This document shows, piece by piece, positions 1 through 64,000 of a stretch of DNA of 64,000 nt (within the stretch, counting starts at the first letter, position 1; each line of letters begins with the position of its first letter). The notes below the pieces were generated by a model, which was not told the origin of the DNA, made no database searches, and saw nothing but the letters and a program-made list of their open reading frames with translations. The position numbers and the translations under genes were made by a program. Origin of the DNA: a virus; the IMG/VR virus record IMGVR_UViG_3300033145_000692, positions 36,908 through 100,907 of that record; one strand, 5' to 3'.

Positions 1-811
1 ACCGGAAGGGACTCTCGCCGCTGCTTCTGAATTCATATTCTGGTGCATGTTTCTTGATATCCTTTTTGATCTCAGCATCACTCAGGTAACCTGCTGCCCA
101 TGCCATCAGACGAGGTGGGAGCCCATTGATACCAGCGTTCAACATCACCGCTGCCATCTTACTCAACTGCGCTTTGGTTTTCTTATACCGAAACTTTCTG
201 GTGACAGGTACCCCACGGCGGGTCTTTTTTCCAGCCTTCTTCTCCTTGAACTTGATGATCTTATCAGCGGCGGCAACTTGCTTGTCTTCTGGTAGCTGAC
301 AGATCGCTTCGATATTCACTGCCGACAACAAGCCAAGTGCTGCCTTTATCTGCACCTTCTCAGGAAGCTTCAATAGACGAAGACGGATATGAACCCATCT
401 GGTTGGTCTCTTCAACTCCTTTGAAGCTGAACGAAGTGGTACCCCCTCTGGATAGAGTGCCTCGACTGCCTTTGCTTCCTCAAGCATGTTGAGGTCTTTA
501 CGCTCCAGATTCTCAGTGAGGTTGAGCAGTCTCGCCTGGTGCTCATCCAAACCTTTGAAGACAATCGCTGGAATAGTTTCCCACCTCAACAAGGACTCTA
601 CCGCTTTGAATCGCCGGTGCCCAGCCAACAATCTGAATCGCCCTTCCCACGGTTGGACGGCTATGGGGAACTGCAAACCGATCTCTTTGATTGAGTCTGC
701 CAGTTCAATAATTGACTGAATCGTGAAAGCACCTCGACAGTTGAAACGCTCATCATATAGGATATCCTCAAGAGGAATCTCATAGGCATCATACTGTTCA
801 AGGCGCTTCAT
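1..811 (-). CDS. ParB/Spo0J-like protein (3' end outside window)
   Basis: The reading frame starts at ATG 811-809 and stays open to position 1, so only the first 270 residues are visible. Residues 60-75 contain the ParB box with LLAGHRRFKAV, and 98-108 the second box TENLERKDLN; both are hallmarks of the ParB/RepB N-terminal nuclease/CTPase fold. A predicted helical DNA-binding region follows. Known members bind DNA sites for plasmid partition or regulate transcription; in phages they often act as partition or nuclease proteins. The start lies 2 bases after the stop of the upstream gene, so the two are probably co-translated. A second ParB-like gene lies at 9816-10697. The family is fairly certain; the role in this phage is not. 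Confidence 0.8.
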   Translation of the reverse strand, partial: MKRLEQYDAYEIPLEDILYDERFNCRGAFTIQSIIELADSIKEIGLQFPIAVQPWEGRFRLLAGHRRFKAVESLLRWETIPAIVFKGLDEHQARLLNLTENLERKDLNMLEEAKAVEALYPEGVPLRSASKELKRPTRWVHIRLRLLKLPEKVQIKAALGLLSAVNIEAICQLPEDKQVAAADKIIKFKEKKAGKKTRRGVPVTRKFRYKKTKAQLSKMAAVMLNAGINGLPPRLMAWAAGYLSDAEIKKDIKKHAPEYEFRSSGESPFR

Positions 812-813
812 GT

Positions 814-1437
814 CTACGTCCACATATACTGTCTCACGGCAGCCAGACGTTGGAGCATCTCATCAGACTGATCCTCCATATTCTGTTCCAACTCACTGGC
901 TTCCTTTGTCAACGCGCGGTACTTGTCTTCCTGTCCATCTGTTTCAAAATGGAAGACCATCTGTCGGAGATTATTTTGAGGAGGATCAAGTTCCCTATGG
1001 TCGATCAAAGGTGAACACTCGCGGATGAGTTTCCAGATATTGTTGGTGGCTTCCTGGTACTCTTTCTGGTAGGTGATGTTCCACCAGTCCCAGATTTCCT
1101 TCATCTCATCCATGACATACTTGCCACCAATCTTCTTGGGACCTTCCTCACCAAACCAGAGGACATGTCCAGGTGAGCATTCATTCTCAATGAACTGCCC
1201 AAGAATCTCCATTGACATGTGCAGCAGAAGTTCCCGGCGATCACACCAAGAATGACAAAGCGTTCGTGGCTTGACCGTGGAGTATCTGTTCCAACAGAAA
1301 TTCTTTACCCACTGCCATATCGGACCAAGTCTGTAATCGTATGGAATCCGATAGTACACATCCATGACCTTGTCTTCTAAGGTCTCAGTCATCTGTCTAA
1401 CCTTGGTCTTAATCACGTCAATCTCCAAAAAAATCAT
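814..1437 (-). CDS. conserved phage hypothetical protein, 207 aa
   Basis: I do not recognise a function. The protein is rich in Trp, Cys and charged residues in its first half (segment YDYRLGPIWQWVKNFCWNRY near residues 35-55) and ends in a probable coiled coil. ATG 1437 is chosen because GGAG sits 7 bases upstream. An almost identical copy of that ribosome-binding segment lies 18 bases inside the gene in front of a GTG (about 1419), so translation could begin at either. The gene is immediately upstream of the ParB-like gene, and downstream of a tRNA and a PQ-loop gene. Confidence 0.7.
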   Translation of the reverse strand: MIFLEIDVIKTKVRQMTETLEDKVMDVYYRIPYDYRLGPIWQWVKNFCWNRYSTVKPRTLCHSWCDRRELLLHMSMEILGQFIENECSPGHVLWFGEEGPKKIGGKYVMDEMKEIWDWWNITYQKEYQEATNNIWKLIRECSPLIDHRELDPPQNNLRQMVFHFETDGQEDKYRALTKEASELEQNMEDQSDEMLQRLAAVRQYMWT

Positions 1438-1468
1438 GTCAATCTCCAAAGTGTTGTGTTACACAAGC

Positions 1469-1540
1469 TGTAGTGGCAGGACTTGAACCTGCAACCCTCT
1501 CCTTAACAGGGAGTTGCTCTACCAATTGAGCTACACTACA
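1469..1540 (-). tRNA. tRNA-Asn (GTT)
   Basis: A 72-base cloverleaf can be drawn by hand. It has a perfect 7-bp acceptor stem TGTAGTG/CACTACA, D-stem GCTC/GAGC, an anticodon loop CTGTTAA with anticodon GTT and T33, and T-arm GCAGG-TTCAAGT-CCTGC. The base pair at the foot of the anticodon stem is A-A. CCA is not encoded. The 5' end overlaps the last 10 bases of the PQ-loop gene. Confidence 0.9.
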
Positions 1541-1800
1541 ATAGTTCTCCTCGGAAACGCCCAATACCTGAGCATCACCGAGATGCAGATCAGGTTGAGG
1601 ATGTAGTTCGTCAACAACCATGGCACCGCTCCAAACTCTCCGATGGTGGCTATAACGTAGCAAACCTCACCGGTGAACCAGAGCAACAACGTCCAGATGG
1701 ATAGACCACGTGCGTGTCCTTGGCAGTAGCATTGGACAGCTTGTGGCATCCCACTAAAGGCTAAACACAGAGAACCTATCCATCCGATCGCTGTTATCAC
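1531..1800 (-). CDS. PQ-loop (SemiSWEET-like) small membrane protein
   Basis: The 89-residue product has three hydrophobic segments (about 4-22, 34-52, 58-78). A Pro-Gln pair lies in the first one (FSGMPQAVQCY), followed by the GLSIWTLLLW segment. This is the layout of a single PQ-loop repeat, as in bacterial SemiSWEET sugar transporters, which work as homodimers. Translation starts at GTG 1800, with AGGAGAG 6-7 bases upstream, immediately after the 58-aa gene (stop 1803). Transport of a sugar or another small solute is possible but not shown. Phages rarely carry such genes. Its 3' end runs into the tRNA-Asn gene. Confidence 0.65.
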   Translation of the reverse strand: MITAIGWIGSLCLAFSGMPQAVQCYCQGHARGLSIWTLLLWFTGEVCYVIATIGEFGAVPWLLTNYILNLICISVMLRYWAFPRRTIVV

Positions 1801-1802
1801 AA

Positions 1803-1979
1803 CTACTCTCCTAAGGTGATCGGTTCGTCACCGGGTTGCTTGCGAAGGTCTTCCGCAAAGGAATGAGCACTTCGACACACTGGTGTGCCTGACACCTTTC
1901 CTGGGTTATCACGATGAGTCTCAGTAGACCCACCATACATGTCGTCAAAGTCGAGTTTCTTGTCGCCGTCATCAGCCAT
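1803..1979 (-). CDS. small acidic hypothetical protein, 58 aa
   Basis: ATG 1979 lies 2 bases after the stop of the phosphoesterase gene and is preceded by GAGG. The 58-codon frame ends at TAG 1803 just before the GTG of the PQ-loop gene. The product (starting MADDGDKKLDFDDMYGG) is hydrophilic and acidic with no recognisable domain. The tight fit between two genes and a proper ribosome-binding site are the only support. Confidence 0.6.
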   Translation of the reverse strand: MADDGDKKLDFDDMYGGSTETHRDNPGKVSGTPVCRSAHSFAEDLRKQPGDEPITLGE

Positions 1980-1981
1980 GG

Positions 1982-3289
1982 TTATACCTCAATCAGGTAA
2001 CGTTGTGGTCCAAGAGCTTCCCGTTCCGCATCCTTTAGTCGGATGTCCATTCGCCAGGTGATACCGTACTTTGGGTTTACACCGTGACACCACTGGAATG
2101 GGTCCGAGTAAGCAGACAAGCTTTCGTAGGCGTATGCATCCGTTGCCAACCATGGTCCATTCATGATCATTTCGGTGTCAAGACTTCCAACCATACCCTT
2201 TTGATGGAAGTGCCCAACACAATAGTAGCGAATGCGTGGACCCTCCTGTAACGGGGCAAGACCTTGCAGTCTCATCTGACGCCGCTGGAGCCCATACCAT
2301 GGAATTCCGAGCGCGGAACGGATATCATCGCCGTGTGTGATGTTGAAGCCGACGCCATTGATATCGAGATTGACACTGAAGCTGTTCGGAATCAGGAAAT
2401 TGACATTCTCGATGTCCTCACAGTAGATGGAAGCAAACTTGGCAACCAGGAAATCCCAATTGTTCTGAGCCCCATGGTAGTCCTTCTTTTGTGAACGTCT
2501 GCCGTGGTTACCTGGGACATAAACTACGTTGACAACCGGGAAGTGCGCCGCCAGGTCACGGTACATCAGGGAGTGTAGCTTACCAATTGCAAGGCAGTTT
2601 TGCATCATGTTCCGGTAGTAGGAACGTTCGGCGGCTCCGTGAATCTCGCCACTGGTGAAATCACCATAAGCCAACACGTTCAACACTGGGAAACTGAACC
2701 GGCTTGACAATGTGTCCTGTGTCCATTGGATCGTCGAGTCGACAAGACGCTCAGCACGACAACAACTGATCGGAAAATCATACCGCTCCAATCCACCACA
2801 TTCGGTCGGATCAACTATCTGATCGTGGTGACCATCAGAGAGATGGAGTACAACATGTTCTTCAATCAAACCTGCCTTTTTGGTGTACTTCCGCGCCATG
2901 GGAAGTGGTTTGATCGGAATGACCTTGTCAGTCAAGACCTCAGCCATCGAAGTGAAAAGTCCCTCAGTCTTCGCATTGGACTTAGCTTGCTTCCTCGCAC
3001 GGTTTCGTTCGTCTGTCAGGTGAACGACTTTACCTTCCAACTCTTGTATGCGTCTGTCGGTGGGATCGTGATCCTTGGCAGGTTTGTGCTGTCCACCAGC
3101 TTGTTTAGGTGCCGGGGCACCATTGGGCCATTCAATATCTTTGTAAAGCCGTCCCGTAGCAATGTCACTGACGAGAGACCGACTGATGCCATACCTCTTG
3201 GCAATACCAGTCTGTTTCATCCCATTAGTAATTTCTTTCTTAACTTCCATGGCTAGACTATCCGAAAGTATCCGTTTGTTTTTGTCCAT
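1982..3289 (-). CDS. calcineurin-like metallophosphoesterase with N-terminal HTH
   Basis: The 435-residue protein has two parts. Residues about 5-55 form a helix-turn-helix (AKRYGISRSLVSDIATGRLY) of the kind found at the C-terminus of phage HNH endonucleases. Residues about 145-430 carry the metallophosphoesterase motifs in order: LSDGHHD, YGDFTSGE, VPGNHGRR, THGDD and VGHFHQKG. These would bind two metal ions and hydrolyse a phosphodiester; such enzymes act on DNA ends, RNA or nucleotides. The start at 3289 has GGAGG 7 bases upstream and is preferred over an in-frame upstream ATG at 3325. A linker rich in Lys and Pro joins the parts. The substrate is unknown; DNA is likely given the HTH. Confidence 0.82.
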   Translation of the reverse strand: MDKNKRILSDSLAMEVKKEITNGMKQTGIAKRYGISRSLVSDIATGRLYKDIEWPNGAPAPKQAGGQHKPAKDHDPTDRRIQELEGKVVHLTDERNRARKQAKSNAKTEGLFTSMAEVLTDKVIPIKPLPMARKYTKKAGLIEEHVVLHLSDGHHDQIVDPTECGGLERYDFPISCCRAERLVDSTIQWTQDTLSSRFSFPVLNVLAYGDFTSGEIHGAAERSYYRNMMQNCLAIGKLHSLMYRDLAAHFPVVNVVYVPGNHGRRSQKKDYHGAQNNWDFLVAKFASIYCEDIENVNFLIPNSFSVNLDINGVGFNITHGDDIRSALGIPWYGLQRRQMRLQGLAPLQEGPRIRYYCVGHFHQKGMVGSLDTEMIMNGPWLATDAYAYESLSAYSDPFQWCHGVNPKYGITWRMDIRLKDAEREALGPQRYLIEV

Positions 3290-3306
3290 GTTTCGTCCTC
3301 CGTTAA

Positions 3307-3337
3307 GACAGCCCATAGGATTCACCTACAGGCTGTC
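3307..3337 (-). promoter_or_regulatory. intergenic hairpin
   Basis: GACAGCC and GGCTGTC pair across an inner TAGG/CCTA stem, between the stop of the protease gene and the ribosome-binding site of the phosphoesterase gene. No run of T follows on the minus strand, so it may be an RNA processing or stability element rather than a terminator. Confidence 0.4.
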
Positions 3338-3354
3338 GGTGTCATTGTCGTTTG

Positions 3355-4446
3355 TCAAATTGATGGGAGATGGTCGTATACCGGCCCTGATTGGATTTCG
3401 ATCTCAATAATCCCGCTTTCAATAGGGTCAATCACCTCGATGATATTCCCGTCAGCGTCTCGGATGATTACCGTCCCGTCATCTTCGATTGTGATGTTCT
3501 CAGTGTCGTCGATTACAGGTGGGTCAAGCGGTGGCATAGGTGGTGCTATGGTAGGAATCTCTTGCAACACAACACCAAGCAAATCCTGAATCATTTCGAG
3601 AAGCTCATCCAAATCCACTTCGATAATCACCACCTCAGGCTCAGGGGGTAGTTCACCCCATACCTCATCTAGGTCTCCGGTGTCACGATCCTCAACAATG
3701 CGGTTGTACATGTCACCACGCCACGGAACGATCTTGTCTGGTAGAGGTACTTCACGGTCGAACGCCCACATGCAATCATGAATCTTCGACCAATGGTAGA
3801 TGGCTCGCGTTGTCTCAATTACAGTAAGGCGAGGAGCACTACCCATAACCAGAAGTCCCACAATGTCATAGGTATCCTCGTCTACAACGGGACCTCCGGA
3901 GCAACCAGGGTAAGCCGTGATGTCGACGTTGTCGAGCCAACGGGGTACGAGTACCATACGAGAATCGTTAAACAGGCGATCTACAAAGGAAACTTGCCCG
4001 AAGGACACCAGACGTTCATTCAATTTATCAAAAGGTGTCCCACAGTGAACCACCCTTTGACCAACCTTTATCTGATTGAAGCCTCGATAGAACCTGGTGG
4101 TACCATCAAATTCACCGCCGCTGACCACTTCCAACAATGCACAATCGGCTGCAAGCATCTCATCACTTGATCTAAGTACACGGGCAACAGCACGTTTATC
4201 CCCTTGGATCACGTCGATGTCACTGAAGGTACCATTGCGATTCATGAAGGTATTGGCTACATGAGCAGCAGTCCAGATGAAAGTAGTCACCCGGTCCCCA
4301 TCCGTTCGGGTAAAGAGTACCCCGGAGCCGTGTCCACTCCCATCAGTGAGAACGACCGTATTCTCCTGCAACTGTTCTGGGGCAGTTAGTTCTGCAAAGC
4401 ACGGCGTGCTCGCGAACATCAGTATCAAGACAAACAAGTACTTCAT
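3355..4446 (-). CDS. secreted trypsin-like serine protease
   Basis: Residues 1-18 form a Sec signal peptide (MKYLFVLILMFASTPCFA). The chymotrypsin-fold triad is complete: His62 in WTAAHV, Asp101 in AADCALLEV and Ser183 in GCSGGPVV. The C-terminal 130 residues are an acidic, Pro- and Ile-rich tail with TIEDDGTVIIRDADGNIIEV, perhaps a binding region. ATG 4446 is chosen because GGAG precedes it; an ATG four codons earlier lacks such a site. A phage-encoded exported protease could modify host surface or envelope proteins or process virion proteins; neither can be decided. A degenerate relative lies at 53953-54636. Confidence 0.8.
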   Translation of the reverse strand: MKYLFVLILMFASTPCFAELTAPEQLQENTVVLTDGSGHGSGVLFTRTDGDRVTTFIWTAAHVANTFMNRNGTFSDIDVIQGDKRAVARVLRSSDEMLAADCALLEVVSGGEFDGTTRFYRGFNQIKVGQRVVHCGTPFDKLNERLVSFGQVSFVDRLFNDSRMVLVPRWLDNVDITAYPGCSGGPVVDEDTYDIVGLLVMGSAPRLTVIETTRAIYHWSKIHDCMWAFDREVPLPDKIVPWRGDMYNRIVEDRDTGDLDEVWGELPPEPEVVIIEVDLDELLEMIQDLLGVVLQEIPTIAPPMPPLDPPVIDDTENITIEDDGTVIIRDADGNIIEVIDPIESGIIEIEIQSGPVYDHLPSI

Positions 4447-4465
4447 CGTGTTCTCCATTGGAAGT

Positions 4466-4774
4466 TTAGTATGTGTCCCAATCAATGGTTTCAAGTGGGA
4501 CGTCCAAGTCGATCTCGACATCGAGATCAGAATCATCAAGTGATGGAAAGTACTCTAGAAAACTTTCGGCTACGATGTAAACCATCACTTCCACATCTCT
4601 CTCGCTGATGGCTTCGATGATGGCAATGTTGTCATACTGCTCGTATGCCATAGCGTACTCATCGAAGCCTTCCAAACCAACATTCAACGCCTTCCGTAGT
4701 TGGGTGTAGGGGTTGTCAAGTTGTGAAATCCACTCTTGACTGAACGTCAAATAGAGTCGTATCCTTGACATCAT
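4466..4774 (-). CDS. acidic hypothetical protein, 102 aa
   Basis: The start ATG overlaps the stop codon of the helicase gene (ATGA), and GGGGAAG precedes it. The product is strongly acidic toward its C-terminus (DDSDLDVEIDLDVPLETIDW). No domain is recognised. Coupling to the helicase gene suggests a related role, but nothing more can be said. Confidence 0.65.
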   Translation of the reverse strand: MMSRIRLYLTFSQEWISQLDNPYTQLRKALNVGLEGFDEYAMAYEQYDNIAIIEAISERDVEVMVYIVAESFLEYFPSLDDSDLDVEIDLDVPLETIDWDTY

Positions 4775-7764
4775 GTTACTTCCCCTTCCATACCAGTTTC
4801 CCAATCAATGCCACTAGTGATCTTACCCATGGTCATCAATTCGAGCTTACGGTTTTCCCTGATGATGTCGACCACACGTTCATCTGTTGGCAGATGGATG
4901 AGGTCGACGATAACACACCCAAGATTTTCATCCATACCCTTACGGTGAATCCTGTCTTCACTTTGGACACGGTACTCACCTTTGAACGAATTCGACCAAT
5001 AGACTGCCATCCGTGCCTCGCATAAGGTCAGAGACATACCACCCGATTCTGGATGGGCAACAAAAGCGACTCTCGGATTGTTCTCCAAATCACCCCAGAA
5101 ATCTAGAGCTTCCACCTCGGTGATGGTGGTTCCGTCCTCCAATGTTACTTGGAAACCACGTCCATCACATCTCACTACTGCCCAGCCATCATTATGGCAG
5201 ATGCGGACACAGCGATCAACACTCCCTGTGAAACCTGCAAAGATCACGATCCTTCCAGTCTCTTCACACTCCTCAAGAAGACTTCGGAGAGCGGGTTCCT
5301 TCGGGCAGGCTACTTCTCTGATGATCCGTTTGGTCTTCTTCATCTGTCCAGAGCCTTTACACTTTGGACATTTGACCCGCCTCTTCTCCAGCTTCGATAC
5401 CAACTCCTCGGACAGCAAGCTGATATCCTGGTAGACCTTGTGCTCAATCTCAGGATTGAACCATTCGTCAACCTCCCCGCAAGCATTCTCACAATGGTTG
5501 CAGGCTTTGGTACCATCCTCAATGTCACGGTACTGGAATCCGTCGGACAACTCCCTGAGAAGAGTCATGCCGATCATGGCGTTCTGCGCCGACTCGATGA
5601 TAGTCTTGCCGACCCTCAGTAGTGAAGCCTTGGGCTTGCACATCACCTTCCGGTAACGCTTATCTGGGAGTGTGAGGCAATCCTTCTTATGCTTGATCAG
5701 TGCAAGACCCTTGAGCCTCTCGAACATGTAGGCGACTTCGTTCTTAGTTGGCACGAACTTGTGGTACTCATAGTTGTCATCAGATAGTGCAAGCATCGGA
5801 TCAGGATCATGTGGACCATCTTCATAGAGGTCCCCACATGTGTTGCACTTATCATCGTTGTCCCGCCAACCATAAGTCTTCCAAAAGGTGCCAGTATCGA
5901 AAGTCTTTTGGACTTGGAAGGCAAGTCTCTTCTCTAGGGCTTTCACACTACCCTCTTTCAAATAACCTGGCCAAGCAATCTCGGCTTGACTCCACCAATC
6001 AGTCGGACGTTTTGGGGATGGCGTCCCAGACATGAGGATTACGTATCCGCTCCACATGTACTTGGAGCGAATCAAATCGGCTAGCATCAGAGCCGCCTTT
6101 GACCTCTGACTGGATGGAGTCTTACATCGTGAAGACTCATCGAAGATGACGCCATTTGGTACCGGATCACCTGGACTCCTCTCGTCCATGATTCTCACGA
6201 GTCGCTCGTAAGTCATGAAATCAACAGTGGCACAGGTTTCGTCAAAACCCCACTTCTTGAACTCGCGTTGGATGTTCGGAAGGGATGTCTTCGGACCCAC
6301 CCAATACCAGTGTGGGACGTTGGCTCGCTCGATCACTTCCTGTGCAGATAGGGTGTTGTGAGTCACAATGAACTCATCCGTGACATACAACTGATTGTCT
6401 GCTTCAACGGCGATACAGATACACTCCTCTTCGCCTATTGACTCGACAGTCGTGATGGCGCGCGTCGGTTCATACTTTGTGGGTACCACATACGTATCCA
6501 GCTTCCGGCTCAACTTGAAAGGTTGAATTGAAGAGTGGAATGAAGCAATGATGGTGTACGCCAACCGACCCTTCAACTTTTTACCTTTGTAGGTATACGT
6601 TGGGATTTTCTCAGTGGTGTTACAGGTTCCACCAAGGGATTGAACGAGTGTCACAAACACATCGCGTAGCTCGGGCGCAGTTGTTGAGAATTCAACGCAA
6701 CCGGATTTTGGTGCATGTCCATCCGAATCACATAACCCTTGTAAAAGTTCAATACGTTTCTGAACTGTATTGAACAAATACCCATCAGGTAGAAACTTTT
6801 CAAATGACCGGCAACCCTTCAAACCAGATCGCTTGATGAAATTGTTGACTGTAACGTCCTTGATACCATAAGTCATACAACGATACCATCTGAGGGGGGT
6901 ATCCATCAATAAGTTCAGGCGCTTAACAGTCTCGTCATCTGGTATCGAAACTCTCATTGGTGCTGATTGAGTCAAACATCCGTTACCTAAAATATATCCC
7001 AACAGATATGGTGGAATCTCAGAAGGGACATCACCATACTCGACAGGAACAACCATCGGAATGTAATGTTTGTTGTGCCCGCATGGTTGTTGAAGCCCTC
7101 GTGAAATAATTTCCTGTAATTCCAAAGTCTCATAAGGTAGACCTCGAAACTTTCGACTCGTTGTCCGAACATTCCAGAGGTGGTCTCCACCACAGACTGT
7201 TGATGAACCATCAGTAAAAGTCACACGGAACATTTCCATTTTACCACGAGGAAACACACCTTTAACCCGGGTCGTACCACCATCTGGATTGATAACCTCA
7301 TCACCAACTTTTACGTCACCAAATGTAGTCCAACCGGTGGGAGTAGCTATTTTAGTGTATTTACACTGAGCCTTGCCGGTGCCCATTTCGGCGCCAAAAA
7401 TCTGGAAATGGTAGGTCAGACCGTGATCGGTCATGTCCTTCTGGTGTTCCATCAATGGGCGCTCATACGAGTGGTGTTCAAGTGGTCGGTCAAACCATTC
7501 AAAGACATTCTCGCCCATCAGATAGTGGAGATTGAACTGATTCCTGAAGCTGTCATCAATCGACCAAATCTTCTTTGGTTTCTTATCATAGCCATGCCAC
7601 TTGGCACCAGCGAATGCCTTAATCTCATCCTTAAAGGCGAACGCCGACTTCAAGAAGAAGATTCGATCGTCCTTGAACTCCAAGGTTGCAGGGCTGCGAA
7701 GTTTGGTACCCTTCTCAGTTCGGTATTCAAGCTTGCATTGTATGATCTTTCTCTCTTCAGACAT
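4771..7764 (-). CDS. SNF2-type helicase, intein-containing precursor
   Basis: The precursor is 997 residues. Residues about 25-90 look like a HARP-type domain (FKDEIKAFAGAKWHGYDKK). The ATPase core follows: motif I at MGTGKAQ, interrupted by an intein (residues 134-470), then FDESSRCK (motif II), LMSGTPSPKR (motif III) and, in the second lobe, QSEDRIHRKG (motif VI). Two Cys-rich inserts (CNTCGD; CNHCENACGE with CPKCKGSG) may bind zinc. SNF2 proteins translocate on duplex DNA and may remodel forks or displace proteins. ATG 7764 is chosen over 7803 because GGGGA lies 8-9 bases upstream. The spliced protein would be about 660 residues and would read GTGKAQT at the ATP-binding loop. Confidence 0.88.
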   Translation of the reverse strand: MSEERKIIQCKLEYRTEKGTKLRSPATLEFKDDRIFFLKSAFAFKDEIKAFAGAKWHGYDKKPKKIWSIDDSFRNQFNLHYLMGENVFEWFDRPLEHHSYERPLMEHQKDMTDHGLTYHFQIFGAEMGTGKAQCKYTKIATPTGWTTFGDVKVGDEVINPDGGTTRVKGVFPRGKMEMFRVTFTDGSSTVCGGDHLWNVRTTSRKFRGLPYETLELQEIISRGLQQPCGHNKHYIPMVVPVEYGDVPSEIPPYLLGYILGNGCLTQSAPMRVSIPDDETVKRLNLLMDTPLRWYRCMTYGIKDVTVNNFIKRSGLKGCRSFEKFLPDGYLFNTVQKRIELLQGLCDSDGHAPKSGCVEFSTTAPELRDVFVTLVQSLGGTCNTTEKIPTYTYKGKKLKGRLAYTIIASFHSSIQPFKLSRKLDTYVVPTKYEPTRAITTVESIGEEECICIAVEADNQLYVTDEFIVTHNTLSAQEVIERANVPHWYWVGPKTSLPNIQREFKKWGFDETCATVDFMTYERLVRIMDERSPGDPVPNGVIFDESSRCKTPSSQRSKAALMLADLIRSKYMWSGYVILMSGTPSPKRPTDWWSQAEIAWPGYLKEGSVKALEKRLAFQVQKTFDTGTFWKTYGWRDNDDKCNTCGDLYEDGPHDPDPMLALSDDNYEYHKFVPTKNEVAYMFERLKGLALIKHKKDCLTLPDKRYRKVMCKPKASLLRVGKTIIESAQNAMIGMTLLRELSDGFQYRDIEDGTKACNHCENACGEVDEWFNPEIEHKVYQDISLLSEELVSKLEKRRVKCPKCKGSGQMKKTKRIIREVACPKEPALRSLLEECEETGRIVIFAGFTGSVDRCVRICHNDGWAVVRCDGRGFQVTLEDGTTITEVEALDFWGDLENNPRVAFVAHPESGGMSLTLCEARMAVYWSNSFKGEYRVQSEDRIHRKGMDENLGCVIVDLIHLPTDERVVDIIRENRKLELMTMGKITSGIDWETGMEGEVT
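6355..7365 (-). mobile_element. intein with LAGLIDADG endonuclease domain
   Basis: A 337-residue intein starts at Cys (codon 7365-7363) and ends with His-Asn before a Thr (VTHN|T). Splicing blocks are visible: an N-terminal block CKYTKIATPTGW...VKVGDEV, block B around CGGDHLWNV, and the C-terminal VEADNQLYVTDEFIVTHN. Two LAGLIDADG-like helices follow the expected spacing: LLGYILGNGC and LLQGLCDSDG. The first has Asn where the catalytic Asp normally stands, so cleavage may be lost while splicing remains. Insertion at the ATP-binding loop of a helicase is a classic intein site. Confidence 0.92.
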
Positions 7765-7972
7765 TTTTCTTTCCCCAGATAACTTGATGCCAAATTCTCT
7801 CATGCAAGAAGAAGAAGCCGACCTTAAACGCGAAACAGATGCTTGTCAATTCGATGCTTGTCTTCACACTGTCTGTGTATATGTAAGTAATGAGAAGTGT
7901 TAGAACGAATGAGAACGATTCCCAAGTGAAGCCTTTGAAGACTGAGCGGTGTATACAACTACTGTCTCTCAC
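7757..7972 (-). CDS. DUF2061-like small membrane protein
   Basis: The 71-residue product matches my memory of the DUF2061 pattern: a Lys-rich N-terminus, two hydrophobic helices and the ending FFLHERIWHQVIWG. It starts at GTG 7972 inside the stop of the upstream gene (GTGA), with GGAGG 7 bases before it, and overlaps the helicase start by 8 bases. The function of the family is unknown. The gene is easily missed because it begins with GTG. Confidence 0.7.
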   Translation of the reverse strand: MRDSSCIHRSVFKGFTWESFSFVLTLLITYIYTDSVKTSIELTSICFAFKVGFFFLHERIWHQVIWGKKNV

Positions 7973-8487
7973 CGTTGGTCCTCCAGCAAGAGTGTATTGC
8001 CGGGACCTTCCCGCCTCCTACAAGCTGTCCACACATCCAAACAAGCTGCTTCAAAGATCGACAATATCTTGTTAAAGAGTTCACGAACCGCGGGTTGAGC
8101 TTCTATTCGACAACCGGAAAGTACCGCGCGTCTCCACTGTGACAACGACCCACTGATGACTGCTGCTTGAATACCACGTGCCACAGTATCTGCAACTACG
8201 AATGGCATCTTGGAACAACACGTCAACACGTCTAACATCTCTCTGTCATCAATTGCTACGAGTACAGAGAAGGAGACATGGGTTAGTAGGTTGGGTGGCA
8301 GGCTGACAGGTGCATCTTCATCCTGTATTGCAGCCAAGCAACTGAGAAACCGTTCAGTGTCTGTCAACTGCTTGTGTGAAGCATCCGCCCCAGCACTGAT
8401 TGTGTAGCCAAACATCTCGTGTGACATCCCAAGAAACTTGGTGAAGTCGATCGACGGCTGCTGGATCAAAATTGCGTGTGATGGCAT
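7969..8487 (-). CDS. hypothetical protein, possibly a divergent ThyX-like fold
   Basis: The 172-residue product starts at ATG 8487 after GGTGAGGT. The middle LTHVSFSVLVAIDDREML and the end ISGSLSQWRRAVLSG followed by AQPAVRELF echo the order of conserved segments in flavin-dependent thymidylate synthase: an H..FSF..R stretch, the N/S-R loop, and AQ.E.R. The diagnostic RHRxxSxNExSxR signature is absent, so activity as ThyX is unlikely. A binding protein that reuses the fold, or chance similarity, are both possible. Confidence 0.55.
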   Translation of the reverse strand: MPSHAILIQQPSIDFTKFLGMSHEMFGYTISAGADASHKQLTDTERFLSCLAAIQDEDAPVSLPPNLLTHVSFSVLVAIDDREMLDVLTCCSKMPFVVADTVARGIQAAVISGSLSQWRRAVLSGCRIEAQPAVRELFNKILSIFEAACLDVWTACRRREGPGNTLLLEDQR

Positions 8488-8516
8488 ACCTCACCTTTCT
8501 TTGTCTGTTGTAGAAT

Positions 8517-8579
8517 GAGAAACGGGAGGGAATCGAACCCCCATGGTCACTACTTCCACCACGCCCAGTGCCGTCCTCA
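8517..8579 (-). pseudogene. tRNA-like remnant
   Basis: A good T-arm (GGGGG-TTCGATT-CCCTC) and an acceptor-like pairing of GAGGACGG with CCGTTTCTC are separated by only about 28 bases. That is too short for both a D-arm and an anticodon arm. It lies just downstream of the tRNA-Met-like gene. It may be a decayed or truncated tRNA gene, perhaps an old attachment-site fragment. Confidence 0.4.
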
Positions 8580-8582
8580 AAT

Positions 8583-8653
8583 TGTGGAGGGTGGAATCGA
8601 ACCACCGACAATGGGCGTATGGAACCCATGAGATACCACTTCTCAACCCCACA
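8583..8653 (-). tRNA. tRNA-Met-like (CAT), unusual C33
   Basis: The 71-base cloverleaf has acceptor TGTGGGG/CTCCACA (one G-T pair), D-arm GAGA-AGTGGTA-TCTC, anticodon stem TGGGT/GCCCA and a perfect T-arm GGTGG-TTCGATT-CCACC. By position the anticodon is CAT, but the base before it is C, where nearly all tRNAs have U33. If the loop is drawn with nine bases, CCA (Trp) could also be read. CCA at the 3' end is not encoded. Confidence 0.7.
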
Positions 8654-8686
8654 ATAACGACGTGGACGTTCCACGCCGTGTAAACG

Positions 8687-8818
8687 CTACGAACCGAGGA
8701 TTGAAAGGATCGCCTCGGTAATCTGGTCACTCCAAGTACCACCACCAATGAGGGCAGCAGCAGCGAGTGCGATAATCCACACCCACTTGTTCTTTGCCAA
8801 TTCCTTGACTTTGTCCAT
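8687..8818 (-). CDS. 43-aa single-span membrane peptide
   Basis: ATG 8818 is preceded by AAAGG. The product begins with a basic stretch (MDKVKELAKNK), then a hydrophobic helix (WVWIIALAAAALIGGG) and a short amphipathic tail. This is the shape of small phage membrane peptides, including some holin-like and inhibitor peptides. It is the first gene after the promoter-like element at 8985-9002, with the tRNAs downstream of it. Confidence 0.6.
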   Translation of the reverse strand: MDKVKELAKNKWVWIIALAAAALIGGGTWSDQITEAILSILGS

Positions 8819-8907
8819 GATGGACCTTTCGTTGTAAAGAGAAACCACCCCCGACAGTCCCCTTCATCCAGAAACATTGTCTGAATTGAGACCCAAGCAC
8901 ACCTACT

Positions 8908-8938
8908 GTCAGTTCCTGGGGTCAGTTCCTGGGGTCAG
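8908..8938. repeat. 13-bp tandem repeat, 2.4 copies
   Basis: GTCAGTTCCTGGG is repeated exactly at 8908-8920 and 8921-8933, followed by GTCAG. It lies in the leader between the promoter-like element and the 43-aa gene, so it could be an operator or just slippage. Confidence 0.7.
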
Positions 8939-8984
8939 AATTACAATGGGATTTGCCACTGTAACCCGGGTGGCTGGTAAATTG

Positions 8985-9002
8985 TTCCCTATTGAATATA
9001 TG
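8985..9002 (-). promoter_or_regulatory. phage promoter-like element, copy 1
   Basis: The minus strand reads CATATATTCAATAGGGAA, identical over 18 bases to 52728-52745 on the plus strand. TGAAA lies two bases upstream in both copies. It precedes the leftward genes from 8818. An exact 18-base match in two gene-free strips, each pointing into an operon, suggests a phage-specific promoter or activator site. Confidence 0.6.
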
Positions 9003-9037
9003 GCTTTCAACAGAGGTTTGTCCAACAAATTCCGAAA

Positions 9038-9760
9038 TTAACGTGCTCTTTCGTCACCCTTGGTGTCTTCAACCTTCTCCGTACCACTGTCAGAGGGGTT
9101 CAAAAACCTCTCCATTTCGCGGAGTACCTGCTCGCGGCTGGGGAGACTGTTGAATGGCGTGCTGCACTTCACCACGACTGGTGCGTGCCACGACCACTTC
9201 TTCTTCTCGACCAACTTGACATTCAGTCGGCACGGGAGGGGTCCGTGCGGTTCCACATTCAGATTTCGCTTCTTTATATCCTCAGCCGTCGTGGTGAGGA
9301 AGGGGAAGATTTTCTTCGACTCGGAGCGAGTCGACTTAGTCCCACAGAAGTACTCCAAGAAACGACCGGTGGTTCGCTCATAGACGAGGAAGCTCGTCCC
9401 ATACATACAACCACTGTTCTGCTCCGAACTGGCGGCGGCGATCCGTCCAAATTCTTCCGACTCCATATCATAGTTCGTGATGATGGCATCAGTGTCGCTC
9501 AAATCAAGAGCTTTCGGGCGTCGTGCGAGCGGAATCAGATCGACAGTCTTACCGAGATCGGTAATCTGATCGTCTCCTTCGGGAATACCCCAGTGACCGG
9601 GCGCGATGAGTTCCTTGTTGATCGCCGAGCCTTTGGAATAGAGTTGGAGCCGACCGAGGAAATCGCCACCCTTTGCCAGATCGTCAAAACCGTCATCCGA
9701 ACCGAGTTGCACGGAGGGTAGATTCTCGAAAGCGGGTACCAAAGCTGTTTTGTCACTCAT
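9038..9760 (-). CDS. conserved phage hypothetical protein, 240 aa
   Basis: The product starts MSDKTALVPAFENLPS and contains GRLQLYSKGSAINKELIAPG, SDTDAIITNYD, GCMYGTSFLVYERTTGRF and a KSTRSESKKIFPFL segment. I have the impression of a family common in metagenomic phages, but know no function. Its place beside a ParB-like gene and the replication control region makes a DNA-metabolism role, such as single-strand binding, conceivable. The C-terminus is charged and probably disordered, as in many single-strand binding proteins. Confidence 0.7.
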   Translation of the reverse strand: MSDKTALVPAFENLPSVQLGSDDGFDDLAKGGDFLGRLQLYSKGSAINKELIAPGHWGIPEGDDQITDLGKTVDLIPLARRPKALDLSDTDAIITNYDMESEEFGRIAAASSEQNSGCMYGTSFLVYERTTGRFLEYFCGTKSTRSESKKIFPFLTTTAEDIKKRNLNVEPHGPLPCRLNVKLVEKKKWSWHAPVVVKCSTPFNSLPSREQVLREMERFLNPSDSGTEKVEDTKGDERAR

Positions 9761-9815
9761 TGAAAATTCCTTGTGTTGAAAATGATGGTTGTTCCGAACG
9801 AGAATGCTGTGTCTG

Positions 9816-10697
9816 TCAATCTCCTTTCACCCACCGTTTGCGGGCTTTCTTACGGGCGGCATCTTCCTGTTTCTTCTGACTCTCGGGGTCAAGATGAAGA
9901 ACCCATTCCAATGCAGCTTTCCAACCTTCCATGGCGTTACTGTAATCACCTATGGTCAATAGGAGAGGTGCTTCAACACCTTTTTCAAACTCTTCCCTGA
10001 CATCCTTCAATGACCTCAAGTATGGTTGGACTTGAAAATCCCTCGTGAAGAAATCCTCAAGTTTCCCCTGCTTCACTGCCTCTTTGAATTGCTTGACTAC
10101 ACCTGCCGCTAAGACTTTGAACTCCATCTCACCCATCAGCTTCGCTTCATCAATGAAATTGACCCTCAACCTGGGAGGTATCTTCGATAACATGTAGGCG
10201 TTACCCAGGTTAATCTCACCACGGTCGACTGCTCTCTGTGTTGATGTGTCAAGTCTGAGGAGTCCGAGTTGTTGACTTACCCAACCTGGTTTCTTGTTGA
10301 CCAAGCTAGCCAATTCTATCAGTGTGATGTCAGGTCTGACCTTCTGAATCCGCCTGATCTGATTGGCGAATTCAATTGGTTTGGTTTCTGGTCGGATGGC
10401 ATTTGCTTGAATCTGTAACGCAAGTACATCGTCATCCGACACATGGTGTTTGATGATACAGGGGACAGATGGTAGTCCGACCTCCCTGGCACATGTTGTC
10501 CGCCACAGCCCATCAATGACCTCGAAATGATCCGACTGCCGTTGACTTGGTCTGACTGATATCGAGTTGAGAAACCCTATCTCTTTGATGGACTCAAACA
10601 GTTCAAGGTATTCCACTGATTCAGTTGCGACCGGTCTGAGCAGCACCTGTGGATCAACAAGCTGATCGGTAGGTATTTCATGGAACTGGTCATTCAT
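9816..10697 (-). CDS. ParB-like protein
   Basis: The 293-residue protein has a ParB-type N-terminal domain: DHFEVIDGLWRTTCAREVGL (residues 55-75) replaces the usual G-H-R-R box, followed by ALQIQANAIRPETKPIEFA. An HTH follows (LIELASLVNKKPGWVSQQLG). The C-terminal half is helical and ends in a Lys/Arg-rich tail. It is transcribed leftward from the control region; its start lies 22 bases from one arm of the inverted repeat. It may bind repeats in that region or those at 63.7 kb as a partition, replication-control or regulatory protein. It is only distantly related to the ParB-like protein at 1-811. Confidence 0.8.
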   Translation of the reverse strand: MNDQFHEIPTDQLVDPQVLLRPVATESVEYLELFESIKEIGFLNSISVRPSQRQSDHFEVIDGLWRTTCAREVGLPSVPCIIKHHVSDDDVLALQIQANAIRPETKPIEFANQIRRIQKVRPDITLIELASLVNKKPGWVSQQLGLLRLDTSTQRAVDRGEINLGNAYMLSKIPPRLRVNFIDEAKLMGEMEFKVLAAGVVKQFKEAVKQGKLEDFFTRDFQVQPYLRSLKDVREEFEKGVEAPLLLTIGDYSNAMEGWKAALEWVLHLDPESQKKQEDAARKKARKRWVKGD

Positions 10698-10719
10698 CAG
10701 GTGCCACTATCTGAGTTTC

Positions 10720-10750
10720 GTCCGCTATGTACAAAGGTAGTAAGAGCATT
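10720..10750 (-). repeat. left arm of divergent inverted repeat
   Basis: Read on the minus strand it is identical over 26 bases to 11017-11042, starting AATGCTCTTACTACC and ending TTTGTACATAG. It ends 22 bases before the ATG of the ParB-like gene. Confidence 0.9.
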
Positions 10751-10776
10751 TGTGTGGTTGAATAATCACACAAATG
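10747..10776. repeat. perfect 10-bp hairpin
   Basis: CATTTGTGTG and CACACAAATG flank a 10-base loop. The hairpin overlaps the end of the left inverted-repeat arm, so a protein bound here would affect that promoter-like arm. Confidence 0.8.
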
Positions 10777-11016
10777 GAAAAACCGTCAGAAAAGTCAAAA
10801 TAACTCAAACCGGACCATCCGAGCAATGAGAAGGCGGATATGTGACTTTCAAAAATTTTCACATGTGCTTAAAATGGATATAGAGGTCGTTATTCGTTAC
10901 TTTTCGACCTAAGTACCTGGTGTACAAGGTGGTTACGAAAGGGAGGTTGAGTAACCATTTGCTGGTTGAACCCTTTTTTTGACAAAATCGGAACTTCCGA
11001 GATTTTTTAGAGCCTC

Positions 11017-11048
11017 AATGCTCTTACTACCTTTGTACATAGGGGGAC
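11017..11048 (+). repeat. right arm of divergent inverted repeat
   Basis: The same 26-base word points toward the primase-helicase gene and continues as GGGGAC. The ATG follows 33 bases later. With the left arm it would give two identical, outward-facing promoters or operators. Confidence 0.9.
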
Positions 11049-11080
11049 ATTTTCCCTTTAACCTTTAGCATGGAGTTCGT

Positions 11081-13816
11081 ATGTCGACCAAGTTCATCAC
11101 AGAAGCTGTCGTTGCCTTCCTCACAGCCAGGCGCGGCGAGCACCCAGGGCAAGACCTGCTCGATCACTACCTGAAATATGGTACCGCCATGGAGACACAG
11201 GTCAATGTCGCTGCCGGTCCCCGGGGAGAACCAGTCGATGGCAAGCGTGCCACCTGGACAGATGGGATCAACGAGTGGTGGAACATCAGGATACCTAAGA
11301 ACTCCTATGATGATCCGAAGTTCAAGGATTACCGACTCTCGTGGCCACTGGAGGAGCACGCCGAGGGTATCGGCACCACGGGTTGGGATTGGAAGGAACG
11401 TTGCAGCCGTTGGCTTGGCTTCGACTTCGATGCTCTTACTGGGCACGCCGCCGGTGTTGGTATCGACGAGGATGCCCTTGTGGATGTCCAGAGGGCTGCT
11501 GAGGCTCTCCCATTCGTTGAGGTTCGTCAGTCGACTGGTGGGAAAGGAATCCATCTCTACGTCTACGTGGACGCTATCCCGACCTCTAACCACACCGAAC
11601 ACGCCGCTCTCGCGAGATGTGTCCTCGGGATGATGTCTTCTGAGACCGGCTTCGACTTCGCCTCGCAGATCGACTGCTGTGGTGGTGTGATGTGGATTTG
11701 GCACAAGAAGCTGACCTTGGAGAATCAAGGACTCTCGTTGCTCAAGTCGGCTGAGAAGACCTTGACTCTCGATGACCTCCCCTCCAACTGGATGGATCAC
11801 GTTGAAGTTGTACGTGGTAAAAGAGCTAAGGTCCGAATCGGTGGTATCAAAGATGAGGACATTGATCCGTTTGATCTGTTGGCTTCAGCCCGTAGAATGA
11901 CCCCTCTCGATGACATCCACAAAGAAATCATTGACGAACTTGCACGCTCAGGCTTCTCTACAGTCTGGGTCCCTGATCACCATCTGTTGCAGACGCACAC
12001 CTGTGCCCTCAAAGAGTTGATGGAAGATGATAGCAAGGCTGAAGAGTTCAAAATCCGTGGCTATTATGACACGACCTCTGAGGGAACCGATCGGGCAAGT
12101 CCCAATTGTTTTATGTTCCCACTACCAAGTGGCGCATTCAAAGTCTATCGGTTCTCCCAAGGGGTATCCGAATCTCCCACCTGGCAACAGGATGGCGAGG
12201 GGTGGACTACATGCTTCTACAACCACGACCCTGATCTGAAGACAGCGTCTCGTGCCCTTGGTGGGGCTGAGCTTCCTGATAACAAGGGGTTTCAGTTTGA
12301 GTACGCTGAGAGTGCGATTAAAGTCGCCAAGTCCCTCGGTCAAGATGTTGTGCTTGACAAGAAGTTTCTCAGTCGTGAGACGATACTTCGACCTAACAAA
12401 GATGGACGCCTGGTGGCTCGCATCAAAGCTGACAAAGGTGACCCGAAACCGGATTCAAGTTGGGTTGCTGGACGTGGTGGTTGGTGGGAGAAAGTCTTCG
12501 GCATCAAGACGGAACCCAATGTTGACTCCACTGGTACTGCCGAATTTGATGATCGTCTACGAACGTTGGTGACCTCTCAGTGTGAGTCGGCTGGATGGTA
12601 CGTTCAAGCTACCAATGGCTTATGGCAAAGGCGTCCGCAGAGCGAGTGTAAAAACTGGCTCCAAAGCAAGGGCATCGCGAAACCTGATGCCGATATAGTT
12701 CTTGGTAACTGTATCGACAAGCCATGGGAATTAGTGAGTATGCCTTTTAAGAACGAGTACCCGGGTGACCGCCAGTGGAACTTCAACACGCCAAGATTCG
12801 TCTACGAACCTGCTGATCTTGGAGACAGCGAAGTGCCAGTACATCCACACTGGAACAAAGTTCTTCAACACTGCTTCTGTGACCTTGACGCCGAACTCAA
12901 AGAACTTACCTGGGCTCAAGAGGCTAACATCCGAAACGGGTATCAGTTTGGTTTAGCATGGATCGCTTGTTGCTTCCGTGACCCATTTGAACCCCTGCCA
13001 TTCCTATTCTTCTTTGGGAATCAGAACAGTGGGAAGTCGATTCTCCATGAAGCTCTATCCACGTTGGTCACAGGGGGTGTTGTCAGTGCTGACCGTGCCC
13101 TTACGAACAACAACCAGTTCAATGGTGAGTTGGCAAATGGAGTCCTGGCGATTGTGGAGGAAAAGAACATCGCTGGAAGCTCTACGGCGTACAATCGAAT
13201 CAAGGAGTGGGTGACCAGTAAGACATTATGGATTCGTAAAATGCGAATGGACGCCTACCCACAACCCAACACTTTGCATTTCATGATGATGGCAAACGAA
13301 CAGGAAGCTTGTCCGGTCGTTGGAGGTGACACTCGAATCATGGTGATTGAAGTTCCTGACCTCCTCCCAGACCAGGAAATACCTAAGATTGAACTTCTAA
13401 AACTGCTGAAGACTGAGGCTCCTCACTTCATGCGAACCCTAATGAACGTTGAGCTTCCACAGGTCCATGGTCGTCTACGTCTTCCGGTTGTTGACACCTA
13501 CAAGCGTCAGCAGTCACAGGATATGAGTCGATCCCTCTTGGAGACATTCATTGGCGATAACTGTCACTATGCTCCGGGTGAAAAGATTCTATTTAGTGAA
13601 TTCCATGAGAAGTTCATCCGTTCTCTTGAGAACGAAGAGCGGTTCGAGTGGAGTAAAACCAAAGTAACCCGTGGTCTGCCTTCAGACCATCAGAGTGGTG
13701 CTTCTGGTGGTAGCAATCAGCGACATGTGTCAAACATCTCGTGGAAAGCTCCGAAGAACACCGACGCTACCCCGTTAGTTTGCATCAATGGCCGTTTGAA
13801 GTTGAGGGAGAATTAA
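11081..13816 (+). CDS. primase-helicase (AEP primase + D5/SF3 helicase)
   Basis: The 911-residue protein joins two replication activities. The N-terminal part has an archaeo-eukaryotic-type primase signature: LGFDFDA (Asp115, Asp117) and STGGKGIHLYVY (His158). The C-terminal part has a D5/SF3 ATPase: Walker A FGNQNSGKS near residues 645-653, a VLAIVEEKN Walker B-like strand and the motif C segment MMMANEQEACPV. It would unwind DNA and make primers at the phage fork. The ATG has GGAG 6 bases upstream. It is the first gene of the rightward operon driven from the control region. The DNA polymerase is not in this window. Confidence 0.88.
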   Translation: MSTKFITEAVVAFLTARRGEHPGQDLLDHYLKYGTAMETQVNVAAGPRGEPVDGKRATWTDGINEWWNIRIPKNSYDDPKFKDYRLSWPLEEHAEGIGTTGWDWKERCSRWLGFDFDALTGHAAGVGIDEDALVDVQRAAEALPFVEVRQSTGGKGIHLYVYVDAIPTSNHTEHAALARCVLGMMSSETGFDFASQIDCCGGVMWIWHKKLTLENQGLSLLKSAEKTLTLDDLPSNWMDHVEVVRGKRAKVRIGGIKDEDIDPFDLLASARRMTPLDDIHKEIIDELARSGFSTVWVPDHHLLQTHTCALKELMEDDSKAEEFKIRGYYDTTSEGTDRASPNCFMFPLPSGAFKVYRFSQGVSESPTWQQDGEGWTTCFYNHDPDLKTASRALGGAELPDNKGFQFEYAESAIKVAKSLGQDVVLDKKFLSRETILRPNKDGRLVARIKADKGDPKPDSSWVAGRGGWWEKVFGIKTEPNVDSTGTAEFDDRLRTLVTSQCESAGWYVQATNGLWQRRPQSECKNWLQSKGIAKPDADIVLGNCIDKPWELVSMPFKNEYPGDRQWNFNTPRFVYEPADLGDSEVPVHPHWNKVLQHCFCDLDAELKELTWAQEANIRNGYQFGLAWIACCFRDPFEPLPFLFFFGNQNSGKSILHEALSTLVTGGVVSADRALTNNNQFNGELANGVLAIVEEKNIAGSSTAYNRIKEWVTSKTLWIRKMRMDAYPQPNTLHFMMMANEQEACPVVGGDTRIMVIEVPDLLPDQEIPKIELLKLLKTEAPHFMRTLMNVELPQVHGRLRLPVVDTYKRQQSQDMSRSLLETFIGDNCHYAPGEKILFSEFHEKFIRSLENEERFEWSKTKVTRGLPSDHQSGASGGSNQRHVSNISWKAPKNTDATPLVCINGRLKLREN

Positions 13817-13818
13817 GC

Positions 13819-14298
13819 ATGAGTATGAAGTACGCCGAAGGCGATATCAACAGTGACGCAAAAGGTTCTGGTGCCCGCGCCAACCAAGGGAAGATCGACA
13901 TGACTCTGGTGCCAATAATGTTGCTCGGGGGAGTCACCCGTGTGTTCATGGGTGGCAAATTGAAGTACGCCGAATTCAACTGGGCTAAAGGGATGGCTTG
14001 GGGTACAGCGATGGCTTGCACATTGCGGCACCTATTCAAGTGGTGGTTCCTTCGTGAGGAAATCGACCCGGAGAGTGGTGAACACCATCTCGACCATGTC
14101 CTCGCCAATGTCTTCATGATGAAGCATTACACCAAGGCATACCCTGAGGGTGACAACCGCCCGCCCGAGTCTGCAATGTTCGGGGTGTGGATGGATGACT
14201 TCTGTCAAACCTTCGATGAGGAAGCCTACCTGGACCGGAACCCTGATATCAAGAAGGCTGTTGAACTCAAAAGAGCGGGAGACAGGGATGGCTCTTAA
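13819..14298 (+). CDS. dATP/dGTP diphosphohydrolase-like protein
   Basis: The 159-residue product carries the phage family pattern GARANQGK, TLVPIMLLGGVTRVFMGG, NWAKGMAWGTAMACTLRHLF and DPESGEHHLDHVLANV. As I recall, members are annotated as dATP/dGTP diphosphohydrolase N-terminal domain (formerly DUF5664), a MazG-like helical fold that includes MazZ of phages with 2-aminoadenine DNA. It would hydrolyse purine dNTPs to monophosphates. The ATG lies 2 bases after the primase stop with GGGAG upstream. No PurZ or DatZ is visible, so substitution of adenine cannot be claimed. Confidence 0.75.
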   Translation: MSMKYAEGDINSDAKGSGARANQGKIDMTLVPIMLLGGVTRVFMGGKLKYAEFNWAKGMAWGTAMACTLRHLFKWWFLREEIDPESGEHHLDHVLANVFMMKHYTKAYPEGDNRPPESAMFGVWMDDFCQTFDEEAYLDRNPDIKKAVELKRAGDRDGS

Positions 14299-14800
14299 AC
14301 GTCTACCAGATTTCAGCAGGGGAGACATCAAACGTTTCTGGTCCAAAGTGGATAGGAAGCATAAAAGCGAGTGTTGGGCTTGGAAGGCTTCCGGAGATAT
14401 TGACAAGCGAGGTCAGTTCAGGTATTGTAGAAACGGCAAGTCTCAGTACTTGAAAGCCCCTCGTGTTGCTTGGATGTTATTACGTGGTTATGACCCTTAC
14501 CCTGCTTTGGTTCTCCATAACTGCAACAATCCAAACTGCTGTAACCCACATCACTGTCGGCTCGGTGATGATGCTGACAACCGTAGAGATAGTGAAGAAG
14601 CTGGAACCCATTGTCATGGGACTCAACACGGTATGGCGAAGCTCACAGAAGATGATGTTAAGGAGATTCGACGTGCCCTATCGGAAGGTACAACTGGTGT
14701 GGAGCTTGCTGAGCGTTACCAAGTGTACCCGACCCTTATTAGTAAAATCAAGAATAGACATCTCTGGAAACATATCCCCGAGGAGGTATGCAACAAATGA
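14288..14800 (+). CDS. HNH homing-type endonuclease with HTH
   Basis: The 170-residue product has the HNH core LVLHNCNNPNCCNPHHCRLG near residues 75-93. A C-terminal HTH follows (GVELAERYQVYPTLISKIKN...LWKHI), which gives DNA site preference. It starts at 14288 inside the end of the previous gene with GGGAG upstream. It is inserted between replication genes, as free-standing phage homing endonucleases often are. Relatives in this window are at 49184, 59176, 60422 and 61056. Confidence 0.85.
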   Translation: MALKRLPDFSRGDIKRFWSKVDRKHKSECWAWKASGDIDKRGQFRYCRNGKSQYLKAPRVAWMLLRGYDPYPALVLHNCNNPNCCNPHHCRLGDDADNRRDSEEAGTHCHGTQHGMAKLTEDDVKEIRRALSEGTTGVELAERYQVYPTLISKIKNRHLWKHIPEEVCNK

Positions 14801-15420
14801 CCCCACAGATTCATAACGGACTCGTCCATCTCAATGGGTGCCTACTGGCGTCCATTGACTTTGAGACTACAGGTCTCCGAGCAGGGTATCACGAGATCAT
14901 TCAGATCGCTGTCGTGCCTCTCAATGCGGACCTGCGACCTGCGACCAACTTGCGACCATTCTATCACAACATTGCTCCGGAATTCCCAGAGAGAGCAGAT
15001 AGGAAATCAGGTAAGGTACATGGACTCGATCTCGATTGGCTAATGATGAACGCACCTTCACATGACAAGGTTGCCGATATGTTGGTTGAGTGGAGTGAGA
15101 GTCTCGATCTTCCAGTGAATAGGTCGATTGTACCTCTTGCCCACAACTGGGCGTTTGAAGCTGCACACGGTAAGGCATGGTTAGGCGATGATCTGTTTGG
15201 TCACCTGTTCCATTCCCATGCCCGCGATGGTATGCTTCTCGCAGTGTCGATAAATGATCGAGCAGCTTTCCTAGGACTGCCAATACCATTCTCGTATGTT
15301 GGGCTGAATGCACTGTGTGACAAGTTCAAGATTGTAAACGAAAATGCACACGAGGCACTCAGTGACGCGAGGGCTGAAGCTGAAGTCTATCGGTCCCTCC
15401 TACACTATGAGGTATTTTGA
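14797..15420 (+). CDS. DnaQ-like DEDDh 3'-5' exonuclease
   Basis: The acidic motifs are in order: SIDFETTGL (Asp21, Glu23), LAHNWAFEAAH and HEALSDARAEAEVY (DEDDh type). It would remove 3' mismatches or degrade DNA/RNA ends. At 207 residues it is a stand-alone exonuclease rather than a polymerase domain. ATG 14797 overlaps the stop of the HNH gene (ATGA) and lies about 10 bases after GAGGAGG; an ATG 9 bases earlier is too close to that site. Confidence 0.85.
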   Translation: MTPQIHNGLVHLNGCLLASIDFETTGLRAGYHEIIQIAVVPLNADLRPATNLRPFYHNIAPEFPERADRKSGKVHGLDLDWLMMNAPSHDKVADMLVEWSESLDLPVNRSIVPLAHNWAFEAAHGKAWLGDDLFGHLFHSHARDGMLLAVSINDRAAFLGLPIPFSYVGLNALCDKFKIVNENAHEALSDARAEAEVYRSLLHYEVF

Positions 15421-16169
15421 TGTCCTTCTACACCCCAGGCAAGCCGTTCTCTCTTGCGAATTGGAACAGTTTGATTGATGCTGTCAATGCGCTATTACAG
15501 GACCCACCCGATGGCTGTGATCCCATTGACCCAATAGACAACGTCACCGACCCACACAGGTGGGCGGTCGATGACATAGAAGTCGTACGTAATAAGCTCA
15601 TCGAAACCTGCCCCGACATCAGCTTCTCTGAGGAGACAGTGATGTGGAAACAAGGGATCATTGATGAGATTGAGTCCGTCTTCGGAGATGTGTGGTGTGA
15701 CTGTTGTGATGATGAGTTCCTCAATAGTGAACATGGGACAACACTTCAACTGTTCGCAATCGAACCTCAAGTCTATGCGGCTTTCTGTAATCCCAAACCA
15801 CTGATGTACCCATTGAGTGGTTTGGTCAGTGGATTGCATCCAGGTAAAGAAGGGATCATTGGACGGTCTTGGAGATTCTATCTGACCACATCTTTTGACA
15901 GTCCTGACTGGATGTACTTGGCGGATCATGGTTCACCGGGTGGTTACTCAGGAGGTGGCCTTGACTGTAAAGGTGTGGTGACCTACAGTGAGGGATACAT
16001 GGTCGACCCCGCGTGGGGTGTCTATCTCCCCTGCTCTGCATGCAACCAAGCGTGTCTAGACATCATCGCATTCTACGAAGCGAATTGGCTCCCGACTGCC
16101 CCGACTCTGTATGGGACGATATTGTTCAACACCCTCAATGCGGAGTGCGCCGATTGTGACAAACTCTAA
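15420..16169 (+). CDS. Cys-rich hypothetical protein, 249 aa
   Basis: The product starts at ATG 15420, overlapping the exonuclease stop. It begins SFYTPGKPFSLANWNSLIDA, a style common in virion-associated proteins. It has Cys clusters at VWCDCCDDEF and LPCSACNQACLD and ends ECADCDKL. No enzyme motif is recognised. It is the first of four consecutive Cys-rich genes. A structural or metal-binding role is possible. Confidence 0.65.
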   Translation: MSFYTPGKPFSLANWNSLIDAVNALLQDPPDGCDPIDPIDNVTDPHRWAVDDIEVVRNKLIETCPDISFSEETVMWKQGIIDEIESVFGDVWCDCCDDEFLNSEHGTTLQLFAIEPQVYAAFCNPKPLMYPLSGLVSGLHPGKEGIIGRSWRFYLTTSFDSPDWMYLADHGSPGGYSGGGLDCKGVVTYSEGYMVDPAWGVYLPCSACNQACLDIIAFYEANWLPTAPTLYGTILFNTLNAECADCDKL

Positions 16170-16680
16170 CATCAGCATCCTACCATGCAAAACCCGTCTG
16201 GAAGGAGTCAAGGGTAGTGACATCATCTTCCTACTATGCCACTGCAAGGAACACCCTTCGTACAAGCAACGTGTAACTGATGACATCTGCAACAAATGTC
16301 ACCTCCGAGTAGGGACCGATCAACCTGAGGATCGAATCATGGTAAGCAAGCCTGAGCCGCCCAGGAAGGGGTCAGGAGAGCCTCCGACGATCACCCCTGA
16401 TGGAACACTCATCTACGTCCAGAGGGGCTGGCAGCCACCACCATGCCCGCCTGGATACCGGAGGCGGTCAAATAACCTGAAGACACCGGATGCCTGGGTT
16501 CTGGAGCCACTGAAGCCTCTATGCGACCACCTCAGACTGGTGATTGGTGAGCAAGGTGCTTGCCTATGTCGCCGCGTCGTACCGACCTGTGTTTACCAGG
16601 GACGATCGTTGAAGGTGACCTCTCAGACCTGCCAGACGTGCCAGACGTGTAAGGAGCCAGGGTATGTCAAGACCCCATAG
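16156..16680 (+). CDS. Cys-rich protein, family copy 1
   Basis: A GTG start at 16156 with GGAG upstream is preferred, overlapping the previous stop; an in-frame ATG at 16111 is deeper in that gene. The product has two parts. Residues about 9-50 carry a Cys/His-rich module (C..C.C..H..C..C). It is followed by TLIYVQRGWQPPPCPPGYRR and a second Cys cluster ending TCQTCQTCK. The central part is clearly paralogous to the next gene. Zinc binding is likely; the function is unknown. Confidence 0.6.
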   Translation: MTNSNISILPCKTRLEGVKGSDIIFLLCHCKEHPSYKQRVTDDICNKCHLRVGTDQPEDRIMVSKPEPPRKGSGEPPTITPDGTLIYVQRGWQPPPCPPGYRRRSNNLKTPDAWVLEPLKPLCDHLRLVIGEQGACLCRRVVPTCVYQGRSLKVTSQTCQTCQTCKEPGYVKTP

Positions 16681-16939
16681 AATGTCTGACGGGACACTTG
16701 TCTATATCAAGAAGGGGTGGGAGCCACCCGCAGTACCGGAAGGGTATCGCCGGAAATCGAACAACCTCAAGAGTCCAGATGCTTGGATTCTGATCCCTGT
16801 GCTGCCGCCATGTGAAACCAGGGAGTCGACGGAGGAGATGGGTAGATGTGGTGCTATCAAGATCATGTACCATTGCCGAGGTGCTAGGATTCACGATCTA
16901 ACAACTTGCCACAAATGCACAAGGAGAAAACATGAGTAA
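16664..16939 (+). CDS. Cys-rich protein, family copy 2
   Basis: The 91-residue product repeats the core of its upstream neighbour: TLVYIKKGWEPPAVPEGYRR then SNNLKSPDAWIL. It ends in a Cys module (CETR...CGAI...CRGA...CHKC). AAGGAG lies 7 bases before ATG 16664. Tandem duplication of a small metal-binding protein is the simplest explanation. Confidence 0.65.
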   Translation: MSRPHRMSDGTLVYIKKGWEPPAVPEGYRRKSNNLKSPDAWILIPVLPPCETRESTEEMGRCGAIKIMYHCRGARIHDLTTCHKCTRRKHE

Positions 16940-17444
16940 TTGCAAAGACTGTCCCGACACACAGATCACCTTTGGGAAGAATCGAACTGTCGAGACCAAC
17001 CATCCTCTCTTCAGGGTCTTTTGCGTGGGTGGGGATGGACTTCCATCATTTGGCGAGTTGAGACTTTCAATACCAGTAGGGTATGATCGAGTTGAGATCG
17101 ACTCAGAAGGTGTGATAGTATACAAAAAAGAAGACCTCGACGACTGGGAGTCGCCAAGGTCCATTGATGGTTTTGAACGTGACTCAGAAAACCCCCATGT
17201 CTTCAGACCTCTATGGGTACCCTGTAAGTCACGGCTGTATAGTGTCATTGTCAGAGAAAAATGTCAGTGTGTTGATGTACTCGCCGAATGTATGCACAAC
17301 CTACCCGAAAAAGAAGTCGATCGGTTTGTCGAGTATGAAGACTGTGAAAAGTGCCCATACCTCCGACCATACCAGAGGTCAAAGCCTGTGAAGAAGACTG
17401 TTAGCAGTCTTCGGGTTCCAAATCTTCCCCGTAGTGCCATGTGA
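16932..17444 (+). CDS. Cys-rich protein, family copy 3
   Basis: The 170-residue product shares the layout of the two previous proteins: a beta-rich centre (LSIPVGYDRVEIDSEGVIVY) and a C-terminal Cys module (PCKSRLY...CQCVDVLAEC...DCEKCPY). An extra CKDCPD sits at the N-terminus. It starts at ATG 16932 after AGGAG. Its last 44 bases overlap the convergent SprT-like gene on the other strand. Confidence 0.65.
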   Translation: MSNCKDCPDTQITFGKNRTVETNHPLFRVFCVGGDGLPSFGELRLSIPVGYDRVEIDSEGVIVYKKEDLDDWESPRSIDGFERDSENPHVFRPLWVPCKSRLYSVIVREKCQCVDVLAECMHNLPEKEVDRFVEYEDCEKCPYLRPYQRSKPVKKTVSSLRVPNLPRSAM

Positions 17445-17727
17445 GATATGTGCGATACAGTCTGGCATAAGCCAAACCCCATTCGGCTCCATGGTCATCA
17501 ACATCGTTACCGTGCCAAGTCAGAGCGTGAGCCCATTCATGTAGGAGAGTATCGAGTCGAAGGTTGAAGCACTGCTTCTTCTGGATTCTGATCTCGAAAC
17601 CGTGATTGACGTATTCGCACTCACCTTGCATTTTAATATCCAACTGACGCACCCGTACTTTTCTCAACGGGTACTCACGCCTTAACCAACACAGGATTTT
17701 TCTCCATTTGGTTTTCTTCGTAAGCAT
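17401..17727 (-). CDS. SprT-like zinc metalloprotein
   Basis: The 108-residue product carries LLHEWAHALTWHG (His63, Glu64, His67) and a likely third ligand His79 in DHGAEWG, the HExxH layout of SprT/Spartan-type and similar gluzincin proteins. GGGGA precedes ATG 17727. It is the last gene of the leftward late block and overlaps tail-to-tail with the rightward Cys-rich gene. A second, larger SprT-like protein is at 61739-62347. Confidence 0.75.
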   Translation of the reverse strand: MLTKKTKWRKILCWLRREYPLRKVRVRQLDIKMQGECEYVNHGFEIRIQKKQCFNLRLDTLLHEWAHALTWHGNDVDDHGAEWGLAYARLYRTYLTWHYGEDLEPEDC

Positions 17728-17742
17728 GATCAGTCCCCTATG

Positions 17743-17778
17743 ACACCCACCTTGGCTCCGTGCCAGGGTGGGTGTTTT
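17743..17778 (+). terminator. rho-independent terminator
   Basis: A 14-bp stem (ACACCCACCTTGGC pairing with GCCAGGGTGGGTGT, one G-T pair) with loop TCCGT is followed on the plus strand by TTTTC. It would stop the rightward operon only after that transcript has crossed the SprT-like gene in antisense. The minus-strand side has no T-run. Confidence 0.75.
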
Positions 17779-17790
17779 CATTTGGTCAGG

Positions 17791-20580
17791 TTACTCATTA
17801 AGAAAGGCAGTTCCAGCACCCATCTTCTCACCTTCGGAATCATACTGGAAGTCGAAGACCTTACCGTCTTCCTCCTCACTATTACCCCATTTAGCGATGT
17901 CACAATCGACTATCAACTTTTCATCATCATCAACCTTCTTGAAGAAGGTTATCAATGGGGCTGACTCCTCAGTTTCACTATCTCTGATCATTGTTGTTCG
18001 GAGGTCAATCTTAAAAACTCCATCAATCGTTGGAATGTCTGAAATGTATTGATCCTCAAGATACCCCGTTCTGAGATCAGGATTGGGATTAGCCTGGGTA
18101 GACAACTCGGCATAGGTGTCTGAGAAGACCACCGCCTGTGCTGCAAAGTCGGCATCAGTTGGAGAGGAGTCTCCCCAGTCAGCGTGACCTATAAAGATAA
18201 CGTTAGGACCACCAACCCATACGACACCATCACCCCAGTTGTCTAGGTCTATAACCCCAATCGGAAGGGCACCATGGGCACCAGCACCAATACCATCGCC
18301 ACCGGCGTACCCTTGTTCCTCCTCCCAGTCTGTCGGAAACTTATCCCCTGTCGACAAAGCCGATGGCCAGAAGTGGAGGTACTCCACCATAGTCCCTGAC
18401 TTGACAGGTGTTAGACAGGTGAAGTCGATCGTATTATCAACCGAGTTGTAACTGGCTGATTCAACAATCGCTTTGATGGAACCTGTTGCAATGTGTTCAC
18501 CACTGAAGTCCAAGGTGATGGTGTCAAACGTTTCCAGGTTAAGCTTATTTAGATAGGACTTGAAACTGACCTTCTTCCATGTATTGGACTTCCGTATCAG
18601 CCAAAACGTCGCCGCCTTCAAGACGATGTCCGGTTGACTGAAACAGTAGAAATCGAACTCCTCAGTCTGGGTTCCATACTTCTTCACATTGTGGCGAAGG
18701 ATGATCTTCTGTTCTTCATTTTCAGCCCAACTCACTCTCCATTTGATAACCATTTTGGTTACCAAATCTTCAGTTGGAGTCAACTCTATTTGAAGACCTT
18801 CCCCGGCATCTACATCACTGTCTGTGATGGTGTTGTCACTGGTGGGGTCCTCTGGGAGGTACTTAATGTAGAATGTCCCATTGGACAGCCACAATGCACA
18901 CCTCGCCTGGAAAGCAATATCCTGAAGAACATCAAGGGTGTTCTTCCGATCGAGGATCGGAAAATTCATCGGGAAGAGATCAAGCTTGGTCCGAATCGCC
19001 GTGAAACTCGTTGAGTCGAATGACAAGTCGGTGAAATTGTTGATGATGTATTCGAGGATATCGACCGTGTGTGGACCTACATCCGACTCGAACGTAACGT
19101 ACAGATCATCTTCCCAACCCTGGTCGGGGATGCTGCTCAAAAGATTAGTCACAATGATCTGAACAGCCGTGATAGGTCCATAATTCACCGTCTCAACCCG
19201 ATAGAGTTCGGATGGTAGGTTCACGAGCTTCCTATCACTCTTGAACTTCTTGTAGGCTTTTACTGACAGCACTGTCCCAGAGATAGTACTGGCGACATAC
19301 GTGAACTCTTCATCATCATAGAGACTGACCTGCGTCCCAGCTTCTTCCCAATGGTGTTGTAGAATATGCTCAGGTTTTGTTGTCTTGTTCTCAGGTGTTT
19401 CCAACTCTGTGATGGTCATTTGACTGCGGACTGATCTGCCCCATGAGGTAAAGCATGGTAGATCAGTCTCAAGCCAGAGATTCTCTGGACCTATCTTCGG
19501 AGTGCATTTTACATGATAGGCAGCTTCCAATCGTTCGTATTCCTGGCTGATCACCAGAGCCTTCTCTTCGTTCTCCTCATGGAGACGATCGGTAACATGA
19601 AAGTTCACACCATCGAAGTACCCAGAAAAAATACCTGAGCCTATCCGAAGTTTGAGACCGATACCCTGTTGAAAATCCTCACCACCTAAGATACGCACAG
19701 GATTGCAACCCAGTGCGTCTCCACCTGCCTGGTCAATAGCCTGTTGGACTGTCAACTCCCTTTGAAGTTGTTGACACTCCTCTGCCAACACCTTCCGATA
19801 AAGATCATAACCTATCTGCGAGTATAAATCATTAGATTGCTGTTCAAGACTTTCGGCTTGGCCCACCTCGCCGCACTGAAGCATACCATCTGCTGCCCTA
19901 TTTAGATGATTCACTTGGAACATCTGTTTAGCGACATTCAAATCCACCTGGGAACCATTACCACCAAGTGGGGAATTCAAGTGGGCATCTTCCCCACTGA
20001 TGATCCCGATCCCACATTGTGTTGTACCAGTGAGTGCCCTATTAAATTGGAGGCAGGGTGAATCTTGTACTGTCCCAAAGATCATTGGCCAAGTTTTTCC
20101 AATCAAATCCTTCGGAATCCAATCGAAATCACCTTCTTCCGTTGAGAAACCTATCTCCTTGTCTTCAAGTTGCGAGATGACTGTGAAGGAGACGCTTCGG
20201 TCTCTCTCACTCCAAGTGATGGGCGAACTGATTTTACCTGCGAAAACGAGGAACTTGTCATCAGTTCCCAACCCTTCAAACCACTGATATACCCTGGCGC
20301 TCCTTTTGTGAATGTCATAGGTGTCGAGGATTGTTTTGATGGTGCCATCTGTGTCATCCAGTACAAGTGATATTTCTTGGGACGAGTTATTCTCACTGAC
20401 ATTGATCACATTGTCCAAGTCACTGACCTCAAGAATCCTGCCAGGAATACTTCCTACATCCCGGTCGGCATACTGAGACCCTTGTGTATCTTGCACCCAG
20501 TCTATTTCTATGATTGTCACAGGCTCGTTCCCGAGCTTGGTAGCGATTTTCGCTAGGGCATTTGCAGACAGATTTCTCAT
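17791..20580 (-). CDS. large tail-tip / tail hub-like protein
   Basis: The 929-residue protein lies at the distal end of the tail block. Its N-terminal 180 residues are beta-rich (SQEISLVLDDTDGTIKTILD, VFAGKISSPITWSERDR). A middle segment DVLQDIAFQARCALWLSNGT resembles the hub domain of tail-tip proteins. The C-terminus is Gly/Asp-rich. Position and features suggest the tail tip protein that joins tube, fibres and host receptor. It overlaps the upstream gene by ATGA. No peptidase or glycosidase motif is evident. Confidence 0.65.
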   Translation of the reverse strand: MRNLSANALAKIATKLGNEPVTIIEIDWVQDTQGSQYADRDVGSIPGRILEVSDLDNVINVSENNSSQEISLVLDDTDGTIKTILDTYDIHKRSARVYQWFEGLGTDDKFLVFAGKISSPITWSERDRSVSFTVISQLEDKEIGFSTEEGDFDWIPKDLIGKTWPMIFGTVQDSPCLQFNRALTGTTQCGIGIISGEDAHLNSPLGGNGSQVDLNVAKQMFQVNHLNRAADGMLQCGEVGQAESLEQQSNDLYSQIGYDLYRKVLAEECQQLQRELTVQQAIDQAGGDALGCNPVRILGGEDFQQGIGLKLRIGSGIFSGYFDGVNFHVTDRLHEENEEKALVISQEYERLEAAYHVKCTPKIGPENLWLETDLPCFTSWGRSVRSQMTITELETPENKTTKPEHILQHHWEEAGTQVSLYDDEEFTYVASTISGTVLSVKAYKKFKSDRKLVNLPSELYRVETVNYGPITAVQIIVTNLLSSIPDQGWEDDLYVTFESDVGPHTVDILEYIINNFTDLSFDSTSFTAIRTKLDLFPMNFPILDRKNTLDVLQDIAFQARCALWLSNGTFYIKYLPEDPTSDNTITDSDVDAGEGLQIELTPTEDLVTKMVIKWRVSWAENEEQKIILRHNVKKYGTQTEEFDFYCFSQPDIVLKAATFWLIRKSNTWKKVSFKSYLNKLNLETFDTITLDFSGEHIATGSIKAIVESASYNSVDNTIDFTCLTPVKSGTMVEYLHFWPSALSTGDKFPTDWEEEQGYAGGDGIGAGAHGALPIGVIDLDNWGDGVVWVGGPNVIFIGHADWGDSSPTDADFAAQAVVFSDTYAELSTQANPNPDLRTGYLEDQYISDIPTIDGVFKIDLRTTMIRDSETEESAPLITFFKKVDDDEKLIVDCDIAKWGNSEEEDGKVFDFQYDSEGEKMGAGTAFLNE

Positions 20581-20972
20581 ATCTCATCTCCCTCAAACTC
20601 AATAGTGATCACCTGTGACTCTCCGCGAGGCATAGGTGAAATTGCCGGGGCTGCCCGGCTTGGTGTGTCAAACTCAAATGGATTATTCACCAGGTGTCCA
20701 ATCCACACACGATCATTGTGGTCCGTTACCTTAATCGTTGAAGCAAAGTAGGATTGGATGAAAGCTCGGACTTCCAAACCTTTGTTCCGAGTCAACTTGA
20801 AAGTCCACTGGAGCTTCTTACCCTGCTTCCTTTTAACGTAAGTGTACAACGTGCCGTCCATGGCTCTCTTGGCTGACAAGTCAACCCTGAGTGACTCACT
20901 GTCACCAAAGATTGGGTTGGGTAGGATCGAACTGGTCTGTAACTGTGGGAACGGAGCTTGAAAATAGAACAT
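20577..20972 (-). CDS. tail protein (distal-tail-like), 131 aa
   Basis: The product starts MFYFQAPFPQLQTSSILPNP; GGAGGC precedes the ATG. The pattern LQWTFKLTRNKGLEVRAFIQ then TDHNDRVWIGHLVNNPFEF also occurs in the C-terminal half of the 575-residue protein at 25295 (TLVLTFSGLLRVEAYELQTF...DWEHRYWRGVI). The two therefore share a tail domain. A distal tail or tip adaptor role fits. Confidence 0.65.
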   Translation of the reverse strand: MFYFQAPFPQLQTSSILPNPIFGDSESLRVDLSAKRAMDGTLYTYVKRKQGKKLQWTFKLTRNKGLEVRAFIQSYFASTIKVTDHNDRVWIGHLVNNPFEFDTPSRAAPAISPMPRGESQVITIEFEGDEI

Positions 20973-21017
20973 AGGCTACGCCTCCGTAAATTTGTGGAAT
21001 AATTCCTTAATCCTAGC

Positions 21018-21071
21018 GATACACACCCAACAATTTGGTCCATACACATTGATGATTGTCGGGTGTGTATC
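21018..21071. repeat. large intergenic hairpin
   Basis: GATACACACCC and GGGTGTGTATC pair, extended after one mismatch by ACAAT/ATTGT, around a 20-base loop. It lies between two tail genes. No T-run follows on the minus strand, so RNA processing or differential expression is more likely than termination. Confidence 0.7.
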
Positions 21072-21098
21072 ATCTAGATTATTTAGGATGCTTTTCCT

Positions 21099-21368
21099 TT
21101 AGCCAACAAATTCTTCACGTGGAATCTGAGTCGTCGCTGCCTTGGACGCCTCCGAGGTCTCCCAGAGGTATACTTCGTTGTTAAGCCACCGGGCAATTAC
21201 CTTCTTAGCCCACACGCTAGGAGCAAATTTCGCAATCATTGGATGCCCTTCTTCTAGGGGGTCTCCATCCCACTCTGGGTCTAAGATCTGTGGGCATGGG
21301 TACTTTCCATTAAGAGCAACAACAAAACGGACTGCTTTTTCGTCGGGGATATTCAACGGGATAATCAT
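21099..21368 (-). CDS. hypothetical tail-region protein, 89 aa
   Basis: It starts MIIPLNIPDEKAVRFVVALN with AAGGAG before the ATG and ends just past the large hairpin. No domain is recognised. It sits between the long tail fibre and the tail-tip genes, so a small virion or assembly role is likely. Confidence 0.6.
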   Translation of the reverse strand: MIIPLNIPDEKAVRFVVALNGKYPCPQILDPEWDGDPLEEGHPMIAKFAPSVWAKKVIARWLNNEVYLWETSEASKAATTQIPREEFVG

Positions 21369-21398
21369 TTTGTCTCCTTGTGGTAGAATTACAGTGCG

Positions 21399-21518
21399 CT
21401 AAAATCGGCCGGCGTTACGGATCGTGAGTTTATCCAGGTAGTCAGCCCACGCGGCGCTATTGGAACCAGACGCAACAAGAAGCTGGTTGTCAGCAGTGGG
21501 GTCGCCATAATCGTTCAT
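21399..21518 (-). CDS. 39-aa peptide in tail region
   Basis: ATG 21518 has GGAG 7 bases upstream, and 39 codons follow (MNDYGDPTADNQLLVASGSN...). The repeat-like style NQLLVASGSNSAAW resembles the N-termini of fibre proteins. It may be a stub of a fibre gene or a real small protein. Confidence 0.5.
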   Translation of the reverse strand: MNDYGDPTADNQLLVASGSNSAAWADYLDKLTIRNAGRF

Positions 21519-21583
21519 AACTTTTCTCCTTCAAAGGGGTGTACCCTGAAGATCAGGGAGAAATTGTAAATAAGCCAGATCCC

Positions 21584-24184
21584 TTATTTGACCGTTTCTT
21601 GCCGGCTGCCAAGGGTGTCAATTTGGTAATGGACTCCGATCATCTCAACAAAGGGATCGTTGGCTGGTTCTGTCCCAGTACCTGTGATCCTCTTCACACG
21701 AATTTTCAAAAGGGCTCCTATTTTGTAGTTTGTCCCTGTGATTGCCCCAACAGTGAGGCGGTGATGCATCTTATCCGCCTCTGAAGCAATAATATCCTCT
21801 TCGTCAGATAAATTGGCCTCGGCCGCCATCACCTCAGCCCCATCACCGATCGAATAGAATACTTGGTATTTCACCTTCCGTGCTGTCCCGTCATTTGCGC
21901 CATCCGTTATGAAATGAACATGGACCTGGAGGTCAGTCCCCTCTTTCCAATCATGCAAAATTTCGGCGGTCGCTAGATCGGCATAGTCATCAATAGCAAA
22001 TGTGTACGAATTCAAATTCGTAGAATAAGAGTCCCAAGAAGGTGTATTTGATGCTGGGACTTTTGCCCCTGCAAGGGGTATGAATATGTCATTCCATACA
22101 ACTTCCGCGAGTTCAAGTGTCTTTTCCGTACCACAATCAAGAATGATATCAGACGGAGCAATAGCACCTGAATCTATGATGAAATCAGTTCCATCATAGT
22201 AGGCAAGAACATCTTTCCCTGCACCAAATACCAGATTCTGATTGTCAGCCGGAAGCCATACATGCCCACTGCTGTCGACCCAGATTCTTTCAACCCCATC
22301 GCCATCCGCAATGATGATGTTATTGGCTAGGTCGGCAGCCAGTCCAGCGACATTCGCGCCAATGATCGTGTTACTGTCACCGGTGGCAATGCTACGCCCG
22401 GTGTTATACCCAATCCCAGTGTTATTGCTACCGGTAGTCAGGTCGCGCAATGCGTACGACGCGATTCCAGTGTTGTAATTACCCTCGGTAAGCACTGGCA
22501 TCGTAAATGCACCAAGTCCGATATTGGATGATCCAAGAGTAACTGCATATAGTGCAGATTTTCCTATTGCAGTATTCGCATTAGCCAACGTACTCTTGAA
22601 CAGTGAGAGGTACCCGATGGCTACATTATTATCACCTTCGGTGTTAGATTTCAGGGCGTCCGATCCAATTGCTACATTCACTGACCCTGTAGTGTTATAG
22701 AACAGAGCTTGAACGCCAATTCCTACATTCCGTTCGCCCGACGTATTGTAATAGAGTGCTGCCTGACCAATCGCAAAGTTGCTCCAGCCTGTGGTGTTGA
22801 AATACAAAGCCGCTCTTCCAAATGCGGTATTCTGGTAACCAGTCGTGTTGCTGAAAAGCGATGTGTACCCAATACAGATGTTCTTGTAGCCCGTCGTGTT
22901 GTTATACAGCGAGTTCCGACCGAGTCCAACATTGTAGCTTCCAGACGTGTTGGTACGTCCAGCAGTCTCCCCAATATAGAGATTGGTGAGTCCGCCTGTT
23001 GAGCGGATATCAATTGTTCTTTCGGTATTGGCGTCTATGAGATAAAGCAACGGATCAGAGTTGGCTGTGATCTCCTTGGCTGACACCGAGTCGATCATTC
23101 CATCGAATGTTGAACCAGGGGTGAATGTAAGATCCAGGTTCGTAGTCGCTGTGGCCTTAAAGCTGATATAGTAGGTACCGTTACCTACTGTTTCACGTTC
23201 ACCTGTAAGACCACCAAGCGTGAGTGTGACCACACCAACTGTGCGGCTTGACATAACAAACTGAACGTGGTACGTTTCCCCATCTGTAACCGCAATTGAT
23301 TGAAGTAACGTGGGGATATTTCCAGTGGCGTGCAACGCTTTTCCGGAGGCGTCCCATGACCATCCGGTACCAGCAGTCCAGCTTGACAGGTCGGAAGCGA
23401 AATCACCGTTGGTGAGAAGTTCGGTTCCTAACACAGCATTATCATTACCGGAACCTTTAACATTCAACTGACCACCTGTTAGAGTTGCGGTTCCAACACC
23501 CATCTTGCCGGTCGTGGACAAGTCCTCATCATCGAAACTGATTGCGCCAGTGTCACTGGTGATGGTCACAGCCGTCAATTGATCAGCCGAGACTGTCCCG
23601 ATAGCACTTAGATTGCCTGAGGAATCCAGTTCCATTAACTCAGTCCAGGTGATTGTCGCAACCGCTGCTAGGGAAAAATTCCATGTGAAGGAATTCTGAT
23701 GGTATCCCATCGAGAACTTAAATCGTCTACCTAAGTCTGTTCGCACTGATTCCCATGTCTTAGTTACACGATCCCAATAGGCATTGTGAGTTAGGTATGT
23801 CTGGTAGTGGTAGTTATTATCCTTATCTCTGGAAGTACCCCCAAGAATTGAGAATCCACCGGCAGCACCCTCACCAATCCTTAAAATAGCATCTAAATCA
23901 CCAATTTGACAATCCCAGGTTGTATCAACACCAGAAGAGTTAATACTGATTGCGCCAGTGTCACTGGTGATCGCCGCGCCGTCAATCGTAATGTTGTCAA
24001 CAATGAGTGACGTGAGACCGGCTAGATCCGATGACCACACACCGTTCCCGCTTACATCGGCAACGAGAACATAATTCTCAGTGCCCCCGGTCGAAGGGAG
24101 ATTCCACCCACCAACATCAAGAGGCTCACCTGAAGCAAGCAGTTCGAGTTGACCGGCATTGATAGTTAGAGGTTTACGAGCCAT
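21584..24184 (-). CDS. long tail fibre with YadA-like 17-residue repeats
   Basis: The 866-residue protein begins MARKPLTINAGQLELLASG, a short head domain. The centre (about residues 400-600) is built of about eleven 17-residue repeats of the form TTGxxNxAIGxxALxxN, as in YadA-type adhesin heads and trimeric phage fibres. TSDTGAISI also recurs earlier. The C-terminal 180 residues form a globular end with no Peptidase S74 chaperone motif that I can see. It is probably a trimeric receptor-binding fibre. Confidence 0.8.
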   Translation of the reverse strand: MARKPLTINAGQLELLASGEPLDVGGWNLPSTGGTENYVLVADVSGNGVWSSDLAGLTSLIVDNITIDGAAITSDTGAISINSSGVDTTWDCQIGDLDAILRIGEGAAGGFSILGGTSRDKDNNYHYQTYLTHNAYWDRVTKTWESVRTDLGRRFKFSMGYHQNSFTWNFSLAAVATITWTELMELDSSGNLSAIGTVSADQLTAVTITSDTGAISFDDEDLSTTGKMGVGTATLTGGQLNVKGSGNDNAVLGTELLTNGDFASDLSSWTAGTGWSWDASGKALHATGNIPTLLQSIAVTDGETYHVQFVMSSRTVGVVTLTLGGLTGERETVGNGTYYISFKATATTNLDLTFTPGSTFDGMIDSVSAKEITANSDPLLYLIDANTERTIDIRSTGGLTNLYIGETAGRTNTSGSYNVGLGRNSLYNNTTGYKNICIGYTSLFSNTTGYQNTAFGRAALYFNTTGWSNFAIGQAALYYNTSGERNVGIGVQALFYNTTGSVNVAIGSDALKSNTEGDNNVAIGYLSLFKSTLANANTAIGKSALYAVTLGSSNIGLGAFTMPVLTEGNYNTGIASYALRDLTTGSNNTGIGYNTGRSIATGDSNTIIGANVAGLAADLANNIIIADGDGVERIWVDSSGHVWLPADNQNLVFGAGKDVLAYYDGTDFIIDSGAIAPSDIILDCGTEKTLELAEVVWNDIFIPLAGAKVPASNTPSWDSYSTNLNSYTFAIDDYADLATAEILHDWKEGTDLQVHVHFITDGANDGTARKVKYQVFYSIGDGAEVMAAEANLSDEEDIIASEADKMHHRLTVGAITGTNYKIGALLKIRVKRITGTGTEPANDPFVEMIGVHYQIDTLGSRQETVK

Positions 24185-24253
24185 GGTTCTCTCTCCCCAA
24201 ACGTATGTATTGAAACCTGCCCCTGACGCTCAGGAGCAGGTGTTGCTGACATT

Positions 24254-24306
24254 ACAACTTGATGATCTACAACTTGATGATCTACAACTTGATCTACAAC
24301 TTGATC
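24254..24306. repeat. 15-bp tandem repeats
   Basis: ACAACTTGATGATCT occurs at 24254 and 24269, then two shortened copies follow from 24284. The array straddles the stop codon of the 160-residue gene. It probably arose by slippage. Confidence 0.85.
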
Positions 24307-24776
24307 GGGTCCATGATCGAGATTTCCAGTTCGGTAGTGCTGAGAGCTTTACCAACCTGAACCGAATACTCACCACCGGCAGTCGGAGAGGTATCCGTGA
24401 TGCGACCGGCTGTCGCAGCACTCAGGTAGTACACAGAGCCAGTCGTGAGACCACCTGTATCACCTGTGACAGCGTCCCACTGACCTGTCGTCGCCGAGAG
24501 CACACCATCGGACTGAACCATCCCAGCAGTGGCTGCGGCGATGGAGGGGTCCTTCACCAAAGCGACCATATCCATGGTACCTGCCGCATTGGCTTGAGCC
24601 TTATCACAAGTGTCGGCTCCGTCAATATAGACAGCCTCACCAATGACAGCAGGGGAACCATTGTTATTGGTCAATTCAATCAGGTCTACTTCGGCGAGAT
24701 CGGCATCGACAGTGTCACCTGCTTGGAGGCGTTCAATCCTACCTGCCACCATCACAAGGGTTTTTCGTGTTGCCAT
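24294..24776 (-). CDS. virion accessory/decoration-like protein, copy A
   Basis: The 160-residue product is a clear paralogue of the next gene, with TTGQWDAVTGDTGGLTTGSV, YYLSAATAGRIT and a GKALSTTELEI ending. The same module forms the C-terminus of the 575-residue protein. The small all-beta fold with 'AVYID...A.A...' segments resembles proteins that decorate phage fibres or capsids. AAGGA precedes the ATG. Confidence 0.65.
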   Translation of the reverse strand: MATRKTLVMVAGRIERLQAGDTVDADLAEVDLIELTNNNGSPAVIGEAVYIDGADTCDKAQANAAGTMDMVALVKDPSIAAATAGMVQSDGVLSATTGQWDAVTGDTGGLTTGSVYYLSAATAGRITDTSPTAGGEYSVQVGKALSTTELEISIMDPIKL

Positions 24777-24793
24777 AGGGCATTCCTTTATGG

Positions 24794-25282
24794 TTAGAGT
24801 TTGACCGCATTCAGAATGGTGATTTCCATGTCCGTGGTACTGACAGCCTTACCAACGCGGATAACAAACTCACCATCGCCTGTTGGGGCTGTTTGTGTCA
24901 GATTTCCGGCGGTGGTCTCATCCAGGTAATAGACAGCACCGGCCGTTAGACCACCTGTCTCGCCAGTAACGGCATCCCACTGCCCGGTGGTAGCCGTCAG
25001 GACACCATCGGTCTGGATATTACCGCTGGATTGGTAGACAATTGAAGTCACTGCAACCAGTCCTAGAACCTCAACTGTTCCCACAGCATCAGCTTTTGCA
25101 TTGTCAACCTTACCAGCAGACTTTACATAGACAGGGGCGCCAATAACGATGGCAGCCGCACCGGTATCGTTTTCCAACGATACAACATCAACTTCGCCGG
25201 TGACAGCAGAGTCGAGCACATCACCCGATTGAATCTGTTGGATCTGACCATCGACGATAACAAGTGGTTTTCTCAATGCCAT
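24794..25282 (-). CDS. virion accessory/decoration-like protein, copy B
   Basis: The 162-residue product matches copy A along its length (TTGQWDAVTGETGGLTAGAV, YYLDETTAGNLT, GKAVSTTDMEI). It carries DAVTG and PVYVKSAGKVDNAKADAVG segments typical of small beta-barrel phage proteins. Three adjacent copies of this module point to repeated duplication. Confidence 0.65.
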   Translation of the reverse strand: MALRKPLVIVDGQIQQIQSGDVLDSAVTGEVDVVSLENDTGAAAIVIGAPVYVKSAGKVDNAKADAVGTVEVLGLVAVTSIVYQSSGNIQTDGVLTATTGQWDAVTGETGGLTAGAVYYLDETTAGNLTQTAPTGDGEFVIRVGKAVSTTDMEITILNAVKL

Positions 25283-25294
25283 TTTATGGTTCCT

Positions 25295-27022
25295 TTACAA
25301 AAGAATTGGCAGTTCGATCTCAATGTCGAGAGTCCTGACATTTACTGCCCGACCCACACGGACTACAAATTGACCGACTGTAGTCGGAGCCGTAGTCGTA
25401 ATTCTCCCAGCAGTTGCTGAGTCAAGGAAGTAGGTAGCCCCGGGGGATAACTCCAAGGTACCAGCAATAGTAGTCCAATCCAAACGTTCGACCATCCCTT
25501 CCGTGAGGTATTGACAAGTCTCGCCCGACAGACAATCAACCTGGACGAAACCAACAACTTCAGTTGTTAATTGCGAGTCAGCTTTCGCCAAGTCAACTGA
25601 ACCGGCACCCGTGATATAGACAGGCTGTCCATCATCAAGGTCAACAGCGGCGATTGCTGTGTAGTAGTCTGTGGCACTTGGCATGGTTGGTAGAATCGGA
25701 TCACTGGGGACATAATAGCCATCGGCACGCTCCGAGCGTGTTGATGAATATCGAAGGGCAATCGGAACGATCTGCGGATTCCAAATTGGATCGAGTTCAC
25801 CTTCAAAGTCAAAGCTTGCTGTGAAGGAGTCAAACCGATCCTCAACAAGAGGTTCACTCGGTGAGGTTATCACACCTCTCCAGTAACGATGTTCCCAGTC
25901 GATCAATCCAATCTCTTGACCCAGGTGATCACTGATGAATGTTTGCAGTTCGTATGCTTCCACTCTCAGCAGACCTGAGAACGTCAACACAAGAGTCTGG
26001 ATTTTTGGCCAGATTGGGTCAGCGAAAACAATCAATGTTCCACCACGGGTCTCACGTAGCACACGGTTGAAAGCCAACCGATCCTTGTTCCCAAGGTTGG
26101 GCGTCTTCAAAGCAACCGAATCAGTCACTACACCAATTGATGGGTACACCAACTGGAATGGTACCTCGATACCCACCATAGGACCGTCGATAGCAGTAGG
26201 TGGTGGGTCGGGTGCATTTGAATCAGTGCTCTCGCCAACGAATGGAGAGTACTGCCATCGAGATGAACCCTTCTCAAGTATATAAGTTGCTGACTGTATT
26301 ACCCCAAGTGCAGACGAAGATTCCCTCGTGGCGCGGACAACTGAGTACGTCGCTGTCTGTCCAAGATTCAACGTTGAATCATCTGTTGAAAACCCAACGT
26401 CACCTGTTGAGGCTTGAGCAAAAACGATGATACTCTCAGCCTCTGGACCAAGCGTGAGGCTTGCCCAGACACTTTGACCAAGTGACATCGCACTGGTAGC
26501 GACACCTGGTATAGCTGTCGCAAGAACCTTGAAAACACTGGCGGTCTGTCTGAAGTCAATCCGTGAAGACTGTGACCTTGACTGGTCACCAGCATTTACC
26601 ACCGAATGTCGCAGACCAGTTTCCGTTGTGACAAACTCAAAGGTGTCGAAGTCCCAAACTTCTTCAGTAGTCGTCAGGTCAGACTCAGCCGACACCCTAA
26701 TTGGTTTAGTGGCTATTGCAGTCTGACCAAATTCGATAGTCGACGAAGTAGAAGCAAATTGAAACTGACTTCTAGCAGTTTGACTCAGTGACAGGATGTT
26801 ATCTGCTGATCGGTTGAGTATGGTGTAAGCAGTAGCATCACTTCCAATTGAAAGTGTAGAAGTGGCCTGAACAACTGGGTAAAGGACTTCAACCCGCTGC
26901 CTGGTTACATAGATATTTCCTGCTTCTTCTACAAGGGCTTCAACTCTTTGACGAGATACCTGAATTTCAGGGGCTTCTAAAACCAGAGCTTCTACTCTCT
27001 GACGGGAAACATAAATAGCCAT
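25295..27022 (-). CDS. multidomain tail protein, 575 aa
   Basis: Residues 1-48 hold three copies of VSRQRVEAL. Residues about 50-240 contain repeated beta segments around L.LGQTA (LSLSQTARS, IEFGQTAIA, MSLGQSVWA, LNLGQTATY). Then comes a domain shared with the 131-residue tail protein (RVEAYELQTFISDHLGQEIG). The last 120 residues are the decoration-like module (TYFLDSATAGRIT, VRVGRAV). It looks like a modular tail or fibre-attachment protein. Confidence 0.65.
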   Translation of the reverse strand: MAIYVSRQRVEALVLEAPEIQVSRQRVEALVEEAGNIYVTRQRVEVLYPVVQATSTLSIGSDATAYTILNRSADNILSLSQTARSQFQFASTSSTIEFGQTAIATKPIRVSAESDLTTTEEVWDFDTFEFVTTETGLRHSVVNAGDQSRSQSSRIDFRQTASVFKVLATAIPGVATSAMSLGQSVWASLTLGPEAESIIVFAQASTGDVGFSTDDSTLNLGQTATYSVVRATRESSSALGVIQSATYILEKGSSRWQYSPFVGESTDSNAPDPPPTAIDGPMVGIEVPFQLVYPSIGVVTDSVALKTPNLGNKDRLAFNRVLRETRGGTLIVFADPIWPKIQTLVLTFSGLLRVEAYELQTFISDHLGQEIGLIDWEHRYWRGVITSPSEPLVEDRFDSFTASFDFEGELDPIWNPQIVPIALRYSSTRSERADGYYVPSDPILPTMPSATDYYTAIAAVDLDDGQPVYITGAGSVDLAKADSQLTTEVVGFVQVDCLSGETCQYLTEGMVERLDWTTIAGTLELSPGATYFLDSATAGRITTTAPTTVGQFVVRVGRAVNVRTLDIEIELPILL

Positions 27023-27039
27023 AACAGCGTCTCCCTCAA

Positions 27040-28074
27040 TTACGGAGTGTCAGCGCGAATTCCAAATTGTGCGGCGTCAAGGTCAGCCGGGACCCAAGCG
27101 GCAGAAGTGTGTGGATCTTCTTCTTCAACCCTTGTAGTTGTGACATATGATGTAGATGTGATGGTTTCAGGTGAACCAGCGCTCGTAGTTGTATCTGACT
27201 TAATCAAATTGCTCAAATCAACAGTGCCTGCTGTTACTTTTACCTCGGTGGTAATTTGAATACCATCAACAGATGAAGCCCCCGCTGGCAAATTGCCATA
27301 GCCATACAAATCATCAACGTCAGAGCTTGCCTCATTGTATGTTGTATCTTCATCCGTCAACCCACCATCATCTACATTCTCGTAGTTACTCCCTGCACTG
27401 GGTGTCCATCCCGTGCTGTCGCCAGCCCCGGAGGGATCAAGTGCTACGACTGACCTGTTTCCAAGAAAATCATTGTTGGCAGAACCTGTACTATCGAGAA
27501 TATAAACATCATCCCAATAGACTCTTTTGGTATAAAAAGCAGAGAAACGGACTGCTGTATGATAAGCATTAGAGCCAGGTTGTGTATCAACACCTGATGC
27601 AGACAACCATTCGGTATTATTTATCCTGAGTTCAAACTCCCCGGCGGAATCATGTGTCAAAACTTTGAATTCCAGATAGTACCAAGTAGCAGCAAGCAAT
27701 TGATTTGTGGTTGTGCCCAGTAGGGAATTGTTATTATAGACAGCGATTCTTCCATCAGTATTTAGCCTAAGCTGCATTCCCACTTGAGTATTTTCGTAAA
27801 AGAACAGAAAATCACGGAGTGCCGTTGGAAGTCCACTGCACTTGAATGCCACACCACAAACTAGAGTGTCATCTGTCGTTAGATGAGGTGTTTGGATATA
27901 TACGGTGTCATTATTCATTTCTAAGCAATAATCCCCACTTCGACCTGCTTCAATATCCATCAGGTATTCATTGGCGACCCTGGCGTATTTCCGCTCCACA
28001 ATACCACCTGGCGAAGGAGCATCGCCAATTGATGAACCGAATCCTTCAAAACCTTCAATCCAAAGCAATGCCAT
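27040..28074 (-). CDS. LamG/jelly-roll-like tail-region protein
   Basis: The 344-residue protein starts MALLWIEGFEGFGSSIG and has the alternating beta segments of a concanavalin/LamG sandwich (VAFKCSGLPTALRDFLFFYE, TWYYLEFKVLTHDSAGEFEL, YWDDVYILDSTG). The C-terminal part is thinner and Thr-rich. Such domains bind carbohydrates, so a host-surface role is likely. AGGAG precedes the ATG. The family call rests on pattern only. Confidence 0.6.
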   Translation of the reverse strand: MALLWIEGFEGFGSSIGDAPSPGGIVERKYARVANEYLMDIEAGRSGDYCLEMNNDTVYIQTPHLTTDDTLVCGVAFKCSGLPTALRDFLFFYENTQVGMQLRLNTDGRIAVYNNNSLLGTTTNQLLAATWYYLEFKVLTHDSAGEFELRINNTEWLSASGVDTQPGSNAYHTAVRFSAFYTKRVYWDDVYILDSTGSANNDFLGNRSVVALDPSGAGDSTGWTPSAGSNYENVDDGGLTDEDTTYNEASSDVDDLYGYGNLPAGASSVDGIQITTEVKVTAGTVDLSNLIKSDTTTSAGSPETITSTSYVTTTRVEEEDPHTSAAWVPADLDAAQFGIRADTP

Positions 28075-28096
28075 GTTGGACTCCTATACAAAGAAA

Positions 28097-28135
28097 GGCG
28101 GTCGAACCCGGGTCAAGACCCAAAGTCCGACCGCC
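28097..28135 (-). terminator. terminator within the tail operon
   Basis: GGCGGTCG/CGACCGCC encloses an inner GGGTC/GACCC stem and is followed on the minus strand by TTTCTTTGT. It lies between the 207-residue tail gene and the LamG-like gene, so downstream tip genes may be expressed at a lower level. Confidence 0.75.
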
Positions 28136-28150
28136 CAAGGGAGAGAATCG

Positions 28151-28774
28151 TTAAGCACTGATTGTATAGGTGACCTTCAGTTGGTCATCGAGCACAACCG
28201 GTACATCGGCAGCGAAGAGTGCAGTTGCCCACAGCTTGTTGACAGGAGTGGTGCCAGCGTCATGGTTGCTTTTTGTCTCAGCGTGTTCGCCTGCACACAG
28301 GAAGACGCCCTTGACATCACCACCACCTGTCATGATGAACGTCACAACAGAGGCGTTGGTGATCGCCTGCGCTGAAGCAGCACCCTCTGTCCATTCACCT
28401 CGGATGGTAGTGTCGGCTACGATCTTGTAATCGGCGAACTCATCCCACCCGTTACCAGCTTGGTCAATGTTGTCATAGGTGTCACCGGCGGCAAGAGCCG
28501 AATAGCCTACCAGGTCGATCAGACCAAGATACCATGTACCGTAGATCGCTACCCCGTGGAACATCACGTCCAGGAGGATGTTCTTACCCTCGTTGGTGAT
28601 ATCGTTCTTGAAGGAATATGAACCAATCCGCACACCCTTACGGAAATGCTCGACTTGAAACTTACCACCAAGGCTAGAAAGATCGCTCCCAACGTCCGAC
28701 CCAGGAAGGATGGGACCATTGTCAACTCTGGCGATCGCCTGTTGACCAACTTGCAGCTTTGAACTTATCGACAT
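28151..28774 (-). CDS. tail-region protein, 207 aa
   Basis: The product has FKNDITNEGKNILLDVMFHG and IYGTWYLGLIDLVGYSALAAGDTYD, a pattern I associate with phage proteins that sit between tape measure and fibre genes. GGAG precedes the ATG. No catalytic motif is apparent. Confidence 0.65.
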   Translation of the reverse strand: MSISSKLQVGQQAIARVDNGPILPGSDVGSDLSSLGGKFQVEHFRKGVRIGSYSFKNDITNEGKNILLDVMFHGVAIYGTWYLGLIDLVGYSALAAGDTYDNIDQAGNGWDEFADYKIVADTTIRGEWTEGAASAQAITNASVVTFIMTGGGDVKGVFLCAGEHAETKSNHDAGTTPVNKLWATALFAADVPVVLDDQLKVTYTISA

Positions 28775-28800
28775 GTGAAAACTCCATAGTAAAAGGTTGG

Positions 28801-31800
28801 TTAAATGCGACCTGAACCTCGCCGTATCTCACGACGAAAAGCCTGCATCACTTCGCGACCCGTTTGTCGGGGACTCGAAGACTCACTGACATTTATCGAC
28901 ACATCGCCGATGTTGGTGGTCGAGCCACCCGACTCACGATACACCGGAGTTCTCCCGGCATTCATTGCTTGAAGTTGTGAAAAGAAACGCCTCGAACTTT
29001 TGGCGTTGACAACAAACTCACCTTCTGATAACATCGCAGGGATAGTGTCCGTCCCACGTCCACCAGAAGCAAAGTATCCAAGTGGTCCACCCTTTGCCGC
29101 TGTGACAGCACCAGAAGATAGACTCGATTGAGCCGACGCCGCTGCCTGGACCGTCTGAAGCAATTGTCCGTAGCTCGCTACTAAATTGTCCACAGCAGCT
29201 TGTGTGTTGCTCACAGCCGATGCGTGCCCATCCTGGGCAGCGTTCGTACTCTGCAACTTCATGTTGATCCCATCGACCGAAGACTGAAGCTGATCGGCAC
29301 CAGTCTTTGCCTCAATAAACGGATTCTGGAATCTTTGGTCCCCTGCTTCAGTGCTATTAGTGGGAGGCTTAGGTTGGACAACTGCGTTTGCTGCTGCGTT
29401 TGCTGATGCCCTTGACTCCAGATATTTCTGGGCCAATACACCAACAGCCTCAGATTCTTCTTTGATAGCTGCCATGGTAAGCTGCTGAGCCGCTGCTTTC
29501 TTCTGTGCATCACCCTCAGCCATGAGAGACATGATGTGTTTAGTCTCCATCATACCATTGGCACGTTTGTTCACTGCCTCCTCTTCCTGAAGAGACTTGA
29601 CTTCAGCACTCGACTGATTGGCAAAGCTGGAGTAAGCATCCTCTGAAGCCCTCTGTCGGATGATAGCGGCTTGACCCAACTTCTGCATAGCAGTATTGAG
29701 TTCGCCGAGGTGTTGATCATACTTCTTCCGATCGCCACCCTTCCCAAACAAACCTGTCGAAAGGCTGTCTTGCAACGCCCTACCGGCGGTTGCTATTTTA
29801 TTCACCTCCGCGATGGTTTTGGGACCTTGGTTAGCCAACTCAACCAAATCAGCCTGGAGCTTATTGATGCCAATGGCTACATCGTCAGGCACCATCATAG
29901 CCTCTCCACCAACACCAATGTGACTAACTTCACTGAGTTGAGTAATCTCCTTCAGAATGTTGAGGGACTTTGTGAGAGAATTTTGGTATTCAACTTCAGC
30001 CTTCTTAGCACCAGCCCGACCTTCGCTAGAAGCTTGCTCAGCTTCAGATTGACCTGCCTTGGCAAGATTGAAGCTTCCCATGTCTTCGAGATTGATACCC
30101 TTTTTGTCCGCATAGAATTGGACCTTCACACGGGCTGGGTCTTTCGCGAAGAATGCTTCAAATGACGATTTGACCTCCTGTTGAATGGAATCCATATTTG
30201 CTGGAAGAGCAAGCAACGTTTGCACTTCGAGTTCAGCTTCTGAGATAGCCAAGTTTTCAACAAGCTTCTGAACCAGTGGGGAAGCATCGGCACCAAATCT
30301 GTCAACACCAATGTCGACAATCTTGAAGAACTTCTCCATCTCCTTTTCAAGTTCTTTCCGATTTGCCGTCATATCCGATTGAGACATGAACTCACCATCC
30401 TTGGTCTGATCAGCAAGCTTCGCAATCTTATCCTGGCTCCCCTTCAGAGCAGCCGCCCATCCTGCGGCATCTTTCGCGCTGACTTTCAGATTTGCTGAGG
30501 TTTCCTTGAGCCTTGATCCATACTTCTTCTCAGCTTCGATCATCTTCTTGGTCATTTGTTCAACACTTGAGTTGACCTGTAGACGATACCTGTCGTTATC
30601 AGTGCTCTGTGTCAAGGAGTACGCCTGTTCGTTCAAGGCGATGGCTCTCTTATGAGCCGACATTGCGATTTCATGTTCCTGATCAGTGGTTGCAGACGAC
30701 ATCAAGCTAAGGGCTCGCTGAGACTCCTCAGCAGACTTCTGCATGATCTTCCGCAGTTTCACTGTGTCAGATTCTGTCGCATCAAGACCCCGTTGGAACA
30801 AGGTATCTTCCAGACCTACCGCCAGACTAGCAGCAGTCTTCTGTGATTTCTCAACAGCCTTATCAGCTTCGATCGCAGCCGACTTTATTGCCTCAACAGC
30901 AGCGAGACGAGACTTGACAATACCATCCAGAGCCCACTTTGTGCTTGTGACGAGAGCGGAATTAGAATCCTGGGCAACGTCGATTCGATCCATGTAAGCC
31001 TTGCGATTTTCCGCAAGTTCTTTGGCACGAAACTTCTTCAACTGCTCAAACTTATGCTTCTCAGCCGAAAGCTCCTTGTCGATTGACAACTGGCGTTTTG
31101 CAACCGCCTCGTCGTTAGCAGACGCTGCATCAGCGATATCCGCTGCCCTCAGATTTGCAACGCGGGTATTGTACATCTGCATCGCGAGAACCGAAGCACT
31201 TATCACAGCAACTATCCCAAGTGAAGCTTGAAGCAGTGTGAACGAAGCGGCAGCTACCCCATTGGCGATCGCCATAATTTTCGCCTTCAATGCAAGGGCA
31301 CCCATCGCGATACCAACAGCACCGAGTCCGGCAGCAACCACTGGTAGAGTTCTACCCATGGAAGTCAGTAGAACGATAACAGTGTCAGCCCCTCCGACAA
31401 ACTGTGACATGTCGTTGAAAGCCGCCAAGACAGACTGTCCGAATTCAACTGTGAAAAAGTTCTTCAACTTGTTCAAGTCTTTTGTGACCTTCTCAGCGTC
31501 TGTTTCAATAACCAACTTGTAGGCTTTGTCGTATGCATCCTGAAGGGCTTGGTGCTGTTCCTTCAACGTCCTGTTAAAATGCTGAGCCTCATCGTTGACC
31601 AAAGTCAACACACCAGTCAAGCCACGGATACGTGGGAACAACTTCGCGATCGCAGCGGCATTACCTTCGGTGGTTCCTGTAACCGCTCTGACAGCATCCT
31701 GAAGATTATAGGCTTCCAGGACTTGTTCACCAGTGGCGAACCCAAGCTCACGCATCGCAGCCTTCATTGCTGTGGTAGGCTTCAGGAAGCCCTGCATTGT

Positions 31801-33198
31801 ACCACGAATCTGCGTGAACGCCTTGTCTGTCTTGATACCGTTGATTGTCAACGTCGCCACAGAAGCATTCAACTCTTCCATGGAGATACCAAGCTTGTCA
31901 GCAATAGGCGCAACGGTACCATACCCCTGTGCCAATTCCTCAGCACGGGTACGACCTAATTCGATTGTCTTGAAGAATTTGGCGGCAACATCATCTGTTT
32001 CGCCAACCTCTTTCCCAAAGGCATTCAGCACACCAGAGAGAAGGTTGACAGACGTTGCCATGTCTGTCTTTGTTACTTTGGAGAACTTGGCAGCCGAGCC
32101 AAGGAATGATTCAACATCAGCCTGAGTACTGGCGATCTGGTTTGATACCGTTTGGTAGGCAGCTTCAGCAGTGCCTGCGAGACCCACATTGAACTGATCT
32201 GATACCCTGTTCACCATGGAACCAATGTCATCAGCGGTACCGAGTTCCCTACCAATGGTGCCAATTTCTGCAACGGATCTCTGAAACTTGACAGCGTCTT
32301 TAACAGCCGCTCTCAATCCCGCACGGATAGCACTCAGAGCCCGAACAATGGCTTGGGTTGCCATAACCCTTGTCATAGTCTGCCACGTGACAGTCATTCC
32401 ATTAGTGGCTGTCTGACCAGCAGAGGACATCTTTTGCATATCGTTGGCGATCTTGTTCGCCGGGCCTGTCAGAGACTGTCCCAGCATCCCATGGATCGCG
32501 ATCAACTGATTGATGCTCATACCACTATTGAGAGCAGCTTCGGCAATCTTGGTCGACATTGACAACCAGTTTCGCTTCTGGGCGTCTGTAGCTTTTTTTG
32601 ACAGTGGGATAAGTTTTTGCACCTCGACTGCATACCGCGATGTGTCTGGTGCCGGGATAGCAACCCTTGATCGCCCACTGATCTTTGCCAGAGCATCCGC
32701 CATCTTGTTGGCGGTACCCGTCATATTCTGAGTCATGTCCGCATTGGTAGATGCGAGGTCGGCTGCCGTCTTCTTGTGCTTCGATGCATACTCGGCAGCG
32801 GCGGTAATGGCTGTTTGGAATGCCCTCTTCTGCTCCTTGGAAGCTGTACCAGCGATCTTGTACATACTCTGCAATTGAGAGATGTACGAAGAGAGGTCGG
32901 GCGGCTTGACAGAAGTGGCGGCTTTTGCAGCAGTGACGGGTGTAGCTTGTTTTGGAATTGCAGAAGCTCTTCCTTGGAGACTGGCAACCTTCTGTAGCTC
33001 AGTCGCCGCAATCTTAGCGTTGGAAGACAGGTGTTTGAGAGCAGCTACCGTCTTACCAGCTTTCGCATTAAACGCCGTGAAACCTGCCGGAGCAGCGGTG
33101 ACACTGGCATTCAAGGCTTGCATCGACTTGTCAAGGTTGGCTAATGTGGCGATTGCCTGACTGGCATCAAACCCCATTTTTTGTTCAATATCTGACAT
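28801..33198 (-). CDS. tail tape measure protein
   Basis: The 1465-residue protein is mostly helical. Residues about 290-500 carry the typical tape-measure core (SVAEIGTIGRELGTADDIG, FSKVTKTDMATSVNLLSGVL, AQGYGTVAPIADKLGISMEE). A hydrophobic stretch follows near 610-680, then long Ala/Lys/Glu coiled coils. It ends with the GGRGTDTIPAMLSEGEFVVN segment common in these proteins. At roughly 0.15 nm per residue a tail near 220 nm is predicted. The start overlaps the upstream stop (TAATG). Confidence 0.92.
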   Translation of the reverse strand: MSDIEQKMGFDASQAIATLANLDKSMQALNASVTAAPAGFTAFNAKAGKTVAALKHLSSNAKIAATELQKVASLQGRASAIPKQATPVTAAKAATSVKPPDLSSYISQLQSMYKIAGTASKEQKRAFQTAITAAAEYASKHKKTAADLASTNADMTQNMTGTANKMADALAKISGRSRVAIPAPDTSRYAVEVQKLIPLSKKATDAQKRNWLSMSTKIAEAALNSGMSINQLIAIHGMLGQSLTGPANKIANDMQKMSSAGQTATNGMTVTWQTMTRVMATQAIVRALSAIRAGLRAAVKDAVKFQRSVAEIGTIGRELGTADDIGSMVNRVSDQFNVGLAGTAEAAYQTVSNQIASTQADVESFLGSAAKFSKVTKTDMATSVNLLSGVLNAFGKEVGETDDVAAKFFKTIELGRTRAEELAQGYGTVAPIADKLGISMEELNASVATLTINGIKTDKAFTQIRGTMQGFLKPTTAMKAAMRELGFATGEQVLEAYNLQDAVRAVTGTTEGNAAAIAKLFPRIRGLTGVLTLVNDEAQHFNRTLKEQHQALQDAYDKAYKLVIETDAEKVTKDLNKLKNFFTVEFGQSVLAAFNDMSQFVGGADTVIVLLTSMGRTLPVVAAGLGAVGIAMGALALKAKIMAIANGVAAASFTLLQASLGIVAVISASVLAMQMYNTRVANLRAADIADAASANDEAVAKRQLSIDKELSAEKHKFEQLKKFRAKELAENRKAYMDRIDVAQDSNSALVTSTKWALDGIVKSRLAAVEAIKSAAIEADKAVEKSQKTAASLAVGLEDTLFQRGLDATESDTVKLRKIMQKSAEESQRALSLMSSATTDQEHEIAMSAHKRAIALNEQAYSLTQSTDNDRYRLQVNSSVEQMTKKMIEAEKKYGSRLKETSANLKVSAKDAAGWAAALKGSQDKIAKLADQTKDGEFMSQSDMTANRKELEKEMEKFFKIVDIGVDRFGADASPLVQKLVENLAISEAELEVQTLLALPANMDSIQQEVKSSFEAFFAKDPARVKVQFYADKKGINLEDMGSFNLAKAGQSEAEQASSEGRAGAKKAEVEYQNSLTKSLNILKEITQLSEVSHIGVGGEAMMVPDDVAIGINKLQADLVELANQGPKTIAEVNKIATAGRALQDSLSTGLFGKGGDRKKYDQHLGELNTAMQKLGQAAIIRQRASEDAYSSFANQSSAEVKSLQEEEAVNKRANGMMETKHIMSLMAEGDAQKKAAAQQLTMAAIKEESEAVGVLAQKYLESRASANAAANAVVQPKPPTNSTEAGDQRFQNPFIEAKTGADQLQSSVDGINMKLQSTNAAQDGHASAVSNTQAAVDNLVASYGQLLQTVQAAASAQSSLSSGAVTAAKGGPLGYFASGGRGTDTIPAMLSEGEFVVNAKSSRRFFSQLQAMNAGRTPVYRESGGSTTNIGDVSINVSESSSPRQTGREVMQAFRREIRRGSGRI

Positions 33199-33695
33199 TA
33201 TCCCACCTTAACTTTTGTTGTTTTCAGCGACTTCCATGGGTCCGGCAACCTAACATCAGCAGCAACTTGTTTGAAGACTTCCCGACCTTTTTCCTGAAAC
33301 CGATAGGGTCCAGGTTTCTTCAATTTGGCGAAAACAGCAGGATCGCCTTCTGGGCTGTTAAACTCGTTCCAAACCAAATGTCGAAGATCTGTTCCATACT
33401 CGAATGTGTATTCCCCTTTACTGGAGTCAGAAGTCATCTTACCCTTGCTATGAGCAATACCTGTACTAATATCACTCTTGACTATCGGTGAGATCGACAA
33501 GTTGAAACCAACCTCGCGCGATAGGGCGAGAAACGTTGCCCGTGATGCACCTGACCAAGTTGGAATCTCATCAAGAACTGTGTTGAGCCAAACAAAGGCT
33601 GCATGAGCAATCTCTTCTGAGAGATGCTCATGCAACCGTTTTCGGTAGCCCTCTAAGTCGAAGTGCAGCGAGGTAAGCGATCCTTTGAACTTCAT
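33198..33695 (-). CDS. probable tail/neck protein, 165 aa
   Basis: ATG 33695 is chosen; a TTG two codons earlier is also possible. The product contains AAFVWLNTVLDEIPTWSGASR and GEYTFEYGTDLRHLVWNEFN, a pattern reminiscent of HK97 gp10-like tail-completion proteins. It lies between the tail chaperone frameshift product and the tape measure. The assignment is tentative. Confidence 0.55.
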   Translation of the reverse strand: MKFKGSLTSLHFDLEGYRKRLHEHLSEEIAHAAFVWLNTVLDEIPTWSGASRATFLALSREVGFNLSISPIVKSDISTGIAHSKGKMTSDSSKGEYTFEYGTDLRHLVWNEFNSPEGDPAVFAKLKKPGPYRFQEKGREVFKQVAADVRLPDPWKSLKTTKVKVG

Positions 33696-33710
33696 GATCA
33701 ACAGTCTCCA

Positions 33711-34405
33711 CTACCGGCGTGATCTTCTCCCAGGTAATTTCGGAGAGGCATGAGCCTGTTTTACAGGCTCGCCCGCCTCATCGTGAGAACACACTTGGTC
33801 AAACGCAAGAATCATTGCTTGAGTTTGAACACCATTCTCTTCCCACGATGGGTCTACACCGGGTGGTAGGATGCCTACTCGGACGCAGGCTTGCCAGATG
33901 GCGTAGGTACCGGTCCGGTACTTGGGCCAGAGGATTCGCTTTGAGTTGACTGCTGACCAACAAGAAAAGACTCTCGCGCCTGCTCAAGCTTCTCCTCATC
34001 GAGACAGTTTGCTTGGAACACAAGCTGTTGGACACGGTTGCATTCAACCTGATTAAAGCCAGCTTTCTTCAAGTCATCCGCCCAATTCTCCCACGTCTTT
34101 GGGTTCTTGATATCCACGGTATCCCATGTGATATCACTCGGAGCCAATGATAAGACGATCAGCCAAGCCAACCGCTTCTTCCCATAGGTCGCCATCATGT
34201 CCTTGTAACCAAGGTCCTCCAGGTTGTCCACCCAGCCGATCTTAGGCTTGTGGATGACAGGAGCCTTTGGCTCCGGACAGACCTTGTTGAAGGGTTCATA
34301 ATCAGGAACACCTTGGGCTCGGAAGACGATCTCACCCTCACCACGTGGTAATACGAGGAGCACTTCATTCGGTAAGGTTTGTGGGTCTACACCACCAATT
34401 CTCAT
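33711..34405 (-). CDS. tail assembly chaperone GT-type fusion (-1 frameshift)
   Basis: The short chaperone frame (33875-34405) can be joined by a -1 shift to a second frame that is open from about 33990 to TAG 33711. The extension reads ...ILWPKYRTGTYAIW, VRVGILPPGVDPSWEENG and AMILAFDQV before a basic end, and looks like real protein. The shift must occur between about 33990 and the short frame's stop at 33875. TCTTTTC at 33964-33970 is the best slippery candidate (tRNA-Phe stays on TTT). The palindrome GTACCGG-CCGGTAC lies about 40 bases downstream. The fusion would be 231 residues. Confidence 0.65.
33875..34405 (-). CDS. tail assembly chaperone (G-type, short form)
   Basis: The 176-residue product (MRIGGVDPQTLPNEVLLVLP...) sits directly upstream of the tape measure region, where lambda-like phages carry the frameshifted G/GT pair. 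It ends in a Ser/Pro/Gly linker (SESSGPSTGPVPTPSGKPAS). ATG 34405 is chosen for GGGAG upstream. Chaperones of this type coat the tape measure before tube polymerisation. Confidence 0.7.
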   Translation of the reverse strand: MRIGGVDPQTLPNEVLLVLPRGEGEIVFRAQGVPDYEPFNKVCPEPKAPVIHKPKIGWVDNLEDLGYKDMMATYGKKRLAWLIVLSLAPSDITWDTVDIKNPKTWENWADDLKKAGFNQVECNRVQQLVFQANCLDEEKLEQARESFLVGQQSTQSESSGPSTGPVPTPSGKPASE

Positions 34406-34433
34406 TTTGTTCTCCCTCAAGATTTGAAAAGAA

Positions 34434-34462
34434 AGCCCGGGGATGGGTGTCATCCCCGGGCT
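34434..34462 (-). terminator. terminator after tail-tube genes
   Basis: An 11-bp stem AGCCCGGGGAT/ATCCCCGGGCT with a 7-base loop is followed on the minus strand by TTTCTTTTC. It lies between the tail-tube gene and the chaperone, fitting the need for far more tube than chaperone. Confidence 0.85.
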
Positions 34463-34465
34463 ACG

Positions 34466-34493
34466 TCACTCAACTATTGGCCACTCAACTATT
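34466..34493. repeat. 14-15-bp tandem duplication at stop codon
   Basis: CACTCAACTATTGG occurs twice, one base apart, covering the stop of the tube gene. It looks like recent slippage. Confidence 0.75.
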
Positions 34494-35523
34494 GGGCGGT
34501 TCGGTTTATTGTTGGCTGGGTCACATTGCAGCTACCAGAGACAGCAACACTTGCTTCGCCTAGATCAACTTCTCGACTATTCGATCGGAAGTCAGAGAAG
34601 ACAGTCGTTTCGATCGCCTGCGTAGTGCAGATTGGGGTGTGGACCACCTCAATGTCAATCGCGTAGGGTTCGCACACGTCACTTGACGCACTCACCCACC
34701 CGGAAGCCCCACCCTCCTGCTTCAAAGCATCCATCGGAGAGATGGTTTCGCCAGTACCGGTCGTAATGTACTCATACACAAAGTCGAGACTCACATCCAT
34801 CGGGACATCGTTACCGGCACGAACTGTGTCAAGGACACCTCGGTCGAGATCGTACTCATACTCGTTCGCTTCCGTGTAGGTCACATTGCCTTCACCAACC
34901 TTAATGTCGATCTGCTGAGGAAGGAACGTGATAGCCTTACCATTTATGGGCAGGTTGGCAGCATCCAATGCGGGAGTGAAAGTCAACTCCCAAGTTGTTG
35001 CACCTGCATGGAGGAGTGTCACATCCTCCGAACCGGCGTCGGCAAGATCAACATCCTGGATTGTCATCAACGCAACATCGGTGGCAAGGTAGGTTCCCTT
35101 ATACTCGACAATATACGAGACACCAGCAGAACCGGTAACCTCAATATCACCAGCAGTGATATTGGCAAGAAGTTCGAGAGCCGCTTGAACAGCCGCCGGC
35201 GTTGCATTATAAGCAATGCTGGCGGTAGGACCTTCACCATCCCATGTCAGGGTATAGTTACCACTACTTGGTGTATCCAAGAAAATGGTTTGTTGCTCGT
35301 TGGAATTCGCAGCCGTGATTGTGAAGACTGTCAACGGAGACATGTCAGCAACAGTGAAACGGACACCAACGGGTAGGATTGTCACAGCACTTGGGAGATC
35401 GGCAATCGTGTCAATCTCCAGAGTCGTATCGGTCCCTGCAATCGCAACGTCTTCGACAGCAGCAGAACCATCATAGCCGTCCTTCATTCGGACAACTGTG
35501 TTCTTAAGTTCGATCCTGGCGAT
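34489..35523 (-). CDS. tail tube paralogue with inserted beta repeat; possible AUC start
   Basis: The C-terminal half is nearly identical to the next gene (YDLDRGVLDTVRAGNDVPMD, EVDLGEASVAVSGSCNVTQP). The middle holds one copy of the 'NEQQT...LTWDG...AALELL' repeat that the giant head-fibre protein contains eleven times. The nearest in-frame ATG (35487) has no ribosome-binding site and would lose the N-terminal residues ARIELKNTVVR shared with the paralogue. The homologous start position is ATC at 35523-35521, exactly 6 bases after AGGAGG. An AUC start is therefore likely. The protein would be 344 residues. Confidence 0.75.
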   Translation of the reverse strand: MARIELKNTVVRMKDGYDGSAAVEDVAIAGTDTTLEIDTIADLPSAVTILPVGVRFTVADMSPLTVFTITAANSNEQQTIFLDTPSSGNYTLTWDGEGPTASIAYNATPAAVQAALELLANITAGDIEVTGSAGVSYIVEYKGTYLATDVALMTIQDVDLADAGSEDVTLLHAGATTWELTFTPALDAANLPINGKAITFLPQQIDIKVGEGNVTYTEANEYEYDLDRGVLDTVRAGNDVPMDVSLDFVYEYITTGTGETISPMDALKQEGGASGWVSASSDVCEPYAIDIEVVHTPICTTQAIETTVFSDFRSNSREVDLGEASVAVSGSCNVTQPTINRTAQ

Positions 35524-35534
35524 ATCACACCTCC

Positions 35535-36293
35535 TTACTGGGCGGTTCTGGAAACAGAGGGTTGGGTCACATTACAACGACCAGAGACAGCAACGCTTGC
35601 TTCACCAATGTCAACTTCACGACTGTCTGATCGAAAGTCCGAGAAAATCGTTGTCTCAATTGCCTGTGTTGAACAGATCGGTGTATGGACCACCTCAATG
35701 TCAACCGCATAGGGCTCACAGGCGTCACTAGAAGCGCTTCTCCATTCGGAAGCCCCTCCAGCCTGCTTCAAGGCATCCATCGGAGAGACAGCCTCTGCGG
35801 TATGCGTAGTGATGTACTCGTACACAAAGTCAAGACTCACATCCATCGGAACTTCGTTGCCAGCACGGACAGTATCGAGGATGCCTCGGTCGAGATCATA
35901 CTCATACTCGTTCGCTTCCGTGTAGGTCACGTTACCGTCTCCGATCTTGATGTCAATCTGAATCGGAGCGAAAGTAACGACTCCTTCATCAAGGTATGTC
36001 CCTGCACCCAGGGCGGGTGTAAAGACAATGTTGGTTGTAGTCGACGCCCCATTGGAGGGAGTTCGTTCTGTGACGGTATGGACCGTCGTGGCAGCCGTTT
36101 CACCTACAACAGTAAAACGAGCACCAATCGGAACCACATCGGTTCCTAGCCCCCCGGCGTTGAGCACAAGGGTGTTAATGTCAAATTCAGTGTCGGTTAC
36201 GACTGGAGCCGTAGTATCCTCGTCAATTGCACCTGCTCCACTGAGACCGTCCTTGATACGGACAATTGTGTTTTTAAGTTCGATGCGTGCCAA
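35535..36293 (-). CDS. tail tube protein
   Basis: The 252-residue product starts at TTG 36293, with GGAGG 8 bases upstream, as (M)ARIELKNTIVRIKDG. A tandem paralogue follows. The beta-rich body (QIDIKIGDGNVTYTEANEY, SLDFVYEYITTHTAEAVSP) and its place between neck and chaperone genes fit a tube subunit. Two tube-like proteins suggest either a mixed tube or a special terminal ring. Confidence 0.75.
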   Translation of the reverse strand: MARIELKNTIVRIKDGLSGAGAIDEDTTAPVVTDTEFDINTLVLNAGGLGTDVVPIGARFTVVGETAATTVHTVTERTPSNGASTTTNIVFTPALGAGTYLDEGVVTFAPIQIDIKIGDGNVTYTEANEYEYDLDRGILDTVRAGNEVPMDVSLDFVYEYITTHTAEAVSPMDALKQAGGASEWRSASSDACEPYAVDIEVVHTPICSTQAIETTIFSDFRSDSREVDIGEASVAVSGRCNVTQPSVSRTAQ

Positions 36294-36305
36294 GGGTAAA
36301 CCCTC

Positions 36306-36461
36306 CTAATAAGATGTTATTGGGGTTAAAACCCCTTTTGGTTGGTAAAGAAACTTAGTCGACTCTGTTTTCCGCTGTTTGACGCACAAAGTTGAATATG
36401 ACATTCCGATATCTTCAGCAGCGTCCCGAAGACACAGATATTCTACCTCATCAATAGTAAT
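36306..36461 (-). CDS. small HTH protein with probable AUU start
   Basis: GGAG lies 5 bases before an ATT codon (36461-36459). An open frame of 51 codons follows and ends 12 bases before the tube gene start. The product contains YLCLRDAAEDIGMSYSTLCV followed by KQRKTES, a good helix-turn-helix of the excisionase/MerR type. No ATG, GTG or TTG is available in this frame near the ribosome-binding site. If real, it is a DNA-binding protein hidden among neck and tail genes. Confidence 0.5.
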   Translation of the reverse strand: MTIDEVEYLCLRDAAEDIGMSYSTLCVKQRKTESTKFLYQPKGVLTPITSY

Positions 36462-36469
36462 CTTTGCTC

Positions 36470-36958
36470 CTATGACAAATACATTTCGTACCGTGCATCA
36501 ACCATAGACTGTCGAATTTTGTCAGTCGGATCAATCTTGCCAAAGTGCATGACACGTACGGTGTCATTTTTCCCAATACGGGGCGTCAAACAGCCCAGGA
36601 ATGAATTATCGTCACCGACTTCGCTGCCATATCGGTAGATATTTATCACCTGGTCCAGTGCCTCTTGATAGAGACCCACGTTTTTCAGGATCGTGTGCCT
36701 GTTTTTTCCTGCACCATCAAAACGACTGGTGAACAGGACGTTGATATCCATAAAGATGTGGTACTCACCACCAGATAATGGTCTGGTGTATGGTCCACTG
36801 ATACGAATCTCCAACCGATCAGTGGCTTCTGTAAACTCGTCGGTTTCATCGTCCATGCTCTCAACGATCGCCGGTATACTGTTCGTTGTGGCGAGTGTCT
36901 TGAGTGTGAACGCGATTGATGCGAACATCCATCGAGCCCAGTTTGGGTTAGCTGCCAT
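36470..36958 (-). CDS. tail terminator/neck-like protein, 162 aa
   Basis: It starts MAANPNWARWMFASIAFTLK with GGGAGGG before the ATG. The segment ATDRLEIRISGPYTRPLSGG and a C-terminus with RYGSEVGDDNSFLGCL are visible. Its order (coat, neck, this, tube) fits a tail terminator or completion protein, but no motif proves it. Confidence 0.6.
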   Translation of the reverse strand: MAANPNWARWMFASIAFTLKTLATTNSIPAIVESMDDETDEFTEATDRLEIRISGPYTRPLSGGEYHIFMDINVLFTSRFDGAGKNRHTILKNVGLYQEALDQVINIYRYGSEVGDDNSFLGCLTPRIGKNDTVRVMHFGKIDPTDKIRQSMVDARYEMYLS

Positions 36959-37451
36959 GTGTCCCTCCCTGTGTGATATCGAGAAGGTTGTCCGCACTGG
37001 CTAGATAGATTTGCTCCGGACGTTCACCAGTTAATTCACGACCTGTTATCACCCAACCAGCCTCGAACTCAAACTCACTGTGAGTTTCAATTTCGTACTT
37101 TTTGTTGTGGTAGACAACATATGAGTTGTTGGTCAAATCGAGAGCTTCAGAGACATCCTGTCTGTCGACAATGAAAACACGTCGGCTGGCATCATAGGTC
37201 CCGCCGACTACGAACATCTTGTTTGCTGAGATTTCCGAGATACTCTTCCTGACCTCACGAGATATGCGAGCCGGAAGTACGGGAGCACGATTGACACGGA
37301 CTACACTTTTGTCAGTCGTGACGATACCAGTTTTGTGGTCAGACGTTGAACTGTTCAACGTGTAAATGTCAATCGTGCCACCGTACTGGCGCTTCAGCAT
37401 ATATAGCGTCTGACGTATGGTCCGCGTTAGCGTTCGTTCGGCAGGATACAT
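36948..37451 (-). CDS. head-tail connector-like protein, 167 aa
   Basis: The product starts MYPAERTLTRTIRQTLYMLK and is beta-rich (YGGTIDIYTLNSSTSDHKTG, FEFEAGWVITGREL). It overlaps the next gene by 11 bases. Position between coat and tube genes supports a neck or stopper role. Confidence 0.6.
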   Translation of the reverse strand: MYPAERTLTRTIRQTLYMLKRQYGGTIDIYTLNSSTSDHKTGIVTTDKSVVRVNRAPVLPARISREVRKSISEISANKMFVVGGTYDASRRVFIVDRQDVSEALDLTNNSYVVYHNKKYEIETHSEFEFEAGWVITGRELTGERPEQIYLASADNLLDITQGGTHGS

Positions 37452-37462
37452 AGCGACCTCGC

Positions 37463-37744
37463 TTAGGTGAGACTTCGCTCGAAAATGTGTTCCAGGCGTT
37501 CCATTACCTTGATGTTTTGTTCCATCACTAACGTGTTCTTTGCTACAACTGCTGTACAGTCCTTGACCAGCGGGAGGATGACTTTACGTTGCTCATCCTC
37601 AAGTTCTTGAACACGGGTTAGGAGTTTGTCTTCGCGACGATAATCGCGCCAGATGAAAAAGACGATCACGCCAACGAGTGGACCGAGGTTCCGTATGATC
37701 CACCCCAGTTCGGTGACCCCGCCGAAATACGCGAACAGTTCCAT
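37463..37744 (-). CDS. small membrane protein, holin-like
   Basis: The 93-residue product has a single membrane span (LGPLVGVIVFFIW, residues about 20-33). A charged, coiled-coil tail with EDKLLTRVQELEDEQRKVIL follows. This layout resembles BhlA/XhlA-type holin or membrane-anchor proteins. Its place inside the head-neck genes is unusual for a holin, so a scaffold or ejection role is an alternative. Confidence 0.5.
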   Translation of the reverse strand: MELFAYFGGVTELGWIIRNLGPLVGVIVFFIWRDYRREDKLLTRVQELEDEQRKVILPLVKDCTAVVAKNTLVMEQNIKVMERLEHIFERSLT

Positions 37745-37778
37745 GGCTTTATCCCTGCGAAAAGAAGAAAGAAAGGCT

Positions 37779-37802
37779 GCCTACCGGGAAGCCCCGGTAG
37801 GC
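37779..37802 (-). terminator. terminator after coat gene
   Basis: GCCTACCGGG/CCCGGTAGGC with a 4-base loop is followed on the minus strand by a pyrimidine run AGCCTTTCTTTCTTC. It directly follows the coat gene and would keep coat expression high relative to neck genes. Confidence 0.85.
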
Positions 37803-37820
37803 GAGCCTTAAGAGACAGGT

Positions 37821-39263
37821 TTAGCCAAGCATGACTACACCAAGGTTAGCGTCAAGCTGTTTGATACCAGCGAGGATATCGCAATTCACGACTGTACCAC
37901 CAGCGTCGATATCGTACTGCATCGTGACTCGCATCGCGACGTTCTCGAAGTCCGCAACACCACTCAGCACACCAAGAGCACCAGCCGGGACAGCCAAGGG
38001 GCGTGTCACCAGAGCCATCGCTTCGCGGTGGAAAGCCAAGTTGAATGAGCCAGCGGGACCAGGGAAAGCGTTGTCACCCGAGGAAACCTCTACTTCCAGG
38101 GGGCGATCCAGCATGATGTCCACACCAGAAGAGGAGTTGTCTTCCACCTCGATGATAGTGTAGGTATGCCGTGCTGCGCCAGCGGTAACACCAAACGAGA
38201 CCAACTGACCGATTTGCGGATCATTGGAGTACCCGGAAGCAACATTCATAACGCCGACATGACCAACAGCATAGGTCGTGGCGTGCATCGTCCACTCCGT
38301 GAAGAGAGTGAGGACGGCGGATGCCTCGTTGGCGTACTTCAGTGGTTCGTTGACCGTGATGCCCGTGGTATCGGTCGACGCGGTGACATCGGTAACCCAC
38401 TTGGGCTGATCATCGCCAGCGATAGTGACATAGCTACCAACCACAGCTTCCTTGGCGGTGATAGTGCAGAGACCCGTGGAAGCTTTGGCCAGGGTAACCC
38501 CAATGGCATTGGCACCAGTGATAGTTCCGGTCACGGTGTCCGCCGACACGAGGTCACAGTACGGAACGTTCTGGGCGAGCCAGGTATTGAAGCCAAGGAT
38601 ACGACCAAGTCGGGCGTTCTCCAAAGCCACACCACCATCGCCTCGCTCATTCGCTCTGATGAACAACTCATTCTGGAGCAAGGCAGTCTCGCTCATGGCG
38701 GACAGCACCAGGTGTCGCTGGGCGTCCAGGGGAGCGTTCCGACGGTTGAGCTTCTCACGAGCGTCCAACACGGTATCGTGACTGGAATCGGACGACAGAT
38801 TGAGCAGACGACCGGATCGGTTCGTCGGGGTCGAGAGGAACTGATGGAAGTGACCAAGCACGGAACGGTCAACCGAGCGGGCGATCGTTCGCATCGAAGG
38901 CACCAGGTAGATACCTACCAAATCCTTGAAGGACTCGCTCTGCTCGCCGTCCTTGATGACGAACGAGTTGTAGAACCACTGGTTCAGCAAAACCGCGACG
39001 TTGGTGGACGAGGCGTCCTGCTTCTCCAAGGTCGTGGTGGCATCAGTCTTCCGGCGAATCTTGAACTCGCCCGGCTTGCGGGTGTTGACCGTGTCGCCGA
39101 AGTTGGCGATCTTGTTCTCGAAGTCACGGTGGACCAAGTTGGCGACTACCATCTCCTCTTGAAGCTGCATCAGACCTTCCATCGCCCAATGTTCGGGGAC
39201 GAAAGCGTCATTGTCGTTGGCGAAACAGGCCACTTCGGGGGCACTAATGTAGAGAGAATTCAT
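37821..39263 (-). CDS. major capsid protein (P22 coat-like)
   Basis: The 480-residue product has the pattern of P22-type coat proteins: ENKIANFGDTVNTRKPGEFK, QWFYNSFVIKDGEQSE and MRTIARSVDRSVLGHF in the HK97-fold N-terminal half. A beta insertion follows (VTGTITGANAIGVTLAKAS...), then a C-terminal axial domain. ATG 39263 has GGAG 9 bases upstream; an ATG five codons earlier has none. The scaffold gene lies just upstream. Confidence 0.85.
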   Translation of the reverse strand: MNSLYISAPEVACFANDNDAFVPEHWAMEGLMQLQEEMVVANLVHRDFENKIANFGDTVNTRKPGEFKIRRKTDATTTLEKQDASSTNVAVLLNQWFYNSFVIKDGEQSESFKDLVGIYLVPSMRTIARSVDRSVLGHFHQFLSTPTNRSGRLLNLSSDSSHDTVLDAREKLNRRNAPLDAQRHLVLSAMSETALLQNELFIRANERGDGGVALENARLGRILGFNTWLAQNVPYCDLVSADTVTGTITGANAIGVTLAKASTGLCTITAKEAVVGSYVTIAGDDQPKWVTDVTASTDTTGITVNEPLKYANEASAVLTLFTEWTMHATTYAVGHVGVMNVASGYSNDPQIGQLVSFGVTAGAARHTYTIIEVEDNSSSGVDIMLDRPLEVEVSSGDNAFPGPAGSFNLAFHREAMALVTRPLAVPAGALGVLSGVADFENVAMRVTMQYDIDAGGTVVNCDILAGIKQLDANLGVVMLG

Positions 39264-39337
39264 CGTGTTGTTCTCCATGGAACGGGTACACTTGTTTGTT
39301 TACGAAATAGATACCCCCGAAGGGATCAAACGGTCGA

Positions 39338-40264
39338 TTAAAGTCCGACTGCTGCGGGGTCTTCTTTTCGGAGTTTCGCGTACTGGGCTGTTGACAGCTT
39401 CGTAACATCGACACGACCGCCAGCGCCCGGTGCTAAGCCACCGGTAGCAGAGTTGGCACCAATACCAGAAACAACGTTGCTCTTGAAGAGATTGGCATAG
39501 TCGCCAAGAACCTTCAATCGCTTCACGATTGTGTCAGGTGTACCTTGCGTAATGACATTGTCGCCCTTCTCATCCTGGTCGGGGAAATCGACCATTGTCT
39601 TGTATTCCCCGGTAGGCTTGTTGGTGATTTCATCCATCACCTCGACCAACTTTGTCATAGGTCGAAGAAGTGCAACCACTTGACTGGCATTGTAGGCATC
39701 ATTGGAAGCGGCAGCGTCCTGCAATGACCTGTTAATACTAGACTCGCGGAAGCGTTCCTCCCACATCACGGCAGCTTCTGTCTTCGTCTTCAACTGAATG
39801 TCGAAGTCTTTCTGAAGCAGACCCTTCTCGTGTGCAGCTTGTTGATCTTTCGTCCGATTCTGTTTACGAACGTCTTCAAGTTGAACGTTGAGCTTGTCAC
39901 GTTCTTCACCAACGATGCTCTCATTTTCGAGGAGGGTAGTGACTCTCGTTTCCAGTTCAGCATACTGTTGCTTGTGTTCGATCTCACGGCTCTTTCTGTC
40001 ACGGGCGAGTCGCTCTTCAACAATCTTGTTCACAGCAACTTGGGTGAAAGTTTTACCAGCACCATCGCCAGCAGCAGCGGCACCAGCATCATTACCATCA
40101 CCAGCACCAGCATCAGCACCAGCACTAACACTAGCACTAGCACTAGCACCATCGCCAGCACCATCGCTAGCACCATCGCTAGCCCCAGCACCAGCCCCAG
40201 CCCCAGCCCCAGCACCATCAAAACAAGAAACCAAAGGATCAGACAAGTACAATTCATCAAACAT
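39338..40264 (-). CDS. scaffolding protein
   Basis: The 308-residue product has an Ala/Gly/Asp/Ser low-complexity N-terminus (residues 17-75) encoded by short DNA repeats. A long coiled coil follows (VEERLARDRKSREIEHKQQY, ETRVTTLLENES, KLNVQLEDVRKQNR), and it ends in a basic segment (LSTAQYAKLRKEDPA). This is the normal make-up and position of a capsid scaffold, directly upstream of the coat gene. Confidence 0.8.
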   Translation of the reverse strand: MFDELYLSDPLVSCFDGAGAGAGAGAGASDGASDGAGDGASASASVSAGADAGAGDGNDAGAAAAGDGAGKTFTQVAVNKIVEERLARDRKSREIEHKQQYAELETRVTTLLENESIVGEERDKLNVQLEDVRKQNRTKDQQAAHEKGLLQKDFDIQLKTKTEAAVMWEERFRESSINRSLQDAAASNDAYNASQVVALLRPMTKLVEVMDEITNKPTGEYKTMVDFPDQDEKGDNVITQGTPDTIVKRLKVLGDYANLFKSNVVSGIGANSATGGLAPGAGGRVDVTKLSTAQYAKLRKEDPAAVGL

Positions 40265-40371
40265 GGATTTTCTCCAAACAATACCCGCTGTAATTGAAGC
40301 TTGTGTTAGTTAGCGGTGTGACCAACACAGCTTTGAAACCTGGCGTTATGCTGCCAGTAACGGTCGAAAGT

Positions 40372-40887
40372 CTATGAGACTCTCGATAATCTGATTGCGT
40401 CATCATCACGTAAGAACGGTTTCAACCAACGCCATGCTTGTGGGGTCGGTACACCGTTTATGATGTGTTCAAGTGGAACCTGACTGCGTGAGTATGAGGT
40501 CCTCACCGAACCATAGCCTTGGCTTACGATGCCAAGATTTTCGAGTTCGAGTTCGGGGTCCTTCCCATCAAGTAGATCGTGTGCAATCTCGTATGTCGCC
40601 CTCCGAATAACTTCAGGGACTTCCGTGTCAGCACCCCTGGGGAACTCCAGGGGCTGTGCCGCCTCGGCGACACGAATCTCTGCATCCGTTGCATCTGAGT
40701 CAGCTTCCAATAATGTGTAAACAGCGCTCTTGTAACCCTTGTAGTTGAGGGCGTCAACTATCAACGTTGCAGCCCATAGGGATTTCGGTCGGTCAACAAC
40801 ACTAGCCAAAGACCAAGCTCGTTCGTGGAGGCGTGCCGCAAAGTATTCGGTCGCTTCCACGACGGTTCCATAATAGTCTTGATTCAT
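40372..40887 (-). CDS. head-tail adaptor (DnaT-like family)
   Basis: The 171-residue product has TEYFAARLHERAWSLASVVD, PKSLWAATLIVDALNYKGYK and TEVPEVIRRATYEIAHDLLD. This pattern is often annotated as DnaT-like ssDNA-binding, although it sits in head-gene blocks and is more likely a connector. The C-terminal PTPQAWRWLKPFL fits. Confidence 0.7.
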   Translation of the reverse strand: MNQDYYGTVVEATEYFAARLHERAWSLASVVDRPKSLWAATLIVDALNYKGYKSAVYTLLEADSDATDAEIRVAEAAQPLEFPRGADTEVPEVIRRATYEIAHDLLDGKDPELELENLGIVSQGYGSVRTSYSRSQVPLEHIINGVPTPQAWRWLKPFLRDDDAIRLSRVS

Positions 40888-40895
40888 GGTTTCTC

Positions 40896-43800
40896 CTATT
40901 GACCTACCCAGGAAAACTTACTCTCCTTGGATGCTTCTACAGTTTCAACAATGGTAACAGTTTTCGTTGCACCTTTTTTAGTCTCGGCAACACTGACTGT
41001 CAACGCATTACCGGCGACCGATGTCGCAGGTGTGAAGGTGGCAGCATGTCCAGCAATTGACGTTGCTGGGGTGATAGTTGCCGTGTGTCCTTCTGTTGAT
41101 GTCGCTGGTGTAACAGTAGCCTCGTTACCAGGAGTCGGTGTAGCTGGTGTAAAAGTGGCATCGTTACCAGGAGTCGGTGTCGCTGGTGTGAAAGTGGCAG
41201 TATTCCCAGGAGTCTCTTCAGCAATAACAGGTGTACCGCCAAGTAGGAGTGTGGAATCGGCAGTCATAAGAGCAACATCAGTTGCAGCATTAGTACCTTG
41301 GAATTCCACAACCCAGTCGGTCCCTGGACCAGCGCCACCTGTAACAGCAACAGTGTCGATGTTGCTAAGCAACTCCAATGCTGTCTTAATATCGGCGGCT
41401 ACATCATCATACGTTATCGCTCCGGTTGGACCTTGACCATCGAAGGTCAATGTGAACGAACCACTGTCGGAGTCATTAGGAATGTTGATTGTCTGTGTCT
41501 CGTTGACAGCAGCCACACCCTTAACAGTTTCAGTGATAGTCACAGTCTTACCGGAAAGAAGTGTACCATCCCCACCCATCTGAACCACTCCGGTATCAGC
41601 GAGGGCACCTTGGAATTCACAAGCCCATTCAGGAGCCGTACCAGTAACTGACATGTCACTGTCACCGATGTTAGTCAAAGCGATTAGGGAAGCCTGTACT
41701 ACACCAGCGGAGGCGTTATATGCAATCGTGCTGGTTGTCTGACCATTATAGGTCAGTGTGAAAGTTCCTCCGGTTACTGTTGCTGGAATCGAGACGGTTT
41801 GAATCTCGTTGTTGCCACCACCACCTGACTGAGTCTCAATGACAGTCACATCGGAGCCAGTTAAAAGGGCTCCATCGGCGGTCATCGCATCAATATCAGC
41901 ACCAGCCAGAAGAGTGGCAAATGTAACAACCCAATCGGTATCCGGACCTGGTCCACCAGAGACAACAACATCCCCGGCACCAATGTTTGATAGAGCTTCC
42001 AGAAGACTATCAAGCGTGCCGAAAGTGTCATCAAACTGAATAGCTCCGGTTGTCTGACCAGCATAGGTCAACGTGAATGAGCCACCTGTCGTATCACTAG
42101 GGATACTGACTGTTTGAACTTCATCAACCGCAACAACACCCGGGACAGTTTCAGTGATAGTCACAGTACGACCAGACAACAGAACACCACTTCCTGTGAT
42201 CGCAGAGATAGGCTGTTGCTTCAAATTGACGCCAAACTCAACTTCCCAAGCAGGGGCAGTACCAGTGACAGTCAAATCGCCAACAGTAATGCCCGCCAGA
42301 GCTTCCAAAGCGTCCTTGACATCCGTAGTCGAAGCGTCAAAAGCGATGGTGCCAGTGGTATTACCATCCCATGTCAACGTGTATGTTCCACCGGTCGCAT
42401 CGGAATCAATTGTGACACTTTGAACTTCATTTGTTCCAGCAGTTCCCGTGACTTCAGAGAGGTCGGTGAAACCAAGAAGTGCATCAAAAGTAAGTGTGTA
42501 AGGACCACCAGCAGCACCAGTGACAACAACATCAGCAGGAGCAATGTTGGACAAAGCCTCCAAAGCTGCCTGAACTGTTGCAGCATCAGCATCATAGGCA
42601 ATCATCGCGGTAGTCTGAGCATCATAGGTGATGTCAAAAGTATCACCAGCAACTGTACTACCCAATGTGATTGTCTGAATTTCGTCTGTCCCAGCATCGC
42701 CAGTGACTTCCGACACATCCGTATTTTCCAGGAGTTGATCAAAGGTTAGCGTCCAAGGACCTCCAGCAGAACCTGTGACAAGGATATCACCAGCGGTGAC
42801 ATTTGACAAACCTTCCAAAGCGGTTTGAACTGTAGCAGCGGCAGCATCATAAGCAATGTCGTCTGTCGTTTGACCATCATAGGTGACATAAAATGAATCA
42901 CCCGCTATAGTCGAAGCCAATGTGATTGTCTGGATTTCATCAGTTCCACCAACCGCCGTAACCTCAGTCTGAGCAGCATATCCAAGAAGCTCACCAAACG
43001 TCAAAGTGTACGGACCACCAGCAGAACCCGTGACAACACAATCATCGGTGTCAATGCCAGAGAAGACTTCCAAAGCCGTCTGGACTGTCCCTGCGGCAGC
43101 ATCATAAGGAATGTCAGTCGTTGTCTCACCACCCCAAGTGATAGCGAACGTATCACCAATGATAGTTCCACTGAGTGTCAGTGTTTGTACTTCATGGGTA
43201 CCCGCAATGGCGGTTACTTGGGCAAGGTCAGTAAAACCAAGAGTTGCATCAAAAGAAAGTGTGTAAGGACCCCCAGCAGACCCTGATACAACAACATCAC
43301 CAGCGGTTATACCACCCAAAACTTCCAAAGCCGCTTCAACTGTTGCAGCAGAAGCATCATAAGGAATAGGAGTGGTCGTAGCAGCAGAATAGGTGATGTC
43401 AAAGGTATCACCAACTTGTGTGTTGGAAAGTGTCAGTGTTTGAACTTCGTCTCTCCCAGCGTCACCAGTGACTTCCGACACATTCGTATTGGCCAAGAGT
43501 TGATCGAAGGTTAGTGTCCAAGGACCACCGGCACCACCAGTAACAATGATGTCACCAGCGGTTACATTCGACAGAGCTACCAAAGCTGCCTGAACTGTAG
43601 CAGCGACGGCATCAAGGGGAATGTCGGTCGTTGTCTGACCATCATAGGTGATATAGAACACATCACCAGCTTGTGTGCTTGTGAGTGCCACAGTCTGGAT
43701 TTCATCAGTACCACCAACACCTGTGATGGCTCCCATGTCTGTGAGATCGAGATTGCCAGCGAAGGTTACAACTACTGGCGTACCAGGGGCGGGACCACCA

Positions 43801-44471
43801 GACAGTACAACATCGCCAGATTCGATACCATCAAGGGCTACCAGAGCCGCAAGGATCGTGGTGTTATTGTCGTCGATATCCAATACAGTGGTCTCCTTGG
43901 CGTCCCAAGTCAACGTATACGTATCCGTAGAAGCATTACCCGAATAGGAAATTGTTTGAATTTCGTCAACACCTACATCAGAGGCAACAATGAGGGACTG
44001 GTCAAGACCTGCAAGATCACCTGTGAACTCGACAGTCCAGGGACCTCCACCAGAACCAGTGATGGTCCCATTACCAGCACCTACTGTCGAAAGACCCTCG
44101 AAGGCGGTTTCGACCGTGGCAGCAGAAGCGTCGTACGCAATAGCCGCTGTCATCTGACCATCGAAGGTCAGCTTGAAAGTCTCATCAGCCACACCACTAT
44201 TGTACGTAACAGTCTGCTGTTCGTTCTGAGAAGGATCAGCTACAACAAAAATCTTGGCTGGGTCGTCAATCGCGATCCACAACTCGTCACCAGCAGACAA
44301 CTCGAAACCTGTGATGGTCGTGACACCAGTCGTCCCAACATAAACGATGTCAGAATTACCTGCCGCCGCCTTGATCATAAGACCATTGGAGAGTGTTCGG
44401 GTAGTACTAATAGCGGCTGCCGCAATTTCGGCACCACCATAACCAGTCTTTATTTCACTAAACGCTGTCAT
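40896..44471 (-). CDS. giant repetitive head fibre/decoration protein
   Basis: The 1191-residue protein begins with a capsid-binding-type domain (SDIVYVGTTGVTTITGFELS). Eleven beta repeats of about 85-100 residues follow, each starting DEIQT or NEVQT and containing LTFDGQTT..IAYDA..ATVQAALEAL and GGPWTLTFD. The end is about six 12-13-residue repeats (ATFTPATPTPGN and variants). It lies between connector and portal genes. One copy of the long repeat occurs in the tail tube paralogue. It is likely a fibre on the capsid that binds host or surfaces. It overlaps the portal stop by ATGA. Confidence 0.72.
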   Translation of the reverse strand: MTAFSEIKTGYGGAEIAAAAISTTRTLSNGLMIKAAAGNSDIVYVGTTGVTTITGFELSAGDELWIAIDDPAKIFVVADPSQNEQQTVTYNSGVADETFKLTFDGQMTAAIAYDASAATVETAFEGLSTVGAGNGTITGSGGGPWTVEFTGDLAGLDQSLIVASDVGVDEIQTISYSGNASTDTYTLTWDAKETTVLDIDDNNTTILAALVALDGIESGDVVLSGGPAPGTPVVVTFAGNLDLTDMGAITGVGGTDEIQTVALTSTQAGDVFYITYDGQTTTDIPLDAVAATVQAALVALSNVTAGDIIVTGGAGGPWTLTFDQLLANTNVSEVTGDAGRDEVQTLTLSNTQVGDTFDITYSAATTTPIPYDASAATVEAALEVLGGITAGDVVVSGSAGGPYTLSFDATLGFTDLAQVTAIAGTHEVQTLTLSGTIIGDTFAITWGGETTTDIPYDAAAGTVQTALEVFSGIDTDDCVVTGSAGGPYTLTFGELLGYAAQTEVTAVGGTDEIQTITLASTIAGDSFYVTYDGQTTDDIAYDAAAATVQTALEGLSNVTAGDILVTGSAGGPWTLTFDQLLENTDVSEVTGDAGTDEIQTITLGSTVAGDTFDITYDAQTTAMIAYDADAATVQAALEALSNIAPADVVVTGAAGGPYTLTFDALLGFTDLSEVTGTAGTNEVQSVTIDSDATGGTYTLTWDGNTTGTIAFDASTTDVKDALEALAGITVGDLTVTGTAPAWEVEFGVNLKQQPISAITGSGVLLSGRTVTITETVPGVVAVDEVQTVSIPSDTTGGSFTLTYAGQTTGAIQFDDTFGTLDSLLEALSNIGAGDVVVSGGPGPDTDWVVTFATLLAGADIDAMTADGALLTGSDVTVIETQSGGGGNNEIQTVSIPATVTGGTFTLTYNGQTTSTIAYNASAGVVQASLIALTNIGDSDMSVTGTAPEWACEFQGALADTGVVQMGGDGTLLSGKTVTITETVKGVAAVNETQTINIPNDSDSGSFTLTFDGQGPTGAITYDDVAADIKTALELLSNIDTVAVTGGAGPGTDWVVEFQGTNAATDVALMTADSTLLLGGTPVIAEETPGNTATFTPATPTPGNDATFTPATPTPGNEATVTPATSTEGHTATITPATSIAGHAATFTPATSVAGNALTVSVAETKKGATKTVTIVETVEASKESKFSWVGQ

Positions 44472-46237
44472 GTCTGTTTCCCTTTGCCGCGAGTGCGGTC
44501 ATTAGTGGTGTCTTGAAGTGTGGTATCCCGACTAAGCTCCTTCTCTTCCGTACCTGAATTGGTATTGTCATCCAAATCGACAATCCCCCGTGAACCCGGG
44601 GTAGGTGGTGCCGAATCAAGGACACCTTGGTGTTCTGCGATTGCCATCAGCCTGGCAATGTGATCTTTTCTCGCCTGAAGGTATTCATTATCAGGGAAAC
44701 CAAGGGCGATTGATGCTAGTTGCTCACCAACAAGACCAGCCTCCTTAGCAGCGATGATAATTTCTGGGTTAGCAGTCGTGAACTTGGCTGCATCAACCTC
44801 GGTACTGATTTTCTTGAGTATGTCTGGGCTCACCTTACCACCGAGCAGAGTTGAAACCACCGTCTTCCAAAGCTCCTTCTGAGCCACCTTACTTGGGGTG
44901 TTGGTAATAATCTCACTCAGCTTGGTTGCCTCGGTTACACGGTCTAGGTCGCTCTTCAAACTGTATCGGTTAGGGTATTTGACAGTAGCTATCTGACGTT
45001 TCTGTGGAATTGTCTGCTCATACGCAGCCCAGAACTCCACTATCTGACGTTCGGCAGCTTCGAGCTTCATACCGATGTAACTCAGACCAGCTTCCAAGCC
45101 ACGGTTGTCCATTCCCTTTGATTCAGCAGAGGCACGACCAGCAAGTGTTTGCACCGCGAGATTGACCAAATTCTTGATGTCAGCTTTCATCTTTTCCTGG
45201 AGAGCCATTGACGCCATCAGTGGTTCACTCGACGGATGGATGAAACCAGGTCGATCTGTATTGAGATTGTATCGTCTTCCTTGAGTTGTCCCGACTTTCA
45301 CCTCGTTGTCATGGGCACTTTGCCCACCGGCTGTTGCCGTCCCATCAGGATTGGCTGCCATCTTTAAGTGACCACCGACCGCTCGAATATCAGATTGTTC
45401 GGTATAGAATGGGAAGTTTGAGGACAGGGCGTACCCAACATCACTGGATGTCAGGTTAAGTAGAGCGATCTGGTACTCGCAAACATCAACGAGTAAACTC
45501 TGTCCGATGTCAAGAAGAACAAACGGTATTCGTTCCAGGTCGAGTTGGATTGGACCTGAAGCATTACCGTTTCTGTCGACCAGTTCATCTTCATAATTGT
45601 AGAACTGGATCATCACCTTACCACCCTCTTTCCAGAGGTGGCGATAGCGACTGACTTCTTCTTTTGGGAGTCCCGTAGCATTGTCGTATTTGACAACTCT
45701 GTCACGAAGCAACAGGGCAGTAAACTCGGCTGGATGCTCAGGATCAGTACAAGAGTAAGACAGGATATCCTCTATCTTGTACGAATACAGGTATGGGCGA
45801 AAGTTTCCAGCTTGTGCTAGTGTAGCATCATTGGATGTAGTCGGAGCATCCACGAAAATACCGCACCGACCCATAATGAGCATCTCTTCAAGGACTTGTT
45901 GACCCATGAACCCAGACATACTCGAACCACGCATATCAACGCCCATGTTGCGACCGGCAACTGCCTTATGATACGCATCACTACCACCATGGCGGACAAC
46001 GTCGGACATGGGTTGGAAGAGCGAATTTCTGATATCACAAAGGGTTGATTTGGCAAATGCTGGACTTGGCGTGATAGACTTACGGAGGGCAAATTCTGCA
46101 TTGTCTTCCCGGGAGGTGTACTTCATCAGGTACTGTTCCCTGAAAGCCTCACCGCCAGCATAGGTCAACCGGAACTTTGTCCAGGACGTACTGTTCGTAT
46201 AGTAGCTCGGGAGCCGGAAATTCGTGATACTATCCAT
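44468..46237 (-). CDS. portal protein
   Basis: The 589-residue product has the length and style of a phage portal. Residues about 40-120 are helical, then QVLEEMLIMGRCGIFVDAPT and YSYKIEDILSY, a wing region, and a long stem helix. It ends in a charged, disordered tail (EEKELSRDTTLQDTTN). Its place directly after the large terminase gene supports the call. The portal is the dodecameric DNA channel at the capsid vertex. Confidence 0.82.
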   Translation of the reverse strand: MDSITNFRLPSYYTNSTSWTKFRLTYAGGEAFREQYLMKYTSREDNAEFALRKSITPSPAFAKSTLCDIRNSLFQPMSDVVRHGGSDAYHKAVAGRNMGVDMRGSSMSGFMGQQVLEEMLIMGRCGIFVDAPTTSNDATLAQAGNFRPYLYSYKIEDILSYSCTDPEHPAEFTALLLRDRVVKYDNATGLPKEEVSRYRHLWKEGGKVMIQFYNYEDELVDRNGNASGPIQLDLERIPFVLLDIGQSLLVDVCEYQIALLNLTSSDVGYALSSNFPFYTEQSDIRAVGGHLKMAANPDGTATAGGQSAHDNEVKVGTTQGRRYNLNTDRPGFIHPSSEPLMASMALQEKMKADIKNLVNLAVQTLAGRASAESKGMDNRGLEAGLSYIGMKLEAAERQIVEFWAAYEQTIPQKRQIATVKYPNRYSLKSDLDRVTEATKLSEIITNTPSKVAQKELWKTVVSTLLGGKVSPDILKKISTEVDAAKFTTANPEIIIAAKEAGLVGEQLASIALGFPDNEYLQARKDHIARLMAIAEHQGVLDSAPPTPGSRGIVDLDDNTNSGTEEKELSRDTTLQDTTNDRTRGKGKQT

Positions 46238-46248
46238 GGTAACCCCTG

Positions 46249-47943
46249 TTAAAGAAACTTGGCCACATCTTCGCCACTGACTTGACTCGCCGCAAGGGGT
46301 AGAGCAATTTCACTGTACACACGTGCCAGAGCATAATGGTCAGCCGCAGTTGATATGTACTTTGCAATAAGGTCGTCGCCTTGTCGCTTTCGCTGGTCCT
46401 CTGTTGTCCCTGAACGAACATACGTCCTGACAGGAGCCTTGAGATGTTCACGGTACTCAAGAGAAACGTCACGCGGTAATGAGATGCGTCTGGGTTTCCT
46501 GAAACGCCCTAAAGCAGCACTGAACCAATTTGACCGATCAACTGTCGCAATCGGCGCATAATCACCATCATCAGCGATCGAGATTTCCTTGGCAGTCGGA
46601 CCCCGTCGAAATCGACAAAGTGTCACGTACGAAGGGAAACGACGAGCGAATCTCCGGGCTTCCATGATCTGAGGGTCTGCGTCAACAACACAATGTTGAA
46701 TCTGCCACTCTCTCATCATGATATCGAGTTGATTCCAGTCTTCTTCATGGAACTTTGTCTGGAAAAGTACCTTCGCCTTGGCACCCACGTTCAAGTCGAT
46801 GGTCATTTGGTCGAAAAACCATTCGGTGATTTCGACATAGTTCCATTTCCCTTGATCCACTCCCATCGTGATCAAACGCCCACATCCAACTTGAGGTCGT
46901 TCATCTTCTTTTGTATGGGGTCCGAGACAAGCATCAATATCCTCGTCAACAAGTCTCGCACCATCTCCGATGAATGGTTGTCCAAGCTTCGAGTTGTGAA
47001 ACTCGATGTTGGCTGCTTCGTCTCCGAAACCTTTGAAGTGAGATACAACCAACTCACCAGGTGTTACCGTGTACGAATAAAGTTGATTTACGTTGAATCC
47101 GCGTACATCTGGGTTGCTATTCTTGTTAGTGACGTTCCATGTCGCTTTGCTGAGCCATTCTGGCTTCCCAAGATGCTCCAACTTACCTCCACACTCCTTA
47201 CATTTCAGGAAAGACTCTGCACAACGAACGTCATGGACACCTTCACCAATAATCTCGACACAGTCTGGCCAGATCAACTCAGTTAGGCGGCTACAACATG
47301 GGCACTGAAAGACGAAATGCTCTTGAGTACTCGTCATGTACAGTTTGTGGATACCATAGTTTGGGACAGTGGGAGTGGAAATACCCCATACCGTCTTTTG
47401 AAGGTGTCCATCCAAACGAGTCAGTGCTAAGTTGATAGCCCGTTGACTCATTTCGTCGACCTCATCCAACAGAAGGACTGAGACCGGAACTGATTTAAGG
47501 TTGGAGTCACCACGGCTACCACGAATGTAGAGCGTATTAGACCCAGCCTGTTTGAGTTCTATTGAGTTGGTGTCAGTGAATATCGAGTTGAGGTAGGGAC
47601 TGTCTTTCAAAGCCGGGTTGAAACGAGCTTTAGAGAAGTCACTGGCGTTTCGAGTCGTCGGCAAGACATACAGGACATCTTGACGGAGAAGATCAATCGT
47701 GTAGAATGCAAGATTGATCAGAACCTCAGTGACACCCAACTGGGCTCCCTTCATCGTGTAGTTGACGGAAGCCTTCGAGTTGTGCATCTCCCTGACCCAA
47801 GGATGGTATTTTGCCGAGAACGGACCTGGGAAATCCCCAATCATGATACGTCGCTTGTTCGCCCACCTTAGACACGACGTGAGCGATTGGCTCTGGAGCC
47901 CATCCGCGATCTGCATCATCAATTCTTGGAGCAGGGTGTTCAT
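46249..47943 (-). CDS. terL: terminase large subunit (GpA-like)
   Basis: The 564-residue product has an N-terminal ATPase: a Walker A-like loop NYTMKGAQLGVTE and Walker B VSVLLLDEVDEM. A Zn-ribbon follows (CPCCSRL with CKECGG), then a C-terminal nuclease domain with GVDQGK and VVDADPQ acidic residues. Terminases of the GpA family package DNA into the prohead and cut it. The ATG is fused to the preceding stop (TAATG). Confidence 0.9.
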   Translation of the reverse strand: MNTLLQELMMQIADGLQSQSLTSCLRWANKRRIMIGDFPGPFSAKYHPWVREMHNSKASVNYTMKGAQLGVTEVLINLAFYTIDLLRQDVLYVLPTTRNASDFSKARFNPALKDSPYLNSIFTDTNSIELKQAGSNTLYIRGSRGDSNLKSVPVSVLLLDEVDEMSQRAINLALTRLDGHLQKTVWGISTPTVPNYGIHKLYMTSTQEHFVFQCPCCSRLTELIWPDCVEIIGEGVHDVRCAESFLKCKECGGKLEHLGKPEWLSKATWNVTNKNSNPDVRGFNVNQLYSYTVTPGELVVSHFKGFGDEAANIEFHNSKLGQPFIGDGARLVDEDIDACLGPHTKEDERPQVGCGRLITMGVDQGKWNYVEITEWFFDQMTIDLNVGAKAKVLFQTKFHEEDWNQLDIMMREWQIQHCVVDADPQIMEARRFARRFPSYVTLCRFRRGPTAKEISIADDGDYAPIATVDRSNWFSAALGRFRKPRRISLPRDVSLEYREHLKAPVRTYVRSGTTEDQRKRQGDDLIAKYISTAADHYALARVYSEIALPLAASQVSGEDVAKFL

Positions 47944-48113
47944 TAGGTCATTTTTGGTTGGTGCTTACCCATCGTCCCATGGGTGTCGTCTACTTCCCCG
48001 AAATCCTCTTCTTGATCCTCCACCAAATCAGCTTCCTGATCAAGGAATGGAACAGCTTCATCAAGATCGCTTTCATCGTCTCCCCTGTGATAATTAGTGT
48101 ATTTAGTGGTCAA
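47943..48113 (-). CDS. small acidic protein before terminase
   Basis: A frame of 56 codons ends in TAATG with the terminase start. The product is acidic (DDESDLDEAVPFLDQEADLV). TTG 48113 is the likely start, though no ribosome-binding site is visible. Translational coupling to the large terminase is its most notable feature. Confidence 0.45.
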   Translation of the reverse strand: MTTKYTNYHRGDDESDLDEAVPFLDQEADLVEDQEEDFGEVDDTHGTMGKHQPKMT

Positions 48114-48134
48114 AGGTTGGCAGAGTAACTTTCC

Positions 48135-48188
48135 GGTTCTTCAAGGCTCCCCTGCCCGACCCTGCCTCGGGTAGAGCCTTGAAGAACC
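48135..48188. repeat. 15-bp inverted repeat with inner stem
   Basis: GGTTCTTCAAGGCTC and GAGCCTTGAAGAACC are perfect complements, with CCCGA/TCGGG inside the loop. The structure lies between the lysis-type genes and the packaging genes. No T-run follows on the minus strand. Confidence 0.85.
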
Positions 48189-48210
48189 GACTCCATATTG
48201 AAATGGAGTC
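48189..48210. repeat. 8-bp hairpin adjoining the large one
   Basis: GACTCCAT/ATGGAGTC with a 6-base loop abuts the 48135-48188 structure, giving two stacked hairpins just after the stop of the thioredoxin-like gene. Confidence 0.8.
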
Positions 48211-48219
48211 CGGTTTGAG

Positions 48220-48654
48220 TTAGCCGAGCAAGAGTGGCAACACGATGGCGAGGAGCTTCACTAGAATGAGGATCAGAGCAGTGATCGACGAAGTTCGTTC
48301 GACCTCCACACCGTTTTCAAGCATAATGAAGGTGGGCGTCTGTGTGATGCTATGCTTGCGAACAAGCTCGGGGTTTGAATGGAAGTCGATCTCCGTGACC
48401 TTCACACCTTGTAATCGGATCGCTCTGACTTTGGGCTTGGCATCCTTGCAAGGCTGGCAGTTCTTCATTGTGAAGAAGAGCACTTCTCTCGAAGGGCAAC
48501 AGCCATCATTGGGGTCACACGGAGGTTTCACGTCAGGCTGTACCACTTGTTCATGGGGTTTGCTATCGACAGAGACGCCGATCTTCAACCCACCACATGA
48601 AGCCATCAGAAGTACAGCCGGAATCAAGAGAAGAAGGTATCTACGTTGAAACAT
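48220..48654 (-). CDS. thioredoxin-like lipoprotein
   Basis: The 144-residue product has a signal peptide with lipobox LLMASC (Cys20). The thioredoxin active site is NCQPCKD (Cys66, Cys69), followed by the cis-Pro loop TQTPTFIML (Pro107). The C-terminus is a membrane helix (ALILILVKLLAIVLPLLLG). It would be an envelope-anchored dithiol oxidoreductase. AAGGAGGG precedes the ATG. Envelope remodelling before lysis or superinfection control are possible roles. Confidence 0.75.
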   Translation of the reverse strand: MFQRRYLLLLIPAVLLMASCGGLKIGVSVDSKPHEQVVQPDVKPPCDPNDGCCPSREVLFFTMKNCQPCKDAKPKVRAIRLQGVKVTEIDFHSNPELVRKHSITQTPTFIMLENGVEVERTSSITALILILVKLLAIVLPLLLG

Positions 48655-48666
48655 TGGACCCTCCTT

Positions 48667-49167
48667 TTATTCGATCTCTTCAACCTGGGGAGCCGGTTGG
48701 GCAACGGGGACCACAACAACCTGCGGAGCCGGGGGTGCGACGGGAGCCGGGGGTGCGACGGGAGCCGGGGGTGCGACGGGAGCCGGGGGTACCGGTTCAA
48801 GCATCCTCTCAAAGGCTTCCAGTTCGGAGCGGACCATCATACGTCCCTCAGCCATTGCAAGCTTGATTTTCAGAAGCTTGTCGAACAAGTCGGACATATC
48901 CGCGAGAATATCCTTGTCATTCCCCCTCAACCTCTGTACTACCATACTAATCTTGGAAGCCATCCCAGAGTAGTCCCCAACAGCATACGACAAAAAGACC
49001 TCAGGAAGTTCCTTGAAACCCATCTCCGAAAGCTTGTTCGCCAAATGGGCAGCTTCCCGACGACGGTTTTCGATGGCTGTGTCAACACGGAAAAGCCACC
49101 TGATGCCAAAATACGCGCTGGCACACGCAAGAACGATGCAGACGAGGTGTATCAACGAAATAGTCAT
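48667..49167 (-). CDS. membrane protein with Pro-Ala repeat tail
   Basis: The 166-residue product has an N-terminal membrane helix (IHLVCIVLACASAYFGIRWL), a helical middle and a C-terminal tail of repeated APVAPP, encoded by an 18-bp DNA repeat (about 48725-48790). The tail may span the periplasm, as in some spanin-like or TonB-like proteins. This is only a structural analogy. Confidence 0.6.
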   Translation of the reverse strand: MTISLIHLVCIVLACASAYFGIRWLFRVDTAIENRRREAAHLANKLSEMGFKELPEVFLSYAVGDYSGMASKISMVVQRLRGNDKDILADMSDLFDKLLKIKLAMAEGRMMVRSELEAFERMLEPVPPAPVAPPAPVAPPAPVAPPAPQVVVVPVAQPAPQVEEIE

Positions 49168-49183
49168 GTTCTCTCCTTTGAGA

Positions 49184-49827
49184 TTACCCTACTGAGAAAT
49201 TCAGTGTTGGGCTTGTGTAGTGTTTCTTAACAAACGAATCACGGACTCTTGCAGCTTCTTCTGGTGTATCATAACGACCAAGAATGAGTTGTTTCTTGTC
49301 TTTATTGGCTGAAGATACCCAGTAACCTCGAAACCAGTATACACCAATAAAGCCGCTGGTGTTATTTGAAAACTTCCGCCGATTTTCAGATTGGACAGTC
49401 CTGGTAGTCCATCGACAGTTTTCAGGTGAGTAACCTTTATTATTGTCGATACGGTCAAGAGTTAAACCATCTTGGTAACCATTAGCTTTGGACCACTCAC
49501 AAAAAACTTCAGGATTGGACCATTCATCACAAACAGTAATACCTTGTCCACCATATTTTTCATAGGCTTCATCAGATGGGTTAGTGCATCTGTATGTTAT
49601 CAAAAGCCAAATACGATAGCATCTGGTCTTACCAAAACCGTGTGATGTATTCTGTTCCTTTGAAAACAACCACAAGATTTGGACCGCCCATTCTCAATAC
49701 CATCAACACGGACTATTCGTTTAGTCCCACAGACACAGAGTAATGGTACATATTTTCGGCTTTGCTTACCTTTTAGAAAAGGTTCGCCAATGACCGTCCA
49801 ACGTCCAAACTTGTCGCCTATCTTCAT
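49184..49827 (-). pseudogene. HNH/AP2 endonuclease split by a -1 frameshift
   Basis: The first frame starts at ATG 49827 with a FGRWTVIGEPF...CVCGTKR...SCGCF module that normally opens HNH/AP2 homing endonucleases. The rest lies in the -1 frame (49184-49675): YEKYGGQGITVCDEW, LTLDRIDNNKGYSPENCRW and an AP2 domain SGFIGVYWFRGYW. The two join seamlessly at TGTTTTC (TTTT at 49663-49666). It is a mutation, a sequencing slip in a T-run, or programmed frameshifting. Confidence 0.75.
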
Positions 49828-50519
49828 AGCTTCCTCTGTTTGGGAGCTTTCTTGTCAAGATGCTCACGCTTGTACTCTTGGGCAAAACCAAGACCACCCC
49901 CAACAAGACCCCCCAACAGAATAAGAAGCCAAGGGAGTCCCGAATTCTCAGGTTCGGGTTCAGGTTGGGGTACAATCTCCGGAGGTCCTATAGGAAGGTC
50001 CGGCGACGGTTCAGGTAGGGGCTGCGGCTGCGGCTGCGGCTGCGGATGCTGCTTGAAAGGGCAGTACCTATTCCGTCGCAGTAGTTTCAAACATCCCCAA
50101 CTAGTCTTGTCTTTTAAGTCCCCACAGATACCATGGAAGAGAGCTTCGGAAGTCATCGGGACATTGTCGTTCCAAAACTCAGAACAGATCACCCCCTCCC
50201 CATTCTGAATCCTAATGCAAGGTAAACCTGGCATACCTTCGGCATACCGATCGTACCGAACCTGGTCCGTAGTGTACTCGTTGTAGTGGACTTGTTTCTT
50301 CAGATTGGCAAGTCCTTCGTTCGTCTTGAACCACACTTTCAACTCTTGGAACTTCAGATCGTTGGTGTCGCCAAAAAGACTGACGTACCAAGTAGTCTGA
50401 TCCTGAGGAAGCGTGACAATACGTTCCTGGACTGTGATTACCCCATCGCTGGCTGCTACAGTCAGTCCGACAGGGAGTATCACAATACACAGGAGAAACA
50501 AAGCAATCAACTTTTTCAT
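49824..50519 (-). CDS. exported protein, possibly thioredoxin-fold, with C-terminal anchor
   Basis: The 231-residue product has a signal peptide (MKKLIALFLLCIVILPVGLT). A middle domain (TTWYVSLFGDTNDLKFQEL, GMPGLPCIRIQNGEGVICSE) has a possible thioredoxin-like cis-Pro loop. A PQ repeat linker and a Gly-rich membrane helix (LPWLLILLGGLVGGGLGF) end it. Overlaps tie it to the HNH and cysteine-peptidase genes. An envelope role is likely. Confidence 0.55.
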   Translation of the reverse strand: MKKLIALFLLCIVILPVGLTVAASDGVITVQERIVTLPQDQTTWYVSLFGDTNDLKFQELKVWFKTNEGLANLKKQVHYNEYTTDQVRYDRYAEGMPGLPCIRIQNGEGVICSEFWNDNVPMTSEALFHGICGDLKDKTSWGCLKLLRRNRYCPFKQHPQPQPQPQPLPEPSPDLPIGPPEIVPQPEPEPENSGLPWLLILLGGLVGGGLGFAQEYKREHLDKKAPKQRKL

Positions 50520-51151
50520 TGTTTCCTCTTACTGTAAGGTAAAGGCGGCGGGGGACTGTAGACAGGTGTTACAGCCCAACTGTTACTGTTCTTCCATTCA
50601 GAAATGAAAGATTCCCGAGGAACCCACTTGATTTCATCAGGGGAGTTGTTGTTTAGGATACCTGCCCGTTCCCCATCCAAATGGACAAGAATGACCATGT
50701 GTACCCCTCCCTTAATGGTGACACCACAACCTCTCCGGGTTGAGACCGCCCATTCAAGAAAGGACACGTCGTTCTCTTGTGAAGTGTACGCATATCGGAC
50801 TCCCTCTGCATCGAACCTGGCAGCGAGGTTGGTTGCCCACTCGCCATCAGAATAAGTTCGACGCCATCGGTCTGCAAGATCATACTTCTCTTGCCACCTG
50901 AAAAGCATCACCATCGAAGCATGAACACAGGAGCCCTCACCCTGAGGACCAAGCCAATTCTTCTCACGGAAGACTTGTTCGATACTGATCGTTGGGTACT
51001 CTTCAGTAAGGGGCGGGTACACATTTACTGGGTGATTGACTGGGTGATTGATCATCGGGACATTCGCAATGTCACCAAAATCAATTGTTAGGCTCTCATC
51101 ACACCCTACCGTCAATGCAAGCAGCAAGACTGCTGCAAAAAGTTTCCTCAT
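50516..51151 (-). CDS. lipoprotein papain-like cysteine peptidase
   Basis: The 211-residue product has lipobox LALTVGC. A papain/C39-like catalytic set follows: Cys in GPQGEGSCVHASMVML, His in GGVHMVILVHLDG and Asn/Asp in ILNNNSPDEIKW. ATG 51151 has GGAGG 5 bases upstream and overlaps the next stop (ATGA). It could be a cell-wall or membrane-protein hydrolase used in lysis. Confidence 0.7.
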   Translation of the reverse strand: MRKLFAAVLLLALTVGCDESLTIDFGDIANVPMINHPVNHPVNVYPPLTEEYPTISIEQVFREKNWLGPQGEGSCVHASMVMLFRWQEKYDLADRWRRTYSDGEWATNLAARFDAEGVRYAYTSQENDVSFLEWAVSTRRGCGVTIKGGVHMVILVHLDGERAGILNNNSPDEIKWVPRESFISEWKNSNSWAVTPVYSPPPPLPYSKRKQ

Positions 51152-51720
51152 AGAATCCTCCGGGGACATAAGAGTGTTTTGTCTCCCCTCTCATAACGTA
51201 CCAGCTTGTTGGGATTCCACCTCGAAGCGTTATCAGTTCTGAGAAGTCCAATTCGCCTATGTGAAGCGGCGACTAGCTCGCTGCAAAACAGCGAGGACAA
51301 GTCCTCTTCATGTAATTTCGATTCGATCCACGAGAGACTGACTGTCGCTGTTCGCATCCCTCCGAGTTTGTCATAGGGAATACCAACTTTATCTAGGAGG
51401 AATTTGTTGAGACGATTTGCCTCGTTGACATACAATTGACGGTAGATCGGATAGAGCCATGCTCTCCCACTATAGTACGTCAATCTGTCTTCAAGTTTGA
51501 CGGCCTGGACACCTTTGAAAGGTTTCTTCTGGATCACACATGGAATATTCGAGAGCATAGTCGACTCGAAGAGAAGTTTCTCGCCATCATACTCGCCAAT
51601 GACACCCACATGCGAAATACTCCAAAATGGCAATCCATAAGTTACCAGATTGACCAGAATGCTATGACGACCAAAGCCTGAAAATCCAACTATGTCACCT
51701 ACTTTATACTCTACCATCAT
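51148..51720 (-). CDS. YiiX/NlpC-P60-like permuted papain-fold protein
   Basis: The 190-residue product has an N-terminal VGDIVGFSG strand, ISHVGVIGEYDG (His) and SLFCSELVAASH (Cys). This His-before-Cys order marks circularly permuted NlpC/P60 proteins of the YiiX/YebB type. Such enzymes cut amide bonds in cell-wall peptides or lipids. It may be the endolysin of this phage. The genes overlap in a chain. Confidence 0.7.
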   Translation of the reverse strand: MMVEYKVGDIVGFSGFGRHSILVNLVTYGLPFWSISHVGVIGEYDGEKLLFESTMLSNIPCVIQKKPFKGVQAVKLEDRLTYYSGRAWLYPIYRQLYVNEANRLNKFLLDKVGIPYDKLGGMRTATVSLSWIESKLHEEDLSSLFCSELVAASHRRIGLLRTDNASRWNPNKLVRYERGDKTLLCPRRIL

Positions 51721-51898
51721 TCGTCTCTTTCAAGTAGGAGTAAGACTGGACTCGTTGTGATCTTCCAGACCAGCGTGTTGTGTCCTTGGCGAAACACTCT
51801 TCACATCGTCTCTCATTGGAGAAACGTATTTCGTTACCACAAGAACAGAGGTTCAACTTTTCAGGCATACTGGACTTTGTTTGAGGTGCCACTAACAT
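51704..51898 (-). CDS. small zinc-ribbon protein
   Basis: The product has NLCSCGNEIRFSNERRCEEC, four Cys in two pairs. Start codons at 51898 and 51868 are both possible; neither has a strong ribosome-binding site. It overlaps the next gene by 17 bases. DNA or RNA binding is conceivable. Confidence 0.5.
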   Translation of the reverse strand: MLVAPQTKSSMPEKLNLCSCGNEIRFSNERRCEECFAKDTTRWSGRSQRVQSYSYLKETNDGRV

Positions 51899-51956
51899 AG
51901 GTCGAACCAACGTTCCTTGTATTAAACTCTCCGATCGCAAGCAACCGGAGGAAGTA

Positions 51957-52538
51957 TTATTCGGAATCGAGTGCTGGGAGATCAGGGATAATTATCCTGG
52001 TCTCTACCGTGTTGTTCGCCTGGCGAACAGTGTCAACCAAACGCTGAGTGATCCTGTCAATGATGGCCTCGTAGTCTTCGATGCCCTCAAGTTCTTCGAT
52101 CACTATCTGACACATGGATTTCGCCAGACCAAGAACTGCATTCCTCGCAAGAAGCTCACCTAGATTCTGTTCAATCTTGTGAGCGCTGCTGATCAGCTTC
52201 TCCATCGAAGCAATCATCTGGCTCAGTGGACCACATGCTGCGAGCAGGTCGTTATCAGACTTGACCATATTGAATCGACGTTCGATCAGGATGTGTTGGA
52301 GAGCAATGACATCTCTTAGCTCCTTCACAGGTTCCATCTCGTCAGACAGTCGGGCTAGTCGGACTTGGTCATCGGCTTTAGATAGCAAAAAACCACGTCG
52401 ATCTTTGGCAGGCTCCATGCTTCTGCCACCATGGGCTCGGCAATAGTTGGAGCCATGCTCGGCGAGGTTCCTACACTGACCGTCTGGGGCGCTCCCCTGG
52501 CAACGATTAGGATCGGACAGATCAGTGACTTTTTGCAT
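51957..52538 (-). CDS. candidate small terminase with N-terminal zinc motif
   Basis: The 193-residue product starts with a Cys/His motif (RCQGSAPDGQCRNLAEHGS, then CRAHGG) that I associate with the N-terminus of small terminase subunits in some phages. Long helices follow (LLAACGPLSQMIASMEKLIS). It is the first gene of the leftward late operon, after the promoter-like element. The separation from the large terminase by lysis-type genes is unusual. Confidence 0.5.
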   Translation of the reverse strand: MQKVTDLSDPNRCQGSAPDGQCRNLAEHGSNYCRAHGGRSMEPAKDRRGFLLSKADDQVRLARLSDEMEPVKELRDVIALQHILIERRFNMVKSDNDLLAACGPLSQMIASMEKLISSAHKIEQNLGELLARNAVLGLAKSMCQIVIEELEGIEDYEAIIDRITQRLVDTVRQANNTVETRIIIPDLPALDSE

Positions 52539-52639
52539 GATTGCCTCAAATAAAGAATCTTCCCCTATACCCTAGTAGTAACGGATAATTTCGACATAAT
52601 CTTCAGAAAAATCAGCATTTCCAGAAGATTACGCACAGA

Positions 52640-52655
52640 CCCTACAAATATAGGG
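52640..52655 (-). promoter_or_regulatory. promoter-like element, divergent form, for late operon
   Basis: The minus strand reads CCCTATATTTGTAGGG, preceded by AAAG. It aligns with AAAGCCATATATTCAATAGGG of the 8985 copy with a one-base gap. It is also a short palindrome (CCCTA/TAGGG). It lies 102 bases before the small-terminase ATG. Confidence 0.4.
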
Positions 52656-52727
52656 CTTTGACTCAAAAGTTTTTTGATCTTAATATGGAATTTCGTGAAC
52701 AATGTTGTACAGAACGTGGCTGAAATG

Positions 52728-52745
52728 CATATATTCAATAGGGAA
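52728..52745 (+). promoter_or_regulatory. phage promoter-like element, copy 2
   Basis: CATATATTCAATAGGGAA is identical to the minus-strand word at 8985-9002. It sits 28 bases before the ATG of the first gene of the rightward accessory operon. The arrangement suggests a start site for the right operon. Confidence 0.6.
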
Positions 52746-52773
52746 TCACTTCATCCTAGTCAAGGAGAACTCA

Positions 52774-53322
52774 ATGCAGCGACCACAACGTAAACGTACA
52801 ATCGCTATGGTACCGCGTTGGTTAGGTCAGAAACCGGCACTTCCAATGATTACTATTCCGGTGTACGTGGTACACTACCGCCAACTGGAGAGGTACATCG
52901 AGAAAATCTACAAGATGGAGGAGTACAGCATCGGAACGGCGACAGGCGCTCGCGGCGACATGACCCCTGAGGTTGATGTGACTGGGGTGCTACCGTCCAT
53001 CCACAACCTGGGTCAGTTGGTAGACAACATCCGCCGTGGACGGCGTACACGCAATCTGAAGATGATAATGGACTTGCTTTGTCAAGATGGGTTCATTCCG
53101 ATCGGCAAGTACACCATTGACATGTCAAAAGTCAAGGAGCCAGTAGAAAAGTACGCCGAGGTGTTGAGCGATTCGCAAGACTGTCTAGACAGACGGTGTG
53201 TCGCACTTAAGGAGGCGAACAAAAACGATGTTGGTTTCATGCGTCAGGTGAAAATCCTCGACGACAAGCTTCTCAAGCATCAAGAGCAACTTGCACAGTT
53301 GGCAGCAAGGAAACTCACATGA
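52774..53322 (+). CDS. conserved phage hypothetical protein, 182 aa
   Basis: AAGGAG precedes ATG 52774. The product (KRTIAMVPRWLGQKPALPMI) has an early basic/hydrophobic segment, RRTRNLKMIMDLLCQDGFIP and a coiled C-terminus. I do not recognise a domain; the family seems widespread in viral metagenomes from memory. It is the first gene of the rightward operon. Confidence 0.7.
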   Translation: MQRPQRKRTIAMVPRWLGQKPALPMITIPVYVVHYRQLERYIEKIYKMEEYSIGTATGARGDMTPEVDVTGVLPSIHNLGQLVDNIRRGRRTRNLKMIMDLLCQDGFIPIGKYTIDMSKVKEPVEKYAEVLSDSQDCLDRRCVALKEANKNDVGFMRQVKILDDKLLKHQEQLAQLAARKLT

Positions 53323-53579
53323 GCAACATCCCCAACGAGTTGAATGAGTTGAATGAATTGGTCGCCATCGTCGGTAAACTTGAACCCGGGGTTGTCAAAA
53401 GGATCACTCCGTCCCTGATTCGTCTGAGAAATAACCTCCAAAAGCGTTACAAAACACTCGATCAGGTTAAGGTTGCCCTTGATCAACTCAGGTTAGATTT
53501 GAAATACATTGTGTTTGATCTTGAAGCAACCAGGCGAGAGCGTGATAAGTTCAAAGCTCTCTGGGAGAACAGACCATGA
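53319..53579 (+). CDS. coiled-coil protein, 86 aa
   Basis: The product is almost entirely heptad-like helix (NELNELNELVAIVGKLEPGV, TRRERDKFKALWENRP). It overlaps the previous stop by ATGA. The function is unknown. Confidence 0.6.
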   Translation: MSNIPNELNELNELVAIVGKLEPGVVKRITPSLIRLRNNLQKRYKTLDQVKVALDQLRLDLKYIVFDLEATRRERDKFKALWENRP

Positions 53580-53953
53580 GCTACACTGACTACGTGCTCG
53601 AACACTTTGGTAAACCATACCACCATGGTGTACCACCTTTCATCAACATTGATCACACCTCGTTTTGTTTCACACACGTCGGTTCAAACTGCGGCGACAC
53701 GGTTGATATGTCGATCACCGTCCATCCAACGACAATCATCCATAGTATCTGGTGGAGAGGTAATGGATGTTGTTTTGCCATGTCTGCCTCATCAATGTTG
53801 GCAAAACATTTTGAAGGGTTATCCTTAGAGGACGTTTACACGTTCTCTAAGGAAGACATGTTGAAACTTTTCAGAGCACCTTGTCCATTGATTCGGGAAG
53901 ACTGTGTCCTCACCGGTTATAATGCACTCAAACAACTCCCAAGGAGTCTGTGA
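53576..53953 (+). CDS. IscU/SufU-like Fe-S cluster scaffold
   Basis: The 125-residue protein matches the NifU/IscU N-terminal fold. Conserved positions are VGSNCGDTVDMSI (Cys39, Asp41), WRGNGCCFAMSASSMLAKH (Cys65/66) and IREDCVLTGYNALK (Cys110). The three ligands and the Asp needed to assemble and release a [2Fe-2S]/[4Fe-4S] cluster are present. Length is typical of SufU (about 140). It lies two genes before the radical SAM gene, a likely client. ATGA overlap links it to the coiled-coil gene. Confidence 0.85.
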   Translation: MSYTDYVLEHFGKPYHHGVPPFINIDHTSFCFTHVGSNCGDTVDMSITVHPTTIIHSIWWRGNGCCFAMSASSMLAKHFEGLSLEDVYTFSKEDMLKLFRAPCPLIREDCVLTGYNALKQLPRSL

Positions 53954-54636
53954 TGTTGAAATTGCCAAACCTATCGAAGTTGAAATTCACCAGTGGAATC
54001 ATCGGAGGACTCATCCTGATTGTCACCATCAGTATGATCGCCGTCAGTATCCGGTATGACTCCGTCATTGAAATACCTGCGGTTGAAGTCCCAGAACCTC
54101 CTGTACCAGTGATTATCCCAGTGATCGAGGTACCTGAGGTACCTGAGGTACCCGAAACTGACCACAACATCATCGTAGAGGTGTCTGTTGAATCTTTGAG
54201 TGGAATGTACCAAGGTGGTGGTCTCCGGGTAGGGAATGTCGTCGTGTCGAGTGTGATGATTTTCATTGGTCGAAGTCAGATTGTAACAGTTGACGGTGTG
54301 GAAGCGGAAATCATCAAACGGGATGACAGGCTCGGTCTGATCGCGCTAAGTAGTGAGTTCAACTCAATGAGTATCAATGATGAGCCCTGTCTACCACCTG
54401 GAGAGTCAGCAACCATCTTTGGCACCAGAAAGTATGATGTTGAGGTCTTCAGATATGTCAAGGATCAAGATTGGATGATTTTGACCGGGGATATCCCAGC
54501 AAACGCCGCAGGATATCCTGTCATGCAGGGCTCCAACGTTATTGGACTCGTGATTGGTCTCAACAGTGCGAATGTCAAACAAGGGATCGCTGCCAGCAAG
54601 CAGGGGCTCGTGAAATTCTTAGGAGAACTAGAATGA
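53953..54636 (+). CDS. membrane-anchored trypsin-fold protein lacking catalytic residues
   Basis: The 227-residue product has an N-terminal membrane helix (GIIGGLILIVTISMIAVSI), a VPEVPEVPE linker and a beta-rich domain laid out like a trypsin-type protease. Where the catalytic His is expected it reads VVVSSVMIF, and the Ser motif GxSGGP is NAAGYPV. The Asp region DRLGLIALSS remains. It is therefore probably a non-catalytic binding or decoy protein. GGAG precedes ATG 53953. Confidence 0.6.
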   Translation: MLKLPNLSKLKFTSGIIGGLILIVTISMIAVSIRYDSVIEIPAVEVPEPPVPVIIPVIEVPEVPEVPETDHNIIVEVSVESLSGMYQGGGLRVGNVVVSSVMIFIGRSQIVTVDGVEAEIIKRDDRLGLIALSSEFNSMSINDEPCLPPGESATIFGTRKYDVEVFRYVKDQDWMILTGDIPANAAGYPVMQGSNVIGLVIGLNSANVKQGIAASKQGLVKFLGELE

Positions 54637-55490
54637 AGACTAACACGTTTAGCATCGTTGTCGGAACGTCAGCATGTAACTCGCACTGCCCGTTCTGCGT
54701 CTCCAAGATGACAGATACGGCTGCTTGCTCATCACCTGACTTCAATGAAGGTGACTTCAACATCGCCTGCCGCATCGTTGACCAGATGCGTAACGGATTG
54801 GTCACGGTGATGTTGACCGGCAAGGGAGAACCGATGCTGTTCCCCAGTCAGATCACCAAGTACATCGACTGCATCAACTTCAGGTTCCCACTCATCGAGT
54901 TGCAAACCAATGGGACTCGCATTGGCGAGCAAATTGAGAACCTCAAGAGATGGAAGGAGTATGGTCTCACACTGGTTTGCATCTCGGTTGTCCACCCGGA
55001 CAAGAAGGAAAACAACGAGATCATGGGAAACCCAGAAGATTTCAATTACTGGGAAGCCGTCAAGACGTTACAGGACATCGGATTGAACGTCAGGTTGAAC
55101 TGCACAATGGTTCGACATGGTGTTGACAATCTTGAAAAGGCTGAGAGGATGGTCCACCTGGCACACCTTCGCCAAGTCAATCAAATAACCTTCCGTGAAG
55201 TTGACTATCCTTCGGTTGGCAGCAGAGACATAACGGTCACCGCCTGGGTGAAAGCCAACAAGCCAACTGGTTTGTCAAATATGCTCCAACACTTTTTGGA
55301 ATTGAAAGGTGCCGCGCGACTACTGGATTTACCCCATGGTGGCATCATTTATGATTGGGATGGGCAAAATGTGGCTATTTCCAACTGTCTGACGGGCACA
55401 ACTGACCCCGATGACATCCGACAAATCATTTTCTACCCGGATGGAAGGGTAGCTTATGACTGGCGATACCAAGGGGCTCGACTACTCTAA
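54633..55490 (+). CDS. radical SAM protein
   Basis: The 285-residue product has the SAM [4Fe-4S] motif TSACNSHCPFC (Cys15, Cys19, Cys22), LTGKGEPML for SAM binding, and LIELQTNGTRI and CTMVRH strands of the partial TIM barrel. It is not QueE-like in its N-terminus. A C-terminal extension rich in Asp and Trp follows (YDWDGQNVAIS). It would cleave SAM to a 5'-deoxyadenosyl radical and modify a nucleotide, RNA base or peptide. The adjacent Fe-S scaffold could supply its cluster. The start overlaps the previous stop. Confidence 0.88.
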   Translation: MKTNTFSIVVGTSACNSHCPFCVSKMTDTAACSSPDFNEGDFNIACRIVDQMRNGLVTVMLTGKGEPMLFPSQITKYIDCINFRFPLIELQTNGTRIGEQIENLKRWKEYGLTLVCISVVHPDKKENNEIMGNPEDFNYWEAVKTLQDIGLNVRLNCTMVRHGVDNLEKAERMVHLAHLRQVNQITFREVDYPSVGSRDITVTAWVKANKPTGLSNMLQHFLELKGAARLLDLPHGGIIYDWDGQNVAISNCLTGTTDPDDIRQIIFYPDGRVAYDWRYQGARLL

Positions 55491-55500
55491 AGGAGAACCG

Positions 55501-55875
55501 ATGACGCAACACAGACCAGACTACAACATTTCATATACCGCCCAGAAGATGACTGAAACGATACCATGTCTTTGCAATAAAAATAGCGAACTGGTCAGCA
55601 TCGAACTGAAGAGGGCGGTCAAGTGCTGGCGACGGCGATACAAGAATCAGCTTGTCACCGACGCTGAGAGGGCGGAAGCAAGGGTGTGGGGCGGAAGTGG
55701 GATACACAAACACTATGAAAGGCTACGGCGGAATAGTAAGAGAGTACAGCGGGCAGCCAATGAGTACAAGGAAAGCCTGGTATTCAACTTCGAGCACGAT
55801 TCCGTTGCACTCATCTGGCAACCAATGCATCAACAACATTGGATATACCTCATAGAACGGAGCGTGACACTATGA
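55501..55875 (+). CDS. hypothetical protein, paralogue of next gene (124 aa)
   Basis: AAAGGAG lies before ATG 55501. The basic, helical N-terminal half (KRAVKCWRRRYKNQLVTDAE) is followed by a C-terminal strand pair (VFNFEHDSVALIWQPM) that recurs in the next gene (MFNVYEDCFVILVWDPV). The function is unknown. Confidence 0.65.
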   Translation: MTQHRPDYNISYTAQKMTETIPCLCNKNSELVSIELKRAVKCWRRRYKNQLVTDAERAEARVWGGSGIHKHYERLRRNSKRVQRAANEYKESLVFNFEHDSVALIWQPMHQQHWIYLIERSVTL

Positions 55876-56372
55876 ACAAGCGAACCTTCTCAGCGAACGC
55901 CAATTTCTACTTTGAGTACCACCATAACATCGACGACGAAGACGATCCACAGCAAGCTGTCGACGTGGATCAAAAGTTCTTCGGAGATGATCCACTGTTC
56001 CTACACGACCATTACGACTACATCCACTGCGAAGTGGTCATCGAAGACATCACCAACATGACAACCCCTGAGGAGAATGACGACATGTCAAATATAGAAC
56101 CGCGTATCGAGCTAGCAATCAGAGATTGGTGGAGCAACCGGTGTGAAAAAGAGGCACTCAAGGTTCAAGAGACAGAGATCGCGGTACAGAAGCGCGAACT
56201 CGTCGAAGAAGCCAAGGTACTCACCAGACGGCTCGAAGGGCTCACCGAAAACATACGTCGGCACCTGATGTTCAACGTGTACGAAGACTGCTTCGTAATT
56301 CTAGTCTGGGACCCAGTGATTGACTCCCACACGATCGAGGTCATGCGGAATGAGTTTGGAGATAAGGCATGA
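55872..56372 (+). CDS. hypothetical protein, paralogue of previous gene (166 aa)
   Basis: It starts at ATG 55872 in an ATGA overlap with GGAG upstream. An acidic N-terminus (NIDDEDDPQQAVDVD) precedes a coiled coil (QKRELVEEAKVLTRRLEGLT) and the shared C-terminal strands. It has no known domain. Confidence 0.65.
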   Translation: MNKRTFSANANFYFEYHHNIDDEDDPQQAVDVDQKFFGDDPLFLHDHYDYIHCEVVIEDITNMTTPEENDDMSNIEPRIELAIRDWWSNRCEKEALKVQETEIAVQKRELVEEAKVLTRRLEGLTENIRRHLMFNVYEDCFVILVWDPVIDSHTIEVMRNEFGDKA

Positions 56373-57016
56373 TCTACTCAAGACAAGAGATCGCCGACTC
56401 ACTCGACTATGCTGTTTTGAAACCTATAGCATCCAACCAAGACATCATTGATGGTGCCGTTTATGCCACAAAACACGATCTTGTTAGTGTATGTGTGGCG
56501 TCAGTGAATGTTTCTATTGCCGCCAGGTACCATCGGAACGTTTCATCGGTGATTGGCTTCCCACATGGTAACTCGCATCCGAAAGCCAAGCTACGTGAGG
56601 CAAAGAGGGCAATCAAGGATGGTGCCAAGGAACTCGACGTGGTCATCAACTACGGAAAGTTTCTTGGTGGTGATCTGAAGGTCATTGAAGATGACCTCGC
56701 AGACCTCTGCGAAATGGCACACGAGGACTACGTGATCGTGAAAGCGATCTTGGAAACCTGCTATTACACCCCGTCGCAGATCAAAACGGCTTGCTGTTGG
56801 TGTGAAAGGGCTAACGTTGACTACGTAAAGACTTCGACGGGATTCGGAGGACCGGCGACTGTTGAGACTGTTAAGCTAATGCTTGAGGTTACCCAACACA
56901 GTCAGGTACGTGTGAAAGCAAGTGGTGGGATTAAGACGTATGATGACGCTGCCAAGTTTTTGGATTTGGGCTGTGGTCGAATAGGCTCCAGCCGATTTGA
57001 GGAGTTGCTGTCATGA
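56369..57016 (+). CDS. deoC: deoxyribose-phosphate aldolase DeoC
   Basis: The 215-residue TIM-barrel protein keeps all catalytic residues: Asp90 in KELDVVINYG, the Schiff-base Lys154 in VDYVKTSTGF and Lys183 in VRVKASGGI. DeoC cleaves 2-deoxyribose-5-phosphate to glyceraldehyde-3-phosphate and acetaldehyde, and runs in reverse too. It would recycle deoxyribose from degraded host DNA. It overlaps the neighbouring genes by ATGA and precedes a deoxyribosyltransferase gene, so the two probably share substrate. Confidence 0.92.
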   Translation: MIYSRQEIADSLDYAVLKPIASNQDIIDGAVYATKHDLVSVCVASVNVSIAARYHRNVSSVIGFPHGNSHPKAKLREAKRAIKDGAKELDVVINYGKFLGGDLKVIEDDLADLCEMAHEDYVIVKAILETCYYTPSQIKTACCWCERANVDYVKTSTGFGGPATVETVKLMLEVTQHSQVRVKASGGIKTYDDAAKFLDLGCGRIGSSRFEELLS

Positions 57017-57558
57017 ACAGACTGAAGAACACGCGAGGCTACCTTGGTGGCGCAATGGATCGAGTCCCAGATGGTGGTGCGACATGGAGACGTAACATTC
57101 GTACCGCACTACGTGGATTGGGAATTGTCTGGCTCGATCCAACCCGCAAACCAATCGACATTGGAGTCGAGAATGATGTGTCAAGGAAGTTGCGGCACGA
57201 GTTCAAGATGGCTGGAGACTATGAGTATGTCACCAAAGAGATGAAACCAATCCGAAATGTCGATTTGCGAATGATCGACGTATGCGACTGGACCATCGTG
57301 AACATTGACGTCGAAGTCCATGCTTGTGGTACCTATGAGGAATTGTTTCTTGCCAACCAACAACGTAAGCCAATCATCATCCATGTCGAACAGGGGAAAA
57401 AAAGTACCCCCGATTGGTTATTGGCTACAGTACCACACCAACTCATCTTTAGTCGGTGGGATGAGGTTACCGGATATCTCTATGACATCGCGAAGGCTCC
57501 CAAAGTTAAGACATACGAGCGATGGAGATTCTTCGACTTCACGGGAGACGGTTCATGA
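57013..57558 (+). CDS. nucleoside 2-deoxyribosyltransferase-like protein
   Basis: The 181-residue product has GYLGGAMDRVPDGGATWRRN near its start and CDWTIVNIDVEVHACGTYEE, where Glu109 sits in the place of the nucleophile of the NDT family. These enzymes move deoxyribose between bases, or hydrolyse the N-glycosidic bond. With DeoC next to it, salvage or editing of deoxynucleosides is likely. The base preference is unknown. Confidence 0.75.
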   Translation: MNRLKNTRGYLGGAMDRVPDGGATWRRNIRTALRGLGIVWLDPTRKPIDIGVENDVSRKLRHEFKMAGDYEYVTKEMKPIRNVDLRMIDVCDWTIVNIDVEVHACGTYEELFLANQQRKPIIIHVEQGKKSTPDWLLATVPHQLIFSRWDEVTGYLYDIAKAPKVKTYERWRFFDFTGDGS

Positions 57559-57803
57559 AAAGACACGGTAGAACAAAACCCTACACCGAGAATGGAGTTA
57601 AACGACTCCCATGTGCTCGATGTGGGAAACCGGCAAAGCAACAGTGGATTACCTGCGCTGACGGGTTCTGGAGACCTATCTGTGTCGAGTGTGACATCAA
57701 ACTCAACGAGATGGTGCTGAAGTTCATGAATGACCCATGTTGGAAATCAAAGATGATGAAGTACCAAAAGGAGATGCAATGCAGAATCAAGAACAGCAGC
57801 TAA
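57555..57803 (+). CDS. zinc-ribbon protein, 82 aa
   Basis: Cys pairs CARCGK and CVECDIK bracket WITCADGFWRPI, a small treble-clef or ribbon layout seen in many phage proteins. GGGAG precedes ATG 57555. The C-terminus is a short basic helix. The function is unknown. Confidence 0.65.
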   Translation: MKRHGRTKPYTENGVKRLPCARCGKPAKQQWITCADGFWRPICVECDIKLNEMVLKFMNDPCWKSKMMKYQKEMQCRIKNSS

Positions 57804-58294
57804 TCAAATTGCTCACGGCGAATGGCAACTCCGTCGACATACACACCACCATTGTTGATGGTGTGTATGTAGGTACATTGCGACACCCAGTTGTCCATGG
57901 TGTTGGTGTCAACGTGTTGAAGGCGCTCATCATGGCTGCCTCACGGAAGAAGCGATACGTCATAAAGAACGATGGGTTCAATGAGACCAGAGAGTGCATC
58001 AGCGACTATGAGTGTAACTATGGGATCTTGGAAACCAATGAGAAGACAACCATCCAAGGGATGGCCGATCTACTAGTCAAACGCCATTCGATTCATATGT
58101 ACTTCAGGGATGGGCAGATGCACATTCTGATCAAAGAGGGTATGCAGATTCAAGGGCACGGTGCCACCCTCTTCAAAGCTCTCGCTGATGCCATACAAAG
58201 GCTCAAAGCCAATGCCAAGAGAAACGACATCTTGTATTCAGAAATTCTTGACGACATTGAGATGTACGAGCAACACTATGGAGAAATCGTGTGA
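57779..58294 (+). CDS. hypothetical protein, 171 aa
   Basis: AAGGAG precedes ATG 57779, inside the previous gene's end. The alpha/beta pattern (TTIVDGVYVGTLRHPVVHG, HIRDG-like strand HMYFRDGQMHILIKEG) shows two similar halves ending in ALIMAASRK and ALADAIQRLK. It may be an internal duplication. I do not recognise the family. Confidence 0.6.
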   Translation: MQNQEQQLIKLLTANGNSVDIHTTIVDGVYVGTLRHPVVHGVGVNVLKALIMAASRKKRYVIKNDGFNETRECISDYECNYGILETNEKTTIQGMADLLVKRHSIHMYFRDGQMHILIKEGMQIQGHGATLFKALADAIQRLKANAKRNDILYSEILDDIEMYEQHYGEIV

Positions 58295-58569
58295 GGACAG
58301 GACAGAACAGAACAGGACTTGAACTACTTGACGCGCTTTCCCTGGGTCCCGGTGGTGTACAAATCAACGTTACTGAGACCAGTGTGATCGTGACTACCAT
58401 ATACCGCCCAACGGTACGAGGTAATGGTGAAACACTTGTCGAAGCGACCTCTGACGCCGCTGGGAAGGTAGTTATGTACCACAAGAAGTGGGACAACATG
58501 CCAAAGCAAGTGATGGCTGCCGTGCGGATGTACATCGCCCGTCAGAAAATCCGATCAGATTCCATTTGA
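58291..58569 (+). CDS. hypothetical protein, 92 aa
   Basis: It starts at GTG 58291, which overlaps the previous stop (GTGA), with GGAG 7 bases upstream. It has the strand pair VQINVTETSVIVTTIYRP and a C-terminal helix. Its stop codon is inside the -35 box of the promoter at 58566. Confidence 0.6.
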   Translation: MRTGQNRTGLELLDALSLGPGGVQINVTETSVIVTTIYRPTVRGNGETLVEATSDAAGKVVMYHKKWDNMPKQVMAAVRMYIARQKIRSDSI

Positions 58570-58594
58570 CAAGACCCATTTTGTGTGATAGAAT
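58566..58594 (+). promoter_or_regulatory. sigma70-type promoter, possibly giving a leaderless mRNA
   Basis: TTGACA at 58566-58571 and TAGAAT at 58589-58594 are separated by exactly 17 bases. The expected start point, about 7 bases downstream, coincides with ATG 58601. Confidence 0.6.
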
Positions 58595-58600
58595 TGAGAT

Positions 58601-59179
58601 ATGAAGGACATCTATTTCATTGCCGACACTCATCTTGGTCATGAGGCGATCCTGCACCACATGCCAAAACGTGGGGAAGAATTCCGCGACATTGACGAGA
58701 TGGATGCTGGGATCATTGACTCAATCAACTATTATGTCAAGAAGGATGATATCCTATTTCACCTGGGCGACTTCTGCTGGCGGGCGGGACAAGCCGGACA
58801 CTATCGGCAGCGGTTGAACGTCAAAGAGATTCACGTGGCAAGAGGTAACCATGATGCCCCCTCGCTGCGGAAGCACGTGTCCTCACTCGATTGGATGATC
58901 TTCAGGAAGTTCAACTCGAACTTCAGATCAAATCTCCACTTTCACATGCAGCATTTCGCGATGGTATCATGGAGAAAGCAGCAGCATGGGGGGTATGGAC
59001 TATATGGACACAGCCACGGGCTCTTTGAAGACAAGTTGAACACATTTCAACCAGGTCGGAGAGCCATGGACGTTGGTATCGACCACGCTTTCACTCTCAC
59101 CGGAGAGTTCAAACCACTTCACTTAGAGGAATGTCTCTTTTTTATGCCCGACATCATTGAAGGGCGACCAGACCGATGA
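58601..59179 (+). CDS. calcineurin-like metallophosphoesterase
   Basis: The 192-residue product has all motifs in order: IADTHLGH, LFHLGDFCW, VARGNHDAP and LYGHSHG. It closely follows small phage phosphoesterases that act on nucleotides or RNA ends. It is shorter than the 435-residue HTH-linked phosphoesterase and lacks that HTH. A sigma70-type promoter directly precedes it. Confidence 0.85.
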   Translation: MKDIYFIADTHLGHEAILHHMPKRGEEFRDIDEMDAGIIDSINYYVKKDDILFHLGDFCWRAGQAGHYRQRLNVKEIHVARGNHDAPSLRKHVSSLDWMIFRKFNSNFRSNLHFHMQHFAMVSWRKQQHGGYGLYGHSHGLFEDKLNTFQPGRRAMDVGIDHAFTLTGEFKPLHLEECLFFMPDIIEGRPDR

Positions 59180-59793
59180 AACCTATCCCGCAGTTGACTA
59201 AGAGTGACCTTACCCGTTTCTGGGTTAAGGTTGACATGAAAGGTCCTGATGAATGTTGGAAATGGCTTGCGTACAGATGTAAGGATGGTTATGGTCGATT
59301 TGATCTCTGTCAGTCGCCATTTCGAGCACATCGTATCTCTTTTGCCATAGCAAATGGTGACCCTGGTGAGTTGAATGTCAACCACACTTGTGATAACCCA
59401 AGATGTGTCAACCCAGGACATCTCTGGAAAGGCACGATGCAAGACGGCATGACAGACAAGGTCATAAAAAAACGCCAGTCAAGTACGTTAGGTGAACATC
59501 AGATAAGAGAAATCCTTTTGTCAACTGAAACTTGTCAGATTCTCGCGGACAGGCTTGGCGTCAAACATCAAAACATATCGGCGATCAGAAGGGGAGAAAG
59601 ATGGAAACACTTAGGTGGTGGGCGACAGTCATGGGCGTCAAAAACCGGGTCCAGAGGTGTCACGTTCCACAAGGGAGCAGGGAGGTATCGAGCCGATGTT
59701 ACAATCAAAAAGAACCGATACTACCTTGGACTCTTCGATACCATTGAAGAAGCCACCACAGCAATCGCCACCAAGAAGAAGGAACTCAGATGA
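59176..59793 (+). CDS. HNH endonuclease with HTH and AP2 end
   Basis: The 205-residue product has the HNH core LNVNHTCDNPRCVNPGHLWK, an HTH (LADRLGVKHQNISAIRRG) and an AP2-like C-terminus (GVTFHKGAGRYRADVTIKKN). It is a typical free-standing homing endonuclease of phages. It overlaps the phosphoesterase gene (ATGA). Confidence 0.88.
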   Translation: MKPIPQLTKSDLTRFWVKVDMKGPDECWKWLAYRCKDGYGRFDLCQSPFRAHRISFAIANGDPGELNVNHTCDNPRCVNPGHLWKGTMQDGMTDKVIKKRQSSTLGEHQIREILLSTETCQILADRLGVKHQNISAIRRGERWKHLGGGRQSWASKTGSRGVTFHKGAGRYRADVTIKKNRYYLGLFDTIEEATTAIATKKKELR

Positions 59794-60008
59794 TTCTACA
59801 ATGTCCAGAATGCAACAGCCGTAATGTCACGACAGTGTGGACCAAGCATACCTTTCCGTATGGAGCGGTGAACCCAGTGAACTTGACGGCGAAGGTACCC
59901 ATCAGACGATGTGGATGCTGCAAGGAGTCATGGCTCGACTACATCTCTGAGATAATCATGGACCGAGTCATCAAGGACTTCGAGAAAGACTACACGGACG
60001 AACTATGA
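59790..60008 (+). CDS. YgiT/MqsA-type zinc-finger protein, 72 aa
   Basis: The pattern CPECNSRNV ... FPYG ... KVPIRRCGCCKESWLD matches the YgiT-type zinc finger known from MqsA antitoxins, without the following HTH. It might regulate expression or bind a partner. Toxin partners are not visible. Confidence 0.65.
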   Translation: MILQCPECNSRNVTTVWTKHTFPYGAVNPVNLTAKVPIRRCGCCKESWLDYISEIIMDRVIKDFEKDYTDEL

Positions 60009-60196
60009 GAAACAGTCAGAATCCATCGGATACCAGCGGGCTTGTTGTTGGTGCTCTTGTATTGCCGGGCGTCTGTGCCATCATCTATTTGCTGGCGGCA
60101 TTGTGCCATCACTTGCCGGCGTTGATGTTCGTTCTCTTCTGGTGGTTCTGGGGCTATTTCACGTTCCGTTTTGTGAAATGGGTGATAACATCATGA
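60005..60196 (+). CDS. two-span membrane protein, 63 aa
   Basis: Two hydrophobic stretches (GLVVGALVLPGVCAIIYLLA and LMFVLFWWFWGYF) fill most of the product. Overlapping starts tie it to the next membrane gene. The pair might act together, but nothing identifies them as holins. Confidence 0.6.
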   Translation: MRNSQNPSDTSGLVVGALVLPGVCAIIYLLAALCHHLPALMFVLFWWFWGYFTFRFVKWVITS

Positions 60197-60441
60197 GATC
60201 CATACTGGAATTTCTACTGGAATTTCTACTGGAATTTCTACATCAGGTACTGTCCCCGCTCATCCTGTTATTTGTCCTCTTCACGATCACTGTGTTATCC
60301 GCACTTGGGATACTGGTCATGGCGAATTTTGCCCCAGTGGGATTTACACTCATTGGTAGCGGGCTCTTGGTCTTCGGAACAATTGTCTTAATCCGATTTC
60401 TGACAAAACTGTGGATGCGATATGAAGATCAAAGAAACTGA
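60193..60441 (+). CDS. membrane protein, 82 aa, with DNA triplication
   Basis: ATG 60193 overlaps the previous stop. The start encodes FLLEFLLEFL through three tandem copies of the 12-bp unit CTGGAATTTCTA. Two membrane helices follow (ILLFVLFTITVLSALGILVM; FTLIGSGLLVFGTIVLIRFL). Confidence 0.6.
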   Translation: MRSILEFLLEFLLEFLHQVLSPLILLFVLFTITVLSALGILVMANFAPVGFTLIGSGLLVFGTIVLIRFLTKLWMRYEDQRN

Positions 60442-61072
60442 CACAATGAAAATACCAATGAAAATACCAATGTTGGACAGAGTCGACCTCGAACGCCTCA
60501 TGGCGTCTGTTGACCAAAGTGAGGATTGCTGGTTCTGGGAGGGGGAACGCAATGGTGATTACCAACCGGTGTTAGAGATAACTGGCGTCAAGTACCACCC
60601 TGGTGACCTACTGTATGTGGATTTGTGTGGACCATTGGAAGATGGCGAGAAGGTAACAAACAAATGCTTCACGGTAGGCTGCATCAACCCAAAACACAAG
60701 GAGGGTGTATGGAGGGCACAGCATGGAAAACTGAGGAAGGGAGATGTTATACGGATTCTTGACTCCGGCAAAACAGTCCGTGAGTTGGCTGAAGAGTTCG
60801 ACGTGTGCCTGGCAACGATCTACAACATCCGGAGTGGCAAGGTCTGGAAAGACATCACTCCACAACACAAGCGAAAACGACCGGTGCCTAAGCCACCACG
60901 ACAGAAGCATATCCGCACTGCGTTCCCGGGGATCACATTTGACCTAGGCACCGGGAAGTACATCGCTAGCTATTACAGGAAGTACATCGGTGAATACGAC
61001 TCACGCGAAGAAGCGGTGGTGATGCGGGTAAAGCACATTGAGGATGGATTCCAATATGGATCTCAGTTTTGA
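60422..61072 (+). CDS. HNH-like endonuclease with altered core
   Basis: The 216-residue product has VTNKCFTVGCINPKHKEGV in the HNH position, with Asn where the first His normally stands. It also has an HTH (RELAEEFDVCLATIYNIRSG) and an AP2 end (GITFDLGTGKYIASYYRKYI). It may have lost nuclease activity. Its first codons contain ATGAAAATACCA twice. It overlaps the membrane gene by 20 bases. Confidence 0.75.
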   Translation: MKIKETDTMKIPMKIPMLDRVDLERLMASVDQSEDCWFWEGERNGDYQPVLEITGVKYHPGDLLYVDLCGPLEDGEKVTNKCFTVGCINPKHKEGVWRAQHGKLRKGDVIRILDSGKTVRELAEEFDVCLATIYNIRSGKVWKDITPQHKRKRPVPKPPRQKHIRTAFPGITFDLGTGKYIASYYRKYIGEYDSREEAVVMRVKHIEDGFQYGSQF

Positions 61073-61742
61073 TTTCATGATGTACCACAAGCCAATACCC
61101 GAACTGACTGAAGAAACCATCAAAAGATTCTGGAGCCACGTTGACATTCGTGGACCGGATGACTGCTGGGAGTATGATACCCTTTTTGCTAATGGTTATG
61201 GAAGATTCTACTTAACAACCAATAATGCGTTCAAGGCTAATCGAATCTCTTATGCAATAGCAAATGGGGACCCGGGAAACCTCCTTGTCTGCCACACATG
61301 TGATACCCCGCGATGTGTGAACCCATCACATCTCTGGGTAGGAACGGACCAGGATAACTGTGACGACAAGACAGACAAGGGGAGGCAGTCGAGAGGTACA
61401 ACTCAACCTTCCTCAAAACTCACAGAAGAACAAGTCAAAGAAATCCTCGCATCGAACGAAACCCTGAAAGTGCTGTCCGCGAGATACAATGTTACTATCG
61501 CCATCATATCACGAATAAGGACAAACAAAGATTGGAAACACATTGAAGGTAAAAGGGGTACACCAGTGAGATCGTCCACAGGTTTCAAAGGAGTCACCCA
61601 ACGTTCTAGTGGTAGGTATATGGCAAAATTCACCTACCAGTACAAGGAACACTACGTCGGAATCTTCGCAACGATACCCGAAGCCACTAAGGCTATCGTT
61701 GCGAAGAAAGCCGAACTCGGCATTGCCTCGACACCAAGCTAG
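61056..61742 (+). CDS. HNH endonuclease with HTH and AP2 end
   Basis: The core LLVCHTCDTPRCVNPSHLWV and the segment KPIPELTEETIKRFWSHVD are close to the gene at 59176 (KPIPQLTKSDLTRFWVKVD). HTH (LSARYNVTIAIISRIRTNKD) and AP2 (GFKGVTQRSSGRYMAKFTYQ) domains follow. The start could be 61056 or 61077. It ends head-on with the SprT-like gene, overlapping by 4 bases. Confidence 0.85.
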   Translation: MDLSFDFMMYHKPIPELTEETIKRFWSHVDIRGPDDCWEYDTLFANGYGRFYLTTNNAFKANRISYAIANGDPGNLLVCHTCDTPRCVNPSHLWVGTDQDNCDDKTDKGRQSRGTTQPSSKLTEEQVKEILASNETLKVLSARYNVTIAIISRIRTNKDWKHIEGKRGTPVRSSTGFKGVTQRSSGRYMAKFTYQYKEHYVGIFATIPEATKAIVAKKAELGIASTPS

Positions 61743-62347
61743 GCGGCGTCAGCGATGATCGCTTCCTCTTCAAGCATATCCTCGCTCTTCATTTTGGTCC
61801 CACACGGACATGTCGGAACTCCAATGTTAATCCACTTCTGACTGGCACGAACCATATACCCGCATTCCGGGCATTCGATCTTCTTCATCCGAGTGCTCTG
61901 AGGTGGCTTCTCCGTCATAGTCAGTGAAGCGTGCGGGTACGGACCTAGCCGGTCAACGTGATCCTGAAGCTTCTCCTTTAGGGCTTCGCCGACAATGGTC
62001 TCGGTCATCTTACCCTCTAGCCCGAGTGTGGTAGCAACCGTGCGGAACGCGCCACGATGTCCACAGTCACATCCAACGGCTACATGCACCAACTCATGGA
62101 CGAGGATGCCCACCACCACAACCGGGTTGTCCCGCATCGGGGTGATGAACACCTCGAAGTGGTCGTCCTCACTCCTGCCTGATGGCCAGCACTCCCCTAG
62201 AACTTGTCTTTTCCCGGGACGCCCACCCCGGCTGGGGAATCCACAGGTCAACCGAATGTTGCCCGGAAGGGCAGCGTCCGCTACCTCGAACTCGGGTCGG
62301 AGGAGATCGGTCATCGCATTGAGCCAAGCTTCGCGGGTGTCATACAT
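61739..62347 (-). CDS. SprT-like metalloprotein with zinc ribbon
   Basis: The 202-residue product has ILVHELVHVAVGCDCGHRGA (His84, Glu85, His88 and a likely third ligand His97). A C-terminal ribbon follows (ECPECGYMV ... CPCG). ATG 62347 has GGGA 7 bases upstream; upstream ATGs lie inside repeats and the promoter. SprT-type enzymes cut proteins crosslinked to DNA, which might be useful in replication. Confidence 0.78.
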   Translation of the reverse strand: MYDTREAWLNAMTDLLRPEFEVADAALPGNIRLTCGFPSRGGRPGKRQVLGECWPSGRSEDDHFEVFITPMRDNPVVVVGILVHELVHVAVGCDCGHRGAFRTVATTLGLEGKMTETIVGEALKEKLQDHVDRLGPYPHASLTMTEKPPQSTRMKKIECPECGYMVRASQKWINIGVPTCPCGTKMKSEDMLEEEAIIADAA

Positions 62348-62370
62348 TGTGGGTCCCTGGTGAGATGCAT

Positions 62371-62406
62371 GTAAGGTGTGTAAGGTGTGTGTAAGGTGTG
62401 TGTAAA
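62371..62406. repeat. tandem GTAAGGTGTGT repeats
   Basis: AAGGTGTGT recurs three times with a period of 9-12 bases in the leader of the SprT-like gene, downstream of its promoter. Confidence 0.8.
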
Positions 62407-62417
62407 CGTCTACTTCA

Positions 62418-62445
62418 ATCATATCATGTTTCATGGGAATGTCAA
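62418..62445 (-). promoter_or_regulatory. sigma70-type promoter
   Basis: On the minus strand TTGACA (62445-62440) and TATGAT (62423-62418) are 16 bases apart. The SprT-like ATG follows 70 bases on, after the tandem repeats. Confidence 0.7.
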
Positions 62446-62958
62446 GGGCTTCATTCAAAATTCTGAAAAAAATAATGGAGAAAGACCTATCCGACACTGG
62501 TGGGTCCGCTACCGGGCGGATTGGCGTCCTGGCGACTGGCGAAATGGCGTCCAGTAGATGGTTTGTGGTAGGTCGTGGGTGTGAGAAGGGACCTTTCAGT
62601 AGATGATTTATTGAGTAGAAATGCCCGATATCAAATGAAAGTCAGTGGTTATATCAAAAAAACCTCAAGTAAGGGATGGTCCCCGAGCCATATCCCCTAT
62701 TATAGTATATTTTTTTCATTTTTTATATACTACAATATAGATATAGTCCCTCTTTACTCACTTATTTGAATCTCGTCATAAAGTCTTTGGCACCATCTGG
62801 TTGTAAGAAATGATGTTTTGTGATAAGAGTACTTTCATCTCAGATTGCTCCCTTGACTGACCTACCCATGGCTGAATTGCCCAGGAAACATAGGGCGAAA
62901 CGTTGATCCCATCTCAGACCACATCAGAGCCGGTTACCAACTTGACCGCGTCCCACAC

Positions 62959-63054
62959 TGCCCGGAATACTGTGCCGCGTCATTATGGACATGCCCACGG
63001 GCCCATCCCAACGCTATGACACTCCGACATTGCCCGGAATACTGTGCCGCGTCA
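62959..63054. repeat. 24-bp perfect direct repeat pair
   Basis: The word beginning TGCCCGGAATACTGTGCC and ending GCGTCA occurs at 62959-62982 and again at 63031-63054, 72 bases apart. Confidence 0.95.
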
Positions 63055-63641
63055 GTACCCCATACGAAATTCAAAACCAGTGTCGAAAGGGCAGGGAGAA
63101 CGCGGCGGGGGGAGGGGTAGGTCAACACCCCCCGATTTGACCCCTCCCTTTGGGGTATACAGCAGGTGCCTACCATGGTACCCCTCTCTCGGGGTATCTA
63201 TCACTCCACACATGGGGTATGTACGAGTACCCTCTCTTGGGTGGGTTCCCATAGCAGTTATTATCGGACCCACTCCGATGGGTGGTACCCATCTACCTGG
63301 GTACCAACGATCGTCTCCCACTATTGGGTGGGATGAGACCACCACTCACCCAATCGGGGGTCTCCCTCGACCGTGGTGTCTGCACTACCTATCAGAGAGG
63401 GAGTGATCCGATTGACAACAAGTGGCAAGTGGCCAGTAGGGTGTGCGCCACCACAGTTTGGCGTGATAAACGTAAATTGTGGCGAAGTCACCTAACCGCG
63501 CGCGGCTAACCGTGCTATTGTGCGACGTAACCCGTTTGACAGTAATGAGTTACGCTTATGACAAGTGTCATAATTTTCTGAACTTACTGCGCCATCATAT
63601 TGACTACCTATGTACAATCGTATCGTTCGTTACAAGTGGCG

Positions 63642-63760
63642 ACCCACCACCCACCACCCACCACCCACCACCCACCACCCACCACCTACCACCCACCACC
63701 TACCACCCACCACCTACGACCCACCACCTACCACCCACCACCTACCACCCACCACCTACC
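63642..63760. repeat. 7-bp repeat array CCCACCA/CCTACCA
   Basis: About 17 consecutive copies of CCCACCA, with CCTACCA variants that alternate in the second half. The strand bias (C/A only) could favour single-stranded or unusual DNA structure. Confidence 0.95.
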
Positions 63761-63775
63761 GGTATCCGGTATCCC

Positions 63776-63880
63776 ACTATCGAGGGGCACACTATCGGGT
63801 GTCACACTATCAGGTGTCACACCATCGGGTACCCAACTATCAGGTGTCACACCATCAGGTGTCACACCATCGGGTGGGTC
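63776..63880. repeat. seven 15-bp iterons
   Basis: Seven head-to-tail units match AC(C/T)ATC(A/G)GGTGTCAC. Copies at 63806 and 63836 are identical, and 63791 and 63851 each differ from them by one base. Even spacing is typical of iterons bound by replication or partition proteins. Confidence 0.92.
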
Positions 63881-64000
63881 TGCTACCCCGAAGGTGGTAG
63901 ATTACAAAATTGTGCGCCTCCCCACCTATTGGAGGGACCACCTTGATCCACCTTGATCTATCCACTCCAATGGGTGTACTGCCCAACACCACCCGAAGGT

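Follow-up and report, generated by a model that had tools for sequence, protein, structure and literature searches.

A phage SufS and a probable SufU-type partner encoded with a radical SAM enzyme of a family linked to NAD gene clusters

Introduction

To our knowledge, the Fe-S assembly genes of phages have usually been reported as lone scaffold or carrier genes whose client is not known. Marine phage genomes carry genes for IscU and A-type carriers, sometimes together with many radical SAM (rSAM) genes (PMC5332604), and NifU, NifS and SufE have been found in viromes (PMC7785012, PMC8940887). The original prediction for the DNA studied here, that phages rarely carry such a scaffold, is softened by the marine IscU genes. 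Bacterial SufS enzymes include SufU-dependent and SufE-dependent ones. His354 of Mycobacterium tuberculosis SufS, with an equivalent in B. subtilis, swaps in as a zinc ligand and is essential in SufU-dependent SufS, and its position is occupied by Tyr in the SufE-dependent SufS of Escherichia coli (PMC10216065). As for coenzyme metabolism, a survey of phage NAD+ genes does not mention a radical SAM enzyme (PMC9503650).

In the phage described below, a putative SufS-SufU-type pair would supply Fe-S clusters, and an rSAM enzyme would be a client acting in pyridine-nucleotide metabolism. The probability of this whole explanation is estimated at about 0.42.

The phage and its lineage

The window, i.e., the whole 64,000-nucleotide stretch analysed, covers bases 36908-100907 of a virus record of 100,907 bp. 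The 100.9-kb contig encodes terminase, portal, major head and tape-measure proteins and thus belongs to a tailed phage. The terminase shows no more than ~27% identity to any from the listed database phages, and no DNA match was obtained for 7.5 kb of the structural region; by these comparisons the phage belongs to a new lineage. A syntenic sister phage, G014 (106,101 bp), has core proteins that are ~60% identical.

Several other genes were recorded. A DNA helicase of 1010 aa (window 4771-7803, minus strand) has an apparent intein insertion, the sister protein being 650 aa long. A tail protein of 1191 aa (window 40896-44471, minus strand) matches tail-tube/sheath PHROGs about ten times over, and its counterpart in the sister phage measures 401 aa. 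Similar HNH-endonuclease-like proteins are scattered at window positions 14150-14800, 59176-59793, 60422-61072 and 61038-61742. A thymidylate-synthase-like protein, possibly a base hydroxymethylase (PF00303, E 6e-9), is encoded on the minus strand at contig 10002-10892 (L008:3-893); blastp against G014 gave no match. Scanning viral contigs with one protein at a time (P0001, P0002 or P0004) gave no matches.

The gene row around the U-protein and the radical SAM enzyme

The genes of interest follow one another on the plus strand (window coordinates):

52702..53322, plus strand, F62, a conserved protein without assigned function, upstream of the U-protein; no Pfam or PHROG match
53319..53579, plus strand, small protein of 86 aa; homologue (47%) elsewhere in sister phage G014
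53576..53953, plus strand, IscU/SufU-like (NifU_N) protein of 125 aa, here called the U-protein; Pfam NifU_N, phrog_8429, ligand residues
53953..54636, plus strand, membrane-anchored protein between U-protein and rSAM; N-terminal membrane segment
54633..55490, plus strand, radical SAM enzyme of 285 aa, CxxxCPFCVSKM family; PF04055, CxxxCxxC
55501..55875, plus strand, small protein without assigned function
55872..56372, plus strand, small protein without assigned function
56369..57016, plus strand, DeoC, deoxyribose-phosphate aldolase; TIGR00126, 177.6 bits against a cut-off of 117.3
57013..57558, plus strand, nucleoside 2-deoxyribosyltransferase-like (NDT-like) protein; also after DeoC in G014

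Predicted from sequence, the gene identities relevant here are regarded as practically certain. Stop-start overlaps (TGATG/ATGA) join the U-protein gene, the intervening gene and the rSAM gene, the intervening gene being translationally coupled on both sides; therefore, the three form one co-directional unit. The rSAM start was taken as ATG 54633, not TTG 54471 of the mechanical list of open reading frames. The intervening product had been read as a dead protease, which could not be confirmed. It has no Pfam match, aligns with trypsin-like phage proteases at an hhalign probability of 0.3%, and its structure model reaches a pLDDT of 42. A distant homologue (26%) occupies the equivalent position of a third contig.

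The original prediction had called for co-occurrence in related phages, and the same order was indeed found in the window phage, G014 and G028. In G014, the row reads U-protein, one small gene, rSAM, DeoC (directly after rSAM) and NDT; in G028, a 13-kb fragment, it reads U-protein, membrane protein and rSAM, with an F62 homologue again upstream of the U-protein. Identities between G014 and the window phage are 47% for SufS (see below), 38% for the U-protein, 50% for rSAM, 52% for DeoC and 57% for the NDT-like protein. As the U-protein and rSAM genes lie close together in related phage contigs, their pairing is not due to chance.

Identity of the U-protein

An IscU/SufU-like protein with three Cys ligands and the Asp had been predicted, and this description holds. 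The U-protein scores above the gathering cut-off of Pfam NifU_N (E 2.4e-14, 54 bits, cut-off 22) and has the complete ligand set of the IscU-SufU superfamily (C39, D41, C65 and C110). It also matches phrog_8429, "NifU-like Fe-S cluster assembly protein" (E 1.8e-14). A profile built from two phage U-proteins recovered only the sister phage again.

Regarding the type of scaffold, the NifU_N family stands, but a classical IscU does not. TIGR01999 gave 36.2 of 192.4 bits, below the cut-off, and IscU proper was rejected. The His beside the last Cys, an IscU feature, is replaced by D, Q or S in all three phage U-proteins, and LPPVK, the HscA-binding chaperone motif, is absent from all three. SufU proper was rejected too, as the SufU insertion is missing and TIGR01994 gave 37.1 of 92.5 bits, likewise below the cut-off. 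The RxxC motif and the SufU interface residues (C, G, D, G-C) are kept, and RxxC together with the absence of the IscU His agrees with SufU. Because the interface residues are kept, the IscU His and LPPVK are missing and the phage SufS has the zinc-swap His, the U-protein most likely works like SufU, though it falls outside the curated SufU definition. The alternative is a true IscU-like cluster scaffold that would use host IscS/HscBA instead of acting as a SufU-type sulfurtransferase. Compared with the PDB by a three-member profile, the protein matches IscU best (9vwk, E 1e-16), and the missing SufU insertion is consistent with such a scaffold. Against this, none of the three phage proteins has the IscU His or LPPVK, and the SufU-type His of the phage SufS points the other way; we consider a true scaffold improbable, at something like one chance in four.

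A SufS-type desulfurase elsewhere in the genome

Gene-calling on the whole 100.9-kb record revealed a desulfurase outside the window:

contig 19386..20564, ~16 kb upstream of the window, minus strand, SufS-type cysteine desulfurase of 392 aa; TIGR01979, PF00266

The match to TIGR01979 has an E of 1.7e-114 at 382.8 of 475.1 bits, i.e., under the curated cut-off, and that to PF00266 an E of 1.3e-113. The protein is ~40% identical to bacterial SufS/CsdA proteins. The active-site residues K200 and C345 and the RGGTHCA motif are present, as in type II cysteine desulfurases, and the protein is classed as a diverged SufS by its sequence. The zinc-ligand-swapping His corresponds to H326 in the phage SufS (HxHD) and to the HPHD motif in the G014 SufS. 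Among SufS proteins of viral contigs, HxHD occurs in all six with a NifU_N gene on the contig and in 1 of the 23 without (Fisher p 1.5e-5), four of the six NifU_N-bearing cases being bacterium-like contigs. The SufS and U-protein genes are located 70 kb apart on opposite strands and do not form one operon; the two proteins are probably a cognate pair.

The SufS gene has further neighbours. Just upstream, at contig 14627-19021 (window -22280 to -17886, minus strand), lies the gene for an adenosylcobalamin-type ribonucleotide reductase of 1464 aa, in which two inteins seem to be inserted and which has no match in G014. In G014, the SufS gene is adjoined by one for a 256-aa protein with CPIGCGEC, a CxxxCxxC motif (L059:7806-8576, minus strand). 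This protein has no Pfam or NCBIfam matches and may be another radical SAM or Fe-S protein that goes with the supply genes.

Distribution of the supply genes and the question of the client

A self-sufficient cluster supply had been proposed for this phage. The additional SufS-type desulfurase speaks for it; against it, NifU_N matches are missing from 26 of the 28 other viral contigs that have the rSAM gene, contigs of 100-300 kb included. Among the 28 viral rSAM contigs, NifU_N was found only in G014 and G028, and a SufS-type desulfurase only in G014. One further contig (G053) encodes a desulfurase of another type, in which the HxHD and RxGxHCA motifs are missing. Since most rSAM viruses are without SufS and U-protein, the rSAM enzyme can be loaded by the host, and the phage-encoded sulfur/Fe-S supply is accessory to it, not obligatory. 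Co-occurrence of SufS and U-protein among rSAM contigs of at least 60 kb has a p of 0.02, not corrected for relatedness. Many "phage" records with IscU or SufS proved bacterium-like, with whole isc or suf operons, and were left out of the phage evidence; three records labelled as phage (CAKLQF020000009, MW495066, OR846595) appear to be bacterial chromosome with such operons.

A rival reading has the pair serve host or phage generally, by Fe-S refill or thiolation under stress, its adjacency to rSAM being incidental. The many viruses with rSAM but no pair would fit such a role, as would the position of SufS, far off and near the ribonucleotide reductase gene, and the reports of phage IscU, A-type carriers, NifU and SufE as general auxiliary genes (PMC5332604, PMC8940887, PMC7785012). 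The translationally coupled unit of U-protein and rSAM, with its order kept in three contigs, argues against it, and we rate incidental adjacency as rather unlikely. That the rSAM enzyme is a client of the SufS-U pair stands at even odds.

Family and fold of the radical SAM enzyme

An rSAM protein with an intact CxxxCxxC motif had been placed two genes after the scaffold, and it is there: C15-x3-C19-x2-C22 is accompanied by a PF04055 match (E 3.6e-13, 50.5 bits, cut-off 29.5) and a partial TIM barrel, the features of the radical SAM superfamily. In an alignment of 20 members, CPxCVSKM and a C-terminal DIRQxIF..DG...YDW block are common to all, and the phage protein is, on these motifs, a member of an unnamed family with the signature "CPFCVSKM". 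The family covers 28 viral contigs and 20 MAG contigs, mostly DPANN/CPR; scanning 84,980 species genomes gave 20 relatives, nearly all from DPANN archaea and CPR bacteria.

The structure-based search that had been suggested for this protein was run. The model (pLDDT 85, pTM 0.87) matches the folds of MoaA, SkfB and viperin, with Foldseek TMq values of 0.69 to MoaA and 0.66 to viperin, and sequence comparison gives the same matches. Membership in the MoaA or viperin families was rejected, the NCBIfam cut-offs being missed (42.8 of 284 bits and 30.5 of 180, respectively). A SPASM/Twitch enzyme was rejected as well: there is a single C-terminal Cys (C252), absent in the viral contig L075, and there are no conserved auxiliary-cluster cysteines. 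In a tree, the window rSAM falls in a viral clade (100/99) nested in a clade with NAD-cluster members (97/93).

NAD gene context

In cellular genomes, the rSAM gene has as neighbours genes for nicotinate phosphoribosyltransferase, nicotinamidase, NAD synthetase, NadD/NadM/NadR, an NAD-kinase-like protein, NrtR, PnuC and, once, NadA; examples were confirmed with Pfam/NCBIfam. A HisC-like PLP protein often directly adjoins it. NAD genes were found near rSAM in 10 of 14 cellular genomes and near none of 29 other rSAM loci in the same genomes (a 30th control locus, the rSAM itself, was left out), the control loci spanning ~3.5 kb and the rSAM loci 12.9 kb. The queries were partly drawn from the test loci; among loci that supplied no query, NAD genes occur in 5/9, against 0/29 controls. 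Because the cellular members sit in NAD biosynthesis clusters, the enzyme most likely acts in pyridine-nucleotide metabolism. This NAD role is given slightly less than an even chance.

Among viruses, L075 has the rSAM gene flanked by genes for nicotinate phosphoribosyltransferase and nicotinamidase, and its nicotinamidase shares 53% identity with a nanoarchaeal protein. This is the only one of 20 distinct viral rSAM loci with NAD neighbours. Neither the window phage nor G014 yielded any further NAD gene, and the NAD assignment of the phage rSAM is thus based on homology at ~40-45% identity. A search of the window phage for the cellular PLP partner likewise gave no match. Genomes with the rSAM gene, which are drafts, have a NadA match in 6/14 cases and NadC above cut-off in 3/14. 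As for rSAM substituting for NadA or NadC, some rSAM genomes have both. A literature search found no description of this rSAM in NAD gene clusters. In Collierbacteria and relatives (L103, L105, L107, L116), an MttB-type methyltransferase gene stands next to rSAM, canonical NAD genes are absent and the PLP protein is mostly present; one thought is demethylation of an N-methylated pyridine.

The original prediction had the enzyme modify tRNA, a DNA base or a peptide, which is not favoured by the NAD/nicotinate context of the family in cells. In a rival reading of this kind, DeoC, the NDT-like protein and the thymidylate-synthase-like protein would be the partners of rSAM in making a hypermodified nucleotide or DNA base. 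DeoC and NDT-like genes follow rSAM in two phages, the thymidylate-synthase-like gene is present in the window phage, genes of the uracil-DNA-glycosylase superfamily lie beside or near rSAM in three other viral groups (L086, L080, L090; one is fused to a polymerase-A-type exonuclease), and QueE-like phrog_2076 gives a weak match (E 1.8e-6). Yet the nearest cellular relatives are found in NAD clusters and not among base-modification genes, DeoC and NDT are absent beside rSAM in most viruses, and the thymidylate-synthase-like gene has no blastp counterpart in G014. Base modification is held to be quite improbable.

Proposed mechanism and significance

In the preferred explanation, the PLP enzyme SufS would transfer the sulfur of cysteine to its own Cys345. 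The U-protein would dock through its own metal site and His326 of SufS, accept the persulfide on Cys39 and pass sulfur or cluster to host SufBCD or straight to phage Fe-S enzymes. Among candidate clients, the rSAM enzyme two genes downstream would rank first; it would need one [4Fe-4S] cluster. This single-cluster, MoaA/viperin-shaped enzyme would most likely carry out a radical step in nicotinate/NAD metabolism, and its activity would keep up the coenzyme supply during infection. More broadly, it is tentatively proposed that the CVSKM family is a hitherto undescribed NAD (nicotinate) enzyme of DPANN archaea, CPR bacteria and large phages, to which some phages add a dedicated SufS-SufU-type pair supplying Fe-S clusters.

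The locus hints at a phage supporting an Fe-S enzyme of coenzyme metabolism during infection. Two syntenic phages combine a desulfurase and a U-protein with a cluster-dependent enzyme encoded near the latter, so that client loading becomes directly testable. Furthermore, the rSAM family offers an entry to the unexplained NAD metabolism of DPANN/CPR organisms, most of whose genomes in the present set are without NadA/NadC matches, and to NAD as a resource contested by phages and hosts. In the literature searched, a phage SufS and SufU-type pair with the zinc-swap His and an NAD-linked rSAM family in phages look new.

Comparison with known systems

MoaA, viperin and SPASM-type enzymes share the fold and the CxxxCxxC site with the phage rSAM. 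The latter, in contrast, is far under their family cut-offs, has no auxiliary cluster, carries its own CVSKM and DIRQxIF..DG...YDW signatures and belongs to a family with an NAD-gene context in cells. Phages with NAD+ reconstitution or salvage (NARP1, NadV/NadM phages) have genes that keep NAD+ up. The rSAM phage L075 likewise has nicotinate phosphoribosyltransferase and nicotinamidase, whereas the window phage is without any other detected NAD gene.

With the bacterial SufS-SufU systems of B. subtilis and M. tuberculosis (Rv1464-Rv1465), the phage pair shares the C/D/C/C ligands and RxxC of the U-protein and the type II desulfurase class with the HxHD and RxGxHCA motifs of SufS; the same zinc-swap chemistry would be expected. 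It differs in being phage-borne, in having its two genes 70 kb apart, in the apparent lack of SufBCD genes in the phage as far as noticed, and in a U-protein that has no SufU insertion and scores under the curated SufU cut-off.

Finally, the IscU and A-type carrier genes of phages (marine EVGs, PMC5332604; phrog_8429; C48C1) are also phage NifU_N genes, and their genomes sometimes include radical SAM genes. The IscU genes of this set group with gammaproteobacterial homologues, and the C48C1 protein shares 75% identity with Acinetobacter IscU, with no desulfurase annotated nearby. The U-protein of the window, by contrast, represents a diverged phage lineage, and its phage has a desulfurase of its own.

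Follow-up and report, generated by a model that had tools for sequence, protein, structure and literature searches.

On balance, we favor reading the repeat-filled right end of virus record G000 as an internal, conserved cis-acting maintenance or control locus that holds the phage's own Xer/lox-type resolution site, in phages with circular maps that probably infect planctomycetes. Such a contig end is easily taken for a terminus, and its recognition as a conserved internal repeat region explains why contigs of this kind break there. The window analyzed is the right 64 kb (G000:36908-100907) of the 100,907-base record, which stops inside repeats, and the region studied is its right contig end. 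The first-pass annotation had pointed to an exceptional gene-free stretch starting at 62498. Nowhere else in the 100.9-kb contig is the gap between genes as large, and the stretch is slightly longer than reported, about 1.65 kb (62348-64000); the ORFs listed within it are low-complexity readings of the repeats, with no credible gene among them. For the flanking gene, ATG 62347 is the most likely start, not the upstream GTG 62497, since its relatives align from ATG 62347 and a strong sigma-70-like promoter is found at 62445-62418 on the minus strand. An Rfam scan returned nothing, and a search of named-phage DNA gave no match. Directly left of the flanking gene lies a cluster of HNH endonuclease genes (window 59176-61742), and HNH PHROGs are matched up to five times by A4 proteins. 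The features of the region are as follows.

61739-62347, minus strand: left-flanking gene (PHROG 6361) with a HELVH metal-binding motif and C-terminal CxxC pairs; syntenic anchor in G001, G007 and G006
62418-62445, minus strand: promoter-like site of the flanking gene, TTGACA-16-TATGAT with extended -10, a consensus match only
62698-62747, unstranded: AT-rich island with an imperfect hairpin, 88% AT
62951-62985, plus strand: 35-nt direct repeat, copy 1
63023-63057, plus strand: 35-nt direct repeat, copy 2, whose CGCGTCA end is the part resembling the relatives
63080-63094, plus strand: conserved box GTGTCGAAAGGGCAG, one per genome in three relatives
63244-63271, plus strand: lox/dif-like site GGTTCCCATA-GCAGTTAT-TATCGGACCC, with 8 of 10 arm positions complementary
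63276-63313, unstranded: 16-nt inverted repeat with TGGTACCCA/TGGGTACCA cores
63493-63503, plus strand: conserved TAACCGCGCGC element (alignment with relatives)
63642-63760, plus strand: heptad array, 17 copies of ACCCACC/ACCTACC, in a CACCNNN register common to G001 and G007
63773-63877, plus strand: seven 15-bp iterons of type CACACYATCRGGTGT

The repeat elements listed in the first-pass annotation are real, but it had missed the conserved box, the recombination-site-like palindrome and the XerC-like recombinase. The AT-rich hairpin (62703-62732; 88% AT) outscores 196 of 200 shuffled versions when folded as single-stranded DNA (z -2.4). What had been described as a 24-bp repeat pair (62959, 63031) is in fact the pair of 35-nt copies, which are 91% identical; an exact 27-mer of this pair was found in no viral contig. 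The reported field of GGGTACC palindromes corresponds to a true excess (the window has 19 occurrences where 4.9 are expected, and 5 of the 19 fall in this region), although only the inner GGTACC is palindromic. Furthermore, the 7-bp repeat, given as about 17 copies, amounts to 17.0 copies, and the seven iterons have the number and length described, but lie 3 bp to the left of the position given previously (63776-63880).

Terminase searches yielded 71 related viral loci. The flanking protein alone, used as a query, found none, and a four-row alignment used as a query found 73 loci. Three relatives have the flanking gene: G001 (106 kb), G007 (52 kb) and G006 (114 kb). The first two also contain a counterpart of the region, which G006 lacks. 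In three metagenome contigs with incomplete ends, G000, G001 and G007, alignment revealed a common order: AT-rich island, GTGTCGAWAGGGCAG box, 28-bp palindrome, TAACCGCGCGC and CACCNNN heptad array. The island (88, 84 and 72% AT in the three genomes, 88% being that of G000) lies upstream of the box, at 382 bp in G000, 343 bp in G007 and 397 bp in G001. The GTGTCGAWAGGGCAG box has a single exact match per genome, each genome pair scores above all 200 dinucleotide shuffles in its alignment, and a search found it in no other IMG/VR contig; among the 73 flanking-gene loci, both the box and TAACCGCGCGC are limited to the same three genomes. The palindrome follows the start of the box after 164 bp in G000 and G007 and after 199 bp in G001. 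The heptad units differ, being ACCCACC/ACCTACC in G000, CACCGGA/CACCAGA in G001 and ACACACC in G007, yet their CACCNNN register, strand and place are kept, and 3 of 20 related records (G000, G001 and G007) show the pattern, all at the same locus. Iteron lengths also vary among the relatives (15, 28 and 28-42 bp). The first-pass annotation had staked its reading on the repeats being conserved in close relatives, and the layout and the heptad period are indeed conserved there.

The divergence of the units raises the question of whether the arrays arose neutrally, by slippage in noncoding DNA free of constraint, with only the short conserved elements mattering, a reading to which we give somewhat less than an even chance. 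Consistent with it, repeat units differ between relatives and are spread among small genes in G001, and several contigs end in arrays, as expected for collapsed variable repeats. By contrast, period, CACC register, strand and locus are identical in three phages, and no period-7 array of at least 5 copies was found in 1.43 Mb of other viral loci. The arrays may be partly neutral expansions.

The first-pass annotation had also considered that the region might be a genome end, and this is refuted by the relatives. Collinearity of G000 with G001 extends to either side of the region and includes the recombinase and the two genes adjoining it; G001 runs on beyond the region with plus-strand genes, and G007 likewise continues with genes. 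Both contig ends of G001 lie in the same CACCRGA/CCGGGAG repeats, and the left end of G000 truncates a recombinase gene whose G001 counterpart lies inside the contig. The locus is thus internal. That the G000 contig stops here is the one observation in line with an assembly artefact or with a physical end, be it a terminal repeat, a cos site or another packaging end, and we consider either very improbable: besides the continuation of the collinear contigs and the position of the left end within a gene, the two G000 contig ends have no terminal repeat in common, direct or inverted, and three independent contigs would have had to acquire the identical layout by artefact. Neither heptads nor palindromes were found at the ends of contigs G002-G005 and G008. 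Since G001 continues past the region and both of its ends fall in one repeat family, the simplest reading of these sequences is a circular map, with assemblies breaking in repeats. Compared with G001, G000 would lack about 15 kb, the counterpart of roughly 102-106 kb plus 1-13 kb. Another repeat-caused contig break is seen in G007, whose end consists of 9.9 perfect tandem copies of an 11-bp unit (GGCGACCAGCA; L083:8360-8468).

The palindrome consists of two inverted arms of roughly 10 bp around an 8-bp asymmetric spacer. All 10 arm positions are complementary in G001 (GTGTCCGATA-GCCTATGT-TATCGGACAC) and in G007 (GGTTCGCATA-GCTTACAT-TATGCGAACC); arm sequences differ between genomes but remain complementary, bar the two mismatches in G000. 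In each of the three genomes, the syntenic 28-mer is the most palindromic ATA-N8-TAT 28-mer of the whole contig, which is strong but not independent evidence because the pattern was defined after inspection of the alignment. Since the G000 arms are degenerate and the palindrome strand shows no hairpin folding, a two-arm recombinase (protein-binding) site fits better than an RNA or DNA hairpin. Comparison with published dif criteria gave a mixed picture. About 16 of the 28 nt of dif lie in the palindrome (PMC2731167), and the three sites have 18, 24 and 22 palindromic nt, where 1.0% of all G000 28-mers reach 16. More than four complementary pairs are expected between positions 7-12 and 17-22 (Kono et al., PMC3025954), a number exceeded by G001 only (5 of 6, compared with 4 in G007 and 3 in G000). 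Most dif sites have a GC content below that of their genome (PMC2731167), whereas the three sites have 50, 50 and 46% GC versus about 49% for the whole of G000. We therefore label the palindrome, as a sequence-based candidate, lox/dif-like and not dif.

A plausible partner for this site is encoded by the same phages. G001 contains an intact 291-aa Xer-family tyrosine recombinase (12857-13732), which matches E. coli XerD (1a0p) with an E-value of 1e-49, shows full-length homology to XerC/XerD and, as aligned with the host Xer proteins, has the catalytic R-K-H-R-H-Y set. It scores 286 bits against the XerC model TIGR02224 over the full model length and 275 bits against the XerD model. Both scores are under the curated equivalog cut-offs (335 and 330, respectively), indicating a Xer-like protein and not a chromosomal XerC or XerD proper; host XerC and XerD score above their respective cut-offs. 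At its left end, G000 encodes on the minus strand the N-terminal 132 residues of a tyrosine recombinase (Phage_int_SAM_1, E-value 1e-20) whose gene is cut by the contig end, and this N-terminus is 47% identical to the G001 protein. Of the three contigs, the two longest show the recombinase, whose gene is some 16 kb away from the site; G007 is a 52-kb fragment and lacks the recombinase. No Xer gene was found in the other relatives. Moreover, G006 has the flanking gene and lacks both the repeat region and a PF00589 recombinase, which is consistent with, although not proof of, linked loss of the two. Serine-recombinase-like genes, read from translations, occur beside the locus in G001 (L079:8547-9242) and in tandem in G006 (L081:10012-11839); without the repeat region and the Xer gene, G006 may use a serine resolvase instead.

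In the resolution-site reading that we favor on comparative evidence from three metagenome contigs, the phage XerC-type recombinase, most like host XerC, would bind the 28-bp lox/dif-like site, and an exchange between two copies of the site would reduce multimers or genomes with terminal redundancy to single circles. Around it, the AT-rich island and the box, together with the heptad and iteron arrays, would probably serve replication initiation or its control. Phage P1 Cre/loxP is a precedent for a phage that keeps its genome monomeric, acting in the monomerization of the plasmid prophage (PMC2409434), which is the role proposed here. In both cases a single phage encodes a tyrosine recombinase and has a palindromic site whose 8-bp spacer is asymmetric. 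However, the recombinase studied here is XerC-like, not Cre, its gene is distant from the site, and the putative site has arms of only about 10 bp, imperfect in G000, within a box/heptad region. Single-Xer systems with one 28-bp site are also established, namely, XerS, XerH and archaeal XerA (PMC2731167, PMC2958812). Like XerS/difSL, XerH/difH and XerA/dif, the phage system would combine one Xer-family protein with a 28-bp palindrome between genes that is unique in each genome; unlike them, it is phage-carried, GC is not reduced in the site, and bacterial dif is matched weakly in G000 and G001. Rather tentatively, as a reading less likely than not, we propose a single-recombinase Xer system in which a XerC captured from Planctomycetota acts, without a partner recombinase, on a symmetric site specific to the phage; the site would be embedded in an origin region that has a heptad array and evolves fast, site arms and recombinase having co-evolved within the group. 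If true, such a system would give access to Xer recombination for a phylum without a known dif site.

Several observations suggest the host. The nearest kin of the recombinase that we found are the XerC proteins of two Planctomycetota MAGs (53 and 49-51% identity), the XerD proteins of the same MAGs being at 42 and 39-41%. These two MAGs also carry the related terminase and structural module, on contigs of 444 and 291 kb, and slices of one of them contain proteins that, read by eye, we take to be typical of planctomycetes. Together, these comparisons make a planctomycete bacterium the likely host. Little is known of phages that infect Planctomycetota, and here the phage recombinase, being close to host XerC, and the candidate site form a directly testable system. 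A tyrosine integrase is encoded near the start of a planctomycete MAG contig (G020:C1:6358-7395, L229) that also has a related terminase module; by eye it resembles a second, unrelated integrase of G001 (G001:22268-22750, L162), and by this likeness members of the phage group may be integrated prophages. A candidate planctomycete host dif, the dif-like palindrome GCATAACGGTTATTATGCTAA in a MAG (G021:C94:154408-154428), is a good-looking pattern match but was rejected, as it was not found in 39 relatives.

The palindrome might alternatively be an attachment site or a mimic of host dif, used with host XerC/XerD for integration into the chromosome. Indeed, some phages are known to integrate at dif (PMC2731167), no part of the tested sequence matches the E. 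coli dif arms better than the G007 site (16 of 22), and related terminase modules reside within planctomycete chromosome contigs. Nevertheless, we regard this as unlikely, given that the phage has its own Xer and G001 a separate integrase as well; moreover, no planctomycete dif was identified for comparison, just as published dif prediction failed for Planctomycetota (PMC3025954).

A phage-encoded resolution site leaves room for other functions of the region, and the first-pass annotation had proposed an origin, given that iterons and AT-rich DNA of an iteron-type origin are both present. As a full alternative, the region would be a replication origin, with the AT-rich island as the melting segment and the box, 35-nt repeats or iterons as targets of an initiator; the palindrome would be only an operator or an initiator dyad. 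We find this reading credible but somewhat short of even. An AT-rich island does lie at a conserved place in three relatives, 343-397 bp from the strongly conserved box, and the intergenic position is divergent. The GC-skew check suggested by the first-pass annotation was not decisive: the cumulative minimum of G001, at about 104 kb, adjoins the locus, but the minima of G000 and G007 are 9-12 kb off, that of G000 at a switch of gene direction. Furthermore, the region has no DnaA-box cluster, the polymerase and primase genes are far off, and an origin leaves the XerC-like gene and the asymmetric-spacer palindrome unexplained. Iteron-type plasmid origins resemble the phage region in having direct repeats near an AT-rich island, but differ from it in their adjacent Rep gene, which was found among none of the neighbors scanned (about 15 kb of G000 being missing), in their DnaA boxes and in iteron length, which in the phages varies among relatives. 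The AT-rich island and box could plausibly have an origin function, as a second function compatible with the favored resolution-site reading.

A centromere, the third function put forward initially, is not supported. The window does encode two ParB-like proteins, as had been claimed, and both Pfam and PHROGs confirm them:

2-823, minus strand: ParB-like protein 1, a putative array binder
9816-10697, minus strand: ParB-like protein 2, a putative array binder

Both are of the ParB_N/HTH_ParB kind and would provide the ParB-type component of ParABS. However, a ParA-family ATPase was found in none of eight related records, the same search being positive in 14 of 14 control genomes, which makes a ParABS centromere unlikely. 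Nor did Pfam scans detect a ribbon-helix-helix protein. This bears on a more specific proposal, that the heptad array is a parS centromere resembling the omega-type one of pSM19035, to which a ribbon-helix-helix or ParB-like protein of the phage would bind. The parS of pSM19035 consists of 7-10 consecutive 7-bp repeats of WATCACW (PMC9499535), and the 17 contiguous direct repeats look alike, also lying in a promoter-bearing intergenic region; the period of 7 and CACC are kept while the units differ, and ParB-like proteins are encoded. Yet the motif is different, neither ParA nor a ribbon-helix-helix ParB was detected (with about 15 kb of G000 missing), and the phage ParB-like proteins are of the HTH_ParB type that normally binds palindromic parS. 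We consider such a centromere improbable.

Elsewhere, several gene contents stand out. Two diverged 255-bp tandem repeats (window 42496-43038) lie inside a 1191-aa gene adjoining the structural genes. Sulfotransferase-like genes, unusual for a phage, occur three in tandem at L003:13602-15186 (PHROG 3347 in 3 members). Finally, a 1464-aa protein (L002:14627-18500) is probably a ribonucleotide reductase and may carry an intein with a LAGLIDADG domain, these families having been seen in the A3 scan as a whole and not assigned gene by gene.
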